From: Pelagibacteraceae bacterium AG-464-B04 | Lineage (GTDB): Bacteria; Pseudomonadota; Alphaproteobacteria; Pelagibacterales; Pelagibacteraceae | Reading direction: 5' to 3' | Assembly (NCBI GenBank): GCA_003209225.1 | Contig: QCRZ01000003.1 | Span: forward strand, 1-64,000 | Length of the DNA stretch: 64,000 bases | Part shown: in pieces, positions 1 through 64,000 of the stretch | Layout: each line of letters starts with the position of its first letter | Position numbering within the stretch: position 1 is the first letter of the stretch | Program-made: the position numbers and the translations under genes | The notes under the pieces: model-generated | Seen by the model: only the letters and a program-made list of their open reading frames with translations | The model's database searches: none | Told to the model about the DNA's origin: nothing

Positions 1-1437
1 AATTTTTTTAGAAAAAAGTTTAAATTAATTATTTTTTTAATTGTTTTATTCTGTTTAACATTTTCAATTATTTATTCGGAAAGAGCTACAGGTTTTTTTT
101 ATTTTACTGGTTTTAGATTGTATGAATTTGCGATTGGATCTTTTACATATTTGATCAGTCAAAATTTGAAATTAAAGTTTAATGATGCTTTGTTTCTTGT
201 TTCAGCTTCTTTGCTTGTAATAGCTTCTTTAATTTTTAACGAAAATGACATATTTCCAAGTGCCAATGCCTTGATACCATGCTTACTTTGTTCACTAATA
301 CTATTATCAAGCAGAAATTTAAAATATTTTAAAAATTTATTTCTAAACAATTATTTAATTTATGTTGGCAAAATAAGTTATTCTTTATATTTAGTGCATT
401 GGCCACTACTAATTTTTTATAAGTATATTGTTATAGAACCTCTTTCAATTTTTGATAAAATTGGGCTTATACTAGTTAGTGTAATGCTATCTATATTTTC
501 TTATAGATTTATTGAATTACCATTTAGAAGAAGGAGCAAAAAGAGATTTTTACTTTCAAACAAAAAATTAGGAATTTATTTTTTATTTTCTTTTTTTCTA
601 ATAATACTTACTTCACAATTGTTAATTTTCCATAAAGGATTTGAAAATAGAATGGATTTAAAAAAAATACAAACTTTAAATAGACTAAAAATTGACGAAG
701 AAAAAAATACTAAGTTGTTAGAAGATGTAAATAAATTTAACACTAAAAATCCTTATTTTAAAAAAAATGAATTATTAATTAAAACATTAATTATAGGTGA
801 TAGTCATGCTGGAAACATATATATGTCATTGCTTAATCATGATAAATTTTCATCTATTCTTGACATAAAGATACATGGGGCTGTTTGGGCTTATTGCTTT
901 GAAAAAGAAAATTTTAGAAGCGAAATTGTAACGTATATTAATCAAAATATTTTTAAAGATTTTAAAACAAAGAAATTGTGTGATGATGAAGAAAAAAATA
1001 TTATATTTAATACACTGTTATCGTCTGCTGATGTCATAATTTTATCCTCAAGATGGAAAGATAAATTAGATTTTAAAAAAATATTTTATTTTTTAAGAAA
1101 AAAATCATCAGCCAAAATTATTATGATGGGGAGAACTCCAGAATTTATTGATATACCAACTCTATATTTTAAATATGATAAAAATTTAAATAAAATTGCA
1201 TATTTAAAAAGAAACAAAAAAATTGACAAATTAAATATTAAAATTGAAAAAATTGCCCAAGATTCTAATATTATTTATTTTGATAGATTCCCAGTGGTTT
1301 GTAAATTAAATACTTGTAACGTAATAAATAATAATAAATTGCTTTATTCAGATCACGATCATTGGTCGAAAGATGGAGCGATTTTTTTTGGAAACAAACT
1401 TCATGAATTGGGTTTTTTAGATTTAATAATAAAATAA
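1..1437 (+). CDS. Acyltransferase 3 (OafA/YrhL-like) with C-terminal SGNH-like domain, 5' truncated by window edge
   Basis: Frame 1 is open from base 1 through the ORF at 118; multi-TM N-terminus with 'YVGKISYSLYLVHWPLLIFYKY' and C-terminal 'IGDSHAGN' / 'DHDHWSKDGA' typical of OafA-SGNH fusions. Confidence 0.8.
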   Translation, partial: NFFRKKFKLIIFLIVLFCLTFSIIYSERATGFFYFTGFRLYEFAIGSFTYLISQNLKLKFNDALFLVSASLLVIASLIFNENDIFPSANALIPCLLCSLILLSSRNLKYFKNLFLNNYLIYVGKISYSLYLVHWPLLIFYKYIVIEPLSIFDKIGLILVSVMLSIFSYRFIELPFRRRSKKRFLLSNKKLGIYFLFSFFLIILTSQLLIFHKGFENRMDLKKIQTLNRLKIDEEKNTKLLEDVNKFNTKNPYFKKNELLIKTLIIGDSHAGNIYMSLLNHDKFSSILDIKIHGAVWAYCFEKENFRSEIVTYINQNIFKDFKTKKLCDDEEKNIIFNTLLSSADVIILSSRWKDKLDFKKIFYFLRKKSSAKIIMMGRTPEFIDIPTLYFKYDKNLNKIAYLKRNKKIDKLNIKIEKIAQDSNIIYFDRFPVVCKLNTCNVINNNKLLYSDHDHWSKDGAIFFGNKLHELGFLDLIIK

Positions 1438-1458
1438 TTTAAACTATATTTATAAAAT

Positions 1459-3840
1459 CTAATGTGTTTGAGCTGGTGCTTTTTCAGATTTCGAAATAGT
1501 TTCTACCTCTACCCATTCAACAGCTTTAAGTTCTTTGGTTAGAGCATGTCTTAAAACACTATCAACTGAATTGACAGGTACTATTTTTATATCTTCCACA
1601 ACTTTTTTTGGAATATCAACTAAATCTTTTTCATTGTCTTTAGGAATAAAAACCTTTTTTATACCAGCTCTATGAGCAGCTAATAATTTTTCTTTTAACC
1701 CACCAATTGCCAACACTTGTCCTGTTAATGTAACTTCGCCTGTCATTGCTATTTCTTTTCTAACTGGAATTCCAGTAATAGCAGAAACAATAGAGGTAAC
1801 CATCGCAATACCAGCGGATGGGCCATCTTTAGGGGTTGCTCCTTCGGGAACATGAATATGAAAATCTTTTTTCTCAAAAAAAGGAGGAATAACTCCATAA
1901 TCTAGGCTTTTTGACCTAACATAAGATTTTGCAGCTTTTACAGATTCTTGCATAACATCTCCTAGTTTGCCTGTAATTTGCATTTTACCTTTTCCTGGCA
2001 TATGAACTGTTTCGATTTTCAATATTTCTCCTCCATATTCAGTCCAGGCTAAACCTGTAACAACTCCTATTTTATCTTCACTTTCAAGTTCACCGAATTT
2101 AAATTTTTTAACTCCTAAAAAATTTGAAAGATTATCTGGATTGATATCAACTTTTTTTCCTTCACCTGCAACAATTTTTTTTACAGTTTTTCTCGCAATT
2201 TTTGAAATTTCTCTTTCTAGATTTCTGACTCCAGACTCTTTTGTATAACTTCTTATAATTTCTTGAATTGTTTTGTCGGCTATTTTGCATTCACCTTCTT
2301 TAATTCCATTATCCTTAATTTGCTTAGGAAGAAGATATTTGTCTGCAATATTAATTTTTTCATCCTCTGTATAACCAGGTATTCTTATAACTTCTAATCG
2401 ATCTAATAATGCTGGTAAAATATTTAAAGTGTTTGCGGTTGTCACAAACATAACGTCTGATAAATCGTAGTCGACTTCTAAATAATGGTCATTGAAAGAC
2501 GAATTTTGCTCAGGATCAAGTGCTTCTAGTAACGCAGATGAAGGATCTCCTCTATAATCGGCTCCAACTTTATCAATTTCATCTAATAAAAATAATGGGT
2601 TTTTTGCGCCAGCTTTTTTCATTTGTTGAACAATTTTTCCTGGTAAAGAACCAATATAAGTTCTTCTATGTCCTCTAATTTCTGCTTCGTCTCTAATACC
2701 ACCTAGTGACATACGAACAAATTGTCTACCTGTAGCTTTTGCAATAGATTTCCCTAATGAAGTCTTACCAACGCCCGGTGGGCCAACTAAGCAAAGTATT
2801 GGTCCTCTAATTTTATCAATTCTCTTTTGAACAGCTAAATATTCAATTATTCTCTCTTTAACTTTTTCCAATCCATAATGATCTTCATCTAAAATCTTTG
2901 ATGCTTTATTTAAATCATTAAAAACTTTACTTTTTTTATACCACGGCAAATCAATCATCCAATCTAAATAATTTCTAACAACAGTTGCTTCAGCTGACAT
3001 TGGACTCATAGATTTTAATTTTTTTAGTTCGGACAAACATTTTTTAGTTACTTCTTTAGGCATTTTTGCCTTTAAAATAGCTTTATGAAGGTTACTTGCT
3101 TCATCTTTTCCTTCTTCGATTTCACCAAGTTCTTTTTGAATTGCTTTCAATTGCTCGTTTAAATAGTACTCTCTTTGAGTTTTTTCCATCTGGTTTTTAA
3201 CCCGTCCTCTAATTCTCTTTTCAACTCCAATTATACTTACTTCATGTTCTAGAATTTCAATAATATTTTTAATCCTTTTCTTAATATCCAAAACCTCAAA
3301 GAGCTGTTGTTTTTCAGGAATTGATATATTTAAATGTGAAACAATATTGTCAGCAATTTGTGAGGGGTCTTTTAATAACTTTAATGCACTAAGTGTATCG
3401 TTTGGAATTTTTTTATTTATTGTGCTCAATTTTTCAAGCATTCTGAAAGCTGTTGCTGCTAAAGGATAAAGATTTTCTTTTTCATTTTGAATATTCTCAA
3501 CATCATTTATTTTGCAAACGATAAACTTGCCTTCATCGTTAAAATCTATAATTTTTACCCTTTTAATACCTTCCACTAATACTTTTACAGTACCATCGGG
3601 TAACTTTAAAAGTTGTAGAATTGAACATTCACACCCATAATTGAAAACATCTTCTTTTTTAGGGTCATCTACTTCGGAATTTTTTTGCGTTACTAATATA
3701 ATTTTTTTATTAGTTTTCATCACCTCATTTAATGCTGTTATTGATTTTTCTCTCCCGACAAACAGCGGTACCATCATATTTGGAAATACAACAACATCCC
3801 TTAGGGGTAAGAGAGGATATAGATTTTTATTATCCATCAC
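1459..3840 (-). CDS. lon: ATP-dependent Lon protease
   Basis: 793 aa; 'LVGPPGVGKTSLGKSIA' Walker A, 'PKDGPSAGIAM' catalytic Ser region, LON substrate-binding N-domain. Confidence 0.98.
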   Translation of the reverse strand: MMDNKNLYPLLPLRDVVVFPNMMVPLFVGREKSITALNEVMKTNKKIILVTQKNSEVDDPKKEDVFNYGCECSILQLLKLPDGTVKVLVEGIKRVKIIDFNDEGKFIVCKINDVENIQNEKENLYPLAATAFRMLEKLSTINKKIPNDTLSALKLLKDPSQIADNIVSHLNISIPEKQQLFEVLDIKKRIKNIIEILEHEVSIIGVEKRIRGRVKNQMEKTQREYYLNEQLKAIQKELGEIEEGKDEASNLHKAILKAKMPKEVTKKCLSELKKLKSMSPMSAEATVVRNYLDWMIDLPWYKKSKVFNDLNKASKILDEDHYGLEKVKERIIEYLAVQKRIDKIRGPILCLVGPPGVGKTSLGKSIAKATGRQFVRMSLGGIRDEAEIRGHRRTYIGSLPGKIVQQMKKAGAKNPLFLLDEIDKVGADYRGDPSSALLEALDPEQNSSFNDHYLEVDYDLSDVMFVTTANTLNILPALLDRLEVIRIPGYTEDEKINIADKYLLPKQIKDNGIKEGECKIADKTIQEIIRSYTKESGVRNLEREISKIARKTVKKIVAGEGKKVDINPDNLSNFLGVKKFKFGELESEDKIGVVTGLAWTEYGGEILKIETVHMPGKGKMQITGKLGDVMQESVKAAKSYVRSKSLDYGVIPPFFEKKDFHIHVPEGATPKDGPSAGIAMVTSIVSAITGIPVRKEIAMTGEVTLTGQVLAIGGLKEKLLAAHRAGIKKVFIPKDNEKDLVDIPKKVVEDIKIVPVNSVDSVLRHALTKELKAVEWVEVETISKSEKAPAQTH

Positions 3841-3878
3841 TTAAATATGGATATAATTATAGATATTTCAATAAGAAT

Positions 3879-5147
3879 TTATGCCGCTGAAGAAGATTTA
3901 TCTGTTTTATTTTTGTTCTTTGAATAGACAATTTTAGGCTCATTTTGGCCAAGCACCACTGCTTGATCAACAATAACTTCTTCTACATTTTCTTGACTTG
4001 GTAGCTCAAACATTGTTTTTAAAAGCAAAGATTCAAGTATGGAACGTAGTCCTCTTGCACCAGTTTTTTTCATAATTGCTTTCTTTGCAATCTCTAATAG
4101 TGCTTCTTCTTTAAAAGTGAGTTTTATACCCTCAAATTTAAAGATCTGCTGATACTGTTTTATCAATGAATTTTTTGGTTCCTTTAATATTTCCACTAAT
4201 GAATTTTTATCTAAATCTTCTAATGTCGCGATAATTGGCATCCTGCCAATAAATTCTGGTATTAGACCATATTTTAATAAATCTTCAGGTTCTAAAACTT
4301 TTATAATTTCTCCAGTTTTTTTTTCTTCTGCACTTCTAATTTCAGCACTAAAACCAATTGAAGTTCCTCTATTTCGTTTAGATATAATCTTATCTAATCC
4401 AGCAAAAGCGCCTCCACAAATAAATAAAATATTAGTTGTATCGACTTGTAAAAATTCTTGTTGAGGGTGTTTTCTGCCACCCTGAGGAGGAACGCTTGCA
4501 ACTGTTCCTTCCATAATTTTTAACAAAGCTTGCTGAACACCTTCACCCGATACATCTCTTGTAATTGATGGGTTTTCTGATTTTCTGCTAATTTTATCAA
4601 CCTCGTCAATATAAACAATTCCATTTTGTGCTTTTTCAACATTATAGTCAGCTGCCTGTAAAAGTTTCAAGATTATATTTTCAACATCTTCCCCAACATA
4701 ACCAGCCTCTGTAAGAGTAGTTGCGTCAGCCATAGTAAATGGGACATCTAAAATTCTAGCCAATGTTTGAGCAAGCAATGTTTTTCCACAACCTGTGGGC
4801 CCGACCATTAAAACATTAGATTTAGCTAATTCTACATCTTTATTGCTTTTTGCCTCATAGTTTAATCTTTTATAGTGATTGTGAACTGCTACTGACAAAA
4901 CTTCTTTAGCATGTTTTTGACCGATCACGTAATCGTTTAATATGCTACAAATTTCTTTTGGTGAAGGAATGCCTTCTTGGTGCTTGATTAATGTATCTTT
5001 GTTTTCTTCTTTGATAATATCCATACATAATTCAACACACTCATCACAAATAAATACTGTGGGTCCCGCAATTAACTTTTTGACTTCATGCTGGCTTTTT
5101 CCGCAAAAGGAACAGTAAAGAATATTTTTATTATTTTTGCTGGTCAT
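3879..5147 (-). CDS. clpX: ATP-dependent Clp protease ATP-binding subunit ClpX
   Basis: 422 aa; N-terminal Cys4 zinc finger '[11 protein letters not shown]...CDECVELC', '[15 protein letters not shown]'. Confidence 0.98.
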
Positions 5148-5236
5148 AAGTTTATATCCGAATCAATGTAACGACTTTATTATAAGTAATAGCTAATAAT
5201 CAAGCGTGAGTTGTGAACAAGTCTATATGTAGAGGT

Positions 5237-5848
5237 TTAGGTTCTTTTTTCTACTACTTTATCTATTAAACCAAATTCTTTGGCTTCTAGAGGAGTCATA
5301 AACCTATCACGCTCTAAAGCATTTTTGATTTCTTCTACCGACCTACCGGTATGTTTTGAGTAAATTTCATTTAGCCTTTTTTTCAATAACATTATTTCAT
5401 TTGCATGAATTTCAATATCAGTTGCTTGACCTTGAAACCCTGCTGAAGGTTGATGGACCATAATTCTAGAATTAGGAAGTGAAAACCTCCTGTCTTTTTC
5501 TCCTGCAGCTAACAAAAAAGAACCCATGGAAGAAGCTTGCCCAATACACAAAGTGGAAACTGGAGGTTTTATATATTGCATAGTATCATACACTCCAAGT
5601 CCTGCTGTTACTAATCCACCAGGGCTGTTTATATAAAAATAAATTTCTTTTTTGGGATTCTCAGACTCTAAAAATAAAAGTTGCGCAGTTACCAACGTTG
5701 CTACATTATCATTAACAGCCCCAACTAAAAAAACTATTCTTTCTTTTAAAAGCCTTGAATATATATCATAGGCTCTTTCTCCTCGGCTTGATTGTTCAAC
5801 AACCATTGGTATTAGATTGTTCATGTGTTCTTGAATTTTATCTGTCAT
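5237..5848 (-). CDS. clpP: ATP-dependent Clp protease proteolytic subunit ClpP
   Basis: 203 aa; '[14 protein letters not shown]' catalytic Ser and 'IMVHQPSAG' catalytic His motifs. Confidence 0.98.
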
Positions 5849-5878
5849 ATTGTGATTCGTCTCTTATACAACTAGTAA

Positions 5879-7258
5879 TTACTTTTTGCTAACTTTTTTT
5901 GCTTTTGATGTTTTTTTAATTAAAGTTTTCTGTTTTTTTTGTTTTTTTGAACTTTTTTCTTCAACTTGTTTACTTTTATTCAAAATAATTTTTTCGGCTT
6001 CTTTTATAGAAATAGTCTTTTTAACAGATTTTACTTTTTTACTTATTAAAGAAATAATTTTATTTTCATAAATTCCTCCTCTTAAACTAGCTACTGCGGA
6101 AGGATTATTTTTATAATATTCAGCTACTTGTTTAGATTGACCAGGCATCATTTGAATTTGTTTTTGAATTTCACTTTTAATTTCATCTTCAGTAACTTTT
6201 ATATCATTCTTTTCAGCAAACTCATTTAAAATTAAACCTATTTTAATTCTTTTTTTTGCTGTTTCTTCGTTCTGTGTTTTATTTTTTTCGATTTCATCTT
6301 TTTTCATTTCATGAGTTATAATTTTTATTTCTTCCTGTATTAGATTTTCAGGAATTTTAATATCCTTGAATTTATCTAGTTGATCAATAATTTCATTTTT
6401 TTTTATTGAATCAAATGTATTTTTATATTGATCTTGAATTTGTGTTGAAACTATTGCTTTTAAATCTTTTAAGTCTTTAGCTCCAAGAGTTTTTGCAAAC
6501 GCATCATTAATTTTTATTTCTTCAGGCTGTTTTATATTTATGATTTTACAAACAAATTCTGCCTTTTTATTTGAATATTCTTTATGTGGATAATTGTCTG
6601 GTAAGATAGCGTTAACAATTTTACTTTGATTTTTTTTTACGCCTAGCAACTGTTTATCAAAATCTTTTATAAACAAATCTTTTCCTATAATAATTTGAGT
6701 GTTTTTTCCCTCTCCACCTTCAAAATCTTTTTTTTCAATTGTTGCTTTATAATCAAAAACAACAAGATCTCCTAGGCTAGCCGTTTCTTCAATTTTTTTA
6801 TCTTTAAAATTATTTTGATTTTTTGCTATATCATTTATTTTTTTGTCTATTTCATTTTGAGATACATCAAATTCATAATTTGTAATTTTAATATTTTCTA
6901 TCTCTTTAATCTTTACTTCAGGTAATTGTTCGGCATGGATTGTATATTCTAAATCCTTGTCTTCCCCGTGACTTTTTATATCTATTTTTGGTTGCCCAGC
7001 CACCTTAATTTTATTATCCTGCAATACTTTAATGGAAGATTCATTTAAAACTTTATCAAGAACTTCAGCGTAAACTGCTTTTCCAAATTGTTTTTTTAAA
7101 ATTTCTAAAGGTACTTTGCCAGGCCTGAATCCTTTTAGATTGATTGTTTTTTTTAATTCTTCAAATCTTCCTATGATTTGATCATTAATTGTTTTTTTAT
7201 CAACAATGACTTTCAGTTCAATTTTTAAACCTTTTTTGGAATTTATTGTTGTTTTCAT
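5879..7258 (-). CDS. tig: Trigger factor
   Basis: 459 aa; N-terminal 'LKGFRPGKVPLEILKKQFG' ribosome-binding signature; Lys-rich C-terminal tail; upstream of clpP. Confidence 0.95.
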   Translation of the reverse strand: MKTTINSKKGLKIELKVIVDKKTINDQIIGRFEELKKTINLKGFRPGKVPLEILKKQFGKAVYAEVLDKVLNESSIKVLQDNKIKVAGQPKIDIKSHGEDKDLEYTIHAEQLPEVKIKEIENIKITNYEFDVSQNEIDKKINDIAKNQNNFKDKKIEETASLGDLVVFDYKATIEKKDFEGGEGKNTQIIIGKDLFIKDFDKQLLGVKKNQSKIVNAILPDNYPHKEYSNKKAEFVCKIINIKQPEEIKINDAFAKTLGAKDLKDLKAIVSTQIQDQYKNTFDSIKKNEIIDQLDKFKDIKIPENLIQEEIKIITHEMKKDEIEKNKTQNEETAKKRIKIGLILNEFAEKNDIKVTEDEIKSEIQKQIQMMPGQSKQVAEYYKNNPSAVASLRGGIYENKIISLISKKVKSVKKTISIKEAEKIILNKSKQVEEKSSKKQKKQKTLIKKTSKAKKVSKK

Positions 7259-7264
7259 ATTTTA

Positions 7265-7350
7265 TGGTGGGCAAGAAGAGACTCGAACTCTTAAACCTTT
7301 CGGTACTAGTTCCTAAGACTAGCGCGTATACCAATTCCGCCACTTGCCCA
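7265..7350 (-). tRNA. tRNA-Leu (anticodon UAG), CCA encoded
   Basis: Reverse complement starts TGGGCAAGTGGCGGAATTGGTATACGCG, anticodon stem/loop CTAGT-CTTAGGA-ACTAG, T arm GAGTTCGAGTCTC, acceptor complement CTTGCCCA-CCA. Confidence 0.95.
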
Positions 7351-7374
7351 ATTTTACTGAACTTTATAAATTAT

Positions 7375-8715
7375 TTATTTCTTTTTAGGAAGTGTTGCGT
7401 TTAAAATAAATGCCAAGATTCCTGCTGGAATTAAACCGGTAGTTAGCAGTAATTTCAAACTAATTCCAAAATCTGGTATATGTGAAACAAACTGAGGTAA
7501 TAAAGACATACCAATACCAAAGGAAAGTGATAAAGCTAATATTAATAGATTTCTTTGGGTCATTTCTGACTGAGAAATCAATTTTATTCCTGCCGCCGTA
7601 ATTAAACCAAACATAATTATAGCCGCTCCACCGATTACTGACTCTGGCATTGCAGCAATAATTCCACCAAGTTTTGGAAATAATCCTAACAATATTAGGA
7701 TAATTCCAGCCACAGTCCCTACATGTCTGCTGATGACACCCGTGAAAGCAACTAGTCCAGCATTTTGTGAATAAGAAGTATTTGGCATCGCATTAAAAAT
7801 AGATCCGAACGCTGTACCGAGTCCATCAGCCATTATCCCACCCGATAATTCTTTGTCTGTTGCCTCTCGGTTGGCACCTCCCATCGTAGTAGCACTTATA
7901 TCGCCGATAGTTTCTATAGTTGTTACTATAGACATAAATAACATTAATATTATAGCCCCGGGAACAAAATCTAAACCATACTGAAGAGGCATTGGTAGAG
8001 CAAACCAACTAGCAGATGCAATTTTTTCATAATTAACCATACCTAGAGCCATTGCTACTAAATAACCGGCAATCATTCCTATTAAAATAGAAGCTGCTGA
8101 TACCATTTTTTTTCCTTTTTGATGAGCTACAAGCGCAACTATCAAAACTGTAAAAGATATAAATAGATGATTGGCATTACCAAAAACTTCAGGTTTATTG
8201 CTCATCAACCATCCTCCACCTCCAGCATACATAAAGCCAACCTTAAGAAGGCTAACTCCAATCATTAAAACTACAATTCCTGTTACCAATGGTGGAAACA
8301 TATGCCTAATAGGTTTTAACATTTTTCCAATCCACATTTGAAAAATACCCCCTATAAATGCAGCAGTAAAAACTGCGCCCAATCCAGCTTTTGCAAATGG
8401 CGCCATAACAGGAATAAAAGCAAAACTTGTTCCTTGAATTATTGGAAGTCTTGAACCAATATTTTTATATCCCACTGTTTGTATAATTGTCGCTACTCCA
8501 GCAACAAACAAAGCCATCTGTATTAAAAAAATTTTTTCTTCGGGTGTTTGTCCAAAAATACCTGCTATAATTATAGGCACAGTAATATTGCCAGCAAACA
8601 TTGCTAGTACATGTTGAATTCCTAACGGAATTGATTGATTTAATGGCAACTTTTTATTACTGCCAGTACCACCCCTTAATGAGCTACTTTTTTTTGATTT
8701 TTTTACTCTTGCCAT
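7375..8715 (-). CDS. Nucleobase:cation symporter-2 family (uracil/xanthine) permease
   Basis: 446 aa, multi-TM; NCS2-like N-terminus 'PLNQSIPLGIQHVLAMFAGNITVPIIIAG' and 'TTIETIGDISATT'. Confidence 0.9.
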   Translation of the reverse strand: MARVKKSKKSSSLRGGTGSNKKLPLNQSIPLGIQHVLAMFAGNITVPIIIAGIFGQTPEEKIFLIQMALFVAGVATIIQTVGYKNIGSRLPIIQGTSFAFIPVMAPFAKAGLGAVFTAAFIGGIFQMWIGKMLKPIRHMFPPLVTGIVVLMIGVSLLKVGFMYAGGGGWLMSNKPEVFGNANHLFISFTVLIVALVAHQKGKKMVSAASILIGMIAGYLVAMALGMVNYEKIASASWFALPMPLQYGLDFVPGAIILMLFMSIVTTIETIGDISATTMGGANREATDKELSGGIMADGLGTAFGSIFNAMPNTSYSQNAGLVAFTGVISRHVGTVAGIILILLGLFPKLGGIIAAMPESVIGGAAIIMFGLITAAGIKLISQSEMTQRNLLILALSLSFGIGMSLLPQFVSHIPDFGISLKLLLTTGLIPAGILAFILNATLPKKK

Positions 8716-8841
8716 AAATAAATGATAACTAATTTAATATTGTTTTCAAGTTTTAAATATAAATAACGTTATTTAATATTTTTTTAAGTTCTCAGTATAA
8801 ATAATGTTACAATTTAAATCTTTTCTGGTAATTTATTTAAA

Positions 8842-9285
8842 ATGATAGGAAAAGTAATTAAAATTGGTATTTCAAAAAATTTTAAGGAAAAAATTCAATC
8901 TGTTGTTGAAGTCGAGGCTATTAAGGGAGAGGGGTTACTTGGCGATCGACATATTAAAAAAAATAATAATAAAATGAACCAAATTACTCTTATTGAAATT
9001 GAAAACATAGATTATTACAATAAAATTTCAGGTACATCTATTCAGCCTATAAACTTTCGAAGAAATATTATTACCAGAGACATAAAATTAAACGAATTAA
9101 TAGGTAAAGAACTATTAATTGGTAAAGTTAAAGTTAAAGTACATGATTTATGCAGACCCTGTAAATATCTACAAGAAACCTTGGAGCAGAAAAATTTTAT
9201 TAAAGAATTTTTATTAAAAGGTGGACTAAGGTGTGAAATATTATCAAATGGAAAGATTTTTGTTGGAGATCACATAATTTCATGA
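8842..9285 (+). CDS. MOSC domain-containing protein
   Basis: 147 aa; 'EGLLGDRH', 'NFRRNIITRDIKLNELIGK', 'LCRPCKYL' as in MOSC proteins. Confidence 0.8.
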   Translation: MIGKVIKIGISKNFKEKIQSVVEVEAIKGEGLLGDRHIKKNNNKMNQITLIEIENIDYYNKISGTSIQPINFRRNIITRDIKLNELIGKELLIGKVKVKVHDLCRPCKYLQETLEQKNFIKEFLLKGGLRCEILSNGKIFVGDHIIS

Positions 9286-9959
9286 AATTAAAAACTGGTA
9301 AAAAAGTATACTTTAAAAAAGCCAAAATTCCTTCTAAAAAAAATTTAAGTGGCAAGTATGTTGTGCTTGAACCAATAAATATTAATAAACATTATAAAAA
9401 CTTATATGCAAATTTTTCAAAAGATAAAGAAAATAGAATTTGGTCATTCTTACCATACGGTCCTTTTAAAAGTTATGGAAGTTTTAAAAAATGGCTAAAG
9501 TCTTTTTGTTTAAACAAAGATCCTTTTTTTTATTCCATATATGCAAAAAGATATAAACAGTTTTGCGGTATGGCAAGTTATTTAAGAATTACTCCAGAAC
9601 ATGGTTCAATAGAAGTAGGGCATATAAATTATTCACCGATTTTACAAAACACAGCAGAAGGAACTGAAGCAATGTATTTAATGATGAAAAACGCTTTTGA
9701 AGTTTTAGGTAATCGCAGGTATGAGTGGAAATGTAACAATTTAAATAAAGATTCTAAAAGATCTGCTTTAAGGTTAGGATTTAAATTTGAAGGAATTTTT
9801 AGACAAATGTTTGTGTTTAAAGGGAGAAATAGAGATACAGCCTGGTATTCAATAATTGATAAAGAATGGAAAAAATTAAAAAAAGGCTATCGAAGATTTC
9901 TTAAGCCTTCTAATTTTGACAAAAATTACAAACAATTAAAAAAATTAAAATTAATTTAG
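9282..9959 (+). CDS. GNAT family N-acetyltransferase (RimJ/RimL-like)
   Basis: 225 aa; 'IEVGHINYSPILQNTAEGTEAMYLMMKNAFE.LGNRRYEWKCNNLNKDSKRSALRLGFKFEGIFR' typical; overlaps preceding ORF by 4 nt. Confidence 0.85.
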   Translation: MKLKTGKKVYFKKAKIPSKKNLSGKYVVLEPININKHYKNLYANFSKDKENRIWSFLPYGPFKSYGSFKKWLKSFCLNKDPFFYSIYAKRYKQFCGMASYLRITPEHGSIEVGHINYSPILQNTAEGTEAMYLMMKNAFEVLGNRRYEWKCNNLNKDSKRSALRLGFKFEGIFRQMFVFKGRNRDTAWYSIIDKEWKKLKKGYRRFLKPSNFDKNYKQLKKLKLI

Positions 9960-10958
9960 TTTTTTGAATAATTCGTTCTTCCATCTATCTAAAGAAAGCA
10001 TATTGCTAATTGAACTTTTCCAAGTCATCGAAGGAAATTTTCCTTCTTTTTTACCATCCAAAATTAATTGACTTACCACCTTTATTTGATTAGCAAAAAT
10101 AGATTTTTCAGAGTTAACAAATGATTTATAATATCTTTTGTTTGTTTTTATTTCTACTAAGCTTTTTTTTTCAGGTATCCATGGCGCCTTTATTAAAATG
10201 CTTCCTTTATCACCAGTTATTAGAGTTTGGTTTTTCATGTTTAACCTGATTGCCGCTCCTACTCTTGCGGTAATTTTATTTTTAAATTTAAGTGTAGCGT
10301 AAGCATATTCTTCAACGCCAGTGCTACATATTGAGCCTGATACATCTAAAATATCTGGCTCCAATAATTTATCTTCTTGTATATTAGCTACTAAACTTGA
10401 ATAAGAAACTGGATAACATCCAACATCGAGGATTGCACCACCGCCAAGTTCCTTATCAAAAAATCTTGAATGAGGATCAAATTTACGATGGGAAAAACCA
10501 AAAGTTGATTCGACAGTTTCTACTTTTCCTATTTCTCCTTCAATTATTTTATCTATTACAAATTGGGTCTGTGGATGTGTTCGGTAAGCTATAGCTTCTA
10601 GAAAAAAAACTTTTGACTTACTCAATTCTTCAAAAACTTTCACTGTATTCAAGTAATCAATAGTAACTGGTTTTTCACACAGTATATTTTTTTTCGCTTG
10701 AGCAGATTTAATAATAATTTCTGCATGGGTATTATTTAGTGTAGAAATATAAATTGAATTAATATCATTGCAGTTTAAAATTTCATCGTAGGAACTAAAC
10801 CTAAACTTTTTTTCAACATTATATTTATCACCAAAATTTTTTAATTTTTCAGTACTCATGCTTGAAATACCTAATAAATTTGCATTTTCAACTTCTTTAA
10901 TTGCACTAGCAAACTTATTTGCCATGCCTCCTAAACCAATAATTCCCCAATTAATCAT
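9951..10958 (-). CDS. Gfo/Idh/MocA family oxidoreductase
   Basis: 335 aa; 'GIIGLGGMANKFA' Rossmann, 'ILCEKPVTID', 'GGGAILDVGCYPV'. Confidence 0.9.
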   Translation of the reverse strand: MINWGIIGLGGMANKFASAIKEVENANLLGISSMSTEKLKNFGDKYNVEKKFRFSSYDEILNCNDINSIYISTLNNTHAEIIIKSAQAKKNILCEKPVTIDYLNTVKVFEELSKSKVFFLEAIAYRTHPQTQFVIDKIIEGEIGKVETVESTFGFSHRKFDPHSRFFDKELGGGAILDVGCYPVSYSSLVANIQEDKLLEPDILDVSGSICSTGVEEYAYATLKFKNKITARVGAAIRLNMKNQTLITGDKGSILIKAPWIPEKKSLVEIKTNKRYYKSFVNSEKSIFANQIKVVSQLILDGKKEGKFPSMTWKSSISNMLSLDRWKNELFKKLN

Positions 10959-10960
10959 AT

Positions 10961-11962
10961 TTAACCTTTTAAAGTAGTAGAAACTATATCTTTAGCAATA
11001 TGCTCTGTGGTCAAATTTTCCTTAGTATAATTTAATAATTTTTTTTTAATTTCTATTACTTCAGGATAATCATTAATAAAAGCCTCACAAGTATATTTTT
11101 TTTTAAATAAATAATTAAAATATAAAAAAAATTTTTCTGCAGTTAAAAATTTTTTTTTATAAATAGATGTTGGAAAATATTTATTTAAAACCCACGAATA
11201 ATTCTTGTAAATATCTTCTAATAATTTTTTGGGTAATTTGGTCAGCGTTTTTTCAGGACACTTATCAATATCTATAAATAAAGGTATGCAACCATTCATT
11301 AACATTTCGTAATATCTAAGTGCATCCCACCAACCTCCACGCACATAGGCAAGACCAAAAATACTATCTTGCCACATTTTATAATAATCTTTTTCATTTG
11401 AATATATGTAAGTTGAATATTTATGAGGTATCAGTGGTGCCAAAATATTTTTTGGGTTTGTGTTTATTTCCTTAATAATTTTTTTTTTGGGGATAGAGAA
11501 ATTTATTGGAAATATATTATTAGACTGACTTGAGGTCAGCTCTCTCTTAAAATATAATCCATTCTTTAATACGTTATCATCAATTGTGACGTTGTCTTCT
11601 CCGTCAATAAAAATTATTTTCGATTTTGACCTTACTATTTTTTTAAAAAATTTTGATGATCTCCTTATTGAACCAAATATAATAATATCAAAATAATTTT
11701 TTTCAATTTTATTTTCAATATCTGTTCTGTCAATTTGATCATAATTAGAAAACATATCATAAAACGTAAAACCATTACCCCAAAGTTTTTTGATATCAAA
11801 GTTTCTCTTATTAACCTCCTGTTTGTACATATACCATGCTCCCGGATAATCTATTACGTTGCTGCCATAAATTTCTCTTAATCCGTGCAATATAGAATCA
11901 TGAAGAGTATCATTCATCATTGCGGTGTTTTGATTTAGATGAGTAATAAACAAAATTTTCAT
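10961..11962 (-). CDS. Conserved hypothetical, possibly glycosyltransferase (exostosin-like C-terminus)
   Basis: 333 aa; 'GLAYVRGGWWDALRYYEMLMNGCIPLFIDIDKCPEKTLTKLP' resembles the GT47/exostosin-type C-terminal region. Confidence 0.45.
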   Translation of the reverse strand: MKILFITHLNQNTAMMNDTLHDSILHGLREIYGSNVIDYPGAWYMYKQEVNKRNFDIKKLWGNGFTFYDMFSNYDQIDRTDIENKIEKNYFDIIIFGSIRRSSKFFKKIVRSKSKIIFIDGEDNVTIDDNVLKNGLYFKRELTSSQSNNIFPINFSIPKKKIIKEINTNPKNILAPLIPHKYSTYIYSNEKDYYKMWQDSIFGLAYVRGGWWDALRYYEMLMNGCIPLFIDIDKCPEKTLTKLPKKLLEDIYKNYSWVLNKYFPTSIYKKKFLTAEKFFLYFNYLFKKKYTCEAFINDYPEVIEIKKKLLNYTKENLTTEHIAKDIVSTTLKG

Positions 11963-12027
11963 TTTATTAAAAAAAATTTAGAAAATGCTTTTATGAACCT
12001 TTTAAAGCTATAATATAAAGTTAAGAA

Positions 12028-12240
12028 TTAAAAAGAAATAACAAAACCTGATATAACTACTGCAGAAATTGCTGTTGTTAGAATAATAAATTTTTTCTTG
12101 TTTTCTTGATTTTTTTTATTTTTTAATCTTTTTAGAAATCCGTTAGTGTGAGAGATATTAAAAGTTGCACCCCCATTTTTACTTACAAAATTGGGATTAT
12201 TATTTTGTATAATCTTTCCTCTTCCTGTCCCATTTATCAT
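12028..12240 (-). CDS. Small hypothetical protein with C-terminal TM helix
   Basis: 70 aa ORF; C-terminal 'FIILTTAISAVVISGFVISF' hydrophobic segment. Confidence 0.45.
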   Translation of the reverse strand: MINGTGRGKIIQNNNPNFVSKNGGATFNISHTNGFLKRLKNKKNQENKKKFIILTTAISAVVISGFVISF

Positions 12241-12359
12241 AATTATATTTAAACACGCAAAAGGTTAAAAATCAATCAAGACTTGCAATCTATTTGTGGT
12301 TGTTTTTAAATATTTTACTAAATTGTGTGAATGTTGAAAAAAAACACAACTATTTATGT

Positions 12360-14801
12360 TTAATTTTTTAAAATCTTATTTTTTGGGTCATGAAAAGGCT
12401 GTTTTTCAATAACTGCTGAATATTTTTCTTTTTCCACTTCAATTTCAATGTTTTGGTTTGTGAATTTATCTAAATTTACGTCAGTGCTCACATACCCGAA
12501 CGCAATATTTTTTTTGTAATTAAAAGAATAATTTCCCGATGTTGTTTTTCCAACAATTTTATTTTTGAAATAAATAGGTTCATCGTGAAGCAATAATGGA
12601 AAACCTGGTTTATTATTTTTTAAAGATAGTATAACTAATTTTTTTTTTAGTTTTTTTTTTTTAATTTCAATAAGAGCTTCTCTACCAATAAAGTTTATTT
12701 TTTTTTTATAACTCACTGCAAAACTTAATCCAGCTTCGTATTGATTTTCTTCGGGTGTAATATCATGTCCCCAGTGCAAATATCCTTTTTCCATTCTTAA
12801 AGTATCCATGGCATGAACGCCTGCATTACAAATCTGATATTTTTTTCCATATTTAATTATTTTATTATAAATTATTTTTGCATATTTAATTGGTATATAA
12901 ATTTCCCATCCTAATTCTCCTACGTATGATAATCGCTGTGCCCAAACTTTTACATTTAAAATTTTAATATTTTTTCCAGTAGCAAAAGAAAAATCTTTTG
13001 TTTCAAAATATTTTCCAGCAATATCAGTCATTAAATTTCTACTTTTAGGACCAAACACTCCGAGGCAAGCATAATTTTCTGTAACATCATTAAACTCTAC
13101 GCTTGAATCTAAATGTTTAAGAATATGATGTTTGTCATGCTGCCTTGTAGCGGCGGAACTAATAATTCTAAAATAGTTTTTTTCTAAACAAGCAACAGTT
13201 AAATCTGCCTCTATTCCTCCATCCTTATTCAACATTTGAGTATATGTTGTTCTACCTTCTTCATTTTTAATATTAGCTGTACAAATACGTTGGAGTTCGG
13301 AGTGGGTCTTTATGCCTTTTAATTCAAATTTGCTAAAAGGAGTTAAATCAAACAACCCAATATTTTTTCTTGTATTAATTGTTTCATGCTCAGCAAATGG
13401 GTACCAATTTTGATAATTATAGCTGTATATATATTTTGCTTTAGCACCATTTTTTGCAAACCACATTGGTCGTTCATAACCAGCGACTTCTCCAAAACAT
13501 GCTCCCGCATCTTTTAATTCCTTGTGATATGGTAACAATTTTTGGTTTCTTGATGTTTTGTGTTGTTTATAAGGCCAGTGCATCCCATAAAGATCTCCGA
13601 GTGTCTCTGTAACCCTTTCGGTAATAAATTTTGTTTCTGAGTGAAATTTTTGAAATCTTTTAATATCATATGAAAATAAATCTTCATTAATATATCCATT
13701 AATTATCCATTCCGCCGTAATCTTACCAGCTCCTCCTGAACTTCCAATACCAATGCTATTAAAGCCACAGCATAAATAAAAATTTTTAATCTCTGATGAT
13801 TCTCCCAACAATGTGTTGGTATCAGGAGTAAAAGACTCAGGTCCAACAAAAAACTTTCTAATTCCTGCTTTTTTTAATAAAGGGACTCTTTTTATTGCAG
13901 CAGATAAAAAAGGTTCGAAATGATCAAAATCTTCAGGTAATTCTCCAAAAGAAAAATCATTAGGAATTTTGTTTAATTTATTAAAAGCAGGTTTTGCTTT
14001 AGGCTCAAATATTCCAACTAATATTTTTCCTGCATCTTCTTTTAAATATAAACAATCATTAAAATCTCTAAGTACTGGAAGGTTTTTTTTAAGATTTTTT
14101 ATTGGTTCGGTAATAATGTAAAAGTGCTCATTTGGATAAAGCGGAACACTTACACCTGCTTCAGCACCTATTTGTCTCGACCACATACCTGCAGCCAAAA
14201 CTACATATTCGCAGTCAATAATTTGATTTTTAGTTTTAACACCTACAACTTTCCCTTGTCTTGTAAGTACCTTTTCTACAGGTGTTTTTTCAAATATTCG
14301 AGCTCCTTCTTCTTTAGCTGATTTTGCAAGTAAATTAGTTACACCAATTGGGTCTGCTTGGCCATCACCTGGCATGTAAATGCCACCTAAAATATCCTTT
14401 TCATTAATTATTGGATACTTTTTTTTAATTTGTTCAATATTTAAAACTTCAACATTAACATCAAATAATTGTGCCGTTGTTGCCTGTCTTAAAAGTTCTT
14501 GCCAACGACTTTGGGTAGTTGCAATCGATAACGCTCCATTTAATTTTAATCCACTTGAAAAACCTATTTTTTTTTCTAAATCCTTATAAAGATCTAAACT
14601 ATATTTTCTAATTTTAGTAATAGCCGCTGAAGGACCTAACTGACTAACTAGGCCTGCAGCATGCCACGTAGTACCCGAGGTTAGTTGATCTCTTTCTAAT
14701 AAGATAACATCTTTCCATCCAAACTTTGCTAAATGGTAAGCAACTGAACAACCAGCTATTCCACCTCCTATGATTACCACTTTTGTGCTTTTAGGGAGCA
14801 T
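12360..14801 (-). CDS. FAD-dependent dimethylglycine/sarcosine dehydrogenase-like protein with GcvT (folate-binding) domain
   Basis: 813 aa; N-terminal DAO 'VVIIGGGIAGCSVAYHLAK', 'TSGTTWHAAGLV'; C-terminal aminomethyltransferase 'YVGELGWEIYIP', 'MEKGYLHWGHDITPEENQYEAGL'. Confidence 0.92.
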   Translation of the reverse strand: MLPKSTKVVIIGGGIAGCSVAYHLAKFGWKDVILLERDQLTSGTTWHAAGLVSQLGPSAAITKIRKYSLDLYKDLEKKIGFSSGLKLNGALSIATTQSRWQELLRQATTAQLFDVNVEVLNIEQIKKKYPIINEKDILGGIYMPGDGQADPIGVTNLLAKSAKEEGARIFEKTPVEKVLTRQGKVVGVKTKNQIIDCEYVVLAAGMWSRQIGAEAGVSVPLYPNEHFYIITEPIKNLKKNLPVLRDFNDCLYLKEDAGKILVGIFEPKAKPAFNKLNKIPNDFSFGELPEDFDHFEPFLSAAIKRVPLLKKAGIRKFFVGPESFTPDTNTLLGESSEIKNFYLCCGFNSIGIGSSGGAGKITAEWIINGYINEDLFSYDIKRFQKFHSETKFITERVTETLGDLYGMHWPYKQHKTSRNQKLLPYHKELKDAGACFGEVAGYERPMWFAKNGAKAKYIYSYNYQNWYPFAEHETINTRKNIGLFDLTPFSKFELKGIKTHSELQRICTANIKNEEGRTTYTQMLNKDGGIEADLTVACLEKNYFRIISSAATRQHDKHHILKHLDSSVEFNDVTENYACLGVFGPKSRNLMTDIAGKYFETKDFSFATGKNIKILNVKVWAQRLSYVGELGWEIYIPIKYAKIIYNKIIKYGKKYQICNAGVHAMDTLRMEKGYLHWGHDITPEENQYEAGLSFAVSYKKKINFIGREALIEIKKKKLKKKLVILSLKNNKPGFPLLLHDEPIYFKNKIVGKTTSGNYSFNYKKNIAFGYVSTDVNLDKFTNQNIEIEVEKEKYSAVIEKQPFHDPKNKILKN

Positions 14802-14815
14802 TTTTTTTATTTATA

Positions 14816-15244
14816 TCAAAATGTTTGAAAACCAATACCACTTGATGGATAAGTATAAAGATTGTAATTAGCAGTCAACTCAACTTGCAAATTAATATCC
14901 TGAATTGTAACCAAATACATATATTTAGCTACTCCTTTTGGTTTATCAGTAGCTCTGTCCATTTCTTCTTCGGGAATTTTAGAAATTTGATCTGTACTAT
15001 TAAATTGATCACCTGGTTTTAACTTTGGTAGAATATTTGAAATCATTCTAGCAACATTTGGTTTGTTTGAGTGATTATAAAAACCCCCCAATGGAGTTCG
15101 AATATAATTATTTTCAAAATTTTCATCATAAATATGAGTCAGGCCAATAAAAGTGTTTATTTTAATAAATTTTGTTGTGTATAATCCCAAACCTTCAATA
15201 GGTGAATTTTTTATAGTAAGAAATTCTGGCAATGGCCTATACAT
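14816..15244 (-). CDS. SET domain-containing protein (putative lysine methyltransferase)
   Basis: 142 aa; 'SPIEGLGLYTTKFIK', 'GGFYNHSNKPNVARM' (NHSxxPN), 'VELTANYNLY' = SET motifs. Confidence 0.8.
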   Translation of the reverse strand: MYRPLPEFLTIKNSPIEGLGLYTTKFIKINTFIGLTHIYDENFENNYIRTPLGGFYNHSNKPNVARMISNILPKLKPGDQFNSTDQISKIPEEEMDRATDKPKGVAKYMYLVTIQDINLQVELTANYNLYTYPSSGIGFQTF

Positions 15245-16358
15245 TCGCTAAAGCTTCCGTTGGGGAAATATACTTATGCCCAAACGTATCAGCAACAGCT
15301 CTGTAAGTAACCTGCCCTTTAAAAACATTTAATCCTGCTAAAAAATTTTTATCTTCTTTAAAAACTTTTTCATAACCCCTGTCTGCTAGTTTTGATAAAA
15401 AAGGAAGTGTAGCTTTATTTAAAGCAAGTGTTGAAGTGCGTGGCACACCACCAGGCATATTTGCTACGCAGTAATGAACAATATTATCTACTATATATGT
15501 TGGTTTAGCGTGAGTAGTAGGTTTGCTGGTCTCTACACAGCCACCTTGATCAATTGCAACATCTACAATAACCGAACCTCTTTTCATAAGTTTTAGCATG
15601 TTTTTTGTAACTAGTTTTGGCGCCTCAGCGCCAGGTATTAATACACCACCGATTAATAAATCACATTCTGAAATTAATTGATTTAAATCAGTATTATCAC
15701 TTTGTTTTGGTATAATTGTATTTCCAAAAATTTTCTTTAATTGTTCTAAACGCTGAGAAGATTTATCTACAATGTATACCTTTGACTTCATTCCTGTTGC
15801 TATTAGGGCTGCATTTTCTCCAACTACACCACCTCCTAAAATAACTACAGTTGCTGGATCAACGCCAGGTGCCCCGCCTAACAGTAAGCCTCTTCCACTT
15901 TGGTTTTTTTCTAAAGAATGTGCCCCAGCCTGAATTGACATTCTTCCAGCAACAGCACTCATTGGAGCCAATAATGGTAAACGTCCATTATTATCTGTAA
16001 CTGTTTCATATGCAATACAAACTGATTTTGATTTCACCAAACCCTCTGTTAGTTCTTTAGCGGCAGCTAAATGCAAATAAGTGAAAACAATTTGATTTTC
16101 TTTTATCATTTTTATTTCACTACTTAAAGGTTCTTTAACTTTTACAATAATTTCTGAATCATTAAAAACATCTTCTGCTTTATCAACTATCAAACCTCCT
16201 GCTTTTTTGTACTGATCATTATCAAAACCAGCTTCAAAACCTCCATTGCTTTCAATTAGAACTCGATGTCCATTTGAAGTAAGTATTTTAACGCTGTCAG
16301 GAGTTAGACCTATTCGATTTTCCTGAGGTTTAATTTCTTTAGGAATACCTATTTTCAT
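15237..16358 (-). CDS. ald: Alanine dehydrogenase
   Basis: 373 aa; 'MKIGIPKEIKPQENRIGLTP', 'VVILGGGVVGENAA', 'VVDVAIDQGGCVETS'. Confidence 0.95.
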   Translation of the reverse strand: MKIGIPKEIKPQENRIGLTPDSVKILTSNGHRVLIESNGGFEAGFDNDQYKKAGGLIVDKAEDVFNDSEIIVKVKEPLSSEIKMIKENQIVFTYLHLAAAKELTEGLVKSKSVCIAYETVTDNNGRLPLLAPMSAVAGRMSIQAGAHSLEKNQSGRGLLLGGAPGVDPATVVILGGGVVGENAALIATGMKSKVYIVDKSSQRLEQLKKIFGNTIIPKQSDNTDLNQLISECDLLIGGVLIPGAEAPKLVTKNMLKLMKRGSVIVDVAIDQGGCVETSKPTTHAKPTYIVDNIVHYCVANMPGGVPRTSTLALNKATLPFLSKLADRGYEKVFKEDKNFLAGLNVFKGQVTYRAVADTFGHKYISPTEALANV

Positions 16359-16363
16359 AGAAA

Positions 16364-17710
16364 TTAATTTTTTTGATTTTTAGTATAATTTGATATGCCT
16401 ATTCTAAGCTTATCAATAATTTCGTCGATATGTTTTTTTTCACAAATAAATTGAGGTGCAATAATTAAGCAGTCGCCCGTAGCTTTAAAATTTACGCCAG
16501 CCTCATAGCATGACTTAAAACACTCAAAACCTGCTTTTCCTGGTTTATTCTTTAATTTCATATCAATTCCACCCATCAAACCATACCCTCTGATGTTCTC
16601 AACTGCTTCAAGATCTTTTAACGAAAATAAGCTTTTTTGAAAATACGAAACCATATCTTTAACTCTATTAAATATATCTTCCTTTTCAAAAATATCTTGT
16701 ACAGCTAATGCTGCAGCAACTGAAACCGGAATACCTGAATACGTATATCCATGAAATAATTCAACAGCTCCTTTTGGAGAGGCATCCATAACGGCATCAT
16801 AAATTTCTTCTTTACAAGCTACAACACCCATAGGAACAATTCCATTTGTGGTCGCCTTTGCCATTGTTATCATGTCAGGAGTTACCCCGAATTCCTGTGA
16901 AGCAAAAGCAGAACCCATTCTTCCCCAACCTGTTATGACTTCATCAAAAATTAATAATATTTCATGCTTGTCACAAATTTCTCTAAGTTTTTGCAAATAA
17001 CCTTTTGGTGGTACTAAAACTCCAGTTGACCCAGCAACTGGCTCTACGATACAAGCTGCAATATTTTCTCCTCCAAAATTTGCACAAATTCTTTCTAAAT
17101 CATTTGCAAGTTCTGCTCCAGTTTCTGGTTGTCCACTTATAAATTTATGTTCTGGTAGATGAGTGTGCCTCATATGAAGAACCCCTGGCATCAGTACACT
17201 AGCAAAAGTTTTTACATTATTAATCATTCCACCGACTGATGTAGCTCCAATATTCATTCCATGGTAAGCTCTTTCTCTTCCTACAAATCTAAATCTTTTG
17301 CTATCACCTTTAGCTCTGTGGTAAGCAATAGCGATTTTAATAGCTGTTTCGACAGCCGTAGATCCGCAAATTGTATAAAAAATCCTATTTAAATCTCCCG
17401 GAGTATGTCTTGCAATTTTAGTGGCTAACTCAAAAGATCCACCAAAACCTTGTTGAAATGGCTGGCAATAGTCTAGTTGTTCAAGCTGTTTAGTTACTGC
17501 GCTTATTATTTCTTTTCTACCGTGCCCAAGGGGATTACAAAATAATCCTGAGCTACCATCAATCATGGTTTTGCCTTTGTGGTTTTTTATATAAACTCCT
17601 TTAGCTTCGGTTATTAATCTTGGATTTTCTTTGAAATCTTTATTGGATGTAAATGGCATCCAATGTTCATTAAGGGAGTTTGGTACCGAAATTCTATTTT
17701 CTGAGCTCAT
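16364..17710 (-). CDS. Class III aminotransferase (omega-amino acid / taurine : pyruvate aminotransferase type)
   Basis: 448 aa; 'LNEHWMPFTSNKDFK.NPRLI', PLP Lys region 'MAKATTNGIVPMG', 'IFDEVITGWGRMG'. Confidence 0.9.
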   Translation of the reverse strand: MSSENRISVPNSLNEHWMPFTSNKDFKENPRLITEAKGVYIKNHKGKTMIDGSSGLFCNPLGHGRKEIISAVTKQLEQLDYCQPFQQGFGGSFELATKIARHTPGDLNRIFYTICGSTAVETAIKIAIAYHRAKGDSKRFRFVGRERAYHGMNIGATSVGGMINNVKTFASVLMPGVLHMRHTHLPEHKFISGQPETGAELANDLERICANFGGENIAACIVEPVAGSTGVLVPPKGYLQKLREICDKHEILLIFDEVITGWGRMGSAFASQEFGVTPDMITMAKATTNGIVPMGVVACKEEIYDAVMDASPKGAVELFHGYTYSGIPVSVAAALAVQDIFEKEDIFNRVKDMVSYFQKSLFSLKDLEAVENIRGYGLMGGIDMKLKNKPGKAGFECFKSCYEAGVNFKATGDCLIIAPQFICEKKHIDEIIDKLRIGISNYTKNQKN

Positions 17711-17807
17711 ATTTTCATTTTAGAATACAAATAGATTTCTAAACTATAAAAAAAAATATAACTATAAAATAAAAATAATTTTTAAATCATATTTTAAAAC
17801 TTATACA

Positions 17808-17999
17808 ATTGTAGGTAATGTGGGAGTTGAATGTGGTCAATTGTTAATTGCTGCAATAGTATGGCCTTGTTTATGGTATTTTGGTAAGAAATTTCCTATG
17901 TATCTTTCATATTTAAGGTGGGCTATTTTGTTACCATGCATATTAATTGCATCAATCTGGATAGGAGAGAGAACCATTTTATTAACCAACTCTTTGTAA
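17808..17999 (+). pseudogene. Remnant of HupE/UreJ-like membrane protein (C-terminal part only)
   Basis: Open frame translates IVGNVGVECGQLLIAAIVWPCLWYFGKKFPMYLSYLRWAILLPCILIASIWIGERTILLTNSL*, resembling the HupE/UreJ_2 'FNxGVExGQL' helix and C-terminal end; no in-frame 5' part. Confidence 0.45.
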
Positions 18000-18141
18000 A
18001 ATGAGGATGAAATTTTTTTTCAACTCTTAGTTGTAATTTTATTAACTTTCTCTAATTAATCTAATTGAAAATCAGTCATTTACATCTGGTTGAAATTCAA
18101 ATTTAATGTCTTATTAAATTAATTAATTTAAGGGAGAATAA

Positions 18142-19122
18142 ATGAAAAAAGTAATTAGTTTTATTATAGGAAGTGTTGTTGCTTTATTCCTAAGTATGTC
18201 AGTAGCTTTTTCAGCTGCTAATGAAGTAAGAGTGGCATTCTTTTTAGAGTGGGCAACTCCAAATCAAGAAGCAAAAGTTAAAAAGACTTTTGATGATGCT
18301 TTAGGAGTTCCTGTTAAATGGACAAACTTTGCAACAGGTGGGGAGATGACTGAAGCTATGTTGTCTGGAGATATTGATATCTCTTACTCACAAGGTTTAA
18401 CACCTTTTGTAAATGCTGTTAACGCTAAAGCTCCACTCAAACTTGTAGATATTGCAGTTGTATATGGAATGGGCGGAACTACTTGTGTTGCAGCTCAAGG
18501 TATTGATAAAGGAAATGCTTCTACTAAATTAGATGGTCAAAAAGTTGCAGTTCCTTTAGGAACTATGGCTGACTACGTTTTCAAAGAAACAATGAGAGTT
18601 GTAGGTGCTGATATTTCTAAAATGAAAGTTGTTGATATGGCTCCAGAAGACGGATCTGCAGCATTTGTTAGCGGTGACGTAGCTATGGCATGTTTATTCG
18701 GTGGTAAATCTATCGCAGCAGCTAAAGAAAAAGGTGCTTCATTACTAACTGTTAAAGAAGCTCAAGATGCTGGTATTGCTGGTATTGATATTACTTCAGT
18801 AACTAACAAATTCTTAAAAGAGAATCCAGGAATGGTTAGAACTTTTGTAGAAGTAACGCACGAAGCAAATTCAAGATACAATTCAGGAAAATCTGATATG
18901 GCTGTTATCGCTAAAGATGCAGCTATGGATCTTGCTGGCACTAAAAAGCAAATGGGTGGTTTCGAATTTCCAGATGCAGCAACGATGAAAGCTAAGTATC
19001 TGAATAAGGGTGGTATACTTATGACTTACCTAGAAGTTATGGGTAACATGTTTGCTACTTCTGAAAACCCAGCTCTTAAAGATTACTCTAAAGTGGTTGA
19101 TACTAGTTATCTACCTATGTAA
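18142..19122 (+). CDS. tauA: Taurine/nitrate-type ABC transporter substrate-binding protein
   Basis: 326 aa with signal peptide; 'VRVAFFLEWATPNQ', 'GMGGTTCVAAQGID'; followed by ATPase and permease; RBS AAGGGAG. Confidence 0.85.
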   Translation: MKKVISFIIGSVVALFLSMSVAFSAANEVRVAFFLEWATPNQEAKVKKTFDDALGVPVKWTNFATGGEMTEAMLSGDIDISYSQGLTPFVNAVNAKAPLKLVDIAVVYGMGGTTCVAAQGIDKGNASTKLDGQKVAVPLGTMADYVFKETMRVVGADISKMKVVDMAPEDGSAAFVSGDVAMACLFGGKSIAAAKEKGASLLTVKEAQDAGIAGIDITSVTNKFLKENPGMVRTFVEVTHEANSRYNSGKSDMAVIAKDAAMDLAGTKKQMGGFEFPDAATMKAKYLNKGGILMTYLEVMGNMFATSENPALKDYSKVVDTSYLPM

Positions 19123-19158
19123 TCAGTCTCTACACAAAGAGCCAAAGTAAAAAATTAA

Positions 19159-19195
19159 ATAGGCGCCAATTAAATAAATTGGTGCCTATTTTTTT
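19159..19195 (+). terminator. Intercistronic hairpin with U-tract between tauA-like and ATPase genes
   Basis: ATAGGCGCCAATTaaataAATTGGTGCCTATTTTTTT inverted repeat (one G-U) followed by T run. Confidence 0.8.
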
Positions 19196-19221
19196 GACAG
19201 AAATTCTAATATATTATTTTT

Positions 19222-20025
19222 ATGAGCGATCTAGTTTCTCAAAATGTAAACATGATTTTTAAATCCCTTAAAGGAGAAACTGTTCATGCGCTTAAGGATA
19301 TAAGTTTTACACTAAAAAAAGGTGAACTATTAACCGTACTTGGTCCTTCAGGTTGTGGAAAAACAACTTTGTTAAATATTGCAGCTGGTTTTCTTCGTCC
19401 AACTTCCGGAACTATTACTTTGGGTGGAAAAGAAATTAATGGCCCTGGACTTGAAAGAGGAATGGTTTTTCAACAAGGTGCTTTATTTGAATGGTTAACA
19501 GTCAATGAAAACGTAAACTTTGGTTTGCGAATGAAAAAAGAAGATCCAGTTAAAACTGCAAAAAAAGTTGAAGAGTGGCTCGATATAGTTGGGCTGCAAG
19601 GTTTTGGAAATACTCCTACTTATCAATTATCTGGCGGTATGCAGCAAAGAGTGGCTTTAGCAAGATGTTTAATAAATGATCCTGATCTAATTTTAATGGA
19701 TGAACCTTTAGGAGCATTAGATGCATTAACAAGAGAGAAAATGCAGTCGTTGGTTTTAAAAATTTGGAAAGAAACTGGAAAAACTATTATTTTAATTACT
19801 CACTCAGTTGAAGAAGCTTTATTATTAGGTGAGCGAGCATACGTGATGGCTCCTAGACCAGGAAGAATACATAAAGAATATAAACTTCCATTTGCCTCTT
19901 TGGGTTTAAAAGAAGATCTAAGAGAAATAAAAAATAACAAAGAATTCGTCACTAAAAGAGAAGAAATTCTGTCAATGATTTGGGATATGGAAGAAGAAAT
20001 AATGGGTAAAGAAAATTTAGGATGA
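19222..20025 (+). CDS. tauB: Taurine-type ABC transporter ATP-binding protein
   Basis: 267 aa; 'GPSGCGKTTLLNIAAG', 'LSGGMQQRVALAR', 'LMDEPLGALDALTR'. Confidence 0.88.
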   Translation: MSDLVSQNVNMIFKSLKGETVHALKDISFTLKKGELLTVLGPSGCGKTTLLNIAAGFLRPTSGTITLGGKEINGPGLERGMVFQQGALFEWLTVNENVNFGLRMKKEDPVKTAKKVEEWLDIVGLQGFGNTPTYQLSGGMQQRVALARCLINDPDLILMDEPLGALDALTREKMQSLVLKIWKETGKTIILITHSVEEALLLGERAYVMAPRPGRIHKEYKLPFASLGLKEDLREIKNNKEFVTKREEILSMIWDMEEEIMGKENLG

Positions 20026-21917
20026 TTACAGGAATTTTTACTTTTTTAATAATTTTTGCAGTGATTGGTTCTATTCTTTATGGACAAAAATTAATAAAAA
20101 CTGAAAAAAGCGACGCGGTTTTTGGAAATCCTGAAAGAGCTAAAGGTGGAATACATTGGGTTATAGTTGGAACTAGTTTTCTATTATTTACTTGGCTTTA
20201 TTATTCGTGGGATATAGCAAAATCATTCTATCCAAAATCTGCAAATGAACTCTGTCAAGTTGCTAAAGTTAATGAATCTTTACTATCCTTAAAGTATCTT
20301 TTCCCAATAGAAGAAAGAAGTCATAAAAGTACTGCTCTTATTAAACGTGAAAACATAAATATAAGTGACAAAATAATTGAAATACAAAACTCACCTGATT
20401 TGAAAAATCAGGTTAAAGAAAAATTCGTAAATTTACTTAATAAAACTCGTCAAACAATTCCATTATTAACTAATGAAAAATATTTAGAAATTGAAACTAA
20501 AAATACAATAAACGAATTAACAAATAGAATAAAACAATTAACAGAAGATTTTCCAAAAGATAATTACCCACCTCCTTTAAGCGAAGAAGAAGAAAATAAA
20601 AGAATTGAAGCAACAAAAAAACAATTAGGCTGGGGTGCAACTGGTATGGAGGTTCCTCCTCTTCCAGAAAGCAAAGTGGGTTTAAAATTTCATACCGCAG
20701 CTCAAGAATTAAATTCAATTAGTGATGAATTTTTTGCAATGAGAAACCATCATCCTGAATATTTACGATTATTAAATGAAATTAGAGATGAAATTAAAGA
20801 GTACAGAAATTCGTTAAATGATGATCAAGAAATAGAGACAACTTATATAAAAGAAATTAAAAAACTTGGACAAAGAATAGAATATGAAAGTGTTTTTCCT
20901 CCTAATACTTTAGATGAAATGGAAAAAGCAATTAGGGTATTTGATAAAGTTCAAAAAAAAGAACAAGGAGCCACAAGAATCAAGGATATGTTATTGTTCC
21001 CAGGTGGAACAATTGTTGCTAGTGGTCCAACCTGTGCAGAGGATGGTCCTGGTAGATGGCTACCTAAACCATCAGATACTTTTAGAATTTTTGGAGATCT
21101 TTTAAAACCAAGTGTAGGGTTTAAAATGATTCCTATGATTTGGTATGAAATGATGGGAGTTAATAGAATAGTTGGTTTTCTTTTACCTAATTGGATAGCA
21201 GATATCATGCCTGGAAAATATCCTGTTCATACCTCTGATGGAACGGTAGAGCCAAATTTCAAAAGCAAAGTTTTGGATGTTGTGACGGGTGAATTTGAAG
21301 CTTTTAAAATACCAGTCCCTACAGGGCACATTTGGGATTCTTTTTTAAGAGTATTTTTAGGTTTAACTCTTGGTATAATTTTAGGAGTTCCTTTAGGCTT
21401 ATTTATGGGTCTAAATAGATTTGCTAAAGGATTTTTTGACCCGCTAGTTGAACTATATAGACCGGTGCCACCGCTTGCCTGGGCACCATTAGTAATTACT
21501 GTTTTTGGAATTGATAACGTTGGGAAAGTATTTTTATTATTTATGGTCTCTTTTTCAATTATGATTATTTCAGCAAGAGCTGGGGCATCAGGTACACAAT
21601 TATCGAAAATTCATGCCGCTCACTCACTTGGGGCATCTAGATGGCAAATACTTAGAAATGTTATATTTCCTAATTCATTACCTGAAATATTAACTGGAGT
21701 AAGAGTTGCTGTTGGTATGTGCTGGGGGACATTAGTTGCTGCAGAGTTTTTAGCAGGAACAACAGGCATTGGTTTTGTTGAAAATGTAGCTAGAAAATAC
21801 ATGCAGTATGAAGTCATTTGGATAACAATATTTGTAATGGGAATGTTAGGACTTTTATTTGATGTAACTATTAGAAAAATAATAGATAAAACTATTCCTT
21901 GGCGTGGAAAAGGCTAG
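20022..21917 (+). CDS. tauC: Taurine-type ABC transporter permease with long N-terminal extension
   Basis: 631 aa; C-terminal ~200 aa BPD_transp_1 'YRPVPPLAWAPLVITVFGI', 'SLGASRWQILRNVIFPNSLPEILTGVRVAVG'; N-terminal ~400 aa of TMs plus helical soluble region. Confidence 0.85.
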   Translation: MITGIFTFLIIFAVIGSILYGQKLIKTEKSDAVFGNPERAKGGIHWVIVGTSFLLFTWLYYSWDIAKSFYPKSANELCQVAKVNESLLSLKYLFPIEERSHKSTALIKRENINISDKIIEIQNSPDLKNQVKEKFVNLLNKTRQTIPLLTNEKYLEIETKNTINELTNRIKQLTEDFPKDNYPPPLSEEEENKRIEATKKQLGWGATGMEVPPLPESKVGLKFHTAAQELNSISDEFFAMRNHHPEYLRLLNEIRDEIKEYRNSLNDDQEIETTYIKEIKKLGQRIEYESVFPPNTLDEMEKAIRVFDKVQKKEQGATRIKDMLLFPGGTIVASGPTCAEDGPGRWLPKPSDTFRIFGDLLKPSVGFKMIPMIWYEMMGVNRIVGFLLPNWIADIMPGKYPVHTSDGTVEPNFKSKVLDVVTGEFEAFKIPVPTGHIWDSFLRVFLGLTLGIILGVPLGLFMGLNRFAKGFFDPLVELYRPVPPLAWAPLVITVFGIDNVGKVFLLFMVSFSIMIISARAGASGTQLSKIHAAHSLGASRWQILRNVIFPNSLPEILTGVRVAVGMCWGTLVAAEFLAGTTGIGFVENVARKYMQYEVIWITIFVMGMLGLLFDVTIRKIIDKTIPWRGKG

Positions 21918-22508
21918 ATGCTTAATAAAGAAACACTAGAAAGTATTTTTAAAAAGTTGTTTTCTCAAGCAAAAAAATCTTACGATGAATTTAATGCTGC
22001 TGATGGGAAAATTGGAGATGGAGATCTTGGTATTACTATTTTGAATGGTTTTGAAGAAATTAATAATAATATCAATAAATTTAGCGACGATATGGGTGCA
22101 AATTTTATAATTTGTTCCCAGGCTTTTGTTAAAAAATCTGGCTCAAGTTTTGGAACTCTAATAGCTTTTTCTTTTATGAATATTTCAAAAAACCTAAAAG
22201 GTAAAACATCATGCAATCATGATGATATTGTTAATATTTTTGAAACCGCATTAAAAACTATACAAGAAAGAGGAAAGACTAAATTAGGAGATAAAACAAT
22301 TGCTGATAGTTTAGATTTAATAATAAAAAAACTTAAGGAAAATAATTCTAATTATTCAGAGATATTTAAAACAGCAACTAAACAAGCTCTGGATGAATTT
22401 AAAGGAAAAAAAATACTTATTGGAAGAGCGAGAATGTTTGAAGATAAAACAAAAGATTTAGATGATCCTGGCATGCTTGCATTAAATCAATTAAGCAAAG
22501 TTTTTTAA
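21918..22508 (+). CDS. dhaL: DhaL-like ATP-binding subunit of dihydroxyacetone kinase
   Basis: 196 aa; 'NAADGKIGDGDLGITILNGF' and 'GKTKLGDKTIADSLD', 'GRARMFEDKTKDLDDPG' DhaL motifs. Confidence 0.8.
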   Translation: MLNKETLESIFKKLFSQAKKSYDEFNAADGKIGDGDLGITILNGFEEINNNINKFSDDMGANFIICSQAFVKKSGSSFGTLIAFSFMNISKNLKGKTSCNHDDIVNIFETALKTIQERGKTKLGDKTIADSLDLIIKKLKENNSNYSEIFKTATKQALDEFKGKKILIGRARMFEDKTKDLDDPGMLALNQLSKVF

Positions 22509-22626
22509 ATCCTTTGTGTCTACCAATTCTTCAGGAGGACTTTTCTATCTTTTTAGAAATATTTAATGGAGAAACTGTGTAATTTAAATTATCAAATGAT
22601 ATACTTAAAATGAAAAAGAAATTCTT

Positions 22627-23088
22627 ATGAAAAAAATACTAGTTATCTTATTATTTATTGCTAACCCCCTCCAAGCTGAAAAAATAGAACAGTTAAGTTG
22701 GTATAATTTGCAGGAACTTCTTGAGGACGACAATTTAACTTATAAAGTAATTAAAGGTTGTGTATCTCTAAATTCAGCAGTAACAGAACTAATTAGAGAA
22801 GAACATCCAAATTTAGCAAATGAATTTTACAAAACAGCAAATTTTTTATATCCTTTTGGTATTCTTACCTTGTCAAAAGTAAAAAATACCGATCGTAAAG
22901 TAGCAGAAAAAGAATTTGTAATTGGTGTAGGCGATCTTACAAATGATTATATGGATTACATGAAAAAAAATGGTGTAATTAATCAAAGTTTTATTAAAGG
23001 AACTTTTTTAGGTGACGATCTTACGTTTTGCAACGAAATTAGATCGGCAATAGAAATAACCATAAATGAATCTTCTAATGAAAAATAA
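22627..23088 (+). CDS. Hypothetical secreted protein
   Basis: 153 aa with signal peptide 'MKKILVILLFIANPLQA'. Confidence 0.6.
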   Translation: MKKILVILLFIANPLQAEKIEQLSWYNLQELLEDDNLTYKVIKGCVSLNSAVTELIREEHPNLANEFYKTANFLYPFGILTLSKVKNTDRKVAEKEFVIGVGDLTNDYMDYMKKNGVINQSFIKGTFLGDDLTFCNEIRSAIEITINESSNEK

Positions 23089-23089
23089 A

Positions 23090-23404
23090 TTATTCAGATT
23101 TCTTAAATTTTGGTATTTTTGATTTCTTTTTATCTTTTTTAGGAATTTTTGGTTTCTTGGGAATTTTAGATTTTTTAGATTCTCCAGAAACTTCTTCAGT
23201 AAAGCTTTCTTCTATAGCTGGCAATATTTCCTGACATTTTTCAGAGTCGCAAAAATATGTTGATCCAGTTTTGGTGTTATAAAGATAGGCTCCACAATTA
23301 GATTTTTTTTTTTCAGTGCAATTAACAGGCTCTAATTTATATTCTGCAAACAAACTTGTTGAAGAAAATAATAAAAATGTAAATATTAAAAAAAATTTTT
23401 TCAT
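23090..23404 (-). CDS. Hypothetical secreted protein with Lys/Pro-rich repetitive tail
   Basis: Start probably internal MKKFFLIFTFLLFSSTSLFA (signal peptide); tail KSKIPKKPKIPKKDKKKSKIPKFKK. Confidence 0.55.
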   Translation of the reverse strand: MKKFFLIFTFLLFSSTSLFAEYKLEPVNCTEKKKSNCGAYLYNTKTGSTYFCDSEKCQEILPAIEESFTEEVSGESKKSKIPKKPKIPKKDKKKSKIPKFKKSE

Positions 23405-23625
23405 AAACTTACTTAACCAAAAAGTTAAATTAAAATACAACGATTCAACTCCTAATAGAATAATTTTTCAACAATTAAAATATTAAATTTAGCATACAAA
23501 TAACTTTTAAAATAAACAAAAATTTGACCTTATAAAATATTAAAAATCTAAGGGCTGTTATATTGGTGGAAAAAAATGTTTATACATGAGAGCATAAGAT
23601 TTTGAAAAATAAGGAGGGGAAAACT

Positions 23626-24828
23626 ATGAGAATAGGAAAATTATTCTATGTTGTTATTTTCTCTTGGTTTCTAGGAATTTTTACTACTGCTTCTGCACAA
23701 GAATTGTGCACTGAGTGCTTAAGTAAAGTACCTAAAGACATGAGAGACTATGTATACAACATGGACTTTATGGACAAGGATCAACCTTTAGGACCAACAG
23801 TCATGAAGGGCTGGAAGAGTCCAAGAAAACCGCCGTGGACAATAGGTTATGCTAGTACTTACGCTGGTAATACTTGGCGTAAAGGTGCAATGGAAAGGTT
23901 AATGGAAGTGGTTTATCCTAAATGGAAAGCATTAGGAATGGTTGATGAGATTGTAATCACTCAATCAAATTTGGATGATACTTTGCAAATTCAACAAATG
24001 AGACAGATGATCGATGGTGGAGAAGTTGATGCTATTATCATTTGTTGCTCAAACTTAACAGCACTTAACCAAACAATTAAATATGGTTGGGAAAAAGGTA
24101 TACCTACACTTTCTTTTACAGGCTTTACAACATCACCTTATTCTATCAATACATCGGTTAACTACCGACTAGTTGGCTTTTATATTGGTGCGTGGATGGC
24201 TGAACTAATTGGTGAAAAAGGAAATGTAATAGTTATGGATGGAATTCCTGGTTATTCCGCTTCTGACCAACAAAGTGATGGGATGCTTGAGGGTCTAGCA
24301 CAATATCCTGGCATAAAAGTTGTTGCACAGTTAGCACATAACTGGACATCGCAAGTTGCTCAGAAAGAATTATCTCAATGGCTATCAAGTAACCCAATAG
24401 AGGTACATGGTATTGCTGTTCAGTCTTCAGGAGAGACTGGAACTTTACAAGCTTTACTTCAGTCTGGACGTGATCCAATTCCACCAATCGCATTAGGTGG
24501 AGAGCTAGGTGCTCTATGTTATTGGAGACAAAATCCAAGTTACATTGATGAAGCGATATATGCTTGGCCTCCAGGAGATGAAATAGAGCTGGGTATGGAA
24601 GTGATGATCAGAACTTTGCAAGGTCAAGGTCCAAGGATTCAATCTATATTAGTTGGTCCTGCGACAAAGAGTTTTGATGATATCGCGGCAGTCTTAAAAG
24701 AAGATTGCGATAGAAACTCCACGGGTTGGGACAATCCAGGAATAGAAAACTGGGCTCCAAGAGCTTATGTAGAATCATTCTTTGATAATCCTTCAGATCC
24801 AGAGAAATACGATCCAAAATCTCACTAA
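23626..24828 (+). CDS. Sugar-type (Peripla_BP_4) ABC transporter substrate-binding protein
   Basis: Start chosen at MRIGKLF after AAGGAGGGG RBS; signal peptide; 'IGYASTYAGNTWRKGAMERL', 'QIQQMRQMIDGGEVDAIIICC'. Confidence 0.85.
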   Translation: MRIGKLFYVVIFSWFLGIFTTASAQELCTECLSKVPKDMRDYVYNMDFMDKDQPLGPTVMKGWKSPRKPPWTIGYASTYAGNTWRKGAMERLMEVVYPKWKALGMVDEIVITQSNLDDTLQIQQMRQMIDGGEVDAIIICCSNLTALNQTIKYGWEKGIPTLSFTGFTTSPYSINTSVNYRLVGFYIGAWMAELIGEKGNVIVMDGIPGYSASDQQSDGMLEGLAQYPGIKVVAQLAHNWTSQVAQKELSQWLSSNPIEVHGIAVQSSGETGTLQALLQSGRDPIPPIALGGELGALCYWRQNPSYIDEAIYAWPPGDEIELGMEVMIRTLQGQGPRIQSILVGPATKSFDDIAAVLKEDCDRNSTGWDNPGIENWAPRAYVESFFDNPSDPEKYDPKSH

Positions 24829-24845
24829 TACTTTAAGTTAAAAGT

Positions 24846-26615
24846 ATGAGTGCTGAACAAAACATTAAAGACAACACCTCTAACAAAGAGGTGTTGTCTG
24901 ACAAATCAAAGACTATTACCGGTGATGTATATGTCCAAGATGTTCATAAATATTTTGGTGTAACTAAAGCATTAGACGGAGTTAATTTTAATGCAAATTT
25001 TGGCGAGATTCATGCAATCGTTGGAGGTAATGGTTGTGGAAAAAGTACACTAGCAAAAGTAATGTCGGGTGTTTTGCCAGTTGATAAAGGTAAAGTTTCT
25101 GTTATGGGTCACGTTCCTACTTCACCTGTTATGGCAAGAGAGGTGGGTATAGCTACTGTTTTCCAAGAAGTCATGATTGCAGAAGAAGCTTCTGTTGTAG
25201 ATAACTTATTTGTTGGTTCAGATAGCTTTTGGTACAAAAATTTAACACAAAGAGAAAAAGTTATAAAAGCACAAGAACTTATGGAAGATCTTGCAGGCGA
25301 ATATATAGATCCATATACTCAAGTATTCAATTTATCATTACCTATTAAAGCTTGGATCACGATTGGAAGAGCTTTTTTACGCGAAAATACAAAAGTACTA
25401 ATTCTTGATGAATCGTCTGCTGCTCTTGATTTTGATTCAACTGAAAGACTATTTAAAAAAATGAGAGAGTTAAAAGATAATGGTGTTGCAGTATTTATTG
25501 TTACCCATCGAATAGCAGAATTAATACGTATAAGTGATAAAGCAACTGTTATGAGAGACGGTAAAGATGTGGGAGTTCTAGAAAAAAAAGATCTTAACGA
25601 AAAAAATTTATTAGGTTTAATGACTGGGCGAGTTGAATCTGGAGAGAAATCTACATCTGTTGCGGTAAAAACAAAGACTGACAAAGTTGTAATGAGGGCC
25701 GAAAAATTAGTTGTTTGGCCTGAAAGTACACCAGTAAATATAGAAGTTCGCAGAGGTGAAATATTAGGTGTTACAGGTCTAGATGGTAACGGACAGGATG
25801 ACTTTGTTAAAATTTTAGCAGGTGTTCAAGAATCTCACGGTGGAACAACTGAAGTTTTAGATAAAAGTGACAAATTTGTGAAATATAATTCTTTGATGGA
25901 TGCCAAAAATAATGGTGTCTCTTTTGTTTCAGGAGATAGAAAAAAAGAAGGAATACTTCCCAATTTAAGTATTTACGAAAATTTAGTAGTACCACTTTAT
26001 CGAACAACAAGTAAAGCGGGGTGGTTAGGTTTTGTTAACTGGCTTGAGTTAAATGGTATATATGAATATGAAGTTGAAAGATTAAGCATTAAAACTGGTC
26101 CAAAAGATAATCTTATAGGTTCACTAAGTGGAGGAAATCAGCAAAAAGTCATGATAGCCAGATCTTTGGCAACACATCCAAAAATTCTTGTCTTGAATGA
26201 CCCTGCCAGAGGTATTGATGTAAGTACCAAAAGAGATTTATACGCACATCTTAGAAAATTTGTGGAAGAAGGAAATACAGTTATTTTCTTATCTAGCGAA
26301 CTAGAAGAGTTCATAGGCCTTTGTCCAAAAGTTGTAGTGTTTAGGCATGGAACTATATTCGATATTTTTGAAAATGAAAGAGTCAATGCTGATACTTTAC
26401 TTGCAGGAATGTTTGGACAAACTTCAGGAATAAGATCAACTAGTATAAGCAGATCAAATAATACAAGCATTTCAGAAAACACAAGAGATACCAAAACTAA
26501 TCTGAGAAATGTTGATGTTCAGGATAAAAAAATTATAAAAATTGTAGATTTTGATAGAGAAAAACAATCCAAAGAAAATAATTTAAACAAAAAAATAAAG
26601 ATTAAAACATTTTAA
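24846..26615 (+). CDS. Sugar ABC transporter ATP-binding protein (RbsA-like, two ABC domains)
   Basis: 589 aa; 'GGNGCGKSTLAKVMSG', second domain 'SLSGGNQQKVMIARSLATHPKILVLNDPARGIDV'; charged C-terminal tail. Confidence 0.9.
   Translation: MSAEQNIKDNTSNKEVLSDKSKTITGDVYVQDVHKYFGVTKALDGVNFNANFGEIHAIVGGNGCGKSTLAKVMSGVLPVDKGKVSVMGHVPTSPVMAREVGIATVFQEVMIAEEASVVDNLFVGSDSFWYKNLTQREKVIKAQELMEDLAGEYIDPYTQVFNLSLPIKAWITIGRAFLRENTKVLILDESSAALDFDSTERLFKKMRELKDNGVAVFIVTHRIAELIRISDKATVMRDGKDVGVLEKKDLNEKNLLGLMTGRVESGEKSTSVAVKTKTDKVVMRAEKLVVWPESTPVNIEVRRGEILGVTGLDGNGQDDFVKILAGVQESHGGTTEVLDKSDKFVKYNSLMDAKNNGVSFVSGDRKKEGILPNLSIYENLVVPLYRTTSKAGWLGFVNWLELNGIYEYEVERLSIKTGPKDNLIGSLSGGNQQKVMIARSLATHPKILVLNDPARGIDVSTKRDLYAHLRKFVEEGNTVIFLSSELEEFIGLCPKVVVFRHGTIFDIFENERVNADTLLAGMFGQTSGIRSTSISRSNNTSISENTRDTKTNLRNVDVQDKKIIKIVDFDREKQSKENNLNKKIKIKTF
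24869..24899 (+). promoter_or_regulatory. 13-bp perfect inverted repeat / RNA hairpin inside the annotated 5' end of the ATPase ORF
   Basis: AGACAACACCTCT-aacaa-AGAGGTGTTGTCT. Confidence 0.75.
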
Positions 26616-27154
26616 TGAAAACAGAAAATACGAATAAATATTATACTGACGAGGATTTAATTCACTTTGAAAAATTAAAGAATTTTAATAAATCCAAAGT
26701 TGATAAATTAAATAATAATCAAAATAAGAAACATCCCACCAGGTACGCTATGTCTGACAAAACATATTTTGATAAAATAATGAATACTAATAATGTTATG
26801 AGTTCTTTATCGAAACAGATCGAGAAAACAAAAAAAAATAATTACTATAGTTCATTGGACCTTAAAAATTTTGAAAAAATAAATCAATTCTCAACATTTA
26901 ATGATAATAAAACTATAAATAAAAACACTGAAGTTGCAAAAATCAAAAATAATTATACGGTCACTGATGTGAATGCATTTGATCAAATTATCAAATCTCA
27001 AGCTGATATAAAAAAACAAAGTGAAGATAAAATTAATTCAAGAATTGATATTAAAAAAATTAAGATTATTGATTTTAATAAGTTAAAAGAAAAAGAAAAA
27101 ATTCTTAAAAACAAAGTTGGCATTGATAAAATTAAAATAGTTTATTTTGATTAA
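26615..27154 (+). CDS. Hypothetical charged repeat protein inside ribose-type ABC operon
   Basis: 179 aa; overlaps ATPase stop; four degenerate ~35-45 aa units with YxxxDxxxF(E/D)(K/Q)I pattern. Confidence 0.6.
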   Translation: MKTENTNKYYTDEDLIHFEKLKNFNKSKVDKLNNNQNKKHPTRYAMSDKTYFDKIMNTNNVMSSLSKQIEKTKKNNYYSSLDLKNFEKINQFSTFNDNKTINKNTEVAKIKNNYTVTDVNAFDQIIKSQADIKKQSEDKINSRIDIKKIKIIDFNKLKEKEKILKNKVGIDKIKIVYFD

Positions 27155-27168
27155 TTAATTATTATTTT

Positions 27169-29502
27169 ATGGAATTAGTAGAAAGTGTAAAAAAAGTTTT
27201 CAGATCAAGCACAGATACTTCTTCAAATAAGTATCTTATGGTGCCAATTTTTATTTTCTTTTCACTATTAATTTTTGCAATGATAAGAAGCCCAATTATA
27301 ATTTCACAATCAGGTATAGGTAGTGCAATAATTCTTAGCGCACCACTCATATTAACAACTTATGCTTTAACATTTATTGTTATGGCCGGCCGCGGTGGTG
27401 TCGACTTGTCCATCGGTCCTTTTATGGGTTTTATAAATGTCAGTAGTATCCAATTATATGCTCATGGATATTTACAAACATCTATTGGTTGGTTTATTTA
27501 CGCCATCGCCATGGGTTTAATTTGGCAGTTGTTTTATGCTTTGGTTGTAGTGTTCGTGAGAGTTTCACCAATCATAGTAGCATTAGCAGGTTATTTAGCA
27601 TTCACTGGAATTAATCTAGTTATTCTATCTCGTCCAGGCGGTATTGCTCCAGATTGGTTAATACCTTGGGGAGAAGGTTTTACAATATTCAACGAAATAT
27701 TTCTTTTGCTGATTTTAGCAACAATTTTATTTTATATCATCACCCATACAGCTTTTTGGAGTCATCTAAAATTAATGGGCGCAGATGAGCGTGCCGCTTT
27801 TACAAGTGGTGTTAAAATTAACTGGGTAAGAATAGTTGCACACTTAATAGCTGGAATTTTTGCTGCATTATCTGCAATATGTTTTACTGCCTTGGTTGGT
27901 TCTGGAGATCCTATACAAGGAACTAAGTATACGCTTCTGGGAGTAACCGCACTGGTTCTTGGTGGAGCGAGTCTTGTAGGTGGTCGTGGTGGTGCTTTTG
28001 GGGCAATTTTAGGTGCTGGAACCCTTTATTTAATCAATTATATTTTAGTTACTTTTAGATTTGAAAGATTACAAAGTTTTGTCTCTGATTTATCTTACGG
28101 AGCTGTCCTAGTTATTGCTTTGCTTGTAAGCCTTCTTCTCCCATACGTACAAAGAGTAACAAAAGGTTTATCTGTTATGGTTTTTTTCATTCTTATGTCT
28201 TTTGCTAGTTTGTTTGTCGTAATTCATCAAGTATATGATCAACCTATTGTTGTTGAAGCTGAAGTTAAAGAAGACATAGATGAAGCTTCTAAAGCATATC
28301 AGAGAGGACAAAAGGTACGTAAATTAGATGCTACAGGAAATATTATTGTTGAAGAGGGTGAAGCAGGAACTACTACAGGAACGGGTACAAAACAAGGTGG
28401 ATCATTAGCTGGTCACTCTGTTGTTCGGTTTACAGAAACTCCAGGGACAATAGTGCTTTATGTAATTATTGGATTAGCGGGTCTTGCTCTTCTTCTTTAT
28501 CTTCTTTCCGTGCATCGGAATCCCTCTACTATATCTTTTGTAGTTGTTGTTGCCATCATAGTTGCGGGATTGATATTTGATCCTGGAGATAAAAAAAAAG
28601 ATTTGCTTAAAGATACTGAGCAGATAAGCTTACAATCAAATCAGGTAAGTAGTATTGAAACTTCATCTCCTCAATATTTTAGTCTTGAAAAAATTAATTA
28701 TTTTTCAAATATATCTGATACTGCTCTGATTTCAGGTACGTCATACAGTCTTATCTATATTGCAGGAGTAATTCTGCTCGTATCATTAATTGTAATTGTG
28801 ATGCTACCTCAATTTAGTACAAGGGCCAAATCAACAGCTATGATGTTTTTTCTTGCTGCCTTATCACTCGTTGTTTTAAAAGGTATCTCTTATAACAATT
28901 TAGAAGAAAGTACTGTTAAAAGTTTCTTTGGCATCCAAGGATATGGAGTAATATTAGTAATCTTGTTGCTTTTTGTTATTACCGCACCTTTTGTTCATTC
29001 AAAAATAAAAAATTTAACAAATGTTTATGTTTTTGGATTAGGTGTTTTGGGCATTCTTGCTGTATATTTTATTGGAGGAAATACTTTTATTCCCAACGAT
29101 CCTTCTCTTTATCAACCACAGATTATAACTGAATTAAATATTGGAGATATTTCTCAAATAAAATATACAGGACCTAAAAGATTTTTTTATGAAAACCTAA
29201 CTTCAAATTTTGCTCAAATTGCATACAGCATAGTTACAGTATTTTTATTACAATATTTTTTATTTTTAAACATGGGACACAAAGGTAGTTACAAACGCTT
29301 TGCTCCTTACTTGTATATAGTTATTTTTGCGGGATTTTTGTGGTCTGCAATATTTTATTCAGTAGGATATTCATTTTATAAAATCATTGCGGTATTTGCT
29401 ATTGGAATACCGATCACTCCTTTAGTATGGCAATTTATGAGAATCTATAGAGAGAAAATTGCGCGTGACAGACAATTAAGCCAATGGGAGGAGACAAAGT
29501 AA
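27169..29502 (+). CDS. Ribose-type (RbsC-like) ABC transporter permease with large C-terminal extension
   Basis: 777 aa; 'MAGRGGVDLSIGPFMGF', 'LVGSGDPIQGTKYTLLGVTALVLGGASLVGGRGGAFGAILGA' BPD_transp_2, then ~400 aa further TM-rich sequence. Confidence 0.85.
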   Translation: MELVESVKKVFRSSTDTSSNKYLMVPIFIFFSLLIFAMIRSPIIISQSGIGSAIILSAPLILTTYALTFIVMAGRGGVDLSIGPFMGFINVSSIQLYAHGYLQTSIGWFIYAIAMGLIWQLFYALVVVFVRVSPIIVALAGYLAFTGINLVILSRPGGIAPDWLIPWGEGFTIFNEIFLLLILATILFYIITHTAFWSHLKLMGADERAAFTSGVKINWVRIVAHLIAGIFAALSAICFTALVGSGDPIQGTKYTLLGVTALVLGGASLVGGRGGAFGAILGAGTLYLINYILVTFRFERLQSFVSDLSYGAVLVIALLVSLLLPYVQRVTKGLSVMVFFILMSFASLFVVIHQVYDQPIVVEAEVKEDIDEASKAYQRGQKVRKLDATGNIIVEEGEAGTTTGTGTKQGGSLAGHSVVRFTETPGTIVLYVIIGLAGLALLLYLLSVHRNPSTISFVVVVAIIVAGLIFDPGDKKKDLLKDTEQISLQSNQVSSIETSSPQYFSLEKINYFSNISDTALISGTSYSLIYIAGVILLVSLIVIVMLPQFSTRAKSTAMMFFLAALSLVVLKGISYNNLEESTVKSFFGIQGYGVILVILLLFVITAPFVHSKIKNLTNVYVFGLGVLGILAVYFIGGNTFIPNDPSLYQPQIITELNIGDISQIKYTGPKRFFYENLTSNFAQIAYSIVTVFLLQYFLFLNMGHKGSYKRFAPYLYIVIFAGFLWSAIFYSVGYSFYKIIAVFAIGIPITPLVWQFMRIYREKIARDRQLSQWEETK

Positions 29503-29509
29503 ATAAACT

Positions 29510-30925
29510 ATGAACAGATCTACTTTTCTTTTCTTTAAAGGGTTAGGGTTATTATTTGCAATCTTGTGCGGTATAGGAACTGCTGTATTGGGTTATTTTG
29601 ATGCTGCCGATTGGATGAATATTGTTGCATACTCTATTGCAGTAACAGGATTAATATTATGGGGTTGGCATCATTTTTCTATTAGATGGATTCATGGTGA
29701 TTTAAAGGAAAATATACTTTCTCAATTTCCAAAAAAAGAACAAACTGAAGGAAAAAATTTACAAGAAGAAGAGCATGAAGAAAATTTCTTCTTTAAAACT
29801 ATTCGTGATCATAAATGGAAAACATTAGCTTTTATTTTGCTAATACTTATTTTTATTTTTGTTTCATTTATTGCTGAAGGCTTCTTTTCTGGTCGTACGT
29901 TAGTATCTTTTTTAATTTTCCTAGGATTTATTATATTAATGGGAGTTGTTGGTCGACACATCAAAGGCCAAAAAAGTGTGTTCATTGGTATTTGTGTCTT
30001 AATTGCACTATTTATATTAGGATCACTAACCATAGGCGGATTTCTCTCACTTCTTAACATGAAATCAATGTTAGTGTTCGCAGCATTTTTAGGCTTAGCT
30101 ACAGTGGGTCAAACATTCGTTGCATTATTGGGTGGCCTTGATTTATCAATTCCATTTTTAATAGGAGCATCCAATGTTGCTCTAATGTCTTTAATCTCGA
30201 AAGGTGTGCCTCCATGGTTAGCTTTGGTTGCTGTGTTAATATTAGGTCTAATAGTAGGATTAGTAAATGGCATCTTAAGCTTTAGACTACAAGGTCAGGC
30301 ATTAATACTAACTTTAGGTGTTGGTTTTTTCGTTAAGGGAGGTGTTCAAATCCTTGTGGCGATGGGTACTTTTTCTGCCGGTACAGTTTTTGGTGTTGTC
30401 CCAGATTGGATGAGAAATATTGCTTCTATGAATGGTGAAACTGTGGGACTGCCTATTCCTCCCATTATTTTAATTTGGATTGTCGCTTCAATAATTATAA
30501 TTGTTGCTCTTCGTTTAACTAAATGGGGAAGAAATCTTTATTCTCTTGGAGGAAGTCGTTTATCATCGGCAAGATTATCTATTTCCGAAAGAGGTTACTG
30601 GGTTGGAGCTTATGTAATTAGTGGTTTTTTTGCAGCTTTAACTGGTGCATTACTTTTAGGTTGGAGCGGAGGTGGTTTTATAGGAGTTGGTGATACTTAT
30701 TTATTTTTAACAATTGCTGCAGTTGTTGTTGGGGGTACTTCTTTATTAGGAGGTGTTGGTGGATACGGATTAAGTGTAATTGGAGTTTTAATTTTGCAAG
30801 TAATTACAACAGTACTAATTGGTTGGGGTTTAAAATGGGAAGCACAACAATTTATATTAGGTTTATTAATTATACCAATGGTAGCTCTATACGCTAGATC
30901 ACCACACATTAGATCACAAATTTAG
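29510..30925 (+). CDS. Ribose-type ABC transporter permease
   Basis: 471 aa; 'GGLDLSIPFLIGASNVALMSL', 'TIAAVVVGGTSLLGGVGGYGLSVIGVLIL'. Confidence 0.88.
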   Translation: MNRSTFLFFKGLGLLFAILCGIGTAVLGYFDAADWMNIVAYSIAVTGLILWGWHHFSIRWIHGDLKENILSQFPKKEQTEGKNLQEEEHEENFFFKTIRDHKWKTLAFILLILIFIFVSFIAEGFFSGRTLVSFLIFLGFIILMGVVGRHIKGQKSVFIGICVLIALFILGSLTIGGFLSLLNMKSMLVFAAFLGLATVGQTFVALLGGLDLSIPFLIGASNVALMSLISKGVPPWLALVAVLILGLIVGLVNGILSFRLQGQALILTLGVGFFVKGGVQILVAMGTFSAGTVFGVVPDWMRNIASMNGETVGLPIPPIILIWIVASIIIIVALRLTKWGRNLYSLGGSRLSSARLSISERGYWVGAYVISGFFAALTGALLLGWSGGGFIGVGDTYLFLTIAAVVVGGTSLLGGVGGYGLSVIGVLILQVITTVLIGWGLKWEAQQFILGLLIIPMVALYARSPHIRSQI

Positions 30926-31776
30926 TCGTAGTAAAACATAGGTGCTTTTTTCCAATCAAGCCAGGAAACTGGATCATGACCCCAAACAACTTTTGCATCA
31001 TGTTCTTTTGCAATCCTTCTTAATTTTTTAACTGAAGCCGCAGCGTCAGAAGAAGAAGACACAAGTCCCGGTAAACATTTGTCACACCAGTGATCACCCG
31101 TGTAGCAAGCGTCACCAGTAAATAACATATAACCAGTTTTTGGAAGCTTAACCATTACAGATTGATGCCCAGGAGTATGCCCTGGTGTAAATATTATTTT
31201 TATAACACCGTCTCCATACACATCATAAAAATCAGTTTTTCTGCCCTGTAGAAATTTCCAACGGATATTTGGTTTGTCAAAATCTGCTCTAATGTAAGCT
31301 GGCCCAGAAAACCAATCAGGGTTAAATGCATAATCATATTCTAATCTTTGTGTTATATGAGTAGCGTTTGGAAAATGACCTATAGCACCTGAATGATCTA
31401 GATGAAGATGAGTTTGTATCACATATCTGATATCACCTGGGTTTGTATTTACAGTTTTTACTTGATCTCTGCACCATTCTGATTTTTTCATCACTGGGTC
31501 ATAGGCTTCAACCACATCTCCCCAATGTTTATGTTTATCAATAGCAGTTTCTATAGGCATTCCCCCATCAATAATAACATCTCCTTCAGGATGTTTAATT
31601 AAAAACCACGGCACAGGTATTTCATAAGGTTCTTCACTATGATTCATTTTTATAAATTTTAATTTTGTTTTAATTGATCCTGTTTGAAACATATATAATC
31701 TAACTCCTAAATTAAATTTTTTAGTTGATTCAAAAATATCTTTGTTTTTTTCTTTCATAAATATTTTTCCTACCAA
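30922..31776 (-). CDS. Metallo-beta-lactamase fold lactonase, AttM/BlcC-like
   Basis: 284 aa; 'THLHLDHSGAIGHFPNATHITQRLEYDYAFNPDWFSGPAYIRADFDKP' and 'IIFTPGHTPGHQS' match the AttM/BlcC lactonase family as recalled. Confidence 0.85.
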   Translation of the reverse strand: MVGKIFMKEKNKDIFESTKKFNLGVRLYMFQTGSIKTKLKFIKMNHSEEPYEIPVPWFLIKHPEGDVIIDGGMPIETAIDKHKHWGDVVEAYDPVMKKSEWCRDQVKTVNTNPGDIRYVIQTHLHLDHSGAIGHFPNATHITQRLEYDYAFNPDWFSGPAYIRADFDKPNIRWKFLQGRKTDFYDVYGDGVIKIIFTPGHTPGHQSVMVKLPKTGYMLFTGDACYTGDHWCDKCLPGLVSSSSDAAASVKKLRRIAKEHDAKVVWGHDPVSWLDWKKAPMFYYD

Positions 31777-32939
31777 GCTGATTGATAAATATTAAGTGCG
31801 TCTGTTTCTGTTAATTCACGTGGATTATTAACTAATAACCTTGTCTGTTTCATTGCATCGCGGGCCATTTTTTCACATGCATTTTTTGGAATATTAACTT
31901 CTCTTAATCTCTGAGGCAGACCTAATCTCTTCGATAAATTTTCTATCTTATCAATAAACTCTGAACAAACTGCCTGTGTTCCTCTATTAATATCTAAATT
32001 AGGAAAAACATACGGTGCAAGTTCGGCATAATAATTTGCTGCTTTTACATCAATACTGTTGAACCTAAGCACATATGGCAAAACAAGAGAATTAGAAAGT
32101 CCGTGAGAAATATGAAAAGTTCCTCCTATTGGATATGCAAGAGCATGGACTGCTGCAACTGGAGAATTAGCAAAAGCTTTTCCTGCTAGCATAGCTCCAA
32201 TAAGCATGTTTCCTCTGGCTTCGATATTAGAACCTTGTAAAACAGCAGTTTCTATTGAACCTCCAAGTAATTTTAGCGCTTCTATGGCTAACATTTTTGA
32301 AATTGGATTGTTGTTTTTATTGGAAGACGCGTATCCTTCAATAGCATGAACCATTGCATCGATACCTGTTGATGCTGTAGTTACTGATGGAAGACCTAGT
32401 GTTAGATCAGGATCTAAAATTGCTAAATCTGGCAAAATTATTGAAGAAGATACTCCTTTTTTTTCTTCTTCTCCTACTGTAATAATTGCAACAGGGGTAA
32501 CCTCTGAACCAGTTCCCGCTGTTGTAGGAACTAAAACTAGTGGCAAACGTGGCCCTTTAGCATTTTCCACTCCCCAAGCTGTATCTAAATCTTCGTTAGA
32601 ACCCAATATTAAGGACACAAGTTTAGCAACATCCATGGATGATCCTCCACCAAATCCAACAACACCCGATGCATTAAATTTCTTTCCAATTTTTATTGCT
32701 GATAAAAGAGTCTTTAGAGATGGGTCTGCTTCAACTTCATCAAATATTTCAACAGAACCATTTTTTTTAAGCTCTTCTATTGTGGGTGTTGTTAATTCTA
32801 AAGACATCAAATCTTTATCTGTTATAAAAAGTATTCGAGGACCCAGCTTTTTAGAAATTTCTTTACAGGAATTTTTTGCTTGACCGCTACCAAATCGAAG
32901 ACCAGGTGTTGTGTTAAAATTAAAAGAATTTAAAGTCAT
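31770..32939 (-). CDS. Iron-containing (type III) alcohol dehydrogenase, possible BlcB-like hydroxyacid dehydrogenase
   Basis: 389 aa; 'GFGGGSSMDVAKLVSLI', 'TTAGTGSEVTPVAII', 'HALAYPIGGTFHISHGLSNSLVLP'. Confidence 0.9.
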   Translation of the reverse strand: MTLNSFNFNTTPGLRFGSGQAKNSCKEISKKLGPRILFITDKDLMSLELTTPTIEELKKNGSVEIFDEVEADPSLKTLLSAIKIGKKFNASGVVGFGGGSSMDVAKLVSLILGSNEDLDTAWGVENAKGPRLPLVLVPTTAGTGSEVTPVAIITVGEEEKKGVSSSIILPDLAILDPDLTLGLPSVTTASTGIDAMVHAIEGYASSNKNNNPISKMLAIEALKLLGGSIETAVLQGSNIEARGNMLIGAMLAGKAFANSPVAAVHALAYPIGGTFHISHGLSNSLVLPYVLRFNSIDVKAANYYAELAPYVFPNLDINRGTQAVCSEFIDKIENLSKRLGLPQRLREVNIPKNACEKMARDAMKQTRLLVNNPRELTETDALNIYQSAW

Positions 32940-32945
32940 AATTTT

Positions 32946-35012
32946 TTATACAAAATAAATATAAAATACTATTGAAAATATTGCCATTCCTGTAAGTATT
33001 AATATCCAGCCATAGCCTGTTCCAACTTTGTCGATATAATTAACTTCCCCTTGAATTTCATCTGGCTGTTTATAAAGATCATTTGGTTGAATTGGTTTGT
33101 TGGGCAAAGTTGATAAATCCATCTTGCTAGCAAGAAACCAGATTAAGCCTATGCCAATAAACCACCAAATAAGTTGATATCCCCAAATAGAAGGTATTTT
33201 AAGAATCCAATATTCATAACCTGCGCCAGGGTTACCAAAAAAATCATTACCAACTATTTGCCCTGGTCCAACTCCAAAAAAAAGCCAAATCATAGCAATT
33301 ACATAAGCAAAAGATCTTAATTTTGTCCTGCTTGGATGGAGGCCCATATGATCATTTAAAAAATCATGAAACTTTTCTCTGTGTGACCTATTAGCATCAA
33401 TTTTTGTGATACTGGAAAAAGCAGAAATAGAAAAACAAATAAATACATTAAATAATAATCCCCATACACCTGAATATATTGTTAGCGGCCATCTTCCCCA
33501 AGGTAGCCTATTACCAGTAATTTGTTGTCCTATAGTTTCTGTTAAAATAACTATAATAATTCCAATAATTAATCCAAAAGTTGCTGCACCTTTTGTTATC
33601 CAAGGTAACCAGATCAAACCTAATAAGACAATTATAAACTGAAATGCTATAGGAATTGCTATTCCACTAAAGATAACCATTGCAGGTTTAGCAAAAGTTG
33701 CTACATAAAGTGAAGCTAAAAATATTACCATCATTATTATACGGGCAGTTGCAAGTTCTTTTTCCCAACTGATGTTTTGATTAACATAGGCTTTATATAA
33801 ATCTCTTGTGACAATACTCCCAGACGTCATTAGAAGTGCTGCTGAAGTTGATTGGAGGGCTGCAATTAATCCTACCGCCAACAAACCAGTTAACCAAAGA
33901 GCGTGTTTATCCATTAAACTTATTATGTGATAAATTAATAACGAATGATCTTTATTAGAAACTTCTGGTAATAAAGTATTTATTGAAAGACCACTATTAT
34001 TGATTTCTGCATTAGCTCCCAATAAACTTGCTCCAATTCCTTGATAGGTTGTAAATACAAATAATAATAATCCTACAATAACGGCGGATCCCCAAATCTG
34101 ATAGTAAGAAAAAGCTTTTGGATGTTTTACAGAATAACTCCACATAGAAAAGGAAGGTGAAAGAACTATTCCCATAAAAGAAATCGTAAAAGTAAAAATC
34201 ATCATTGCTGTCCAAGGACCACCTACTGCTTCATTTTTTCCTAGTCCCGCTACCCATTGAATAACACCTGGTAATGCAAAATAACTATTGTAATCACCAC
34301 CTCCATAACCATTGGTGTTTCCCCAGTTGTTTACGGATGTACTAGCTATTTTTGCTAATGATTTACCAAAAGATTCAATATCACCTACGAAAAAATAAAC
34401 AATAATTCCTAAAAGAATTATAGTTAAAAAGTAAAGCCAGGATTGAACCACTCCTATACTAACAATAGATTTAAACCCTCCTCGTGTTACATAAAATAAA
34501 ACAATTATGGAAATTACCCACATACCAAGTTCTCTAGAAACATATCCTGAAGTTAACGTATTTATTAAATATCCTGTAGCACCAAAAAAAACTGCCAGTA
34601 GAGGTATTGCTATAAATAAAGTTACTAAAACTGAAATAACACGAATTGTATCACTTTTGTAATAATCGTAATACATTTCGCCTGGTGTAATGTATCCAAA
34701 CTTTCTACTTAACATCCATTGTCTTTTAAAAAAAAATATACTTCCAAGAGGAACGGTTATTGCAATGAATGCTGTGCCTACATATTGAAAACCATCATGA
34801 AAAACAAGACTAGTATGAGATACTACTGTTAGTCCAGCAAAAGTAGCTGTGGTAGCTGCGAAAAAAAAAACCCATGAAGAAACATTTTTGTTAGCTAAAT
34901 AATATCTTTCTGGATTATCTGAATTATATTTTGATCCTCGTTCACCCCAAAAAAAACAATAAGCGGCATACAATAATATAAAAATAAATAACCAAAGAGA
35001 TTTTTCGGACAT
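32946..35012 (-). CDS. Sodium:solute symporter (SSS) family transporter
   Basis: 688 aa; many TMs; SSS-like 'RYYLANKNVSSWVFFFAATTATFAGLTVVSHTSLVFHDGFQYV', 'ALQSTSAALLMTSGSIVTRDLYK'. Confidence 0.85.
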   Translation of the reverse strand: MSEKSLWLFIFILLYAAYCFFWGERGSKYNSDNPERYYLANKNVSSWVFFFAATTATFAGLTVVSHTSLVFHDGFQYVGTAFIAITVPLGSIFFFKRQWMLSRKFGYITPGEMYYDYYKSDTIRVISVLVTLFIAIPLLAVFFGATGYLINTLTSGYVSRELGMWVISIIVLFYVTRGGFKSIVSIGVVQSWLYFLTIILLGIIVYFFVGDIESFGKSLAKIASTSVNNWGNTNGYGGGDYNSYFALPGVIQWVAGLGKNEAVGGPWTAMMIFTFTISFMGIVLSPSFSMWSYSVKHPKAFSYYQIWGSAVIVGLLLFVFTTYQGIGASLLGANAEINNSGLSINTLLPEVSNKDHSLLIYHIISLMDKHALWLTGLLAVGLIAALQSTSAALLMTSGSIVTRDLYKAYVNQNISWEKELATARIIMMVIFLASLYVATFAKPAMVIFSGIAIPIAFQFIIVLLGLIWLPWITKGAATFGLIIGIIIVILTETIGQQITGNRLPWGRWPLTIYSGVWGLLFNVFICFSISAFSSITKIDANRSHREKFHDFLNDHMGLHPSRTKLRSFAYVIAMIWLFFGVGPGQIVGNDFFGNPGAGYEYWILKIPSIWGYQLIWWFIGIGLIWFLASKMDLSTLPNKPIQPNDLYKQPDEIQGEVNYIDKVGTGYGWILILTGMAIFSIVFYIYFV

Positions 35013-35028
35013 TAAATCCTTTTAAAAT

Positions 35029-35397
35029 TTAGGTACAACGCCTTGGCGCTGATTCACCTCGCTCTTTTTTAATTCTTTCAGCTTCTTTTTGAGCTTCTCC
35101 AATTGAAAGGAAAACTTTATCTTCAAATATAACAAATGGTTTTGCTCTATCAGCATTGAGCTGAGCTACACACCATTCTTTGCCGGGCTTAGTACACATA
35201 ACCATATAGGCTCCTGGTATAGGTCCATATTTTCTATTATTTAAAGTAAAAAGACTCTTAGCCAGTTCATTTAGTTTATCTTCGTCTAAATTTCCTAAAG
35301 CATTTTTTTCTAATTCATTCAAAGGAGTGACATTATCAGATCCTAGTACGCTTTTACCGCCTGTTCCTTCTGGTCTTGTAAATTGTGGTTTGTTCAT
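35029..35397 (-). CDS. Hypothetical protein in DMFase-like operon
   Basis: 122 aa; nearly abutting neighbours, same strand. Confidence 0.6.
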   Translation of the reverse strand: MNKPQFTRPEGTGGKSVLGSDNVTPLNELEKNALGNLDEDKLNELAKSLFTLNNRKYGPIPGAYMVMCTKPGKEWCVAQLNADRAKPFVIFEDKVFLSIGEAQKEAERIKKERGESAPRRCT

Positions 35398-37754
35398 TAA
35401 GGTAAAGGGCCTTCCTTTAAAAATCCTCTTATTGCATTCTCAAGAATTTTAGAAACATTGTTATTGTAATTATTGTAAGACAAGCTTCCACACCATGAAA
35501 GAGATCCAGGTGCAAACAATGCACCATTATTTGGAGTTTTGTAGTAAATCATATCTGCCCTAACCATTGGATTTTCAGTGCCTCCACCGTAATAACCTCT
35601 TACAGTAAAATGGATTTCTTCGTTAACTTGCATCATTAAGTTTGTATGATTTTCTGATCTTGCTAATAAATAGGCGTTATGCGGCGTTCCAAACTCTAGA
35701 TCATACCTATCAAGTTCAAGTCCAGCTGCACCACCTCCTACTAAACCAAAATCTCCGATTACTTCATCATCTCCTACACCTTCAAAAATCCATGAACATT
35801 CTGGTCTCTTGCTATCAGGTTCTCTTTTATAATAAGAAGAAACATCAAATCCATATGCTGTAAAAGTTAGACCACACACTTTGGATGGTATTCTTCCACG
35901 AGCCCTCCACATTCCACCATATTTTCCATCAAAAGCGTTATTGTATTCTCCTGGATTTGCTGTCCAAGCTCTGGTTCCAGCTTCACCTTTTCTAACTTCT
36001 ATAATATTTGGATTATCTGGATGATATTCGCTAATCCAATAAAAACCATCTGAACCTAAATATATCCATCTCCCACCATTTAATTGATAAGATTCATATG
36101 CTGCAAGCATTTTTTCTGAACTATATTCTGGATGTGAACCAGTTAAGACACATTTATAACGATTTAACATATCAACGCCTTCGATGTGTAAATCTTCGTC
36201 AGTTACGACATCAAATTCTAAATTTTTTTCTTCTAACCAATCTGTCAAATGAAGATCTGCGTTTAGTTGCCATAACGAAGGTGACAACCAATGCCTATAT
36301 TTTGGTCTCATATTAAGTATTGGTCTTAATCTTGATGAAATAGCTACTCCACTTCCATCAGAGTGTAGAGAATATGTTGATAATCCATATTCTCTGTGTT
36401 CATTTAAATATAAATCTGCCGCAGACATTACTGGCACCTTGCCAGCTAATAATTGTGCCACTACTGAGTTTGTTCCTAAATTATCATTTGAATAAGCCAT
36501 ATAACTATTAGAAGGAAGAACAAATAAAAGTTTTGAAGTTGTTTTACCTTTTGGAGGCTTTATTACAAAAGGGATAAAGTCTTCTGTTTCTGAAGAATCT
36601 TCGCCATTAATTCTTAATCTAGCGGCATATACACCGCTCTTAATTAAATCTGGCACCTCGTAAGTAAAATCAACTTCCCATCTAGCATCATCAATATCGT
36701 CATCATGAAAGTGAATAGCTCCATACTCTTCTGGTTTGTGATGAAAAACCATTTCATCTGCTGTCCAATTGTAGCCTGTCATTCCCCTACATGGTAAATT
36801 GATTATAAAACCATTTAAATGATTTGAAGTAGTATCAACTATATAAGTTGATGCAATATTTGTGGTTATATTTGCATGAAAATCCCAAGCTCCAATTACC
36901 TCTGATCTTAAGTCTGATGGACATCCACTATAGCCTCTTGCCAAAGACTCAATTTCTGCTTTTGATAATGCTTTTTTACTTAATCTTGGTCTATCGATCT
37001 TTCCATTATAAGTTAAAGTTTGTTCTGGCAATTCTACAGGATCGATTGCTTCTTTGTAATGCGCTCCTTGAATATGTCTCCCAGAACGATCATTTAAACT
37101 ACAAGCTGCCATTAAAAATGGCGCATCATTTGCTCTTGGTTTTAAATTATTAGTTGTTTCAACAAAAGATGTTGTTTCATCTGCGGGATAAAGTAATGAC
37201 ATACCCAATCCCCCATTAGTTGGAGTAACACAAGGCTCTTGGTAAAGTTTAACTTTTCCAGTTTCAGCGTCATAGCTAACTGCCACAAGGTACCAAACTT
37301 TTCTCATTAATTTTTTTTCACTAGAAAGATTCATGACTTGACCAGCACCATCTCCTATCATCGCTGAAAGGCATGCATTTTCATCTATGAAAAGTCCGTA
37401 TCCACTTTTAGCTTTATCATTCCATTTTGTTAAAACACCTTGTCTTCCTTTGTCTGGGGTTGTAGGAAATATATATGCTTGCAAAGTAAAGCTAGATGTA
37501 TTTAATCTTTGATCCTGCGGAATAACAATATAAGATCCACCATGAATTCTTTGGTTTCTTCCTTGATACGTTTTATTGCATTGTGCTCCGATTTCTTCTT
37601 CTTTATATCCAGGACCTTCTGGATTTGTATCTCCATGAATTAATCTAACAATTTGAACATCATAATTTTCTTTTTTTTCTGCATTTACATAAAACTTAAC
37701 TTTTTCTCCAGGAAAAGCTGAGTATTTGTCACTATAGCCAGTAATTCTTAACAT
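35397..37754 (-). CDS. N,N-dimethylformamidase large (beta) subunit-like amidohydrolase with N-terminal LamG/ConA-like domain
   Basis: 785 aa; 'FVLPSNSYMAYSND', 'STYSLHSDGSGVAISSRLRPILNMRPKYRHW', 'VLTGSHPEYSSEKMLAAYESYQLNGGRWIYLGSDGFYW' characteristic of DmfA2; ConA-like segment in N-terminal third. Confidence 0.88.
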   Translation of the reverse strand: MLRITGYSDKYSAFPGEKVKFYVNAEKKENYDVQIVRLIHGDTNPEGPGYKEEEIGAQCNKTYQGRNQRIHGGSYIVIPQDQRLNTSSFTLQAYIFPTTPDKGRQGVLTKWNDKAKSGYGLFIDENACLSAMIGDGAGQVMNLSSEKKLMRKVWYLVAVSYDAETGKVKLYQEPCVTPTNGGLGMSLLYPADETTSFVETTNNLKPRANDAPFLMAACSLNDRSGRHIQGAHYKEAIDPVELPEQTLTYNGKIDRPRLSKKALSKAEIESLARGYSGCPSDLRSEVIGAWDFHANITTNIASTYIVDTTSNHLNGFIINLPCRGMTGYNWTADEMVFHHKPEEYGAIHFHDDDIDDARWEVDFTYEVPDLIKSGVYAARLRINGEDSSETEDFIPFVIKPPKGKTTSKLLFVLPSNSYMAYSNDNLGTNSVVAQLLAGKVPVMSAADLYLNEHREYGLSTYSLHSDGSGVAISSRLRPILNMRPKYRHWLSPSLWQLNADLHLTDWLEEKNLEFDVVTDEDLHIEGVDMLNRYKCVLTGSHPEYSSEKMLAAYESYQLNGGRWIYLGSDGFYWISEYHPDNPNIIEVRKGEAGTRAWTANPGEYNNAFDGKYGGMWRARGRIPSKVCGLTFTAYGFDVSSYYKREPDSKRPECSWIFEGVGDDEVIGDFGLVGGGAAGLELDRYDLEFGTPHNAYLLARSENHTNLMMQVNEEIHFTVRGYYGGGTENPMVRADMIYYKTPNNGALFAPGSLSWCGSLSYNNYNNNVSKILENAIRGFLKEGPLP

Positions 37755-37776
37755 TTTAAACTTTCAAAAATATTAA

Positions 37777-38196
37777 TCATTCTGCATACCTTTCTAATAA
37801 ATCCACAATTCTTTTTAAAAAAATAGCATGCTCACAGGCCTCTTCAGATGAGAAGGACTCTTCTAAAATTTTAACTGGCTGACCTCTTACTCCACTGACA
37901 ATACCTATTCTATAATCTTCAAAATCTTTTTTACATACTGTTACATATTTTTTTACCGCCATTGGTTGTCGTCTAAGTTTATCTAAAACAATTTGAAGCT
38001 CCTTGCTATGCTCAACCATTGGTTGGCCTTTGTGTGGTTGAGCAGCTTTACCAACAGGACAGGCTCTATGCTCTTCTATTAATTTATTTCTCATTTTTTC
38101 ATCTTTTAATAAAGGTAGAACATATTTTCTAGTTATAAAGTCATCAGTGCTTGTATGACCTTGATTTAGTTGTACTCCAGTTTTATCTTTGGTCAT
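37777..38196 (-). CDS. N,N-dimethylformamidase small (alpha) subunit-like protein
   Basis: 139 aa; 'RRQPMAVKKYVTVCKKDFEDYRIGIVSG...FSSEEACEHAIFLKRIVDL' parallels the DmfA1 C-terminal region; upstream of large subunit. Confidence 0.75.
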   Translation of the reverse strand: MTKDKTGVQLNQGHTSTDDFITRKYVLPLLKDEKMRNKLIEEHRACPVGKAAQPHKGQPMVEHSKELQIVLDKLRRQPMAVKKYVTVCKKDFEDYRIGIVSGVRGQPVKILEESFSSEEACEHAIFLKRIVDLLERYAE

Positions 38197-38199
38197 AAA

Positions 38200-39054
38200 T
38201 TATTTATTTGTCCTTTCATTAATAATTTTTAGTGCTTCTATTAAATAAACTCTAAAGACTTCATGATTTTCACTCATTGGAAAATGGCCAATATCTGGCA
38301 TTTCAATATAAACTCCACCTTTTATTTGTCTTGCAGTATTCTCTGTGGCTTCAGGTGGTGTTAAATAGTCATAAGTTCCTGTCATCATAATAACTGGGCA
38401 CTTATGTCCATCAATGTTTTTTAGTTCTTTTCTTAAATCGTGATCAACAGAATAAAAGTATAAATCTCCCTTAAAGGCTTCGGAACCTTGTGTGTAATAA
38501 TGCCAAGTTAACCATCTATCTTTTTCAGGTGATTGAGGCGCCATAAGATCCCATGTTCCACTACCACATACTTGAGCCGCATTAGCATGAGGATGTCTCC
38601 ACCAGTCTAAATAAAATCCAGGAGCGTGGTCCGCAGCTTCTACAGGAATCACTGCTCTAAATTTATTTGGGTAACGTAATGCAAGTTGCAACGCAACGTT
38701 CCCTCCAAAAGAAGATCCCATAAATATTGGGTTTTTTAAATCAAGAGCATCACATAGCTTAATTATAAAATTACAATAATGTTCAGCAGTTAATTTGTAT
38801 TCTTCTTTCCAAAATTCTTTATTATGAGGAGGGTCTGATTTACCGTGCCTTGGAAGATCATAAGCTATTACATTATAATTTTTTATTATTTCTTCGTCTT
38901 CAAGTAGTCCTCTCCATTGATGATTATGACAACCTGCTGTATGTTGGCAAATTAATGGTATTCCTTTTCCATTTTGAAGATAAAAAACTTTATATTCACA
39001 ATCATCTACTTCAATCGTAACATAACGACCTACTACACTATGATGTTTTACCAT
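38200..39054 (-). CDS. Alpha/beta hydrolase
   Basis: 284 aa; nucleophile elbow 'FMGSSFGGN', 'GTYDYLTPPE', 'IGHFPMSEN'. Confidence 0.9.
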   Translation of the reverse strand: MVKHHSVVGRYVTIEVDDCEYKVFYLQNGKGIPLICQHTAGCHNHQWRGLLEDEEIIKNYNVIAYDLPRHGKSDPPHNKEFWKEEYKLTAEHYCNFIIKLCDALDLKNPIFMGSSFGGNVALQLALRYPNKFRAVIPVEAADHAPGFYLDWWRHPHANAAQVCGSGTWDLMAPQSPEKDRWLTWHYYTQGSEAFKGDLYFYSVDHDLRKELKNIDGHKCPVIMMTGTYDYLTPPEATENTARQIKGGVYIEMPDIGHFPMSENHEVFRVYLIEALKIINERTNK

Positions 39055-39087
39055 TTTTTTTCTCCCCCTAATTCAAAAAACTTCATC

Positions 39088-39477
39088 TTAGACAGGTACT
39101 CCCGATTTTCTTAATAGTTCAAATTGAACTGTAAAATTTCTTAAGTTTTTCATTAACACTAGGTGATTACCTTCAATTTTTAAATCTTTTCTAAAACTTG
39201 CTGACCATATTCCATGATACATAGGCTTTGGCATTGGTTGACTAAATTCTTTCCAGGTATTTGCTGAAGCTCGAAGAGCAAAATCATATGGATCTAAAGG
39301 CCCTGGATTGGTATTAATATTTTTAACCTTTCCATCATGCATTTCAATAATGACCTTTGCTTTTTCCATATCAAACATAAAAGAGCATGAGTAATATTTT
39401 GCCATTGCTCCAATAGTTTCATTACTATTTGTAAGATCTTCAAATTTTTTTGCCCAATTATCTAGTTCACTACTCAT
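39088..39477 (-). CDS. SCP2-like (sterol carrier/lipid-binding) small protein
   Basis: 129 aa; overall pattern 'YSCSFMFDMEKAKVIIEMHDGKVKNIN...FALRASANTWKEF...GNHLVLMKNLRNF' similar to SCP2. Confidence 0.5.
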   Translation of the reverse strand: MSSELDNWAKKFEDLTNSNETIGAMAKYYSCSFMFDMEKAKVIIEMHDGKVKNINTNPGPLDPYDFALRASANTWKEFSQPMPKPMYHGIWSASFRKDLKIEGNHLVLMKNLRNFTVQFELLRKSGVPV

Positions 39478-39492
39478 AATTTTTTACTTTCG

Positions 39493-41469
39493 TTACTTAG
39501 AACCTTTGGTTCCTTTGGTTGGATCTTTATCAAAGTTCATATGAAAATCTTTTTTTGGATTTTCGTAATCACCTAGGATGTTTCTGATGTTACTTATTTC
39601 GCCTGGAGCCATTCCAATCTCTTTAAGCAAACTATCTAGAAATGGTTGGTGCGCTCTATAACGTAGTGCGGAGCTAACTACATTATCTGCTAAATTACCA
39701 CTTCTTCTTCCAGATCCTCCTCCTGTAGTTACTGCTTCACCACTGTCTCCTGTGCCAGAAGTTCCACTAAAGCCAGGTAAACCGTTAACATCAACTATTT
39801 TAATATCTCCAATATTTGCCATCGGTTTAACACTTTCTCTAATAATTACTTCAATTTTGTCAGCAAGTTTTAATCTTAGAGCACTTCTTCTACTTGCATC
39901 ACTTCTCAGGTTCTCAGCAGCATTTAATGCTTCTTTGCCAGCTGCATCTATTTCATATCGCAATTTTGCAGCCATAGTTGCAAATCTATCCTGTTCAGCT
40001 TTTGAAGCAGCGGTTATAACATCAACTTTCTTAATACCATGAGCTTTTTCAACGTACATAGCTGAATTTGCTTTTTCTTCAGCTTCTAATGCCCTAGCTC
40101 TAGTAGTTTGTTCTTCAGCTTTAGATTTCAAAACTTGTTTTGATTTATTTATAACTTCAAGATTTTTTTGATGTTCCTCTATACTTAATCTTTTCGCTTT
40201 ATCTATATCAAGAAGTCTTGTTTCTCTTTCTGTTTCAATTCTGTGAGCATCTAAATTTCTTTGTTGAGCAATTTTAGCGTTTTTAATACCTTGTTCAGAA
40301 ATTATTTGAGCTTCCTCAGCATCTTTTTGTCTTTCTGACTGCTCTTTAATTATAGTAGCTTTCTCTTGTGCTCTCTTCATATCAACAAGTCTTTGTTTTT
40401 CTAAACGTGCATACTCACTTTCTTTATCTAAGTTTAAAATTTTAACTTCGGTCTCAAGATCTTTTTGTCTAATTTCATACGCTGCATTTTTCTCCAATTC
40501 ATTTTGTTCTTTTCGACGTTTTTCAATTTCTTCGATCAACCTTGTTTCAGTTAGTTTTTTTTCAACTTCGATAACTTGATTTTGAGAAATTTTTGCAACT
40601 TCAATTTGTTCTTGGCTGGTTATTTCAGCTTCTTCAGCTTCGCGTTCTGTTTCTGCTCTTTTTTTAATAGTTTCAGCTCTTTCGCTTGCTTTTTGAATAG
40701 CTATTTCTCTTTCTTGTTTGTACCTAGAAAATTCTTCGTTCTTCTTAATTTCTAGTTCTTTTTGAACTGTTTCTAAATTTTTATTTTCAATTGAAATTCT
40801 TGTATCTTGTGTAATATCATTTCTTTTTTTCTTTCTTTCCTCAATTTGTTCGGTTAATTGCGTTAAACCTTGAGAATCAAAAGTATTTGCTGGATTAAAC
40901 TGTTCGATTGGAGTTTGATCCAAGGATAAAATAGAGACTGTTTCTAGTGCCAGACCCGTGTGTCCTATTGATGCGTCCGCAATTTTTGTAACTTCTTTTA
41001 CAAATTGTCCTCTATTTTCTTGTATTTCATCAAGTGTCATTTTTGCAGCGACTTCCCCTAGAGCATCAGCAAAACGACCTTGAACTACCTCTCTTAAGTG
41101 TTCGGGATCAAGTGTTCTGTTACCTAAAGTTTGCGCTGCAGTTGCTACGGCTTTTTGTTCTGGTGGAACTTTAGTAAAAAATTCCGTTACTAGTTCTGCT
41201 CTCATTCGGTCTTTTGTTATCAGAGATTTTTCTCCACTTCTTTTTATAGTTATGCTTAAAGTACGCATTCCCACTTGAGTAATGTTGTGAATTATAGGTA
41301 AAACAAAGGCTCCTCCCGATATAACTACCTTCTCGCCAAGCATTCCTGTACGTACAAATGAAACTTCCTTTGATGATCTTCTATACAGCCAATGCAATAG
41401 ATAAACTATAATCGCTACTGCAAGTGCTAGTAGAATTATTGCTGCTATTATATCTGCTCCTCTAGTCAT
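39493..41469 (-). CDS. Flotillin / SPFH-domain membrane scaffold protein
   Basis: 658 aa; N-terminal TM, SPFH region 'GGAFVLPIIHNITQVGMRTLSITI', long Glu/Lys/Arg coiled coil with AxE repeats, 'MAAKLRYEIDAAGKEALNAAENL'. Confidence 0.9.
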   Translation of the reverse strand: MTRGADIIAAIILLALAVAIIVYLLHWLYRRSSKEVSFVRTGMLGEKVVISGGAFVLPIIHNITQVGMRTLSITIKRSGEKSLITKDRMRAELVTEFFTKVPPEQKAVATAAQTLGNRTLDPEHLREVVQGRFADALGEVAAKMTLDEIQENRGQFVKEVTKIADASIGHTGLALETVSILSLDQTPIEQFNPANTFDSQGLTQLTEQIEERKKKRNDITQDTRISIENKNLETVQKELEIKKNEEFSRYKQEREIAIQKASERAETIKKRAETEREAEEAEITSQEQIEVAKISQNQVIEVEKKLTETRLIEEIEKRRKEQNELEKNAAYEIRQKDLETEVKILNLDKESEYARLEKQRLVDMKRAQEKATIIKEQSERQKDAEEAQIISEQGIKNAKIAQQRNLDAHRIETERETRLLDIDKAKRLSIEEHQKNLEVINKSKQVLKSKAEEQTTRARALEAEEKANSAMYVEKAHGIKKVDVITAASKAEQDRFATMAAKLRYEIDAAGKEALNAAENLRSDASRRSALRLKLADKIEVIIRESVKPMANIGDIKIVDVNGLPGFSGTSGTGDSGEAVTTGGGSGRRSGNLADNVVSSALRYRAHQPFLDSLLKEIGMAPGEISNIRNILGDYENPKKDFHMNFDKDPTKGTKGSK

Positions 41470-41487
41470 AAATTATCCCTCTCTAAC

Positions 41488-42186
41488 TTAAGTTGTTTTT
41501 CTCGTATCGTTTAAAGCAGCACTGTAAATTATCATTCCAAAAATGATTTTGTTTAATACATCGGCTAAGTTGTAAATAATATTTAAACTGTTAATATTTA
41601 CTCCTCCAGCCAAGTGCTCAATAAAATATCCTATATGGTAAATTGAAAAACCAATGGTTATAATCAACCTATTTGCAAAAAATGCCATTTGAACATTTTC
41701 ATTGTTACATGAAGCATTTTTTCTCCCCGCATCTCCCATGTAAAGTTCACCAATAATGTAAAGCCAACCAACAATACCCACTAAAAATCCAAGAGTAACA
41801 CTCATATATCCGTAAGCTCCTAATAGCTGAGCTATAACCCAGACAAGTGTTCCAACAAGGAGTCTCCAGAACATTCCTCTCTTAACGTCTGTTACCGACT
41901 TAAGCATTACGTAAAAAGTTAATATCGTCAGTGGGAAAGTTAACATCCAATCAATATATCTTAATGCTGTAGGCGCCTGACCATTTAAAATCCATAAATT
42001 CTTTGCATAGAAGTAGTGTATAGATGACATTAGGGCTATTACCCCAACAAGATTCATAACCGTTCCCCATCTGTTCGACAGACGACCTCTTTCTAAGAAG
42101 AAAAATATCGCTGCCCCTATCATTGCAACCGAGATTAACCAAAAAGATCCACCGACGACGTCTTGCGGCAGCAATAATTTGTTCAT
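41488..42186 (-). CDS. Microbial (type I) rhodopsin, divergent proteorhodopsin-like
   Basis: 232 aa, seven hydrophobic helices; helix C 'ALRYIDWMLTFPLTILTFYVML', helix E 'GWLYIIGELYMG', helix G 'NIIYNLADVLNKIIFGMIIY' with Schiff-base Lys; good RBS AAAAGGAG. Confidence 0.95.
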   Translation of the reverse strand: MNKLLLPQDVVGGSFWLISVAMIGAAIFFFLERGRLSNRWGTVMNLVGVIALMSSIHYFYAKNLWILNGQAPTALRYIDWMLTFPLTILTFYVMLKSVTDVKRGMFWRLLVGTLVWVIAQLLGAYGYMSVTLGFLVGIVGWLYIIGELYMGDAGRKNASCNNENVQMAFFANRLIITIGFSIYHIGYFIEHLAGGVNINSLNIIYNLADVLNKIIFGMIIYSAALNDTRKTT

Positions 42187-42455
42187 GAACTCCTTTTCAG
42201 ACTAATTTTTTTTATTTTTGCTATTTAAATTCTAATTTTTGCACAAATCAATCAAATAAAATTGAATTTAAGAAAAAGATCTTTCAAAATCTTTTAAAAT
42301 ACCTCTAAAAAAAATTATTTTTTTACAATTCAATTAATACTAGAATTTTTTCAAAGTTCTCTTTTTGGTTTAAATAATTGAGCAACGGATGGGATGTTTA
42401 TAATTTTAAAATTCTGATTTCGTTAAATATTTATTATCTATATTATTAAGCTTGA

Positions 42456-43094
42456 ATGCTTTCCAAAGTGATAACAATAGCACAACAAAAAGGGGGTACG
42501 GGTAAAACAACATTAGCGGTGCATCTAGCTCTGGCTTTTGTTAAATACCATAATCTTAAAGTTGTCATTATTGATACCGATCCTCAGGGTAGCCTTGGTA
42601 AATGGTTTATGGTTCGATCAAAAAAAAATTCTCTGAATAAAAATTTAACCTTTAAAACTGCTAGCTTATGGGGTGCACAGTATGAATCAAAAACATTTAA
42701 AAAAGATCATGATATTATTATTATAGATACTCCACCTAAAATTGAATCTGATGCACGTCCATCGATAGAAGCTGCGGATTTAGTTTTAATACCAATGACG
42801 CCATCTCATGTTGATTTTTGGGCTACTGAAGCAATTATTGAAATTGCAAAAAAAGCACAAAAAAAAGTATTGGTACAAATCAATAGAGCAAATCAAAGAT
42901 CTAAACTTATTAACAAAACACACGAGTACATTAATAGTATTAAAGTTTCAGCTACAAATATAATAATTGGAAATCGACAAATTTACCCATCATCTATGGG
43001 TGAAGGAAAAACAGCTGTGGAAAAACAAAAAAAAAGTAAAGCTGTAGAAGAAATAAAAAAACTATCTGAACAAATTTTATTAGAATTAAAATAA
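42456..43094 (+). CDS. ParA/MinD-family ATPase
   Basis: 212 aa; deviant Walker A 'QQKGGTGKTTLAVHLA', 'VIIDTDPQGSLGKW', 'IIIDTPP'. Confidence 0.9.
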   Translation: MLSKVITIAQQKGGTGKTTLAVHLALAFVKYHNLKVVIIDTDPQGSLGKWFMVRSKKNSLNKNLTFKTASLWGAQYESKTFKKDHDIIIIDTPPKIESDARPSIEAADLVLIPMTPSHVDFWATEAIIEIAKKAQKKVLVQINRANQRSKLINKTHEYINSIKVSATNIIIGNRQIYPSSMGEGKTAVEKQKKSKAVEEIKKLSEQILLELK

Positions 43095-43146
43095 TTTTTC
43101 TAATTAATTTTAACCTAATGCCCGTCTCTATTAATGCAAACTCTTA

Positions 43147-44292
43147 CTAAAAGTTTAAAATTTTTGCAAATTCCCTAATATCTTTAACTAATAAATCGGG
43201 CTGCTCTAAAGCAGCAAAGTGACCACCTTTTTTCATTTTGGTCCAACGCTGAATATTATAAATTCTTTCAACATAAGATCTTGGTGCCCACTCTAAATAT
43301 TCTTTCGGAAATAGAGCTATTGCGGTAGGAATTTTTATAGGAAGACCTTTTTTGGGAAGTAATCTTCCACCTTCTTCTCTCCTTCCATAATAAATCCATG
43401 AAGCTGTATTAAATGTCTTAGTAACTAAATAAACCATAATATTTGATAATAAAGAATCTTTTGAATAAACACTTTCAATATTGTTATCTTTAATATCTGA
43501 CCATCCATGCATTTTTTCAATAATCCAAGCCGCAACACCAACTGGGCTATCCATCATTGCATAACTTAATGTCTGAGGTTTTGTTGCTTGTTGGGTTCTA
43601 TAACCATCCTCGATCATTTGATTTTTTTTAAATCTTTCTTCCCACTCTTTCTCTTTTTTATTTTGAGATCCATCTGGATGTCGTACGATTAAAATATTAA
43701 TATGAATAGCTGCACAATTTTTCGGAAAATCATAAGCAAGCCAAGTTGCAATTGTTCCACCAAAATCACCACCTTGAGCTAAATATTTTTTGTATCCAAG
43801 AACTTTTATCATTAAAGAATTAAAAATATTTGCCATTTTTCTTGGTCCGATAGGTTTTGGGGGTCGACTTGAAAATCCAAACCCCGGTAAAGATGGAACT
43901 ATAACATCAAAAGCGTCTTCTTTTTTTCCACCATATTTTTCAGGATGAGCAAGCTGATCTATAATATGTAAAAATTCTATAATCGATCCAGGCCAACCAT
44001 GACTTAATAATAATGGTCTTGGATTAGTCCCACTTCCCTTTTCTTGAATAAAATGGACATCAAATCCATTAATGTTTGTTTTAAAATTTCGAAATTTATT
44101 TATTTTTTCTTCTGTTTTTCTCCAATCAAATTTTTCTATCCAATATTTTGAAATTTCTTTCATATAATCTAGATTGGTTCCGTAGTTCCAACCACCATCC
44201 TCTGGCATTTCGTGCCAAGAGTAATTAGCAACTTTTGTATTAATTTCTTCAATTATTTTATTGGAAATATTTATTTTAAATGGTCTTATCAT
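43147..44292 (-). CDS. Epoxide hydrolase family protein (EHN N-terminal domain + alpha/beta hydrolase)
   Basis: 381 aa; 'RPLLLSHGWPGSIIEFLHIIDQL', 'VPSLPGFGFSS', 'YLAQGGDFGGTIATWLA'. Confidence 0.88.
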   Translation of the reverse strand: MIRPFKINISNKIIEEINTKVANYSWHEMPEDGGWNYGTNLDYMKEISKYWIEKFDWRKTEEKINKFRNFKTNINGFDVHFIQEKGSGTNPRPLLLSHGWPGSIIEFLHIIDQLAHPEKYGGKKEDAFDVIVPSLPGFGFSSRPPKPIGPRKMANIFNSLMIKVLGYKKYLAQGGDFGGTIATWLAYDFPKNCAAIHINILIVRHPDGSQNKKEKEWEERFKKNQMIEDGYRTQQATKPQTLSYAMMDSPVGVAAWIIEKMHGWSDIKDNNIESVYSKDSLLSNIMVYLVTKTFNTASWIYYGRREEGGRLLPKKGLPIKIPTAIALFPKEYLEWAPRSYVERIYNIQRWTKMKKGGHFAALEQPDLLVKDIREFAKILNF

Positions 44293-44329
44293 AGTTGTAT
44301 ATACTTTAATATATTAAAAATAAAATTGC

Positions 44330-45325
44330 ATGAAAAAGATAATTAATAGAGCAAGTGATTTTGTAGAGGAGTCTATTGAGGGACTAGTTAAATCTCATCC
44401 AGATGTTTATTCTTTTGCGCCAGATAATAAAAGAGTAATTATCAGAACCGAAAAATCTTCGAATAAAGTTGGGTTAGTCACGGGAGGAGGTTCTGGTCAC
44501 CTTCCAGTTTTTACTGGATATGTTGGAAAAGGTTTATTGGATGCTTGTGCAATAGGTTCTGTTTTTGCTTCACCTTCAGTTGAACAAATCACATCTGGTA
44601 TTAGAAATGCAAATAATGGTAATGGAGTTCTGTGTATACTTGGAAACTACGGTGGCGATGTTATGAATTTTGAAATGGCTTGCGAAATAGCAAGCTCAGA
44701 AGGAATTAAAACAAAAACAGTTATTGTTGCCGATGATATTGCAAGCGCTAGTTCAGAAGAAAAATTAAAACGCAGAGGTATAGCGGGAATGATTTTTGTT
44801 TTTAAAGTTGCTGGATCAGTTGCAGAAACAGGTGCCTCACTTGAAAAAACTTTTGAAGTTGCTTCTTTAGTTAACAGCAATATCAGAACTCTCGGGATAG
44901 CATTGTCCCCTTGTATCTTGCCGGAAGCTGGTAAACCAACTTTTGATATTAAAGAGGATGAAATTGAAATTGGCATGGGAATTCATGGTGAGCCTGGAAT
45001 TAAAAGAGAGAAATTAAGAGATGCTGACCAAATAATTGATGATTTATGTAAAAGAATTTTAGACGATTTTAAGCTTAATGCTAATGATCAAATATCTATA
45101 ATGATTAATAGTTTGGGGGCCACTCCTTTAGAAGAACTTTATATTGCATCGAGAAGAGTTAATGAAAACTTATCTAAACTAAAAGTTAAAATTACTAAAT
45201 CCTATGTTGGTAGATATGCCACTTCTATGGAAATGGCAGGGATGTCTATTACTGTATTTAAACTAAATGATGAATTGAAAAAATATTTATTATCATCAAG
45301 CGAATGCCCGTTCTGGAATAATTAA
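44330..45325 (+). CDS. dhaK: Dihydroxyacetone kinase DhaK subunit
   Basis: 331 aa; 'VTGGGSGHLPVFTGYVGKGLLDACAIGSVFASPS', 'MGIHGEPGI' with the conserved substrate-binding His. Confidence 0.9.
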   Translation: MKKIINRASDFVEESIEGLVKSHPDVYSFAPDNKRVIIRTEKSSNKVGLVTGGGSGHLPVFTGYVGKGLLDACAIGSVFASPSVEQITSGIRNANNGNGVLCILGNYGGDVMNFEMACEIASSEGIKTKTVIVADDIASASSEEKLKRRGIAGMIFVFKVAGSVAETGASLEKTFEVASLVNSNIRTLGIALSPCILPEAGKPTFDIKEDEIEIGMGIHGEPGIKREKLRDADQIIDDLCKRILDDFKLNANDQISIMINSLGATPLEELYIASRRVNENLSKLKVKITKSYVGRYATSMEMAGMSITVFKLNDELKKYLLSSSECPFWNN

Positions 45326-45331
45326 AAAATA

Positions 45332-45724
45332 CTATTTTAAAAAGCTATCAACTTCTACCTGATAACCTTCTACTAATCTATTTGTTTCATTAGCCATTCC
45401 AACAACTGCTATCATCTCATTAAGCATCTCATCTGTAGCTCCTTTTTTCTTAGCAGCTATACTGTGAGATTTTATACAATATTCACATCCATTGGTTATA
45501 GAAACTGCAACATAAATTAATTCTTTAAAGACTGAATCGAGAGCTCCTTTTTTCATTACCTGTTGTAACGAAGTCCAAGTTCTTTCTAAAGTTTCTGAAT
45601 TATTTGCAAGAGTTTTCCAAAAGTTTGGAACTTCTGTAATTTGTCTTACTTTTTTTATTTCCTCATATATTTCTTTAACTTTGCCCTTAGCTTCGTTTTC
45701 TGAGATTGGTTTAAAGATTGGCAT
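45332..45724 (-). CDS. Carboxymuconolactone decarboxylase / AhpD-like alkylhydroperoxidase family protein
   Basis: 130 aa; 'VAVSITNGCEYCIKSHSIAAKKKGATDEML' CxxC...H motif. Confidence 0.85.
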   Translation of the reverse strand: MPIFKPISENEAKGKVKEIYEEIKKVRQITEVPNFWKTLANNSETLERTWTSLQQVMKKGALDSVFKELIYVAVSITNGCEYCIKSHSIAAKKKGATDEMLNEMIAVVGMANETNRLVEGYQVEVDSFLK

Positions 45725-45735
45725 TTTCTCTCCTT

Positions 45736-47418
45736 TTAATTATAAATTGATTCAATTTTTGGCATTAATGTTAACAATTCTTTTGTGTATTCATGATTTG
45801 GATTTTTAAATAATTCCTCGGTCATTGAAACCTCGCAAAGTTTGCCATTTTTTAATACTGCTATTCGATCACACATTTGTCTTACCACGGGTAAGTCATG
45901 ACTAATAAATAAGATTGTCAGGTTTAATTGCTCTTGTAAATCCTTTAATAAATTTAATATTTGTGCCTGGATGCTAACATCTAAAGCAGAAGTAGGTTCA
46001 TCACAAACCAGTAATCTTGGTTGAGTTGCTAATGCCCTTGCTATTGATATTCTTTGTCTTTGACCTCCAGAAAATTCATGGGGATAACGCTCTGCTGATT
46101 GTTGAGTTAGTTCGACAGATTCTAATAAGTCATAGATATAATTATTTAAATCTTTTGAGTTAATTGAAGGGGTATGAAGTTTTATTGGTTCAGAAACTAT
46201 ATCTTTGACTTTTAATCTTCCATTTAATGAAGAGTATGGATCTTGAAATATCATTTGAATTTGCTTTCTAAACTTCATCATTTCTTTATTACTTTTAATT
46301 TTTGTTATGCAAACATCGTTAAAATAAATATCTCCTGAGCTTGGTCTAAATAGATTAACAATCATTTTAGCAATTGTTGATTTTCCACTTCCACTCTCCC
46401 CTACTAATCCAAACGATTGTCCTTCTTTAATATTAAAGGATACGTCATTTACAGCCATTACAGAGTTTTTTGAACTTTCTGTAAAAAAACTATCATCAAA
46501 TGTTTTGCTTAAATTTTTTACTTGAACCAAATCTTTATTTCGAAGTTCCTTTTTTTCCCATCTATTTAAAATTTTAATATTAGTTTCGCTCTGACTTTTG
46601 TTTTCTTTTTCAATAATTTTAAATCTTTCAATTTTTTTATTTGTTGGTGGCACAGAACTTACAAGACTCTTTGTATAAATTTCCTTAGGTTTTGTTAGTA
46701 TTTCTTTTGTAGGACCAATTTCGACTAAATCTCCATTTTTCATTACAGCTACTCTGTCAGTAGTCTCTGCAACAACTGCCATATCATGAGTGATCAGTAT
46801 TACTGCTAGATTTCTTTCTTTAGTTAATCTTTTTATTAAATCTAAAATTTGAGATTGTATTGATACATCTAAAGCTGTTGTTGGCTCGTCTGCTATAAGT
46901 AATTCAGGTTCACAACAAAGTGCTAGCGAAATAACAACTCTTTGTCTCATTCCTCCAGAAAATTGGTGGGGATAGTTATTAAATCTAGTAGTTGCATCTT
47001 TTATGCCAACCTCTTTCAACAGATTGATGGCTTTGTTTTTTGCTTCTTCCGCACTTAAACTTAAATGGGTTTGAATAGTTTCTATTAACTGTTCACCAAT
47101 TGTTAATATTGGATTTAAAGAAGTTTGAGGATCTTGAAAAATTAAACCAATTTTTTTTCCTCTGTATTTTACAATATTTTCTGGGTTTTCATGAATATCT
47201 ATTCCATCTAAAACTATAGAGCCATTTGAAACTCTTCCTGGTTCATCAATAAGATTTATGATTGCATTACCAACAGTACTTTTCCCTGATCCAGATTCTC
47301 CAACTAGTCCTAGAATTTCCCCTTTATTAACTTCTATATTTACATTTTTAGCAGCATAGACCGTTTCTCTTCTCATTTCATAATCAACGCTTAAATTATT
47401 TATTTTTAAAAAACTCAT
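45736..47418 (-). CDS. Dipeptide/oligopeptide ABC transporter, fused ATP-binding protein (DppD-DppF type)
   Basis: Two ABC domains with oligo_HPY-like 'SLVSSVPPTNKK'; start taken at MSFLKINN, overlapping the stop of the upstream permease. Confidence 0.9.
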   Translation of the reverse strand: MSFLKINNLSVDYEMRRETVYAAKNVNIEVNKGEILGLVGESGSGKSTVGNAIINLIDEPGRVSNGSIVLDGIDIHENPENIVKYRGKKIGLIFQDPQTSLNPILTIGEQLIETIQTHLSLSAEEAKNKAINLLKEVGIKDATTRFNNYPHQFSGGMRQRVVISLALCCEPELLIADEPTTALDVSIQSQILDLIKRLTKERNLAVILITHDMAVVAETTDRVAVMKNGDLVEIGPTKEILTKPKEIYTKSLVSSVPPTNKKIERFKIIEKENKSQSETNIKILNRWEKKELRNKDLVQVKNLSKTFDDSFFTESSKNSVMAVNDVSFNIKEGQSFGLVGESGSGKSTIAKMIVNLFRPSSGDIYFNDVCITKIKSNKEMMKFRKQIQMIFQDPYSSLNGRLKVKDIVSEPIKLHTPSINSKDLNNYIYDLLESVELTQQSAERYPHEFSGGQRQRISIARALATQPRLLVCDEPTSALDVSIQAQILNLLKDLQEQLNLTILFISHDLPVVRQMCDRIAVLKNGKLCEVSMTEELFKNPNHEYTKELLTLMPKIESIYN

Positions 47419-48344
47419 TAGTTTAATTTTGGATTCAAAGTATCTCTCATCCAATCTCCCAATAGATTAATTGAAAACGCCAAAATAACTAAAAAAATTG
47501 CTGGAAAGAAAGTTATCCACCACTCACCAGAAAATAAAAAATCATTACCAATTCTAATTAAAGTTCCTAACGAAGGTGTTGTGGGTGGAACGCCTACTCC
47601 CAAAAAACTTAACGTCGACTCTGCTATTATAGCAAGTGCAAGTCCTATGGTGCCAATTACTAAAACTGGTCTCATTATATTTGGTAAAATATGTTTAAAC
47701 ATAATAAATATATTTGAAACCCCAATAATTGCTGAAGCAGAAACATAATCTTTATTTCTTTCTACTAAGGTAGCTGCACGTGAAACTCTTGCGAATTGAG
47801 GCCATTCGGAAATACCTATCGCAAAAATTAAAACATAAATTGCCATTTCATCATGCAATTCTTTAGAAATAATTCCTCTTGCAATACCATCGACCAATAA
47901 AGCCATCAAAATACTTGGTACTGTTAACTGAACATCAGTTAACCTCATAACAATCATTTCATACTTTCCACCAAAATACCCTGAGGTTAAGCCTAAAGTC
48001 ACTCCTAATATTAAACTAAATAAAATTGCAGAAAAACCAACTATCAAAGAAATTCGTGATCCATAAAGAATTGTTGAAAACATATCTCTACCTTGTCCAT
48101 CAGTTCCTAAAATAAATTTAGCTACACCATCTTTAGACCAAGAAGGAGGTGTGAATGCATCCATTAAAGATAAACTTGAAGGATCAAATGGATTAAAAGG
48201 TGCAACAAGTTCAACAAAAAAAGAGCAGAAAAAAATAATTATTAAAATAATAGTTGATACAATAGCTGTTGGGGATTTTGTAAAGCTAAAGTAAATATCG
48301 CTATCTTGAATTCTGCTTAATAAAGTTAATCTTTGGTTATCCAC
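47418..48344 (-). CDS. Dipeptide/oligopeptide ABC transporter permease (DppC-like)
   Basis: 308 aa; 'LGTDGQGRDMFSTILYGSRISLIVG', 'HILPNIMRPVLVIGTI'. Confidence 0.92.
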   Translation of the reverse strand: MDNQRLTLLSRIQDSDIYFSFTKSPTAIVSTIILIIIFFCSFFVELVAPFNPFDPSSLSLMDAFTPPSWSKDGVAKFILGTDGQGRDMFSTILYGSRISLIVGFSAILFSLILGVTLGLTSGYFGGKYEMIVMRLTDVQLTVPSILMALLVDGIARGIISKELHDEMAIYVLIFAIGISEWPQFARVSRAATLVERNKDYVSASAIIGVSNIFIMFKHILPNIMRPVLVIGTIGLALAIIAESTLSFLGVGVPPTTPSLGTLIRIGNDFLFSGEWWITFFPAIFLVILAFSINLLGDWMRDTLNPKLN

Positions 48345-49320
48345 TTACAGCCTCCGATTTAACTCTGATTCTTGGATCAATAAAATAATATAAAATATCA
48401 ACTATGAAATTTATCATTACAAAAACAAAAGCTATAAAAACTAAATAAGCAGACATGATAGGTATATCTACAAACTTAACTGCTTGAATAAAAAGAAATC
48501 CCATTCCTGGCCATTGAAAAACCGTTTCTGTAATTATTGAAAAGGCTATTAGTGTTCCGATATTTATTCCTGCAATTGTGATTACAGGAATTAAACCATT
48601 TTTTAGTGCATGTTTATAATGAATACTTTTTTCGTTTATTCCTCTTGCTCTTGCAAACTTAATATAATCAGTTTGCAGTATTTCCATCATCTCGGCTCGA
48701 ACAAGTCTTATAATGTATGTCATTTGGAAAAGACTAAGAGTTACAGATGGGAGAATTATAGCTTTTAAACCTGATGTTGTTAAAAAACCTGTAGACCAAA
48801 AACCAAGATCAACTACTTCTCCCCTGCCAAATGAAGGCAGTACTCCTAAAATCACTGCAAACAAATATATAAATAGTATGCCTATAACAAATGTAGGGAG
48901 CGATACTCCAAGTAATGAAACAGCTAATATAGTGTCAGTTAAAAAACCTTTTCGGTTAATACCTGTATAAACTCCCAATAAGGTTCCTGAAACTAGTGCA
49001 ATTAACGCTGAAATTATAACTAGCTCAAGGGTAGCTGGTAATCTTTCTGAAATTAGTTCAGAAACTGGTCTTCTTAATTGATAAGATATTCCAAACTCTC
49101 CTTGTGAAGCATTAACTACAAACCTTGAAAATTGAACATATACAGGATCGTTTAATCCTAAGTTTTCACGTAGCTCTGTTCTTTCCTCATCTGAAGTTTC
49201 TTCCCCAACCATATTATTGATTGGGTCTCCCACAAAAGTAAAAAGAGAGAATGAAACAAAGGCTACGACAAGCATAACCAAGATTGATTGAAACAATCGT
49301 TTTAAAAAATATTTAGTCAA
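48337..49320 (-). CDS. Dipeptide/oligopeptide ABC transporter permease (DppB-like)
   Basis: 327 aa; 'YFLKRLFQSILVMLVV', 'ARARGINEKSIHYKHALKNGLIPVITI'. Confidence 0.92.
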   Translation of the reverse strand: MTKYFLKRLFQSILVMLVVAFVSFSLFTFVGDPINNMVGEETSDEERTELRENLGLNDPVYVQFSRFVVNASQGEFGISYQLRRPVSELISERLPATLELVIISALIALVSGTLLGVYTGINRKGFLTDTILAVSLLGVSLPTFVIGILFIYLFAVILGVLPSFGRGEVVDLGFWSTGFLTTSGLKAIILPSVTLSLFQMTYIIRLVRAEMMEILQTDYIKFARARGINEKSIHYKHALKNGLIPVITIAGINIGTLIAFSIITETVFQWPGMGFLFIQAVKFVDIPIMSAYLVFIAFVFVMINFIVDILYYFIDPRIRVKSEAVSG

Positions 49321-49337
49321 TTTTTGAAAGCTTTATC

Positions 49338-49372
49338 TTATAAGCCCTTTTTAAAATAAAAAGGGCTTATAA
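49338..49372 (-). promoter_or_regulatory. Long intercistronic hairpin between substrate-binding protein and permease genes
   Basis: TTATAAGCCCTTTTTaaaatAAAAAGGGCTTATAA perfect inverted repeat; no obvious U-tract on the transcribed strand. Confidence 0.75.
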
Positions 49373-49381
49373 ATTAATGTA

Positions 49382-50944
49382 TTATCTTTTTTTCGAAAAA
49401 CGGAACAAAGGTTCGTTATTTGGTCTTATAGGAACATCAACACTTCTTTTTGATGCCCAAGAGATTACTTGGTGATGTAAAGGTAGATATGCAATATCAT
49501 CTTTTACAATTTTCCAAGCTTTTGCTATTGCAGCATTTCTCTTTTCTAGATCAACTTCACCTTCCATTACCCTAATAGCTGCATCAACTTCAGCATTGCT
49601 AAAGTTAACTTTATTCCAGCTTGCTTCACTTTCATATAGATAATGAAAAACATAGTGACTGTCTAAAGTGGGTACACCCCAACCTAACATGTAAAAATCA
49701 CCTTGATCGTCTTTAAGTTCTTTGAAATGTTTGCTTTTAGTTTGAGAATTTAAAGAGACATTAACTCCTATTTTTCCTAGCATTCCTACTACAGCTGTGC
49801 AAATTGCTTCATCATTTACATATCTGTCATTTGGACATCTTAATTCAATATCAAAACCATCTGGATAACCAGCGCCTGCTAGAAGTTTTTTTGCAGCAGC
49901 TACATCATAAGATAATCTTTTATCAAGTTCCTTTGTGTAACCTGTTACGCCAGGAAATGTAATTATTCCAGCTGGTGAACTTAAACCTCTCATTACTTTT
50001 TCTTTTATAGCTTCAATATCAATGGCTTGATAAAACGCCTGTCTAACCTCTTTCTTTTTAAAAGGATTATCGCCTGTGTTGCCAGATCTAAGTTTATCTG
50101 CGGCTTGGTCCATGCCTAAAAAGATAGTACGCATTTGTTCTATGCTCGAAACTTTATGAGTACCAGAACTCCTGATACGTTCTAAGTCTTGTACCGGAGC
50201 ATCCGTTACTATATCTAATTCACCCGATAATAATGCAGCAACTCTTGTTGCGGCGTTAGCAATTGGAAGAAGATGTATTTCATCAAGGTTGTGTTTAACT
50301 TCACCCCACCATTTTCTATTTTTTTTAAAAACAGTTTTAGTATTTGGTTCTCTTAATGTGATTTTGAATGGACCCGTTCCCATTGCATTTGTTGCAGAAA
50401 ATGTTTCTTGTCCTGCGTCCCAGTTTTGTGGAACAATAGCAAAATTTTCATTTGCCCATTTTTTAGACATAACAAATATATTTGATAGTTGGTTCAAAAG
50501 AATTGGGTTTGGCTCTTTTGTTTGAATTTCAACTGTATAATCATCAAGTGCTTTAACTGATGTAATGGTGCTAATATATTCTTTAAAATCAGACGTTGGT
50601 TGTTGAGCTCTTAATAAACTAAACACAACATCTTCTGATGTCATTTTATCTCCGTTATGAAAAATTACATCTTTTCTAAGATTAAAAACCCAAGTTGTTG
50701 GATTTGTAGCTTTCCAAGTCGTAGCCAATTGAGGTCCAATTGACATATCAAGTCCTCTTGTCACAAGTGCTTCGTATACTTGTCTTGATACCATTGTAGT
50801 TGGCCCTTCGTTTTGAGCATGCGGATCTAGCGTAAGACTATCGCCCTGCATAGACCATTTGATTGTATTTGCTGCCCAAGATAAAGTGGACCAAAAAACA
50901 AATAGCGAAACCAAGACTATTTTGTATAAATTTTTTACTTTCAT
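49382..50944 (-). CDS. Dipeptide/oligopeptide ABC transporter substrate-binding protein
   Basis: SBP_bac_5 'LTLDPHAQNEGPTTMVSRQVYEALV', 'WVFNLRKDVIFHNGDKMTSEDVVFSL'; start placed at MKVKNLYK after GGAGGGG. Confidence 0.92.
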   Translation of the reverse strand: MKVKNLYKIVLVSLFVFWSTLSWAANTIKWSMQGDSLTLDPHAQNEGPTTMVSRQVYEALVTRGLDMSIGPQLATTWKATNPTTWVFNLRKDVIFHNGDKMTSEDVVFSLLRAQQPTSDFKEYISTITSVKALDDYTVEIQTKEPNPILLNQLSNIFVMSKKWANENFAIVPQNWDAGQETFSATNAMGTGPFKITLREPNTKTVFKKNRKWWGEVKHNLDEIHLLPIANAATRVAALLSGELDIVTDAPVQDLERIRSSGTHKVSSIEQMRTIFLGMDQAADKLRSGNTGDNPFKKKEVRQAFYQAIDIEAIKEKVMRGLSSPAGIITFPGVTGYTKELDKRLSYDVAAAKKLLAGAGYPDGFDIELRCPNDRYVNDEAICTAVVGMLGKIGVNVSLNSQTKSKHFKELKDDQGDFYMLGWGVPTLDSHYVFHYLYESEASWNKVNFSNAEVDAAIRVMEGEVDLEKRNAAIAKAWKIVKDDIAYLPLHHQVISWASKRSVDVPIRPNNEPLFRFSKKR

Positions 50945-51048
50945 TGTTCCCCTCCTAATTATTAAGTATAGGATGATTAAGATTGCTTTAACAAGCTTTT
51001 TTTTAATGCAAAATTCAAGCAATATATTAAAAGGAACAAATAAATTAG

Positions 51049-51960
51049 ATGTTATCGAACAAAAAAATTATCTGCCCCAATAACCTTCTGAATGTCGCAA
51101 AAAAAAAAGGAATTATAGATGCTGCAATCGTTAATGCAGGAGAAATTTTTCCTATGGAATCAGTTCATAAAGCAGTTCAAAATCAATTAATAAATCCTCT
51201 ATTTATAGGAAATGAAATTGAAATTAAAAAACACGCTGAAAAATTAAAATGGAATATATCTAAATTTAAAATTATTGATGAAAAAGAAGAAAATAATACC
51301 GCTCCAATAGCAGCAAAATTGGCAAGTGAAGGGAAAGTTAAAATAATAGTTAAGGGTCATATTCATACTGATATTTTAATGAAAGCTGTCTTAAAAAGAA
51401 GTTTAAATTTGATTGGAAAAAAAAGATTAAGTCACGTTTGGCATATGACTTTAGATAAAGATGATAGGCCATTTATAATTACTGATGGTGTAGTTAATGT
51501 CTTACCTAAACTAGAAGTCAAAATGCATATTCTTAAAAATGCAGTGGAATTTGCAAATAAAATTGGTATTGAAAAACCCAAGGTTTCTATATTGTCTGCT
51601 ACTGAAGAAGTTATTGAAAGTGTTCCAAGTTCTGTAGAGGCTGATTTAATTACAAAAAAAACTAAAGAAGAAAATATAAATGCTGAAGTTTTTGGACCAT
51701 TAGCCTTTGATAATTCTGTTTCAAAAAAATCAGCTGCAATTAAAAAAATTAAAAATAATGTTGCAGGAAATGCTGATATACTTTTAGTTCCAAATGTTGA
51801 GGCTGGAAATGCACTTGTCAAAATGATGATTTATTTCATGGGGGCTTGCGCCGCAGGTGTTGTTGTAGGAGGAAAAACCCCAATAGTAATAACAAGCAGA
51901 TCGGATGAAGCAGAGGCAAGATTAGCCTCTATTGCTGCGGCTGTTGTTTCCTTAGTTTAA
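51049..51960 (+). CDS. Phosphate acetyl/butyryltransferase family protein
   Basis: 303 aa; 'VKGHIHTDILMKAVL', 'LLVPNVEAGNALVKMMIYFMGACAAGVVVGGKTPIVITSRSD'. Confidence 0.88.
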   Translation: MLSNKKIICPNNLLNVAKKKGIIDAAIVNAGEIFPMESVHKAVQNQLINPLFIGNEIEIKKHAEKLKWNISKFKIIDEKEENNTAPIAAKLASEGKVKIIVKGHIHTDILMKAVLKRSLNLIGKKRLSHVWHMTLDKDDRPFIITDGVVNVLPKLEVKMHILKNAVEFANKIGIEKPKVSILSATEEVIESVPSSVEADLITKKTKEENINAEVFGPLAFDNSVSKKSAAIKKIKNNVAGNADILLVPNVEAGNALVKMMIYFMGACAAGVVVGGKTPIVITSRSDEAEARLASIAAAVVSLV

Positions 51961-52059
51961 TAAAAAATTACTACCTTGATATAGTTGTTTGTAATATAAT
52001 ATTTTTAATATGATTTGGTATATTGTTATTGGACTTTGGCTGGTTGGTGCTATAGCAGA

Positions 52060-52956
52060 TTAAATTTTTTTAGTTTCATTTATAATCTCTGCAATCACCT
52101 TTTCTTTGTTGTGCCCCATAAGGTGTACACCGTTGACACCTTTTATTTCGCGAAAAATATTAATAAGTTCAATGCATATCTTTTTACCTTCTTCTTTTGG
52201 ATCTTTAGATAATTCCAATCTTTTTATTATATTTTCAGGAATATCAACGCCATACAAATTATCATTCATCCATTTTGCGCTCTTTGCTGAAGAAAAAGGT
52301 CCTAATCCAATTATAAAATATGTTTTTTCTAATATTCCAAAATCACCTAAAATTTTCATATACTCCTTTAATACCAAAGCATCAAAAACATATTGTGTTT
52401 GAAAAAAATCAATTCCTGCTTTAATTTTTTTTAAAATTTTTTCTGGAATTGGTTTTCCTTGAGTTGGCACTTCTGCCCCACCTATAAATAAATTTGGTGG
52501 AGGTTCAATTATTCTTCCTGAAGGAAATTTTTTTTCTTTACGCATCATATTTGCTGTAATCACCAATTCTAAGCTACTAATGTCATTTACTGCTTTTGTT
52601 TCTGGTTGATCTCCTTTTTTTGGGTCATCACCTGTTAAACATAAAATATTATTAACTCCTAAAGCAGACGCTCCTACTAAATCACCTTGGAGGGCTAAAC
52701 GATTTCGATCTCGAACAGTTAATTGTAATATTGACTCAAAACCATTTTTTGCAAGAATAATTGCTGCTGTAAGAGAAGACATATGCACTTTAGCTCCCGG
52801 ACCATCAGTAACATTTATAGCATCAACAAAACCTTTTAATGGTTTTGTTTTTTCTAATAATTTATTCTGATCCGAGGCGTCAGGAGGGGTGGTTTCAGCA
52901 GTATAAACAAATGTCCCTTTTAACAATTTTTTATGTAATAAACTCTGAAATTCCAT
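52060..52956 (-). CDS. Methylenetetrahydrofolate reductase family protein (MetF-like)
   Basis: 298 aa; 'AETTPPDASD', 'LQLTVRDRNRLALQGDLVGASALGVNNILCLTGDDP', 'GIDFFQTQYVFD'. Confidence 0.88.
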   Translation of the reverse strand: MEFQSLLHKKLLKGTFVYTAETTPPDASDQNKLLEKTKPLKGFVDAINVTDGPGAKVHMSSLTAAIILAKNGFESILQLTVRDRNRLALQGDLVGASALGVNNILCLTGDDPKKGDQPETKAVNDISSLELVITANMMRKEKKFPSGRIIEPPPNLFIGGAEVPTQGKPIPEKILKKIKAGIDFFQTQYVFDALVLKEYMKILGDFGILEKTYFIIGLGPFSSAKSAKWMNDNLYGVDIPENIIKRLELSKDPKEEGKKICIELINIFREIKGVNGVHLMGHNKEKVIAEIINETKKI

Positions 52957-52958
52957 TT

Positions 52959-54590
52959 TTACTCGCTAGTTTTAAATTTAGTTTGTTGAATTGTCCATAC
53001 AGTAATAATTGGTATAAGCAATGTTAAAAGTGTAACTATTATCAACAATATTCCTAATTCTGAATAATCTGCTGAAGTTTGTACTGCGTTTGTAACTTTA
53101 TCTTTAACTTCTCGCGTGATTATAAAAATTTCATTTAAATATTTGGTTCCTAGCGCATTAGCTGAAAGTGCAAGATTGGTAAAAGAGGCAAAAATTGCAA
53201 AAAAAGTTGCTTTCAAATGGCTTGGGGCATTTTTTGCGATCCAAGCTAATAAGGGTATCATGGAGACTTGGCCTAAAGGAGATTCTAAAGCTGTATTAAC
53301 AATTGCAATAAATCTTGCATCTACTACCCCATTAGTTAATGAAGCTGTCCAATTATGAAAACCATAATACATTCCAACACTTGGTAAGAATAAAATTGAT
53401 CCAACGATTGAAAGAATCACTATTATTTTTGCAATAGAATTATTTGCCATGAAAGGTCTAAAAATGACAATGCCTACTAAAGTTAATGCGGATGCGATAA
53501 GTGATAGTAATGAAAAGAACTGCTGATCAAAACCAAGAACATCAATATCAAACCAATTTAAACCTGGTCCAGGGCCTGGCATTGCCCGAAAAACAAAGAT
53601 AATGATAGCGGTTCCAACAACAACAAAACGAGATGATTCAGGTAGTTCAGTAATTAATTTTTTCATTAAAAACAAAATAATTAGCATTGAACCTATAAAT
53701 ACAATTTCCTGAGCAAACGGAACTTTTAGGATGCCAACTCCAAGCGTAAAAATGACAAAAACCAAACTACCTCCAAGAATCCACCAGTTAGGTTCAGTGC
53801 TTACTACGAACTCTGCCATAAGTTTTTTTAATTCTTCATCACTTACCCCTGATTTTATTAATTTTTTCAGGCGTAATCTTTTGAGATACATTGCAAGAAA
53901 AACTCCCGAAACCGAAACAATTGGAATGATTAAAGCGTAAAGATAAATTCTGCCATATATTTCAATTTTTTCGGCTTCACTTAAAACGCTAACGCCAGCA
54001 AACATAACGACATTAACCAGCGCCACTAACAAAAAACCACCGATAATAGCAAAACGACCAAGAGTTTGCATCGTTGTATGCATAATTTTTATTTGCTGAG
54101 CAGAATATTGAATCCCCTGATCATCTGTGCTTGGTATTGCTTCGACCGTCATAGCATCAGCTACAACGTCCTGCGTAACATAACCAACTGGAGCAAGCAA
54201 TGCACTAATGATAAACCATGTTTCAACTTTTAGAATGGATGCCATAGTCTCTGTATGGATAATTAGGCCATACATTATAATTATGCTCAACGCGATAAGT
54301 CCAGCTCCAACAAAAACGAGGTAATTTTTTCTCGACCAAATTAAATCAACAAGATGTCCTAAAGGCATTTTTAATGCCCACGGAATTCCTGCCCAAAATC
54401 CTAAACCCGCTAAAAAAGCCGCTGACAAATTAAGATAATCTTTTATAAAAAAAATACCAACGATTCCAGTTAAACCTGCTATTCCAGCGGCAACATAAAT
54501 CATTAAAGGAGGTAAATAAGACCATCTAAATTGACGACCCAAATCTATGAGGGTACTGTCAATAAATTTATAAATTTTTTGTAAAATCAT
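52959..54590 (-). CDS. MFS-type transporter, possibly folate/biopterin (BT1)-like
   Basis: 543 aa, ~12 TM; 'FFIKDYLNLSAAFLAGLGFWAGIPWALKMPLGHLVDLIW'; 3 bp from the MetF-like gene. Confidence 0.65.
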   Translation of the reverse strand: MILQKIYKFIDSTLIDLGRQFRWSYLPPLMIYVAAGIAGLTGIVGIFFIKDYLNLSAAFLAGLGFWAGIPWALKMPLGHLVDLIWSRKNYLVFVGAGLIALSIIIMYGLIIHTETMASILKVETWFIISALLAPVGYVTQDVVADAMTVEAIPSTDDQGIQYSAQQIKIMHTTMQTLGRFAIIGGFLLVALVNVVMFAGVSVLSEAEKIEIYGRIYLYALIIPIVSVSGVFLAMYLKRLRLKKLIKSGVSDEELKKLMAEFVVSTEPNWWILGGSLVFVIFTLGVGILKVPFAQEIVFIGSMLIILFLMKKLITELPESSRFVVVGTAIIIFVFRAMPGPGPGLNWFDIDVLGFDQQFFSLLSLIASALTLVGIVIFRPFMANNSIAKIIVILSIVGSILFLPSVGMYYGFHNWTASLTNGVVDARFIAIVNTALESPLGQVSMIPLLAWIAKNAPSHLKATFFAIFASFTNLALSANALGTKYLNEIFIITREVKDKVTNAVQTSADYSELGILLIIVTLLTLLIPIITVWTIQQTKFKTSE

Positions 54591-54657
54591 ATTTTATGAT
54601 AATTAAATCATTTTAAATTTATATTGAAATAAATGTTTTTTAAAGACAATGTGATTC

Positions 54658-55500
54658 ATGTCATTAAAAATTTTTTTAATTGTGATTTTAGCTGCATTCC
54701 TACACGCTATTTGGAATGCAATGGTAAAAAATGAGGATAATAAATATCTTGCAGTAACAGCTATAGTTTTAGGCCATATTCCAGCTTCAATATTAATTAT
54801 TTTACTAACTCCTACCCCATCAATTGAAAGTATTCCATTTATCATCGGAAGTGCTTTGCTGCATAATGGTTACCAATGGTACCTTCTATCCGCTTATAAG
54901 TTTGGGGATTTAACAAAAGTTTACCCTATAGCTCGGGGAACAGCGCCATTTTTAGTTGCTATTGTATCTGTAATTTTTTTTGGTATTGCTCTAAACAATT
55001 TTGAAATTTTAGGTATTTTTGCTATTTCGTTAGGAATTTTAAGTTTAAGTTTTTACGAAACAAAAAATTACAAAAATAATTCTGCTGTAACTTATGCGTT
55101 AATTACTGGTTTTTTTATTATGGGTTACACAATAACTGATGGTTATGGGTCAAGAACAAGTGGATCTTTTTTAAGTTACATGGGTTGGTCATTTATTTTA
55201 AATGCTATAATTTTCTCAATAATACTGAAAATCAAAAAAAAATCAGAAGTAATTAGTAAAACTTTTAAAAAAGGAAAAAAAATTTTTTTTATCGGAGGAA
55301 CACTTTCTTATATAGTTTATGGAATTATAGTTTGGGGTTTTACGCAAGCTCCGATCGCATTAGTTGCGGCTCTCAGAGAAACTAGTATTATTTTTGCTTT
55401 ATTAATTGGAATTTTATTCTTAAAAGAAAAACTTACTCTTTTAAAAGCAATGGCAACATCTATTATTTTTTTTGGTGTGATTTTGTTAAAATTTTATTAA
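54658..55500 (+). CDS. EamA/DMT-family transporter
   Basis: 280 aa; ~10 TM; 'AAFLHAIWNAMVKN', 'KVYPIARGTAPFLVAIVSVIFFG', 'ALRETSIIFALLIGILFLKEKLT'. Confidence 0.88.
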   Translation: MSLKIFLIVILAAFLHAIWNAMVKNEDNKYLAVTAIVLGHIPASILIILLTPTPSIESIPFIIGSALLHNGYQWYLLSAYKFGDLTKVYPIARGTAPFLVAIVSVIFFGIALNNFEILGIFAISLGILSLSFYETKNYKNNSAVTYALITGFFIMGYTITDGYGSRTSGSFLSYMGWSFILNAIIFSIILKIKKKSEVISKTFKKGKKIFFIGGTLSYIVYGIIVWGFTQAPIALVAALRETSIIFALLIGILFLKEKLTLLKAMATSIIFFGVILLKFY

Positions 55501-55591
55501 TTTGACCTATTTTTAATATAAGTTTAAATTATTTTAAAACTAAAAAACTTTTTATGGACAACTATAATTTGAAGGTTACAAAAGTGGTTTA

Positions 55592-56500
55592 TTGATTATG
55601 CAAATAGGATTTGATGTTGGTGCAACTAAAATAGAGAGCGTTGTTTTAGAAGAAACTGGTCAAGAAAGTTTTAGAGAAAGAACAAATTGTCCTAAAGATT
55701 ATAATTCTGTAATTAATAATATTGTTGAAATTACAAAAAAGTTAGAAAAAAAATTAAATAAATCTCTTCCTGTTGGAGTTTGTCATCCTGGAATTCATTC
55801 ACCACAAACTGGATTAATAAAAAATGCACCTAATTGTTACTGGATTGAAAAAAAACCTTTTCAAAAAGATTTAAGAGATGCTTTGGGTAAAGAAGTATTT
55901 TGTGAAAATGATGCAAATTGTTTTGCATTATCAGAGTCAATAGATGGTGCCGGAAAACATTATAAAATAGTGTATGGAATTATTTTAGGTTCAGGTGCAG
56001 GTGGAGGGTTGGTAATAGACAAAAAAATAGTTACTGGTCCCAATGGACTATCTGGAGAATGGGGGCATAATCAATTACCATATATGGCAGCAAAAAGAGA
56101 GAAACTTGATACAAATAGTTTAAGAGAGAGCGAAATTGAAAGTTTTATTTCTGGACATGGTTTGGCAAAAAAATTTAACAAAAAATATGGAAAAAATTTA
56201 AAATCTCATGAGATTTTTAATCTTTACCGGCAACACGATCTTGACGCTGAAAAGATGGTAGATGAATTTAAAATCAATCTTGCAATGTCATTATCTACAA
56301 TAATTAATATTCTTGATCCGGATGCTTTTATTTTTGGAGGAGGAGTTTCAAAAGAAATTGATTTTTTAAGCGAAATTGAAACAAGCATTAAAAAATTTGT
56401 TATTGGTAAAGAATATGAAGGTGTTTTCTTAAAACCAAAATATGGAGATGCAAGTGGTGTCCGGGGTGCTGCCAGATTAGGAAGAGAAGCAGTTTATTAA
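55592..56500 (+). CDS. ROK family sugar kinase (N-acetylglucosamine kinase/fructokinase-like)
   Basis: 302 aa; 'IGFDVGATKIESVV', 'CENDANCFALSES', 'GIILGSGAGGGLVIDKKIVTGPNGLSGEWGHN'. Confidence 0.92.
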   Translation: MIMQIGFDVGATKIESVVLEETGQESFRERTNCPKDYNSVINNIVEITKKLEKKLNKSLPVGVCHPGIHSPQTGLIKNAPNCYWIEKKPFQKDLRDALGKEVFCENDANCFALSESIDGAGKHYKIVYGIILGSGAGGGLVIDKKIVTGPNGLSGEWGHNQLPYMAAKREKLDTNSLRESEIESFISGHGLAKKFNKKYGKNLKSHEIFNLYRQHDLDAEKMVDEFKINLAMSLSTIINILDPDAFIFGGGVSKEIDFLSEIETSIKKFVIGKEYEGVFLKPKYGDASGVRGAARLGREAVY

Positions 56501-56687
56501 ATATTCTCCTAAAAAGTGAATTTAATAAATTTTATTAATCTTTTTTTTTAGAAATATATAAGCATATTAAGTCAAAAATAAAAAACAATTAAAGGTTGTA
56601 TATTAAACTATCGTTATGAATTTGTAGGTAATATTTATATATTTTATTTTTAATTTTAGTTAACTAACAATAAAAAAAGAGGGAAAT

Positions 56688-57944
56688 ATGAAAAAAATAT
56701 TAATTGCTCTAATTGTATTTGCGTTAGCTCCTAATTTTTCACTAGCTGGTCCAAAAATTGAGGTTTTGCACTGGTGGACATCAGGGGGTGAAGCGGCTGC
56801 ACTTAAAGTATTAAAAGACGACTTTGCTGCAAATGGTGGTGAGTGGTTGGACATGCCTGTAACAGGTGGTGGCGGTGACGCTGCAAACGTTACATTAAAA
56901 GCAAGAATAGTTGCTGGCGATCCTCCATCAGCTTCACAAATCAAAGGTCCTACGATTCAAGAATATGATCAAGAAGGTGTAGTAGCACCATATAACATTG
57001 ATTCAGTGGCACAAGCAGAGGGTTGGGATAATTTATTAGATCCTATGATAGCGGCAGTGCACAAATGCCAAAATAATAGCGGTCCTTATTGTGCTGCCCC
57101 AGTAAACATTCACAGAATAGATTGGCTATGGGCTAATAAATCTGTATTTGATTCTAATGGTCTTTCTATGCCTACAACTTGGGATGAGTTGAATGCTGCA
57201 GCTGATAAACTAAAAGCAGCGGGAATAATTCCGTTTGCTCATGGAGGTCAACCTTGGCAAGATGCGACGGTATTTGAAGCGGTGGCTTTAGGTGTAGGAG
57301 GAAACAATTATTACAAAAATTGTTATGTAAAATTGGATGAAAATTGTCTACGAAGCGAAACCACTATCAAAGTCTTTGATCAAATGAGAAAACTTGCTAA
57401 CTATACTGATGAAGGTAGCCCAGGTAGAGACTGGAACGTAGCTACAGGTATGGTTATTGAAGGCAAAGCTGGTTTTCAAATTATGGGAGATTGGGCTAAA
57501 GGAGAATTTACAGCTGCTAATAAAACGCCAGGTGTAGATTATTACTGTTCTTCAACTCCATCAAATAATGGATACTTGTACAATGTAGATAGTTTTATTT
57601 TTTATAAAACTACTGATCCTGAAAAAATAGAAGGTCAAAAATTATTGGCTAAGCTTATGATGGGTAAAAACTTCCAAAAAGTTTTCAACCTGTACAAAGG
57701 TTCAATCCCAGCTCGTTTGGATGTGCCAATGGATGAATTTGATCAATGTGCAAAAACATCTAATACTGACATTAAAACAGCCGGACAAAAAGGAGGCTTA
57801 GTTCCAAGCTTTGCTCACGGTATGGCTCAAGGCAATACAATGAAAGCTGCTCTTCAAGACGTTATTACAGAACACTTTAATTCTGATATGTCTTCAAAAG
57901 ACGCTGCTAATGCCTTAGCTGATTCTGTTTTACAAAATATGTAA
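56688..57944 (+). CDS. Sugar ABC transporter substrate-binding protein (SBP_bac_1)
   Basis: 418 aa; signal peptide; 'VLHWWTSGGEAAALKVLKDDFAANGGEW', 'PTTWDELNAAADKLKAAGIIPFAHGG'. Confidence 0.92.
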   Translation: MKKILIALIVFALAPNFSLAGPKIEVLHWWTSGGEAAALKVLKDDFAANGGEWLDMPVTGGGGDAANVTLKARIVAGDPPSASQIKGPTIQEYDQEGVVAPYNIDSVAQAEGWDNLLDPMIAAVHKCQNNSGPYCAAPVNIHRIDWLWANKSVFDSNGLSMPTTWDELNAAADKLKAAGIIPFAHGGQPWQDATVFEAVALGVGGNNYYKNCYVKLDENCLRSETTIKVFDQMRKLANYTDEGSPGRDWNVATGMVIEGKAGFQIMGDWAKGEFTAANKTPGVDYYCSSTPSNNGYLYNVDSFIFYKTTDPEKIEGQKLLAKLMMGKNFQKVFNLYKGSIPARLDVPMDEFDQCAKTSNTDIKTAGQKGGLVPSFAHGMAQGNTMKAALQDVITEHFNSDMSSKDAANALADSVLQNM

Positions 57945-57957
57945 CTAATTTTTTTAT

Positions 57958-57990
57958 AAAAAGGCCACTTAATTTAAGTGGCCTTTTTAT
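57958..57990 (+). terminator. Intercistronic hairpin with U-tract after sugar-binding-protein gene
   Basis: AAAAAGGCCACTTaatttAAGTGGCCTTTTTATT perfect stem then T-rich. Confidence 0.85.
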
Positions 57991-57998
57991 TATTTTTT

Positions 57999-58874
57999 AT
58001 GCTCAAGTGGTTAGAAAAAAATTTACCTAAAATTGTGTTAGCTCCAGCTGTTGGTTTAATTAGCTGGTTTATTTATGGCTTTATTCTTTGGACATTTTAT
58101 ATTTCATTTACAAATTCTAAAATTCTTCCAAAATATGAACTATGGGGTGTTGGGCAATACGTTAAACTTTGGAAAACACATAAATGGCTTATAGCTGTTG
58201 ATAACTTATTAATTTTTACAGTTCTTTTTTTAATTATTTGTATTGTTATAGGAGTTATTCTAGCCATATTTCTTGATCAAAAAATTAGAGCGGAAGGCGT
58301 TCTTAGAACTGTCTATCTCTATCCAATGGCTCTTTCTTTTATTGTCACAGGTACTGCATGGAAATGGATTTTAAATCCAACTTTAGGAATTCAAAAATTA
58401 TTTATTGATATGGGTTTTGAAAACTTCACTTTTGATTGGCTTGTTAACAGAGAAATGGCTATTTATACCATCGTTATAGCTGGCGTTTGGCAATCGTCAG
58501 GATTTGTTATGGCTTTATTTCTTGCTGGCCTTAGATCTATTGATGATGAAATTGTTAAAGCAGCAAAAATCGATGGTGCAAGTTTATTTACCGTATATTG
58601 GAAAATTTTAATTCCTATGATGAGACCAGTATTTTTTACTAGTTTTGTTATTTTGGTACATATATCAATTAAAAGTTATGATTTAATAGTTGCGCTTACT
58701 CAAGGTGGACCTGGTATTTCAACAACTATGCCAGCTCTTTTTATGACGCAAACAGCTTTTCATAAAAGTCAAGTCGCCTTATCTGCTGCAAGTGCCATAA
58801 TGATGTTTATGGCTGTAGCAGCAGTTATTATTCCTTATCTTTATTCAGAATTGAGAAGAGAAAATGTCAGATAA
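57999..58874 (+). CDS. Sugar ABC transporter permease
   Basis: Start taken at MLKWLEK, downstream of the terminator; 'ALRSIDDEIVKAAKIDGASLFTVYWKILIPMMRP'-type EAA loop. Confidence 0.9.
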   Translation: MLKWLEKNLPKIVLAPAVGLISWFIYGFILWTFYISFTNSKILPKYELWGVGQYVKLWKTHKWLIAVDNLLIFTVLFLIICIVIGVILAIFLDQKIRAEGVLRTVYLYPMALSFIVTGTAWKWILNPTLGIQKLFIDMGFENFTFDWLVNREMAIYTIVIAGVWQSSGFVMALFLAGLRSIDDEIVKAAKIDGASLFTVYWKILIPMMRPVFFTSFVILVHISIKSYDLIVALTQGGPGISTTMPALFMTQTAFHKSQVALSAASAIMMFMAVAAVIIPYLYSELRRENVR

Positions 58875-59769
58875 TACTACTATAGCATCATATAAAAGAC
58901 TTGAGGATCGCTCTAAAATAACAAATTTATTATTGAGATGGTTTCTTTATTTTATTTTAATACTTTTTGCTTCTTATTTTATATTTCCATTATATGTCAT
59001 GCTTGTAACAGCATTTAAAACAATGCCAGAAATTAGACAAGGCAATCTTCTTACTTGGCCTAGTCAATTAAATTTTGAATCTTGGGCTGTAGCATGGGGT
59101 GGAAGAGGTTATGGTGCTGGCGATACTTTTTTAAGACCTTATTTTTGGAATTCAATTAAGATGGTTGTTCCAGCAGTATTCTTTTCAACTTTTATAGGTG
59201 CTATGACCGGATATGTTTTAACAAAATGGCGCTTTAAGGGTGATAGTTGGGTTTTTCTATTTTTGTTATTTGGTTGTTTTATACCTTATCAGGCAATACT
59301 CCTTCCAATGGCAAGGACTTTAGGTGTATTAGGTATATCGAACTCTATTTTAGGACTTGTAGTAGTTCATTCTATTTACGGAATACCTTTTACTACTTTG
59401 TTTTTTAGAAATTATTATGTTTCTATTCCCAATGAATTAATTAAGGCAGCTAGAATAGATGGAGCTGGATTTTTTAAAATATTTTTTAAAATACTACTTC
59501 CTATTTCAACACCAATTATAGTTGTAACGGTAATTTGGCAATTCACCCAAATATGGAACGATTTTTTATTTGGAGCTACTTTTTCTTTTGGTGAAGCAGC
59601 ACCAATTCAAGTAGCTTTAAATAACATGGTTTTATCGAGTACCAGCGTTAAAGAATACAATGTTGATATGGCATCAGCAATTATTGCTGGCTTTCCAACT
59701 CTCATTGTTTATGTATTAGCTGGTAAATATTTTATAAGAGGACTTACCTCAGGTGCGGTGAAAGGGTAA
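58864..59769 (+). CDS. Sugar ABC transporter permease
   Basis: 301 aa; 'IPNELIKAARIDGAGFFKIFFKILLPISTPI' EAA loop. Confidence 0.92.
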   Translation: MSDNTTIASYKRLEDRSKITNLLLRWFLYFILILFASYFIFPLYVMLVTAFKTMPEIRQGNLLTWPSQLNFESWAVAWGGRGYGAGDTFLRPYFWNSIKMVVPAVFFSTFIGAMTGYVLTKWRFKGDSWVFLFLLFGCFIPYQAILLPMARTLGVLGISNSILGLVVVHSIYGIPFTTLFFRNYYVSIPNELIKAARIDGAGFFKIFFKILLPISTPIIVVTVIWQFTQIWNDFLFGATFSFGEAAPIQVALNNMVLSSTSVKEYNVDMASAIIAGFPTLIVYVLAGKYFIRGLTSGAVKG

Positions 59770-59770
59770 A

Positions 59771-60871
59771 ATGATAGCATTAAAAATACAAGATCTTTCA
59801 AAAAATTTTGGTAGTACAGAAGTTTTAAAAAAAATCAATTTAAAGATTGATGAAGGAAATTTTTTAGTACTTTTGGGGCCATCAGGATGTGGAAAATCAA
59901 CTTTATTAAATATAATAGCTGGTCTAGAAACTATTGATGAAGGCACAGTTTTTATCGATGATTATGATGTAAGTAAGGTTGAACCTAAAGATAGAAATAT
60001 TGCTATGGTTTTTCAGTCCTATGCACTGTATCCATCAATGAGTGTAAAAGAAAATATGGTTTTTGGTCTTAAACAAGCTAAAGCATCAAAAGAAAAGATT
60101 GAAGAACAGCTAAAAAAATTTTCTAATTTTTTACATGTTGATGAATTATTAAATCGTAAACCTTCACAATTATCCGGCGGACAGAGACAACGTGTTGCGA
60201 TAGGAAGAGCTCTGGTTAGAGAACCTAGAATTTTTTTATTTGATGAACCATTATCAAATTTAGATGCAAAACTAAGAGTTGAAATGAGAAGAGAAATAAA
60301 AAAACTTCATCAAAAATTAAAAACAACAGTGGTTTATGTTACACATGATCAAACCGAGGCGATGAGCTTAGGAACAAATATAGCTATAATGAACCACGGT
60401 ATTATCCAGCAATATGATACTCCAGAAAATATATATAATAAGCCAAATAATACATTTGTTGCTGATTTCATTGGATCTCCACCAATGAATTTGATCAGCG
60501 GTCAATTAGTTAAAGAGGCTAATAAAACTTTATTTATTCCAGAAGGTTCCGGTCAATCAAATAATATTACTATAAAAAATTATAATTTTGTAAAAACACA
60601 AGATGAAAATAGCAAAGATGTTTATTTCGGAATTAGACCAGAGCACATACATTACAAAAAAACAAACGATAATGATATTGAATTTAATTTAAAAACTGAT
60701 CTAAACGAGTATATTGGACACGAACAAATTACAACTTTTAATTATTTCAACCAAGAAGTTTTGGGAAAATTTCCTTCAACTATAAAAATTGAAACAAACA
60801 AAGAGATGAAATTATTTTTTGATTTAAGTCAAATTTCTATTTTTGATAAAAAAACAAATAACAGGATATAA
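59771..60871 (+). CDS. Sugar ABC transporter ATP-binding protein (UgpC/MsmK-like)
   Basis: 366 aa; 'GPSGCGKSTLLNIIAGLE', 'LSGGQRQRVAIGRALVREPRIFLFDEPLSNLDAKLR', C-terminal TOBE. Confidence 0.94.
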   Translation: MIALKIQDLSKNFGSTEVLKKINLKIDEGNFLVLLGPSGCGKSTLLNIIAGLETIDEGTVFIDDYDVSKVEPKDRNIAMVFQSYALYPSMSVKENMVFGLKQAKASKEKIEEQLKKFSNFLHVDELLNRKPSQLSGGQRQRVAIGRALVREPRIFLFDEPLSNLDAKLRVEMRREIKKLHQKLKTTVVYVTHDQTEAMSLGTNIAIMNHGIIQQYDTPENIYNKPNNTFVADFIGSPPMNLISGQLVKEANKTLFIPEGSGQSNNITIKNYNFVKTQDENSKDVYFGIRPEHIHYKKTNDNDIEFNLKTDLNEYIGHEQITTFNYFNQEVLGKFPSTIKIETNKEMKLFFDLSQISIFDKKTNNRI

Positions 60872-61633
60872 ATGAGTGTAAAATATTACGATCTAGAGAA
60901 TAAAAGAATTTTTGTTACTGGTGGAGGATCAGGAATAGGTGCATCAATTGTAGAGCATTTTTGCGAACAAAATTCCGAGGTTTATTTTGTTGATATCAAT
61001 AGAGAAGAATCTAATAAACTGATTTCTGATATTAAAAATAAAAATTTTAAAGTTCCAACTTTTATTAAATGTGATCTTTTAAATATTAAACAACTTCAAA
61101 ATACGATGTCAAAAATTATTTCTGACAAAGGTCCAATAAACATATTAATTAATAACGCGGCAAATGATGAAAGGCACGCAATTGATGATGTTACTGAAGA
61201 ATATTGGAACGAAAGAATGAATATTAATCTAAGACATTATTTCTTCACTGTTCAATCAGTTAAAAAATCAATGATTGAAAACAAAGGAGGTGCAATTGTA
61301 AATATTGGATCAGCATCTTGGATGATTGGACAAGGAGGAATGGCCGCATATACTGCCGCAAAGTCAGGCGTAGTTGGTCTGACAAGATCTTTTGCGAGAG
61401 ACTTAGGGGAATTTAATATTAGAGTTAATTCTGTAGTGCCCGGATGGACTATGACAAAAAGACAAATCGAAAAATGGTTAACTCCTGAATCTGAAAAAGA
61501 ATTAATGAAAAATCAATGTTTAAAACATAAGTTAATGCCTTCTGATATTGCCAAAGCAGTTTTATTTTTCTCATCGGAACAATCCTCTGGTTGCACTAAC
61601 CAATCTTATATAGTTGACAAGGGTTGGTTTTAA
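60872..61633 (+). CDS. SDR family oxidoreductase
   Basis: 253 aa; 'FVTGGGSGIGASIVEHF', 'NNAAND', 'YTAAKSGVVGLTRSFARDLG'. Confidence 0.92.
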   Translation: MSVKYYDLENKRIFVTGGGSGIGASIVEHFCEQNSEVYFVDINREESNKLISDIKNKNFKVPTFIKCDLLNIKQLQNTMSKIISDKGPINILINNAANDERHAIDDVTEEYWNERMNINLRHYFFTVQSVKKSMIENKGGAIVNIGSASWMIGQGGMAAYTAAKSGVVGLTRSFARDLGEFNIRVNSVVPGWTMTKRQIEKWLTPESEKELMKNQCLKHKLMPSDIAKAVLFFSSEQSSGCTNQSYIVDKGWF

Positions 61634-61649
61634 TCAATCTTAATATTTT

Positions 61650-63425
61650 ATGAAAAAAAAAAATTTAAGAAGTAAAGAATGGTTTAATAACCCAAATGAT
61701 CCAGGTCTTACTGCTCTTTATTTAGAGAGATATCTAAACTATGGTTTAAAAAAAGAAGATCTCCAATCTGATAAACCTATAATTGGAATAGCACAATCAG
61801 GTAGTGACCTTTCGCCTTGCAATAGACATTTTCAAACTCTTAGTAAAACTATTAAAGATGGAATAACAGAAGCTGGTGGTGTACCAATGGAATTTCCAAC
61901 GCATCCAATTCAAGAAACTGGTAAAAGGCCAACGGCGGCTTTGGATAGGAATTTGTCTTATCTATCTTTAGTAGAAGTTCTTTATGGTTATCCAATAGAT
62001 GGAGTTATATTAACTACAGGTTGCGATAAAACTACACCTGCTGCTTTAATGGCAGCTGCAACAGTAAACATACCTTCCATTGTTTTATCTGGTGGGCCAA
62101 TGCTAGATGGATCTTATAAAGGCAAAAAAGCTGGTTCGGGTACTATTATATGGGAAGCTAGAAAATTACATGCAAAAGGTGAAATTAATTATGATGAATT
62201 TATGGACATGGCTGCAGCTTCAGCACCTAGTATAGGGCATTGTAATACTATGGGAACAGCATCATCCATGAACTCTATTGCTGAAGCTCTTGGAATGTCT
62301 TTAACAGGAGGTGCAATTATACCGGCACCATATAAGGAGAGAGAAACTATTTCTTTTGAAACCGGAAAAAGAATTGTCGAAATGGTTCATGAAGATCTTA
62401 CACCTTCAAAGATCATGACAAAGGAAGCTTTTGAAAATGCAATTTATGTTGCAAGTGCAATTGGTGCTTCAAGCAATTGTCCACCACACCTCACGGCTAT
62501 TGCAAGACATATGGGAATTGATTTAGATATAGAAAATTGGGAAAAATTGGGACTTGATATTCCTCTACTTGTTAATTGCCAACCAGCTGGAGAACATTTA
62601 ATGGAAGGTTTTTTTAAAGCGGGAGGAATTCCAGCAATCATGCAAGAATTAATGAAAAATAATAAATTACACAAAAATGCTATGACAGTTACTGGCAAAA
62701 CCGTTGAAGAAAATTTAAATATTAAAATTAATATTGACGAAAATGTTATAAAATCATTTAAAAATCCTTTAGTCGAAAAAGCTGGATTTATTGTGATGAA
62801 AAGTAATTTTTTTAATTCTGCAGTTATGAAAACTTCGGTAATAAGCAAAGAATTTAGAAAAAGATATTTATCAAATCCAAAAAATCCAAATATTTTTGAA
62901 GCCAATGCAGTTGTCTTCGAAGGACCAGAAGATTATCATAAAAGAATAAATAATGAAAATTTAAAAATTGATGAGAATTCTATTTTAATAATTAGAGGAT
63001 GTGGGCCAGTTGGATATCCAGGTTCTGCAGAGGTTGTGAACATGCAGCCACCGGACAGGTTATTAAAAAAAGGAATTAATACTCTACCAACACTAGGTGA
63101 TGGTAGACAAAGTGGTACTTCTGAGAGTCCCTCAATTTTAAATGTATCTCCGGAGTCAGCAATTGGCGGTGCATTATTGTTAGTAAATACAGGCGATAAA
63201 ATCAAAGTAGACTTAAACAATAGTAGAATTGATCTATTAATTTCAGATGAAGTAATAGAAAATAGAAGAAAAAATGTTAAAATTCCTAAATTAAAAAATC
63301 AAACTCCATGGCAAGAAATTTCAAGAAGTTTAGTTGGACAATTAGAAACTGGAGCTTGTTTAGAAACAGAATCTGTATATTTAGATATAACTAATACAAA
63401 AGGAATGCCAAGGCACTCACATTAA
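61650..63425 (+). CDS. IlvD/Edd family dehydratase (probable sugar-acid dehydratase)
   Basis: 591 aa; Cys motifs 'SDLSPCNRHF', 'TTGCDKTTPA', 'SIGHCNTMGTASSMNSIAEALGMS'; SDR neighbours and sugar ABC. Confidence 0.9.
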   Translation: MKKKNLRSKEWFNNPNDPGLTALYLERYLNYGLKKEDLQSDKPIIGIAQSGSDLSPCNRHFQTLSKTIKDGITEAGGVPMEFPTHPIQETGKRPTAALDRNLSYLSLVEVLYGYPIDGVILTTGCDKTTPAALMAAATVNIPSIVLSGGPMLDGSYKGKKAGSGTIIWEARKLHAKGEINYDEFMDMAAASAPSIGHCNTMGTASSMNSIAEALGMSLTGGAIIPAPYKERETISFETGKRIVEMVHEDLTPSKIMTKEAFENAIYVASAIGASSNCPPHLTAIARHMGIDLDIENWEKLGLDIPLLVNCQPAGEHLMEGFFKAGGIPAIMQELMKNNKLHKNAMTVTGKTVEENLNIKINIDENVIKSFKNPLVEKAGFIVMKSNFFNSAVMKTSVISKEFRKRYLSNPKNPNIFEANAVVFEGPEDYHKRINNENLKIDENSILIIRGCGPVGYPGSAEVVNMQPPDRLLKKGINTLPTLGDGRQSGTSESPSILNVSPESAIGGALLLVNTGDKIKVDLNNSRIDLLISDEVIENRRKNVKIPKLKNQTPWQEISRSLVGQLETGACLETESVYLDITNTKGMPRHSH

Positions 63426-63436
63426 AAAAACACTAA

Positions 63437-64000
<564 letters not shown>

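Follow-up and report, generated by a model that had tools for sequence, protein, structure and literature searches.

A SAR11-type flotillin-associated rhodopsin in a Pelagibacteraceae genome and its possible retinal-independent role

The DNA analysed here, a 64,000-nt stretch from Pelagibacteraceae bacterium AG-464-B04 (hereafter the window), encodes a rhodopsin in which several residues expected of a proton pump are replaced. What is this protein, and is it still a retinal photoprotein? The first question has a clear answer: it is the SAR11 flotillin-associated rhodopsin (FArhodopsin) of the DTT-T type, encoded in a normal flotillin operon. It is thus neither a new rhodopsin type nor an unrecognised protein, the family having been described already. 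FArhodopsins are carried by bacteria that rank among the most abundant in the ocean.

A SAR11-type FArhodopsin in a flotillin operon

The ORF map places the rhodopsin gene at 41488–42186 on the minus strand, where an ATG start, with a Shine-Dalgarno-like AAGGAG upstream, opens a frame of 232 aa. The product matches the Pfam family Bac_rhodopsin (PF01036; E 2.8e-27, 96.1 bits, cut-off 24.6), and a search of NCBIfam returned no model for a rhodopsin of this kind. In the alignment with SAR11 pumps its N-terminus is ~23 aa shorter than that of proteorhodopsin (PR) and has no signal peptide. Residue positions are cited in PR numbering alongside those of the protein itself, and codons, all on the minus strand, were computed arithmetically.

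Helix C reads RYIDWMLTFPLTILTFY, helix F GFSIYHIGY, helix G NLADVLNKIIFG and helix B SSIHY, which corresponds to D97, T101, T105, T108, F197, H201, D227, K231 and H75 of PR. The residues and codons singled out by the initial annotation were read correctly. The equivalents of Asp97 and Thr101 are both present in the 232-aa ORF. The proton donor Glu108 is indeed replaced by Thr90 (41917–41919; Thr in 46/46 SAR11-type FArhodopsins), which confirms that the donor carboxylate has been lost, and the spectral-tuning site, PR 105, is occupied by Thr87 (41926–41928; Thr in 40 of the 46). Helix F has Phe180 at Trp197 (41647–41649) and His184 at Pro201 (41635–41637), each in 46/46. Lys213 at the Schiff-base position (PR K231; 41548–41550) is retained and invariant (46/46), and the helix B His is retained in this protein too. 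Four features had been passed over: the replacements V102 to F84 (41935–41937), M134 to W116 (41839–41841) and G138 to Q120 (41827–41829), with Phe, Trp and Gln, respectively, in all 46 sequences, and a flotillin gene that follows after 18 nt. Phe84 and Gln120 coincide with the H84 and E120 positions of PsFAR, a FArhodopsin of known structure.

The residues that look odd beside a pump are signatures of the clade, fixed or nearly fixed in the 46 SAR11 FArhodopsins; since the orthologues repeat the Phe, the His and the two Thr, these are not chance changes. F102, T108, W134, Q138, F197, Y200, H201, D227 and K231 (PR numbering) are invariant among the 46, and Asp79, Asp209 and His57 (numbering of the window protein) are invariant or nearly so. 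At PR position 97, 44 sequences have Asp; the other two (L024 and L040) have Glu at this primary acceptor and hence the motif ETT-T. The remaining full-length FArhodopsin types keep Trp at PR 197 and Pro at PR 201 of helix F; position 102 is taken by His or Phe in these types, and position 138 by Glu in most of them.

Phylogeny agrees with the motifs. The window protein is 95–97% identical to its orthologues, including those of AG-390-L03 and SCGC AAA288-N07. In the maximum-likelihood tree, an analysis that the initial annotation had proposed, it groups with the FArhodopsins (14 rows, PsFAR included; support 100/99), within their SAR11 subclade (100/100) and outside the DTE clades. Of the motifs known to replace DTE in FArhodopsins (DTT, DTL or DNI), it has DTT, together with the Thr (Thr87) characteristic of the Pelagibacterales tuning site. 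The mirror-proteorhodopsin family was also considered and rejected, as sequence, fold and tree all place the protein with FArhodopsin.

The published FArhodopsin taxa comprise three streamlined marine taxa and mostly unassigned freshwater contigs (PMC10308929). In our searches, DTL-Q FArhodopsins accompanied by flotillin were also seen on two contigs labelled Hyphomicrobiales (OFTM302) and Chromatiales (Ww634), the bin labels being used as given (L050 and L051). At the end of a Roseibacillus contig (L054:1-75), a weakly matching ORF includes 25 aa that agree exactly with the window rhodopsin; this contig is possibly chimeric.

The gene following the rhodopsin encodes a flotillin of 658 aa (39493–41469, minus strand; Pfam Flot 1.5e-28, Band_7 1e-10). 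The spacer from the rhodopsin stop is 18 nt, the flotillin gene has exactly the published length of 1977 bp, and flotillin is the next gene in 51/51 orthologous loci. It is also the sole Flot-domain match in this genome, which is 63% complete. Further along the same strand lie a conserved 129-aa protein (39088–39477), SCP2-like by a PF02036 match below the cut-off (E 0.0076, 17.0 bits against 21.3); an alpha/beta hydrolase (38200–39054); a conserved 139-aa protein with no Pfam match (37777–38196); an N,N-dimethylformamidase beta-subunit-like protein (35397–37754; PF20254, 8.9e-91), known from the published cluster; a sodium:solute symporter (32946–35012; PF00474); an iron-containing alcohol dehydrogenase (31770–32939; PF00465/PF25137); and a metallo-beta-lactamase-fold hydrolase (30922–31776; PF00753). 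The window therefore carries the cluster of membrane sodium symporter, N,N-dimethylformamidase, hydrolases, SCP2-like protein and translocator reported by Haro-Moreno 2023 (PMC10308929), with the SCP2 match remaining under its cut-off.

On the other side of the rhodopsin gene, the ORF map shows a 269-bp spacer (42187–42455) separating it from a divergent ParA/MipZ-like ATPase gene (42456–43094, plus strand) that is found in 43 of the 51 orthologous loci. The spacer is likely to be the promoter region of the operon; long conserved border spacers flank the published cluster (PMC10308929).

An ABC importer (23602–30925, plus strand), made up of a binding protein, an ATPase and two permeases (PF13407, PF00005 and PF02653 twice), converges on the operon in the window. 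It is of the monosaccharide type, and its best NCBIfam relatives, YtfR and XylG, all fall under cut-off. In some lineages (L041, L042, L050 and L051) the importer genes share the strand of the rhodopsin and immediately precede it. The same order is found in two alphaproteobacteria of 4.1 and 4.5 Mb (G584 and G677; 97 and 96% complete), which carry a sister of FArhodopsin (L118:9618-12416, and L119). There the operon runs binding protein, ATPase, two permeases, rhodopsin, flotillin, 129-aa protein and alpha/beta hydrolase, so that even in these distant operons the 129-aa protein stays beside flotillin. The gene order common to all these loci points to a shared core of importer, rhodopsin, flotillin and hydrolase.

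Retinal binding and the altered pocket

The initial annotation held that the protein should still bind retinal, as a slow-cycling pump, a photosensor or a retinal protein with some other function. Little supports this. DTT-T rhodopsins expressed in E. coli, in assays performed without flotillin, gave neither pigment nor a light-driven pH change, and working pumps mutated to DTT-T ceased to pump (PMC5864233). A slow or non-canonical outward proton pump dispensing with the internal donor would fit the retained D97 and T101 equivalents, and pumping in E. coli was seen for a DTQ-Q rhodopsin of SAR11 that came from 770 m and has no carboxylate at the donor site (PMC5864233); against the results for the DTT-T proteins themselves, however, such a pump is very improbable. 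The initial annotation was right to set the protein apart from the canonical SAR11 pump; it lacks the donor carboxylate and lies outside the DTE clades.

The pocket points in the same direction. Residues fixed across the clade fill pocket positions, and a published AlphaFold analysis predicted that conserved FArhodopsin residues clash with retinal; freshwater relatives without the Schiff-base Lys have been reported as well (PMC10308929). Our AlphaFold models of the window protein and of a PR control (pLDDT 87.8 and 84.8) agree on the fold. In the former, helix F is modelled as unbroken over residues 163–192, where His replaces Pro, and in the control it is broken at 181–182; this continuity is no more than a soft hint. 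When the side-chain volumes of the pocket are roughly added up, FArhodopsin (3183) comes out above ordinary pumps (2978–3016) but is not separated from the pump paralogues of the same genus (3191–3218). The measure does not discriminate, which counts as a reservation about a retinal-independent protein, and it is not taken as proof.

Other observations weigh on the side of retinal. If the protein never bound retinal, the conservation of Lys213, of the counter-ion residues Asp79 and Asp209 and of His57 would be odd; the cell could import retinal from its surroundings; and the negative results in E. coli were obtained without flotillin. The protein might be a photosensor or slow photoprotein that folds and becomes pigmented only with the help of flotillin, of special lipids or of an unusual retinoid. 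The sister protein of G584 and G677 lends this some weight: it has a DTV-Q motif, joins the FArhodopsin clade with support of 100/99, keeps the Lys, Trp197, Pro201 and Val102, has Ala at 138 and is the only rhodopsin match in either genome, where RPE65-family oxygenases are present and no Blh was found. Against a photosensor stand the lack of pigment in E. coli (PMC5864233), the fixation of the pocket substitutions, the failure to find a retinal-making gene in the five genomes of the window's genus (below) and the published observation that the cluster holds no transducer gene (PMC10308929). We regard this explanation as unlikely, if worth keeping in mind.

Retinal synthesis, pump paralogues and selection

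The genus of the window is represented by five genomes, few and incomplete assemblies. In these five, neither Blh (PF15461) nor an RPE65-type oxygenase was found; nor was a full-length CrtY, the matches to lycopene cyclase being at most partial, N-terminal and low-scoring. Matches were obtained elsewhere, with Blh and CrtY in the SAR11 control genome G003 and RPE65 in two alphaproteobacteria and two named controls. Given the completeness of the assemblies, the chance of overlooking in every one of the five a gene that they all carry is p ~0.0016. Both blh and crtY are scarce at depth (PMC5864233).

The window's genome (966 kb and 63% complete, so that a DTE copy could be missing) contains one further rhodopsin, on contig 2 (G000:C2:56750-57490, minus strand; L001:1501-2241). 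Its helix C, KYIEWLITMPLLAIQFY, has the motif ETQ-L with Lys at the position of Arg94, which sets this rhodopsin apart from the DTE pumps; its appearance is that of a pump on which constraint has relaxed or whose function has changed. It also has Trp at PR position 155. The ETQ motif is not mentioned in Olson 2018 (PMC5864233). Among the other four genomes of the genus, three have pumps, of the types DTE-L, DTQ-L and DTQ-L (the DTQ-L sequences being L086 and L087), and in G398 (65% complete) FArhodopsin is the only rhodopsin found. Outside the genus, six SAR11 genomes combine FArhodopsin with Blh and a DTE-Q pump, and another FArhodopsin-bearing genome, G309, has a DTQ-Q pump and no detected Blh.

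Selection on the two kinds of rhodopsin differs. Pump dN/dS is 0.19–0.32 in the window's genus against 0.07–0.14 in the Blh-containing genomes, whereas that of FArhodopsin is 0.016–0.06 without Blh and 0.017–0.045 with it, which indicates equal constraint in both sets of genomes. Over all 46 sequences the median pairwise dN/dS of FArhodopsin is 0.027, a strongly purifying value, with synonymous sites near saturation. The pump genes of the genus are thus under relaxed constraint and FArhodopsin is tightly constrained; its conservation appears to depend neither on the ability to make retinal nor on an intact pump. That the gene is a decaying pseudogene, as the lost function-linked residues could suggest, is already contradicted by this purifying selection (dN/dS ~0.02–0.03 over the 46 sequences), and also by its place in a single tight operon and its published transcription (PMC10308929); the idea is barely credible.

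The same comparison bears on the published hypothesis that FArhodopsin helps an ordinary pump, forming hetero-oligomers with proteorhodopsin in flotillin rafts and so improving the use of dim light. In every genome with FArhodopsin, its authors also came upon a standard pump at another locus (PMC10308929), and the six SAR11 genomes with Blh and a DTE-Q pump conform to it. However, the paralogue in the window's genome is ETQ with Lys for Arg94 and that of G309 is DTQ-Q, neither with a detected Blh; FArhodopsin was found alone in G398, and the nearly complete G584 and G677 carry the sister only. The contrast within the genus, where the pump is relaxed, retinal synthesis is undetected and FArhodopsin is unchanged, separates a pump helper from a retinal-independent role and weakens the former, which we now consider quite improbable. 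What is new here is this set of findings: no Blh, RPE65 or full-length CrtY found in the genus, a degenerate ETQ paralogue, and relaxed pumps beside a constrained FArhodopsin.

Proposed role and closest known systems

Our preferred reading, which we hold to be probable though far from certain, is that FArhodopsin is a retinal-independent seven-helix membrane subunit that acts with flotillin to organise uptake and breakdown proteins, rather than a retinal photoprotein. It would keep the seven-helix proteorhodopsin fold without working as a photoprotein, the donor carboxylate being gone and Phe84, Trp116, Gln120, Phe180 and His184 probably filling or reshaping the positions that retinal occupies in pumps. 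Co-transcribed with flotillin (PMC10308929), it would be produced together with it and probably share its membrane microdomain. There it may serve as a structural or ligand-sensing subunit around which the ABC importer, the Na+ symporter and the hydrolases of the cluster are organised, a role that would depend neither on retinal nor on a working proton pump. The operon, the conservation, the pocket substitutions and the lack of dependence on detectable retinal synthesis or on an intact pump were observed here; from them we infer the absence of retinal in vivo, physical contact with flotillin and a part in transport.

A wider version of this proposal, for which we would give slightly less than an even chance, is that FArhodopsin has left photobiology: starting from an ancestor with an open pocket, it would have become a retinal-independent part of flotillin microdomains and stayed constrained in deep SAR11 that have lost retinal synthesis and are losing the pump. 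The operon with the open-pocket sister offers an ancestor-like protein for a direct test of retinal binding.

The closest described system is that of AG-390-L03 (L013; Haro-Moreno 2023, PMC10308929), whose FArhodopsin is 96% identical to the window protein and differs from it by point changes only. Haro-Moreno 2023 described this second rhodopsin of Pelagibacterales as having DTT, Thr at the tuning site and ~23 missing N-terminal residues, and as lying ~16 nt from a 1977-bp flotillin gene (PMC10308929). The two share DTT, the tuning Thr, the short N-terminus, the adjacent 1977-bp flotillin and the downstream gene order. The genomes differ in that the AG-390-L03 type has a bona fide DTE pump, and the window's genome has the ETQ paralogue and no detected Blh. 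SAR11 rhodopsins of the DTT-T type are known from SCGC AAA288-N07 and from deep water at Station ALOHA (PMC5864233). The AAA288-N07 protein (L046), explicitly named by Olson 2018, who described the DTT-T motif (PMC5864233), is 95% identical, has the same motif and tuning residue, and is the nearest row to the window protein in the tree, with nothing notable setting the two apart.

The best match in the PDB is PsFAR (9r21, released 2025), by both sequence (E 4.9e-88) and fold (TM 0.95). Its pocket is altered at the identical positions 84 and 120, as His84 and Glu120, but in helix F its Trp and Pro are unchanged, and PR 134 is still Met; the SAR11 type, unlike PsFAR, combines Phe84 and Gln120 with Trp116, Phe180 and His184. 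A second entry of 2025, 9r23, is the PsFAR H84V/E120G double mutant, in which the residues of PR are restored. A further PDB entry, 8cnk, is a proteoopsin that holds decanoate and no retinal. The blue and green proteorhodopsins (DTE; for example 4jq6 and 7b03) have the fold, the Lys and the counter-ion Asp in common with FArhodopsin, but they are ~38–50% identical to the window protein, which falls outside their clades and has other residues in place of the donor Glu, of Gly138 in the pocket and of Trp and Pro in helix F.
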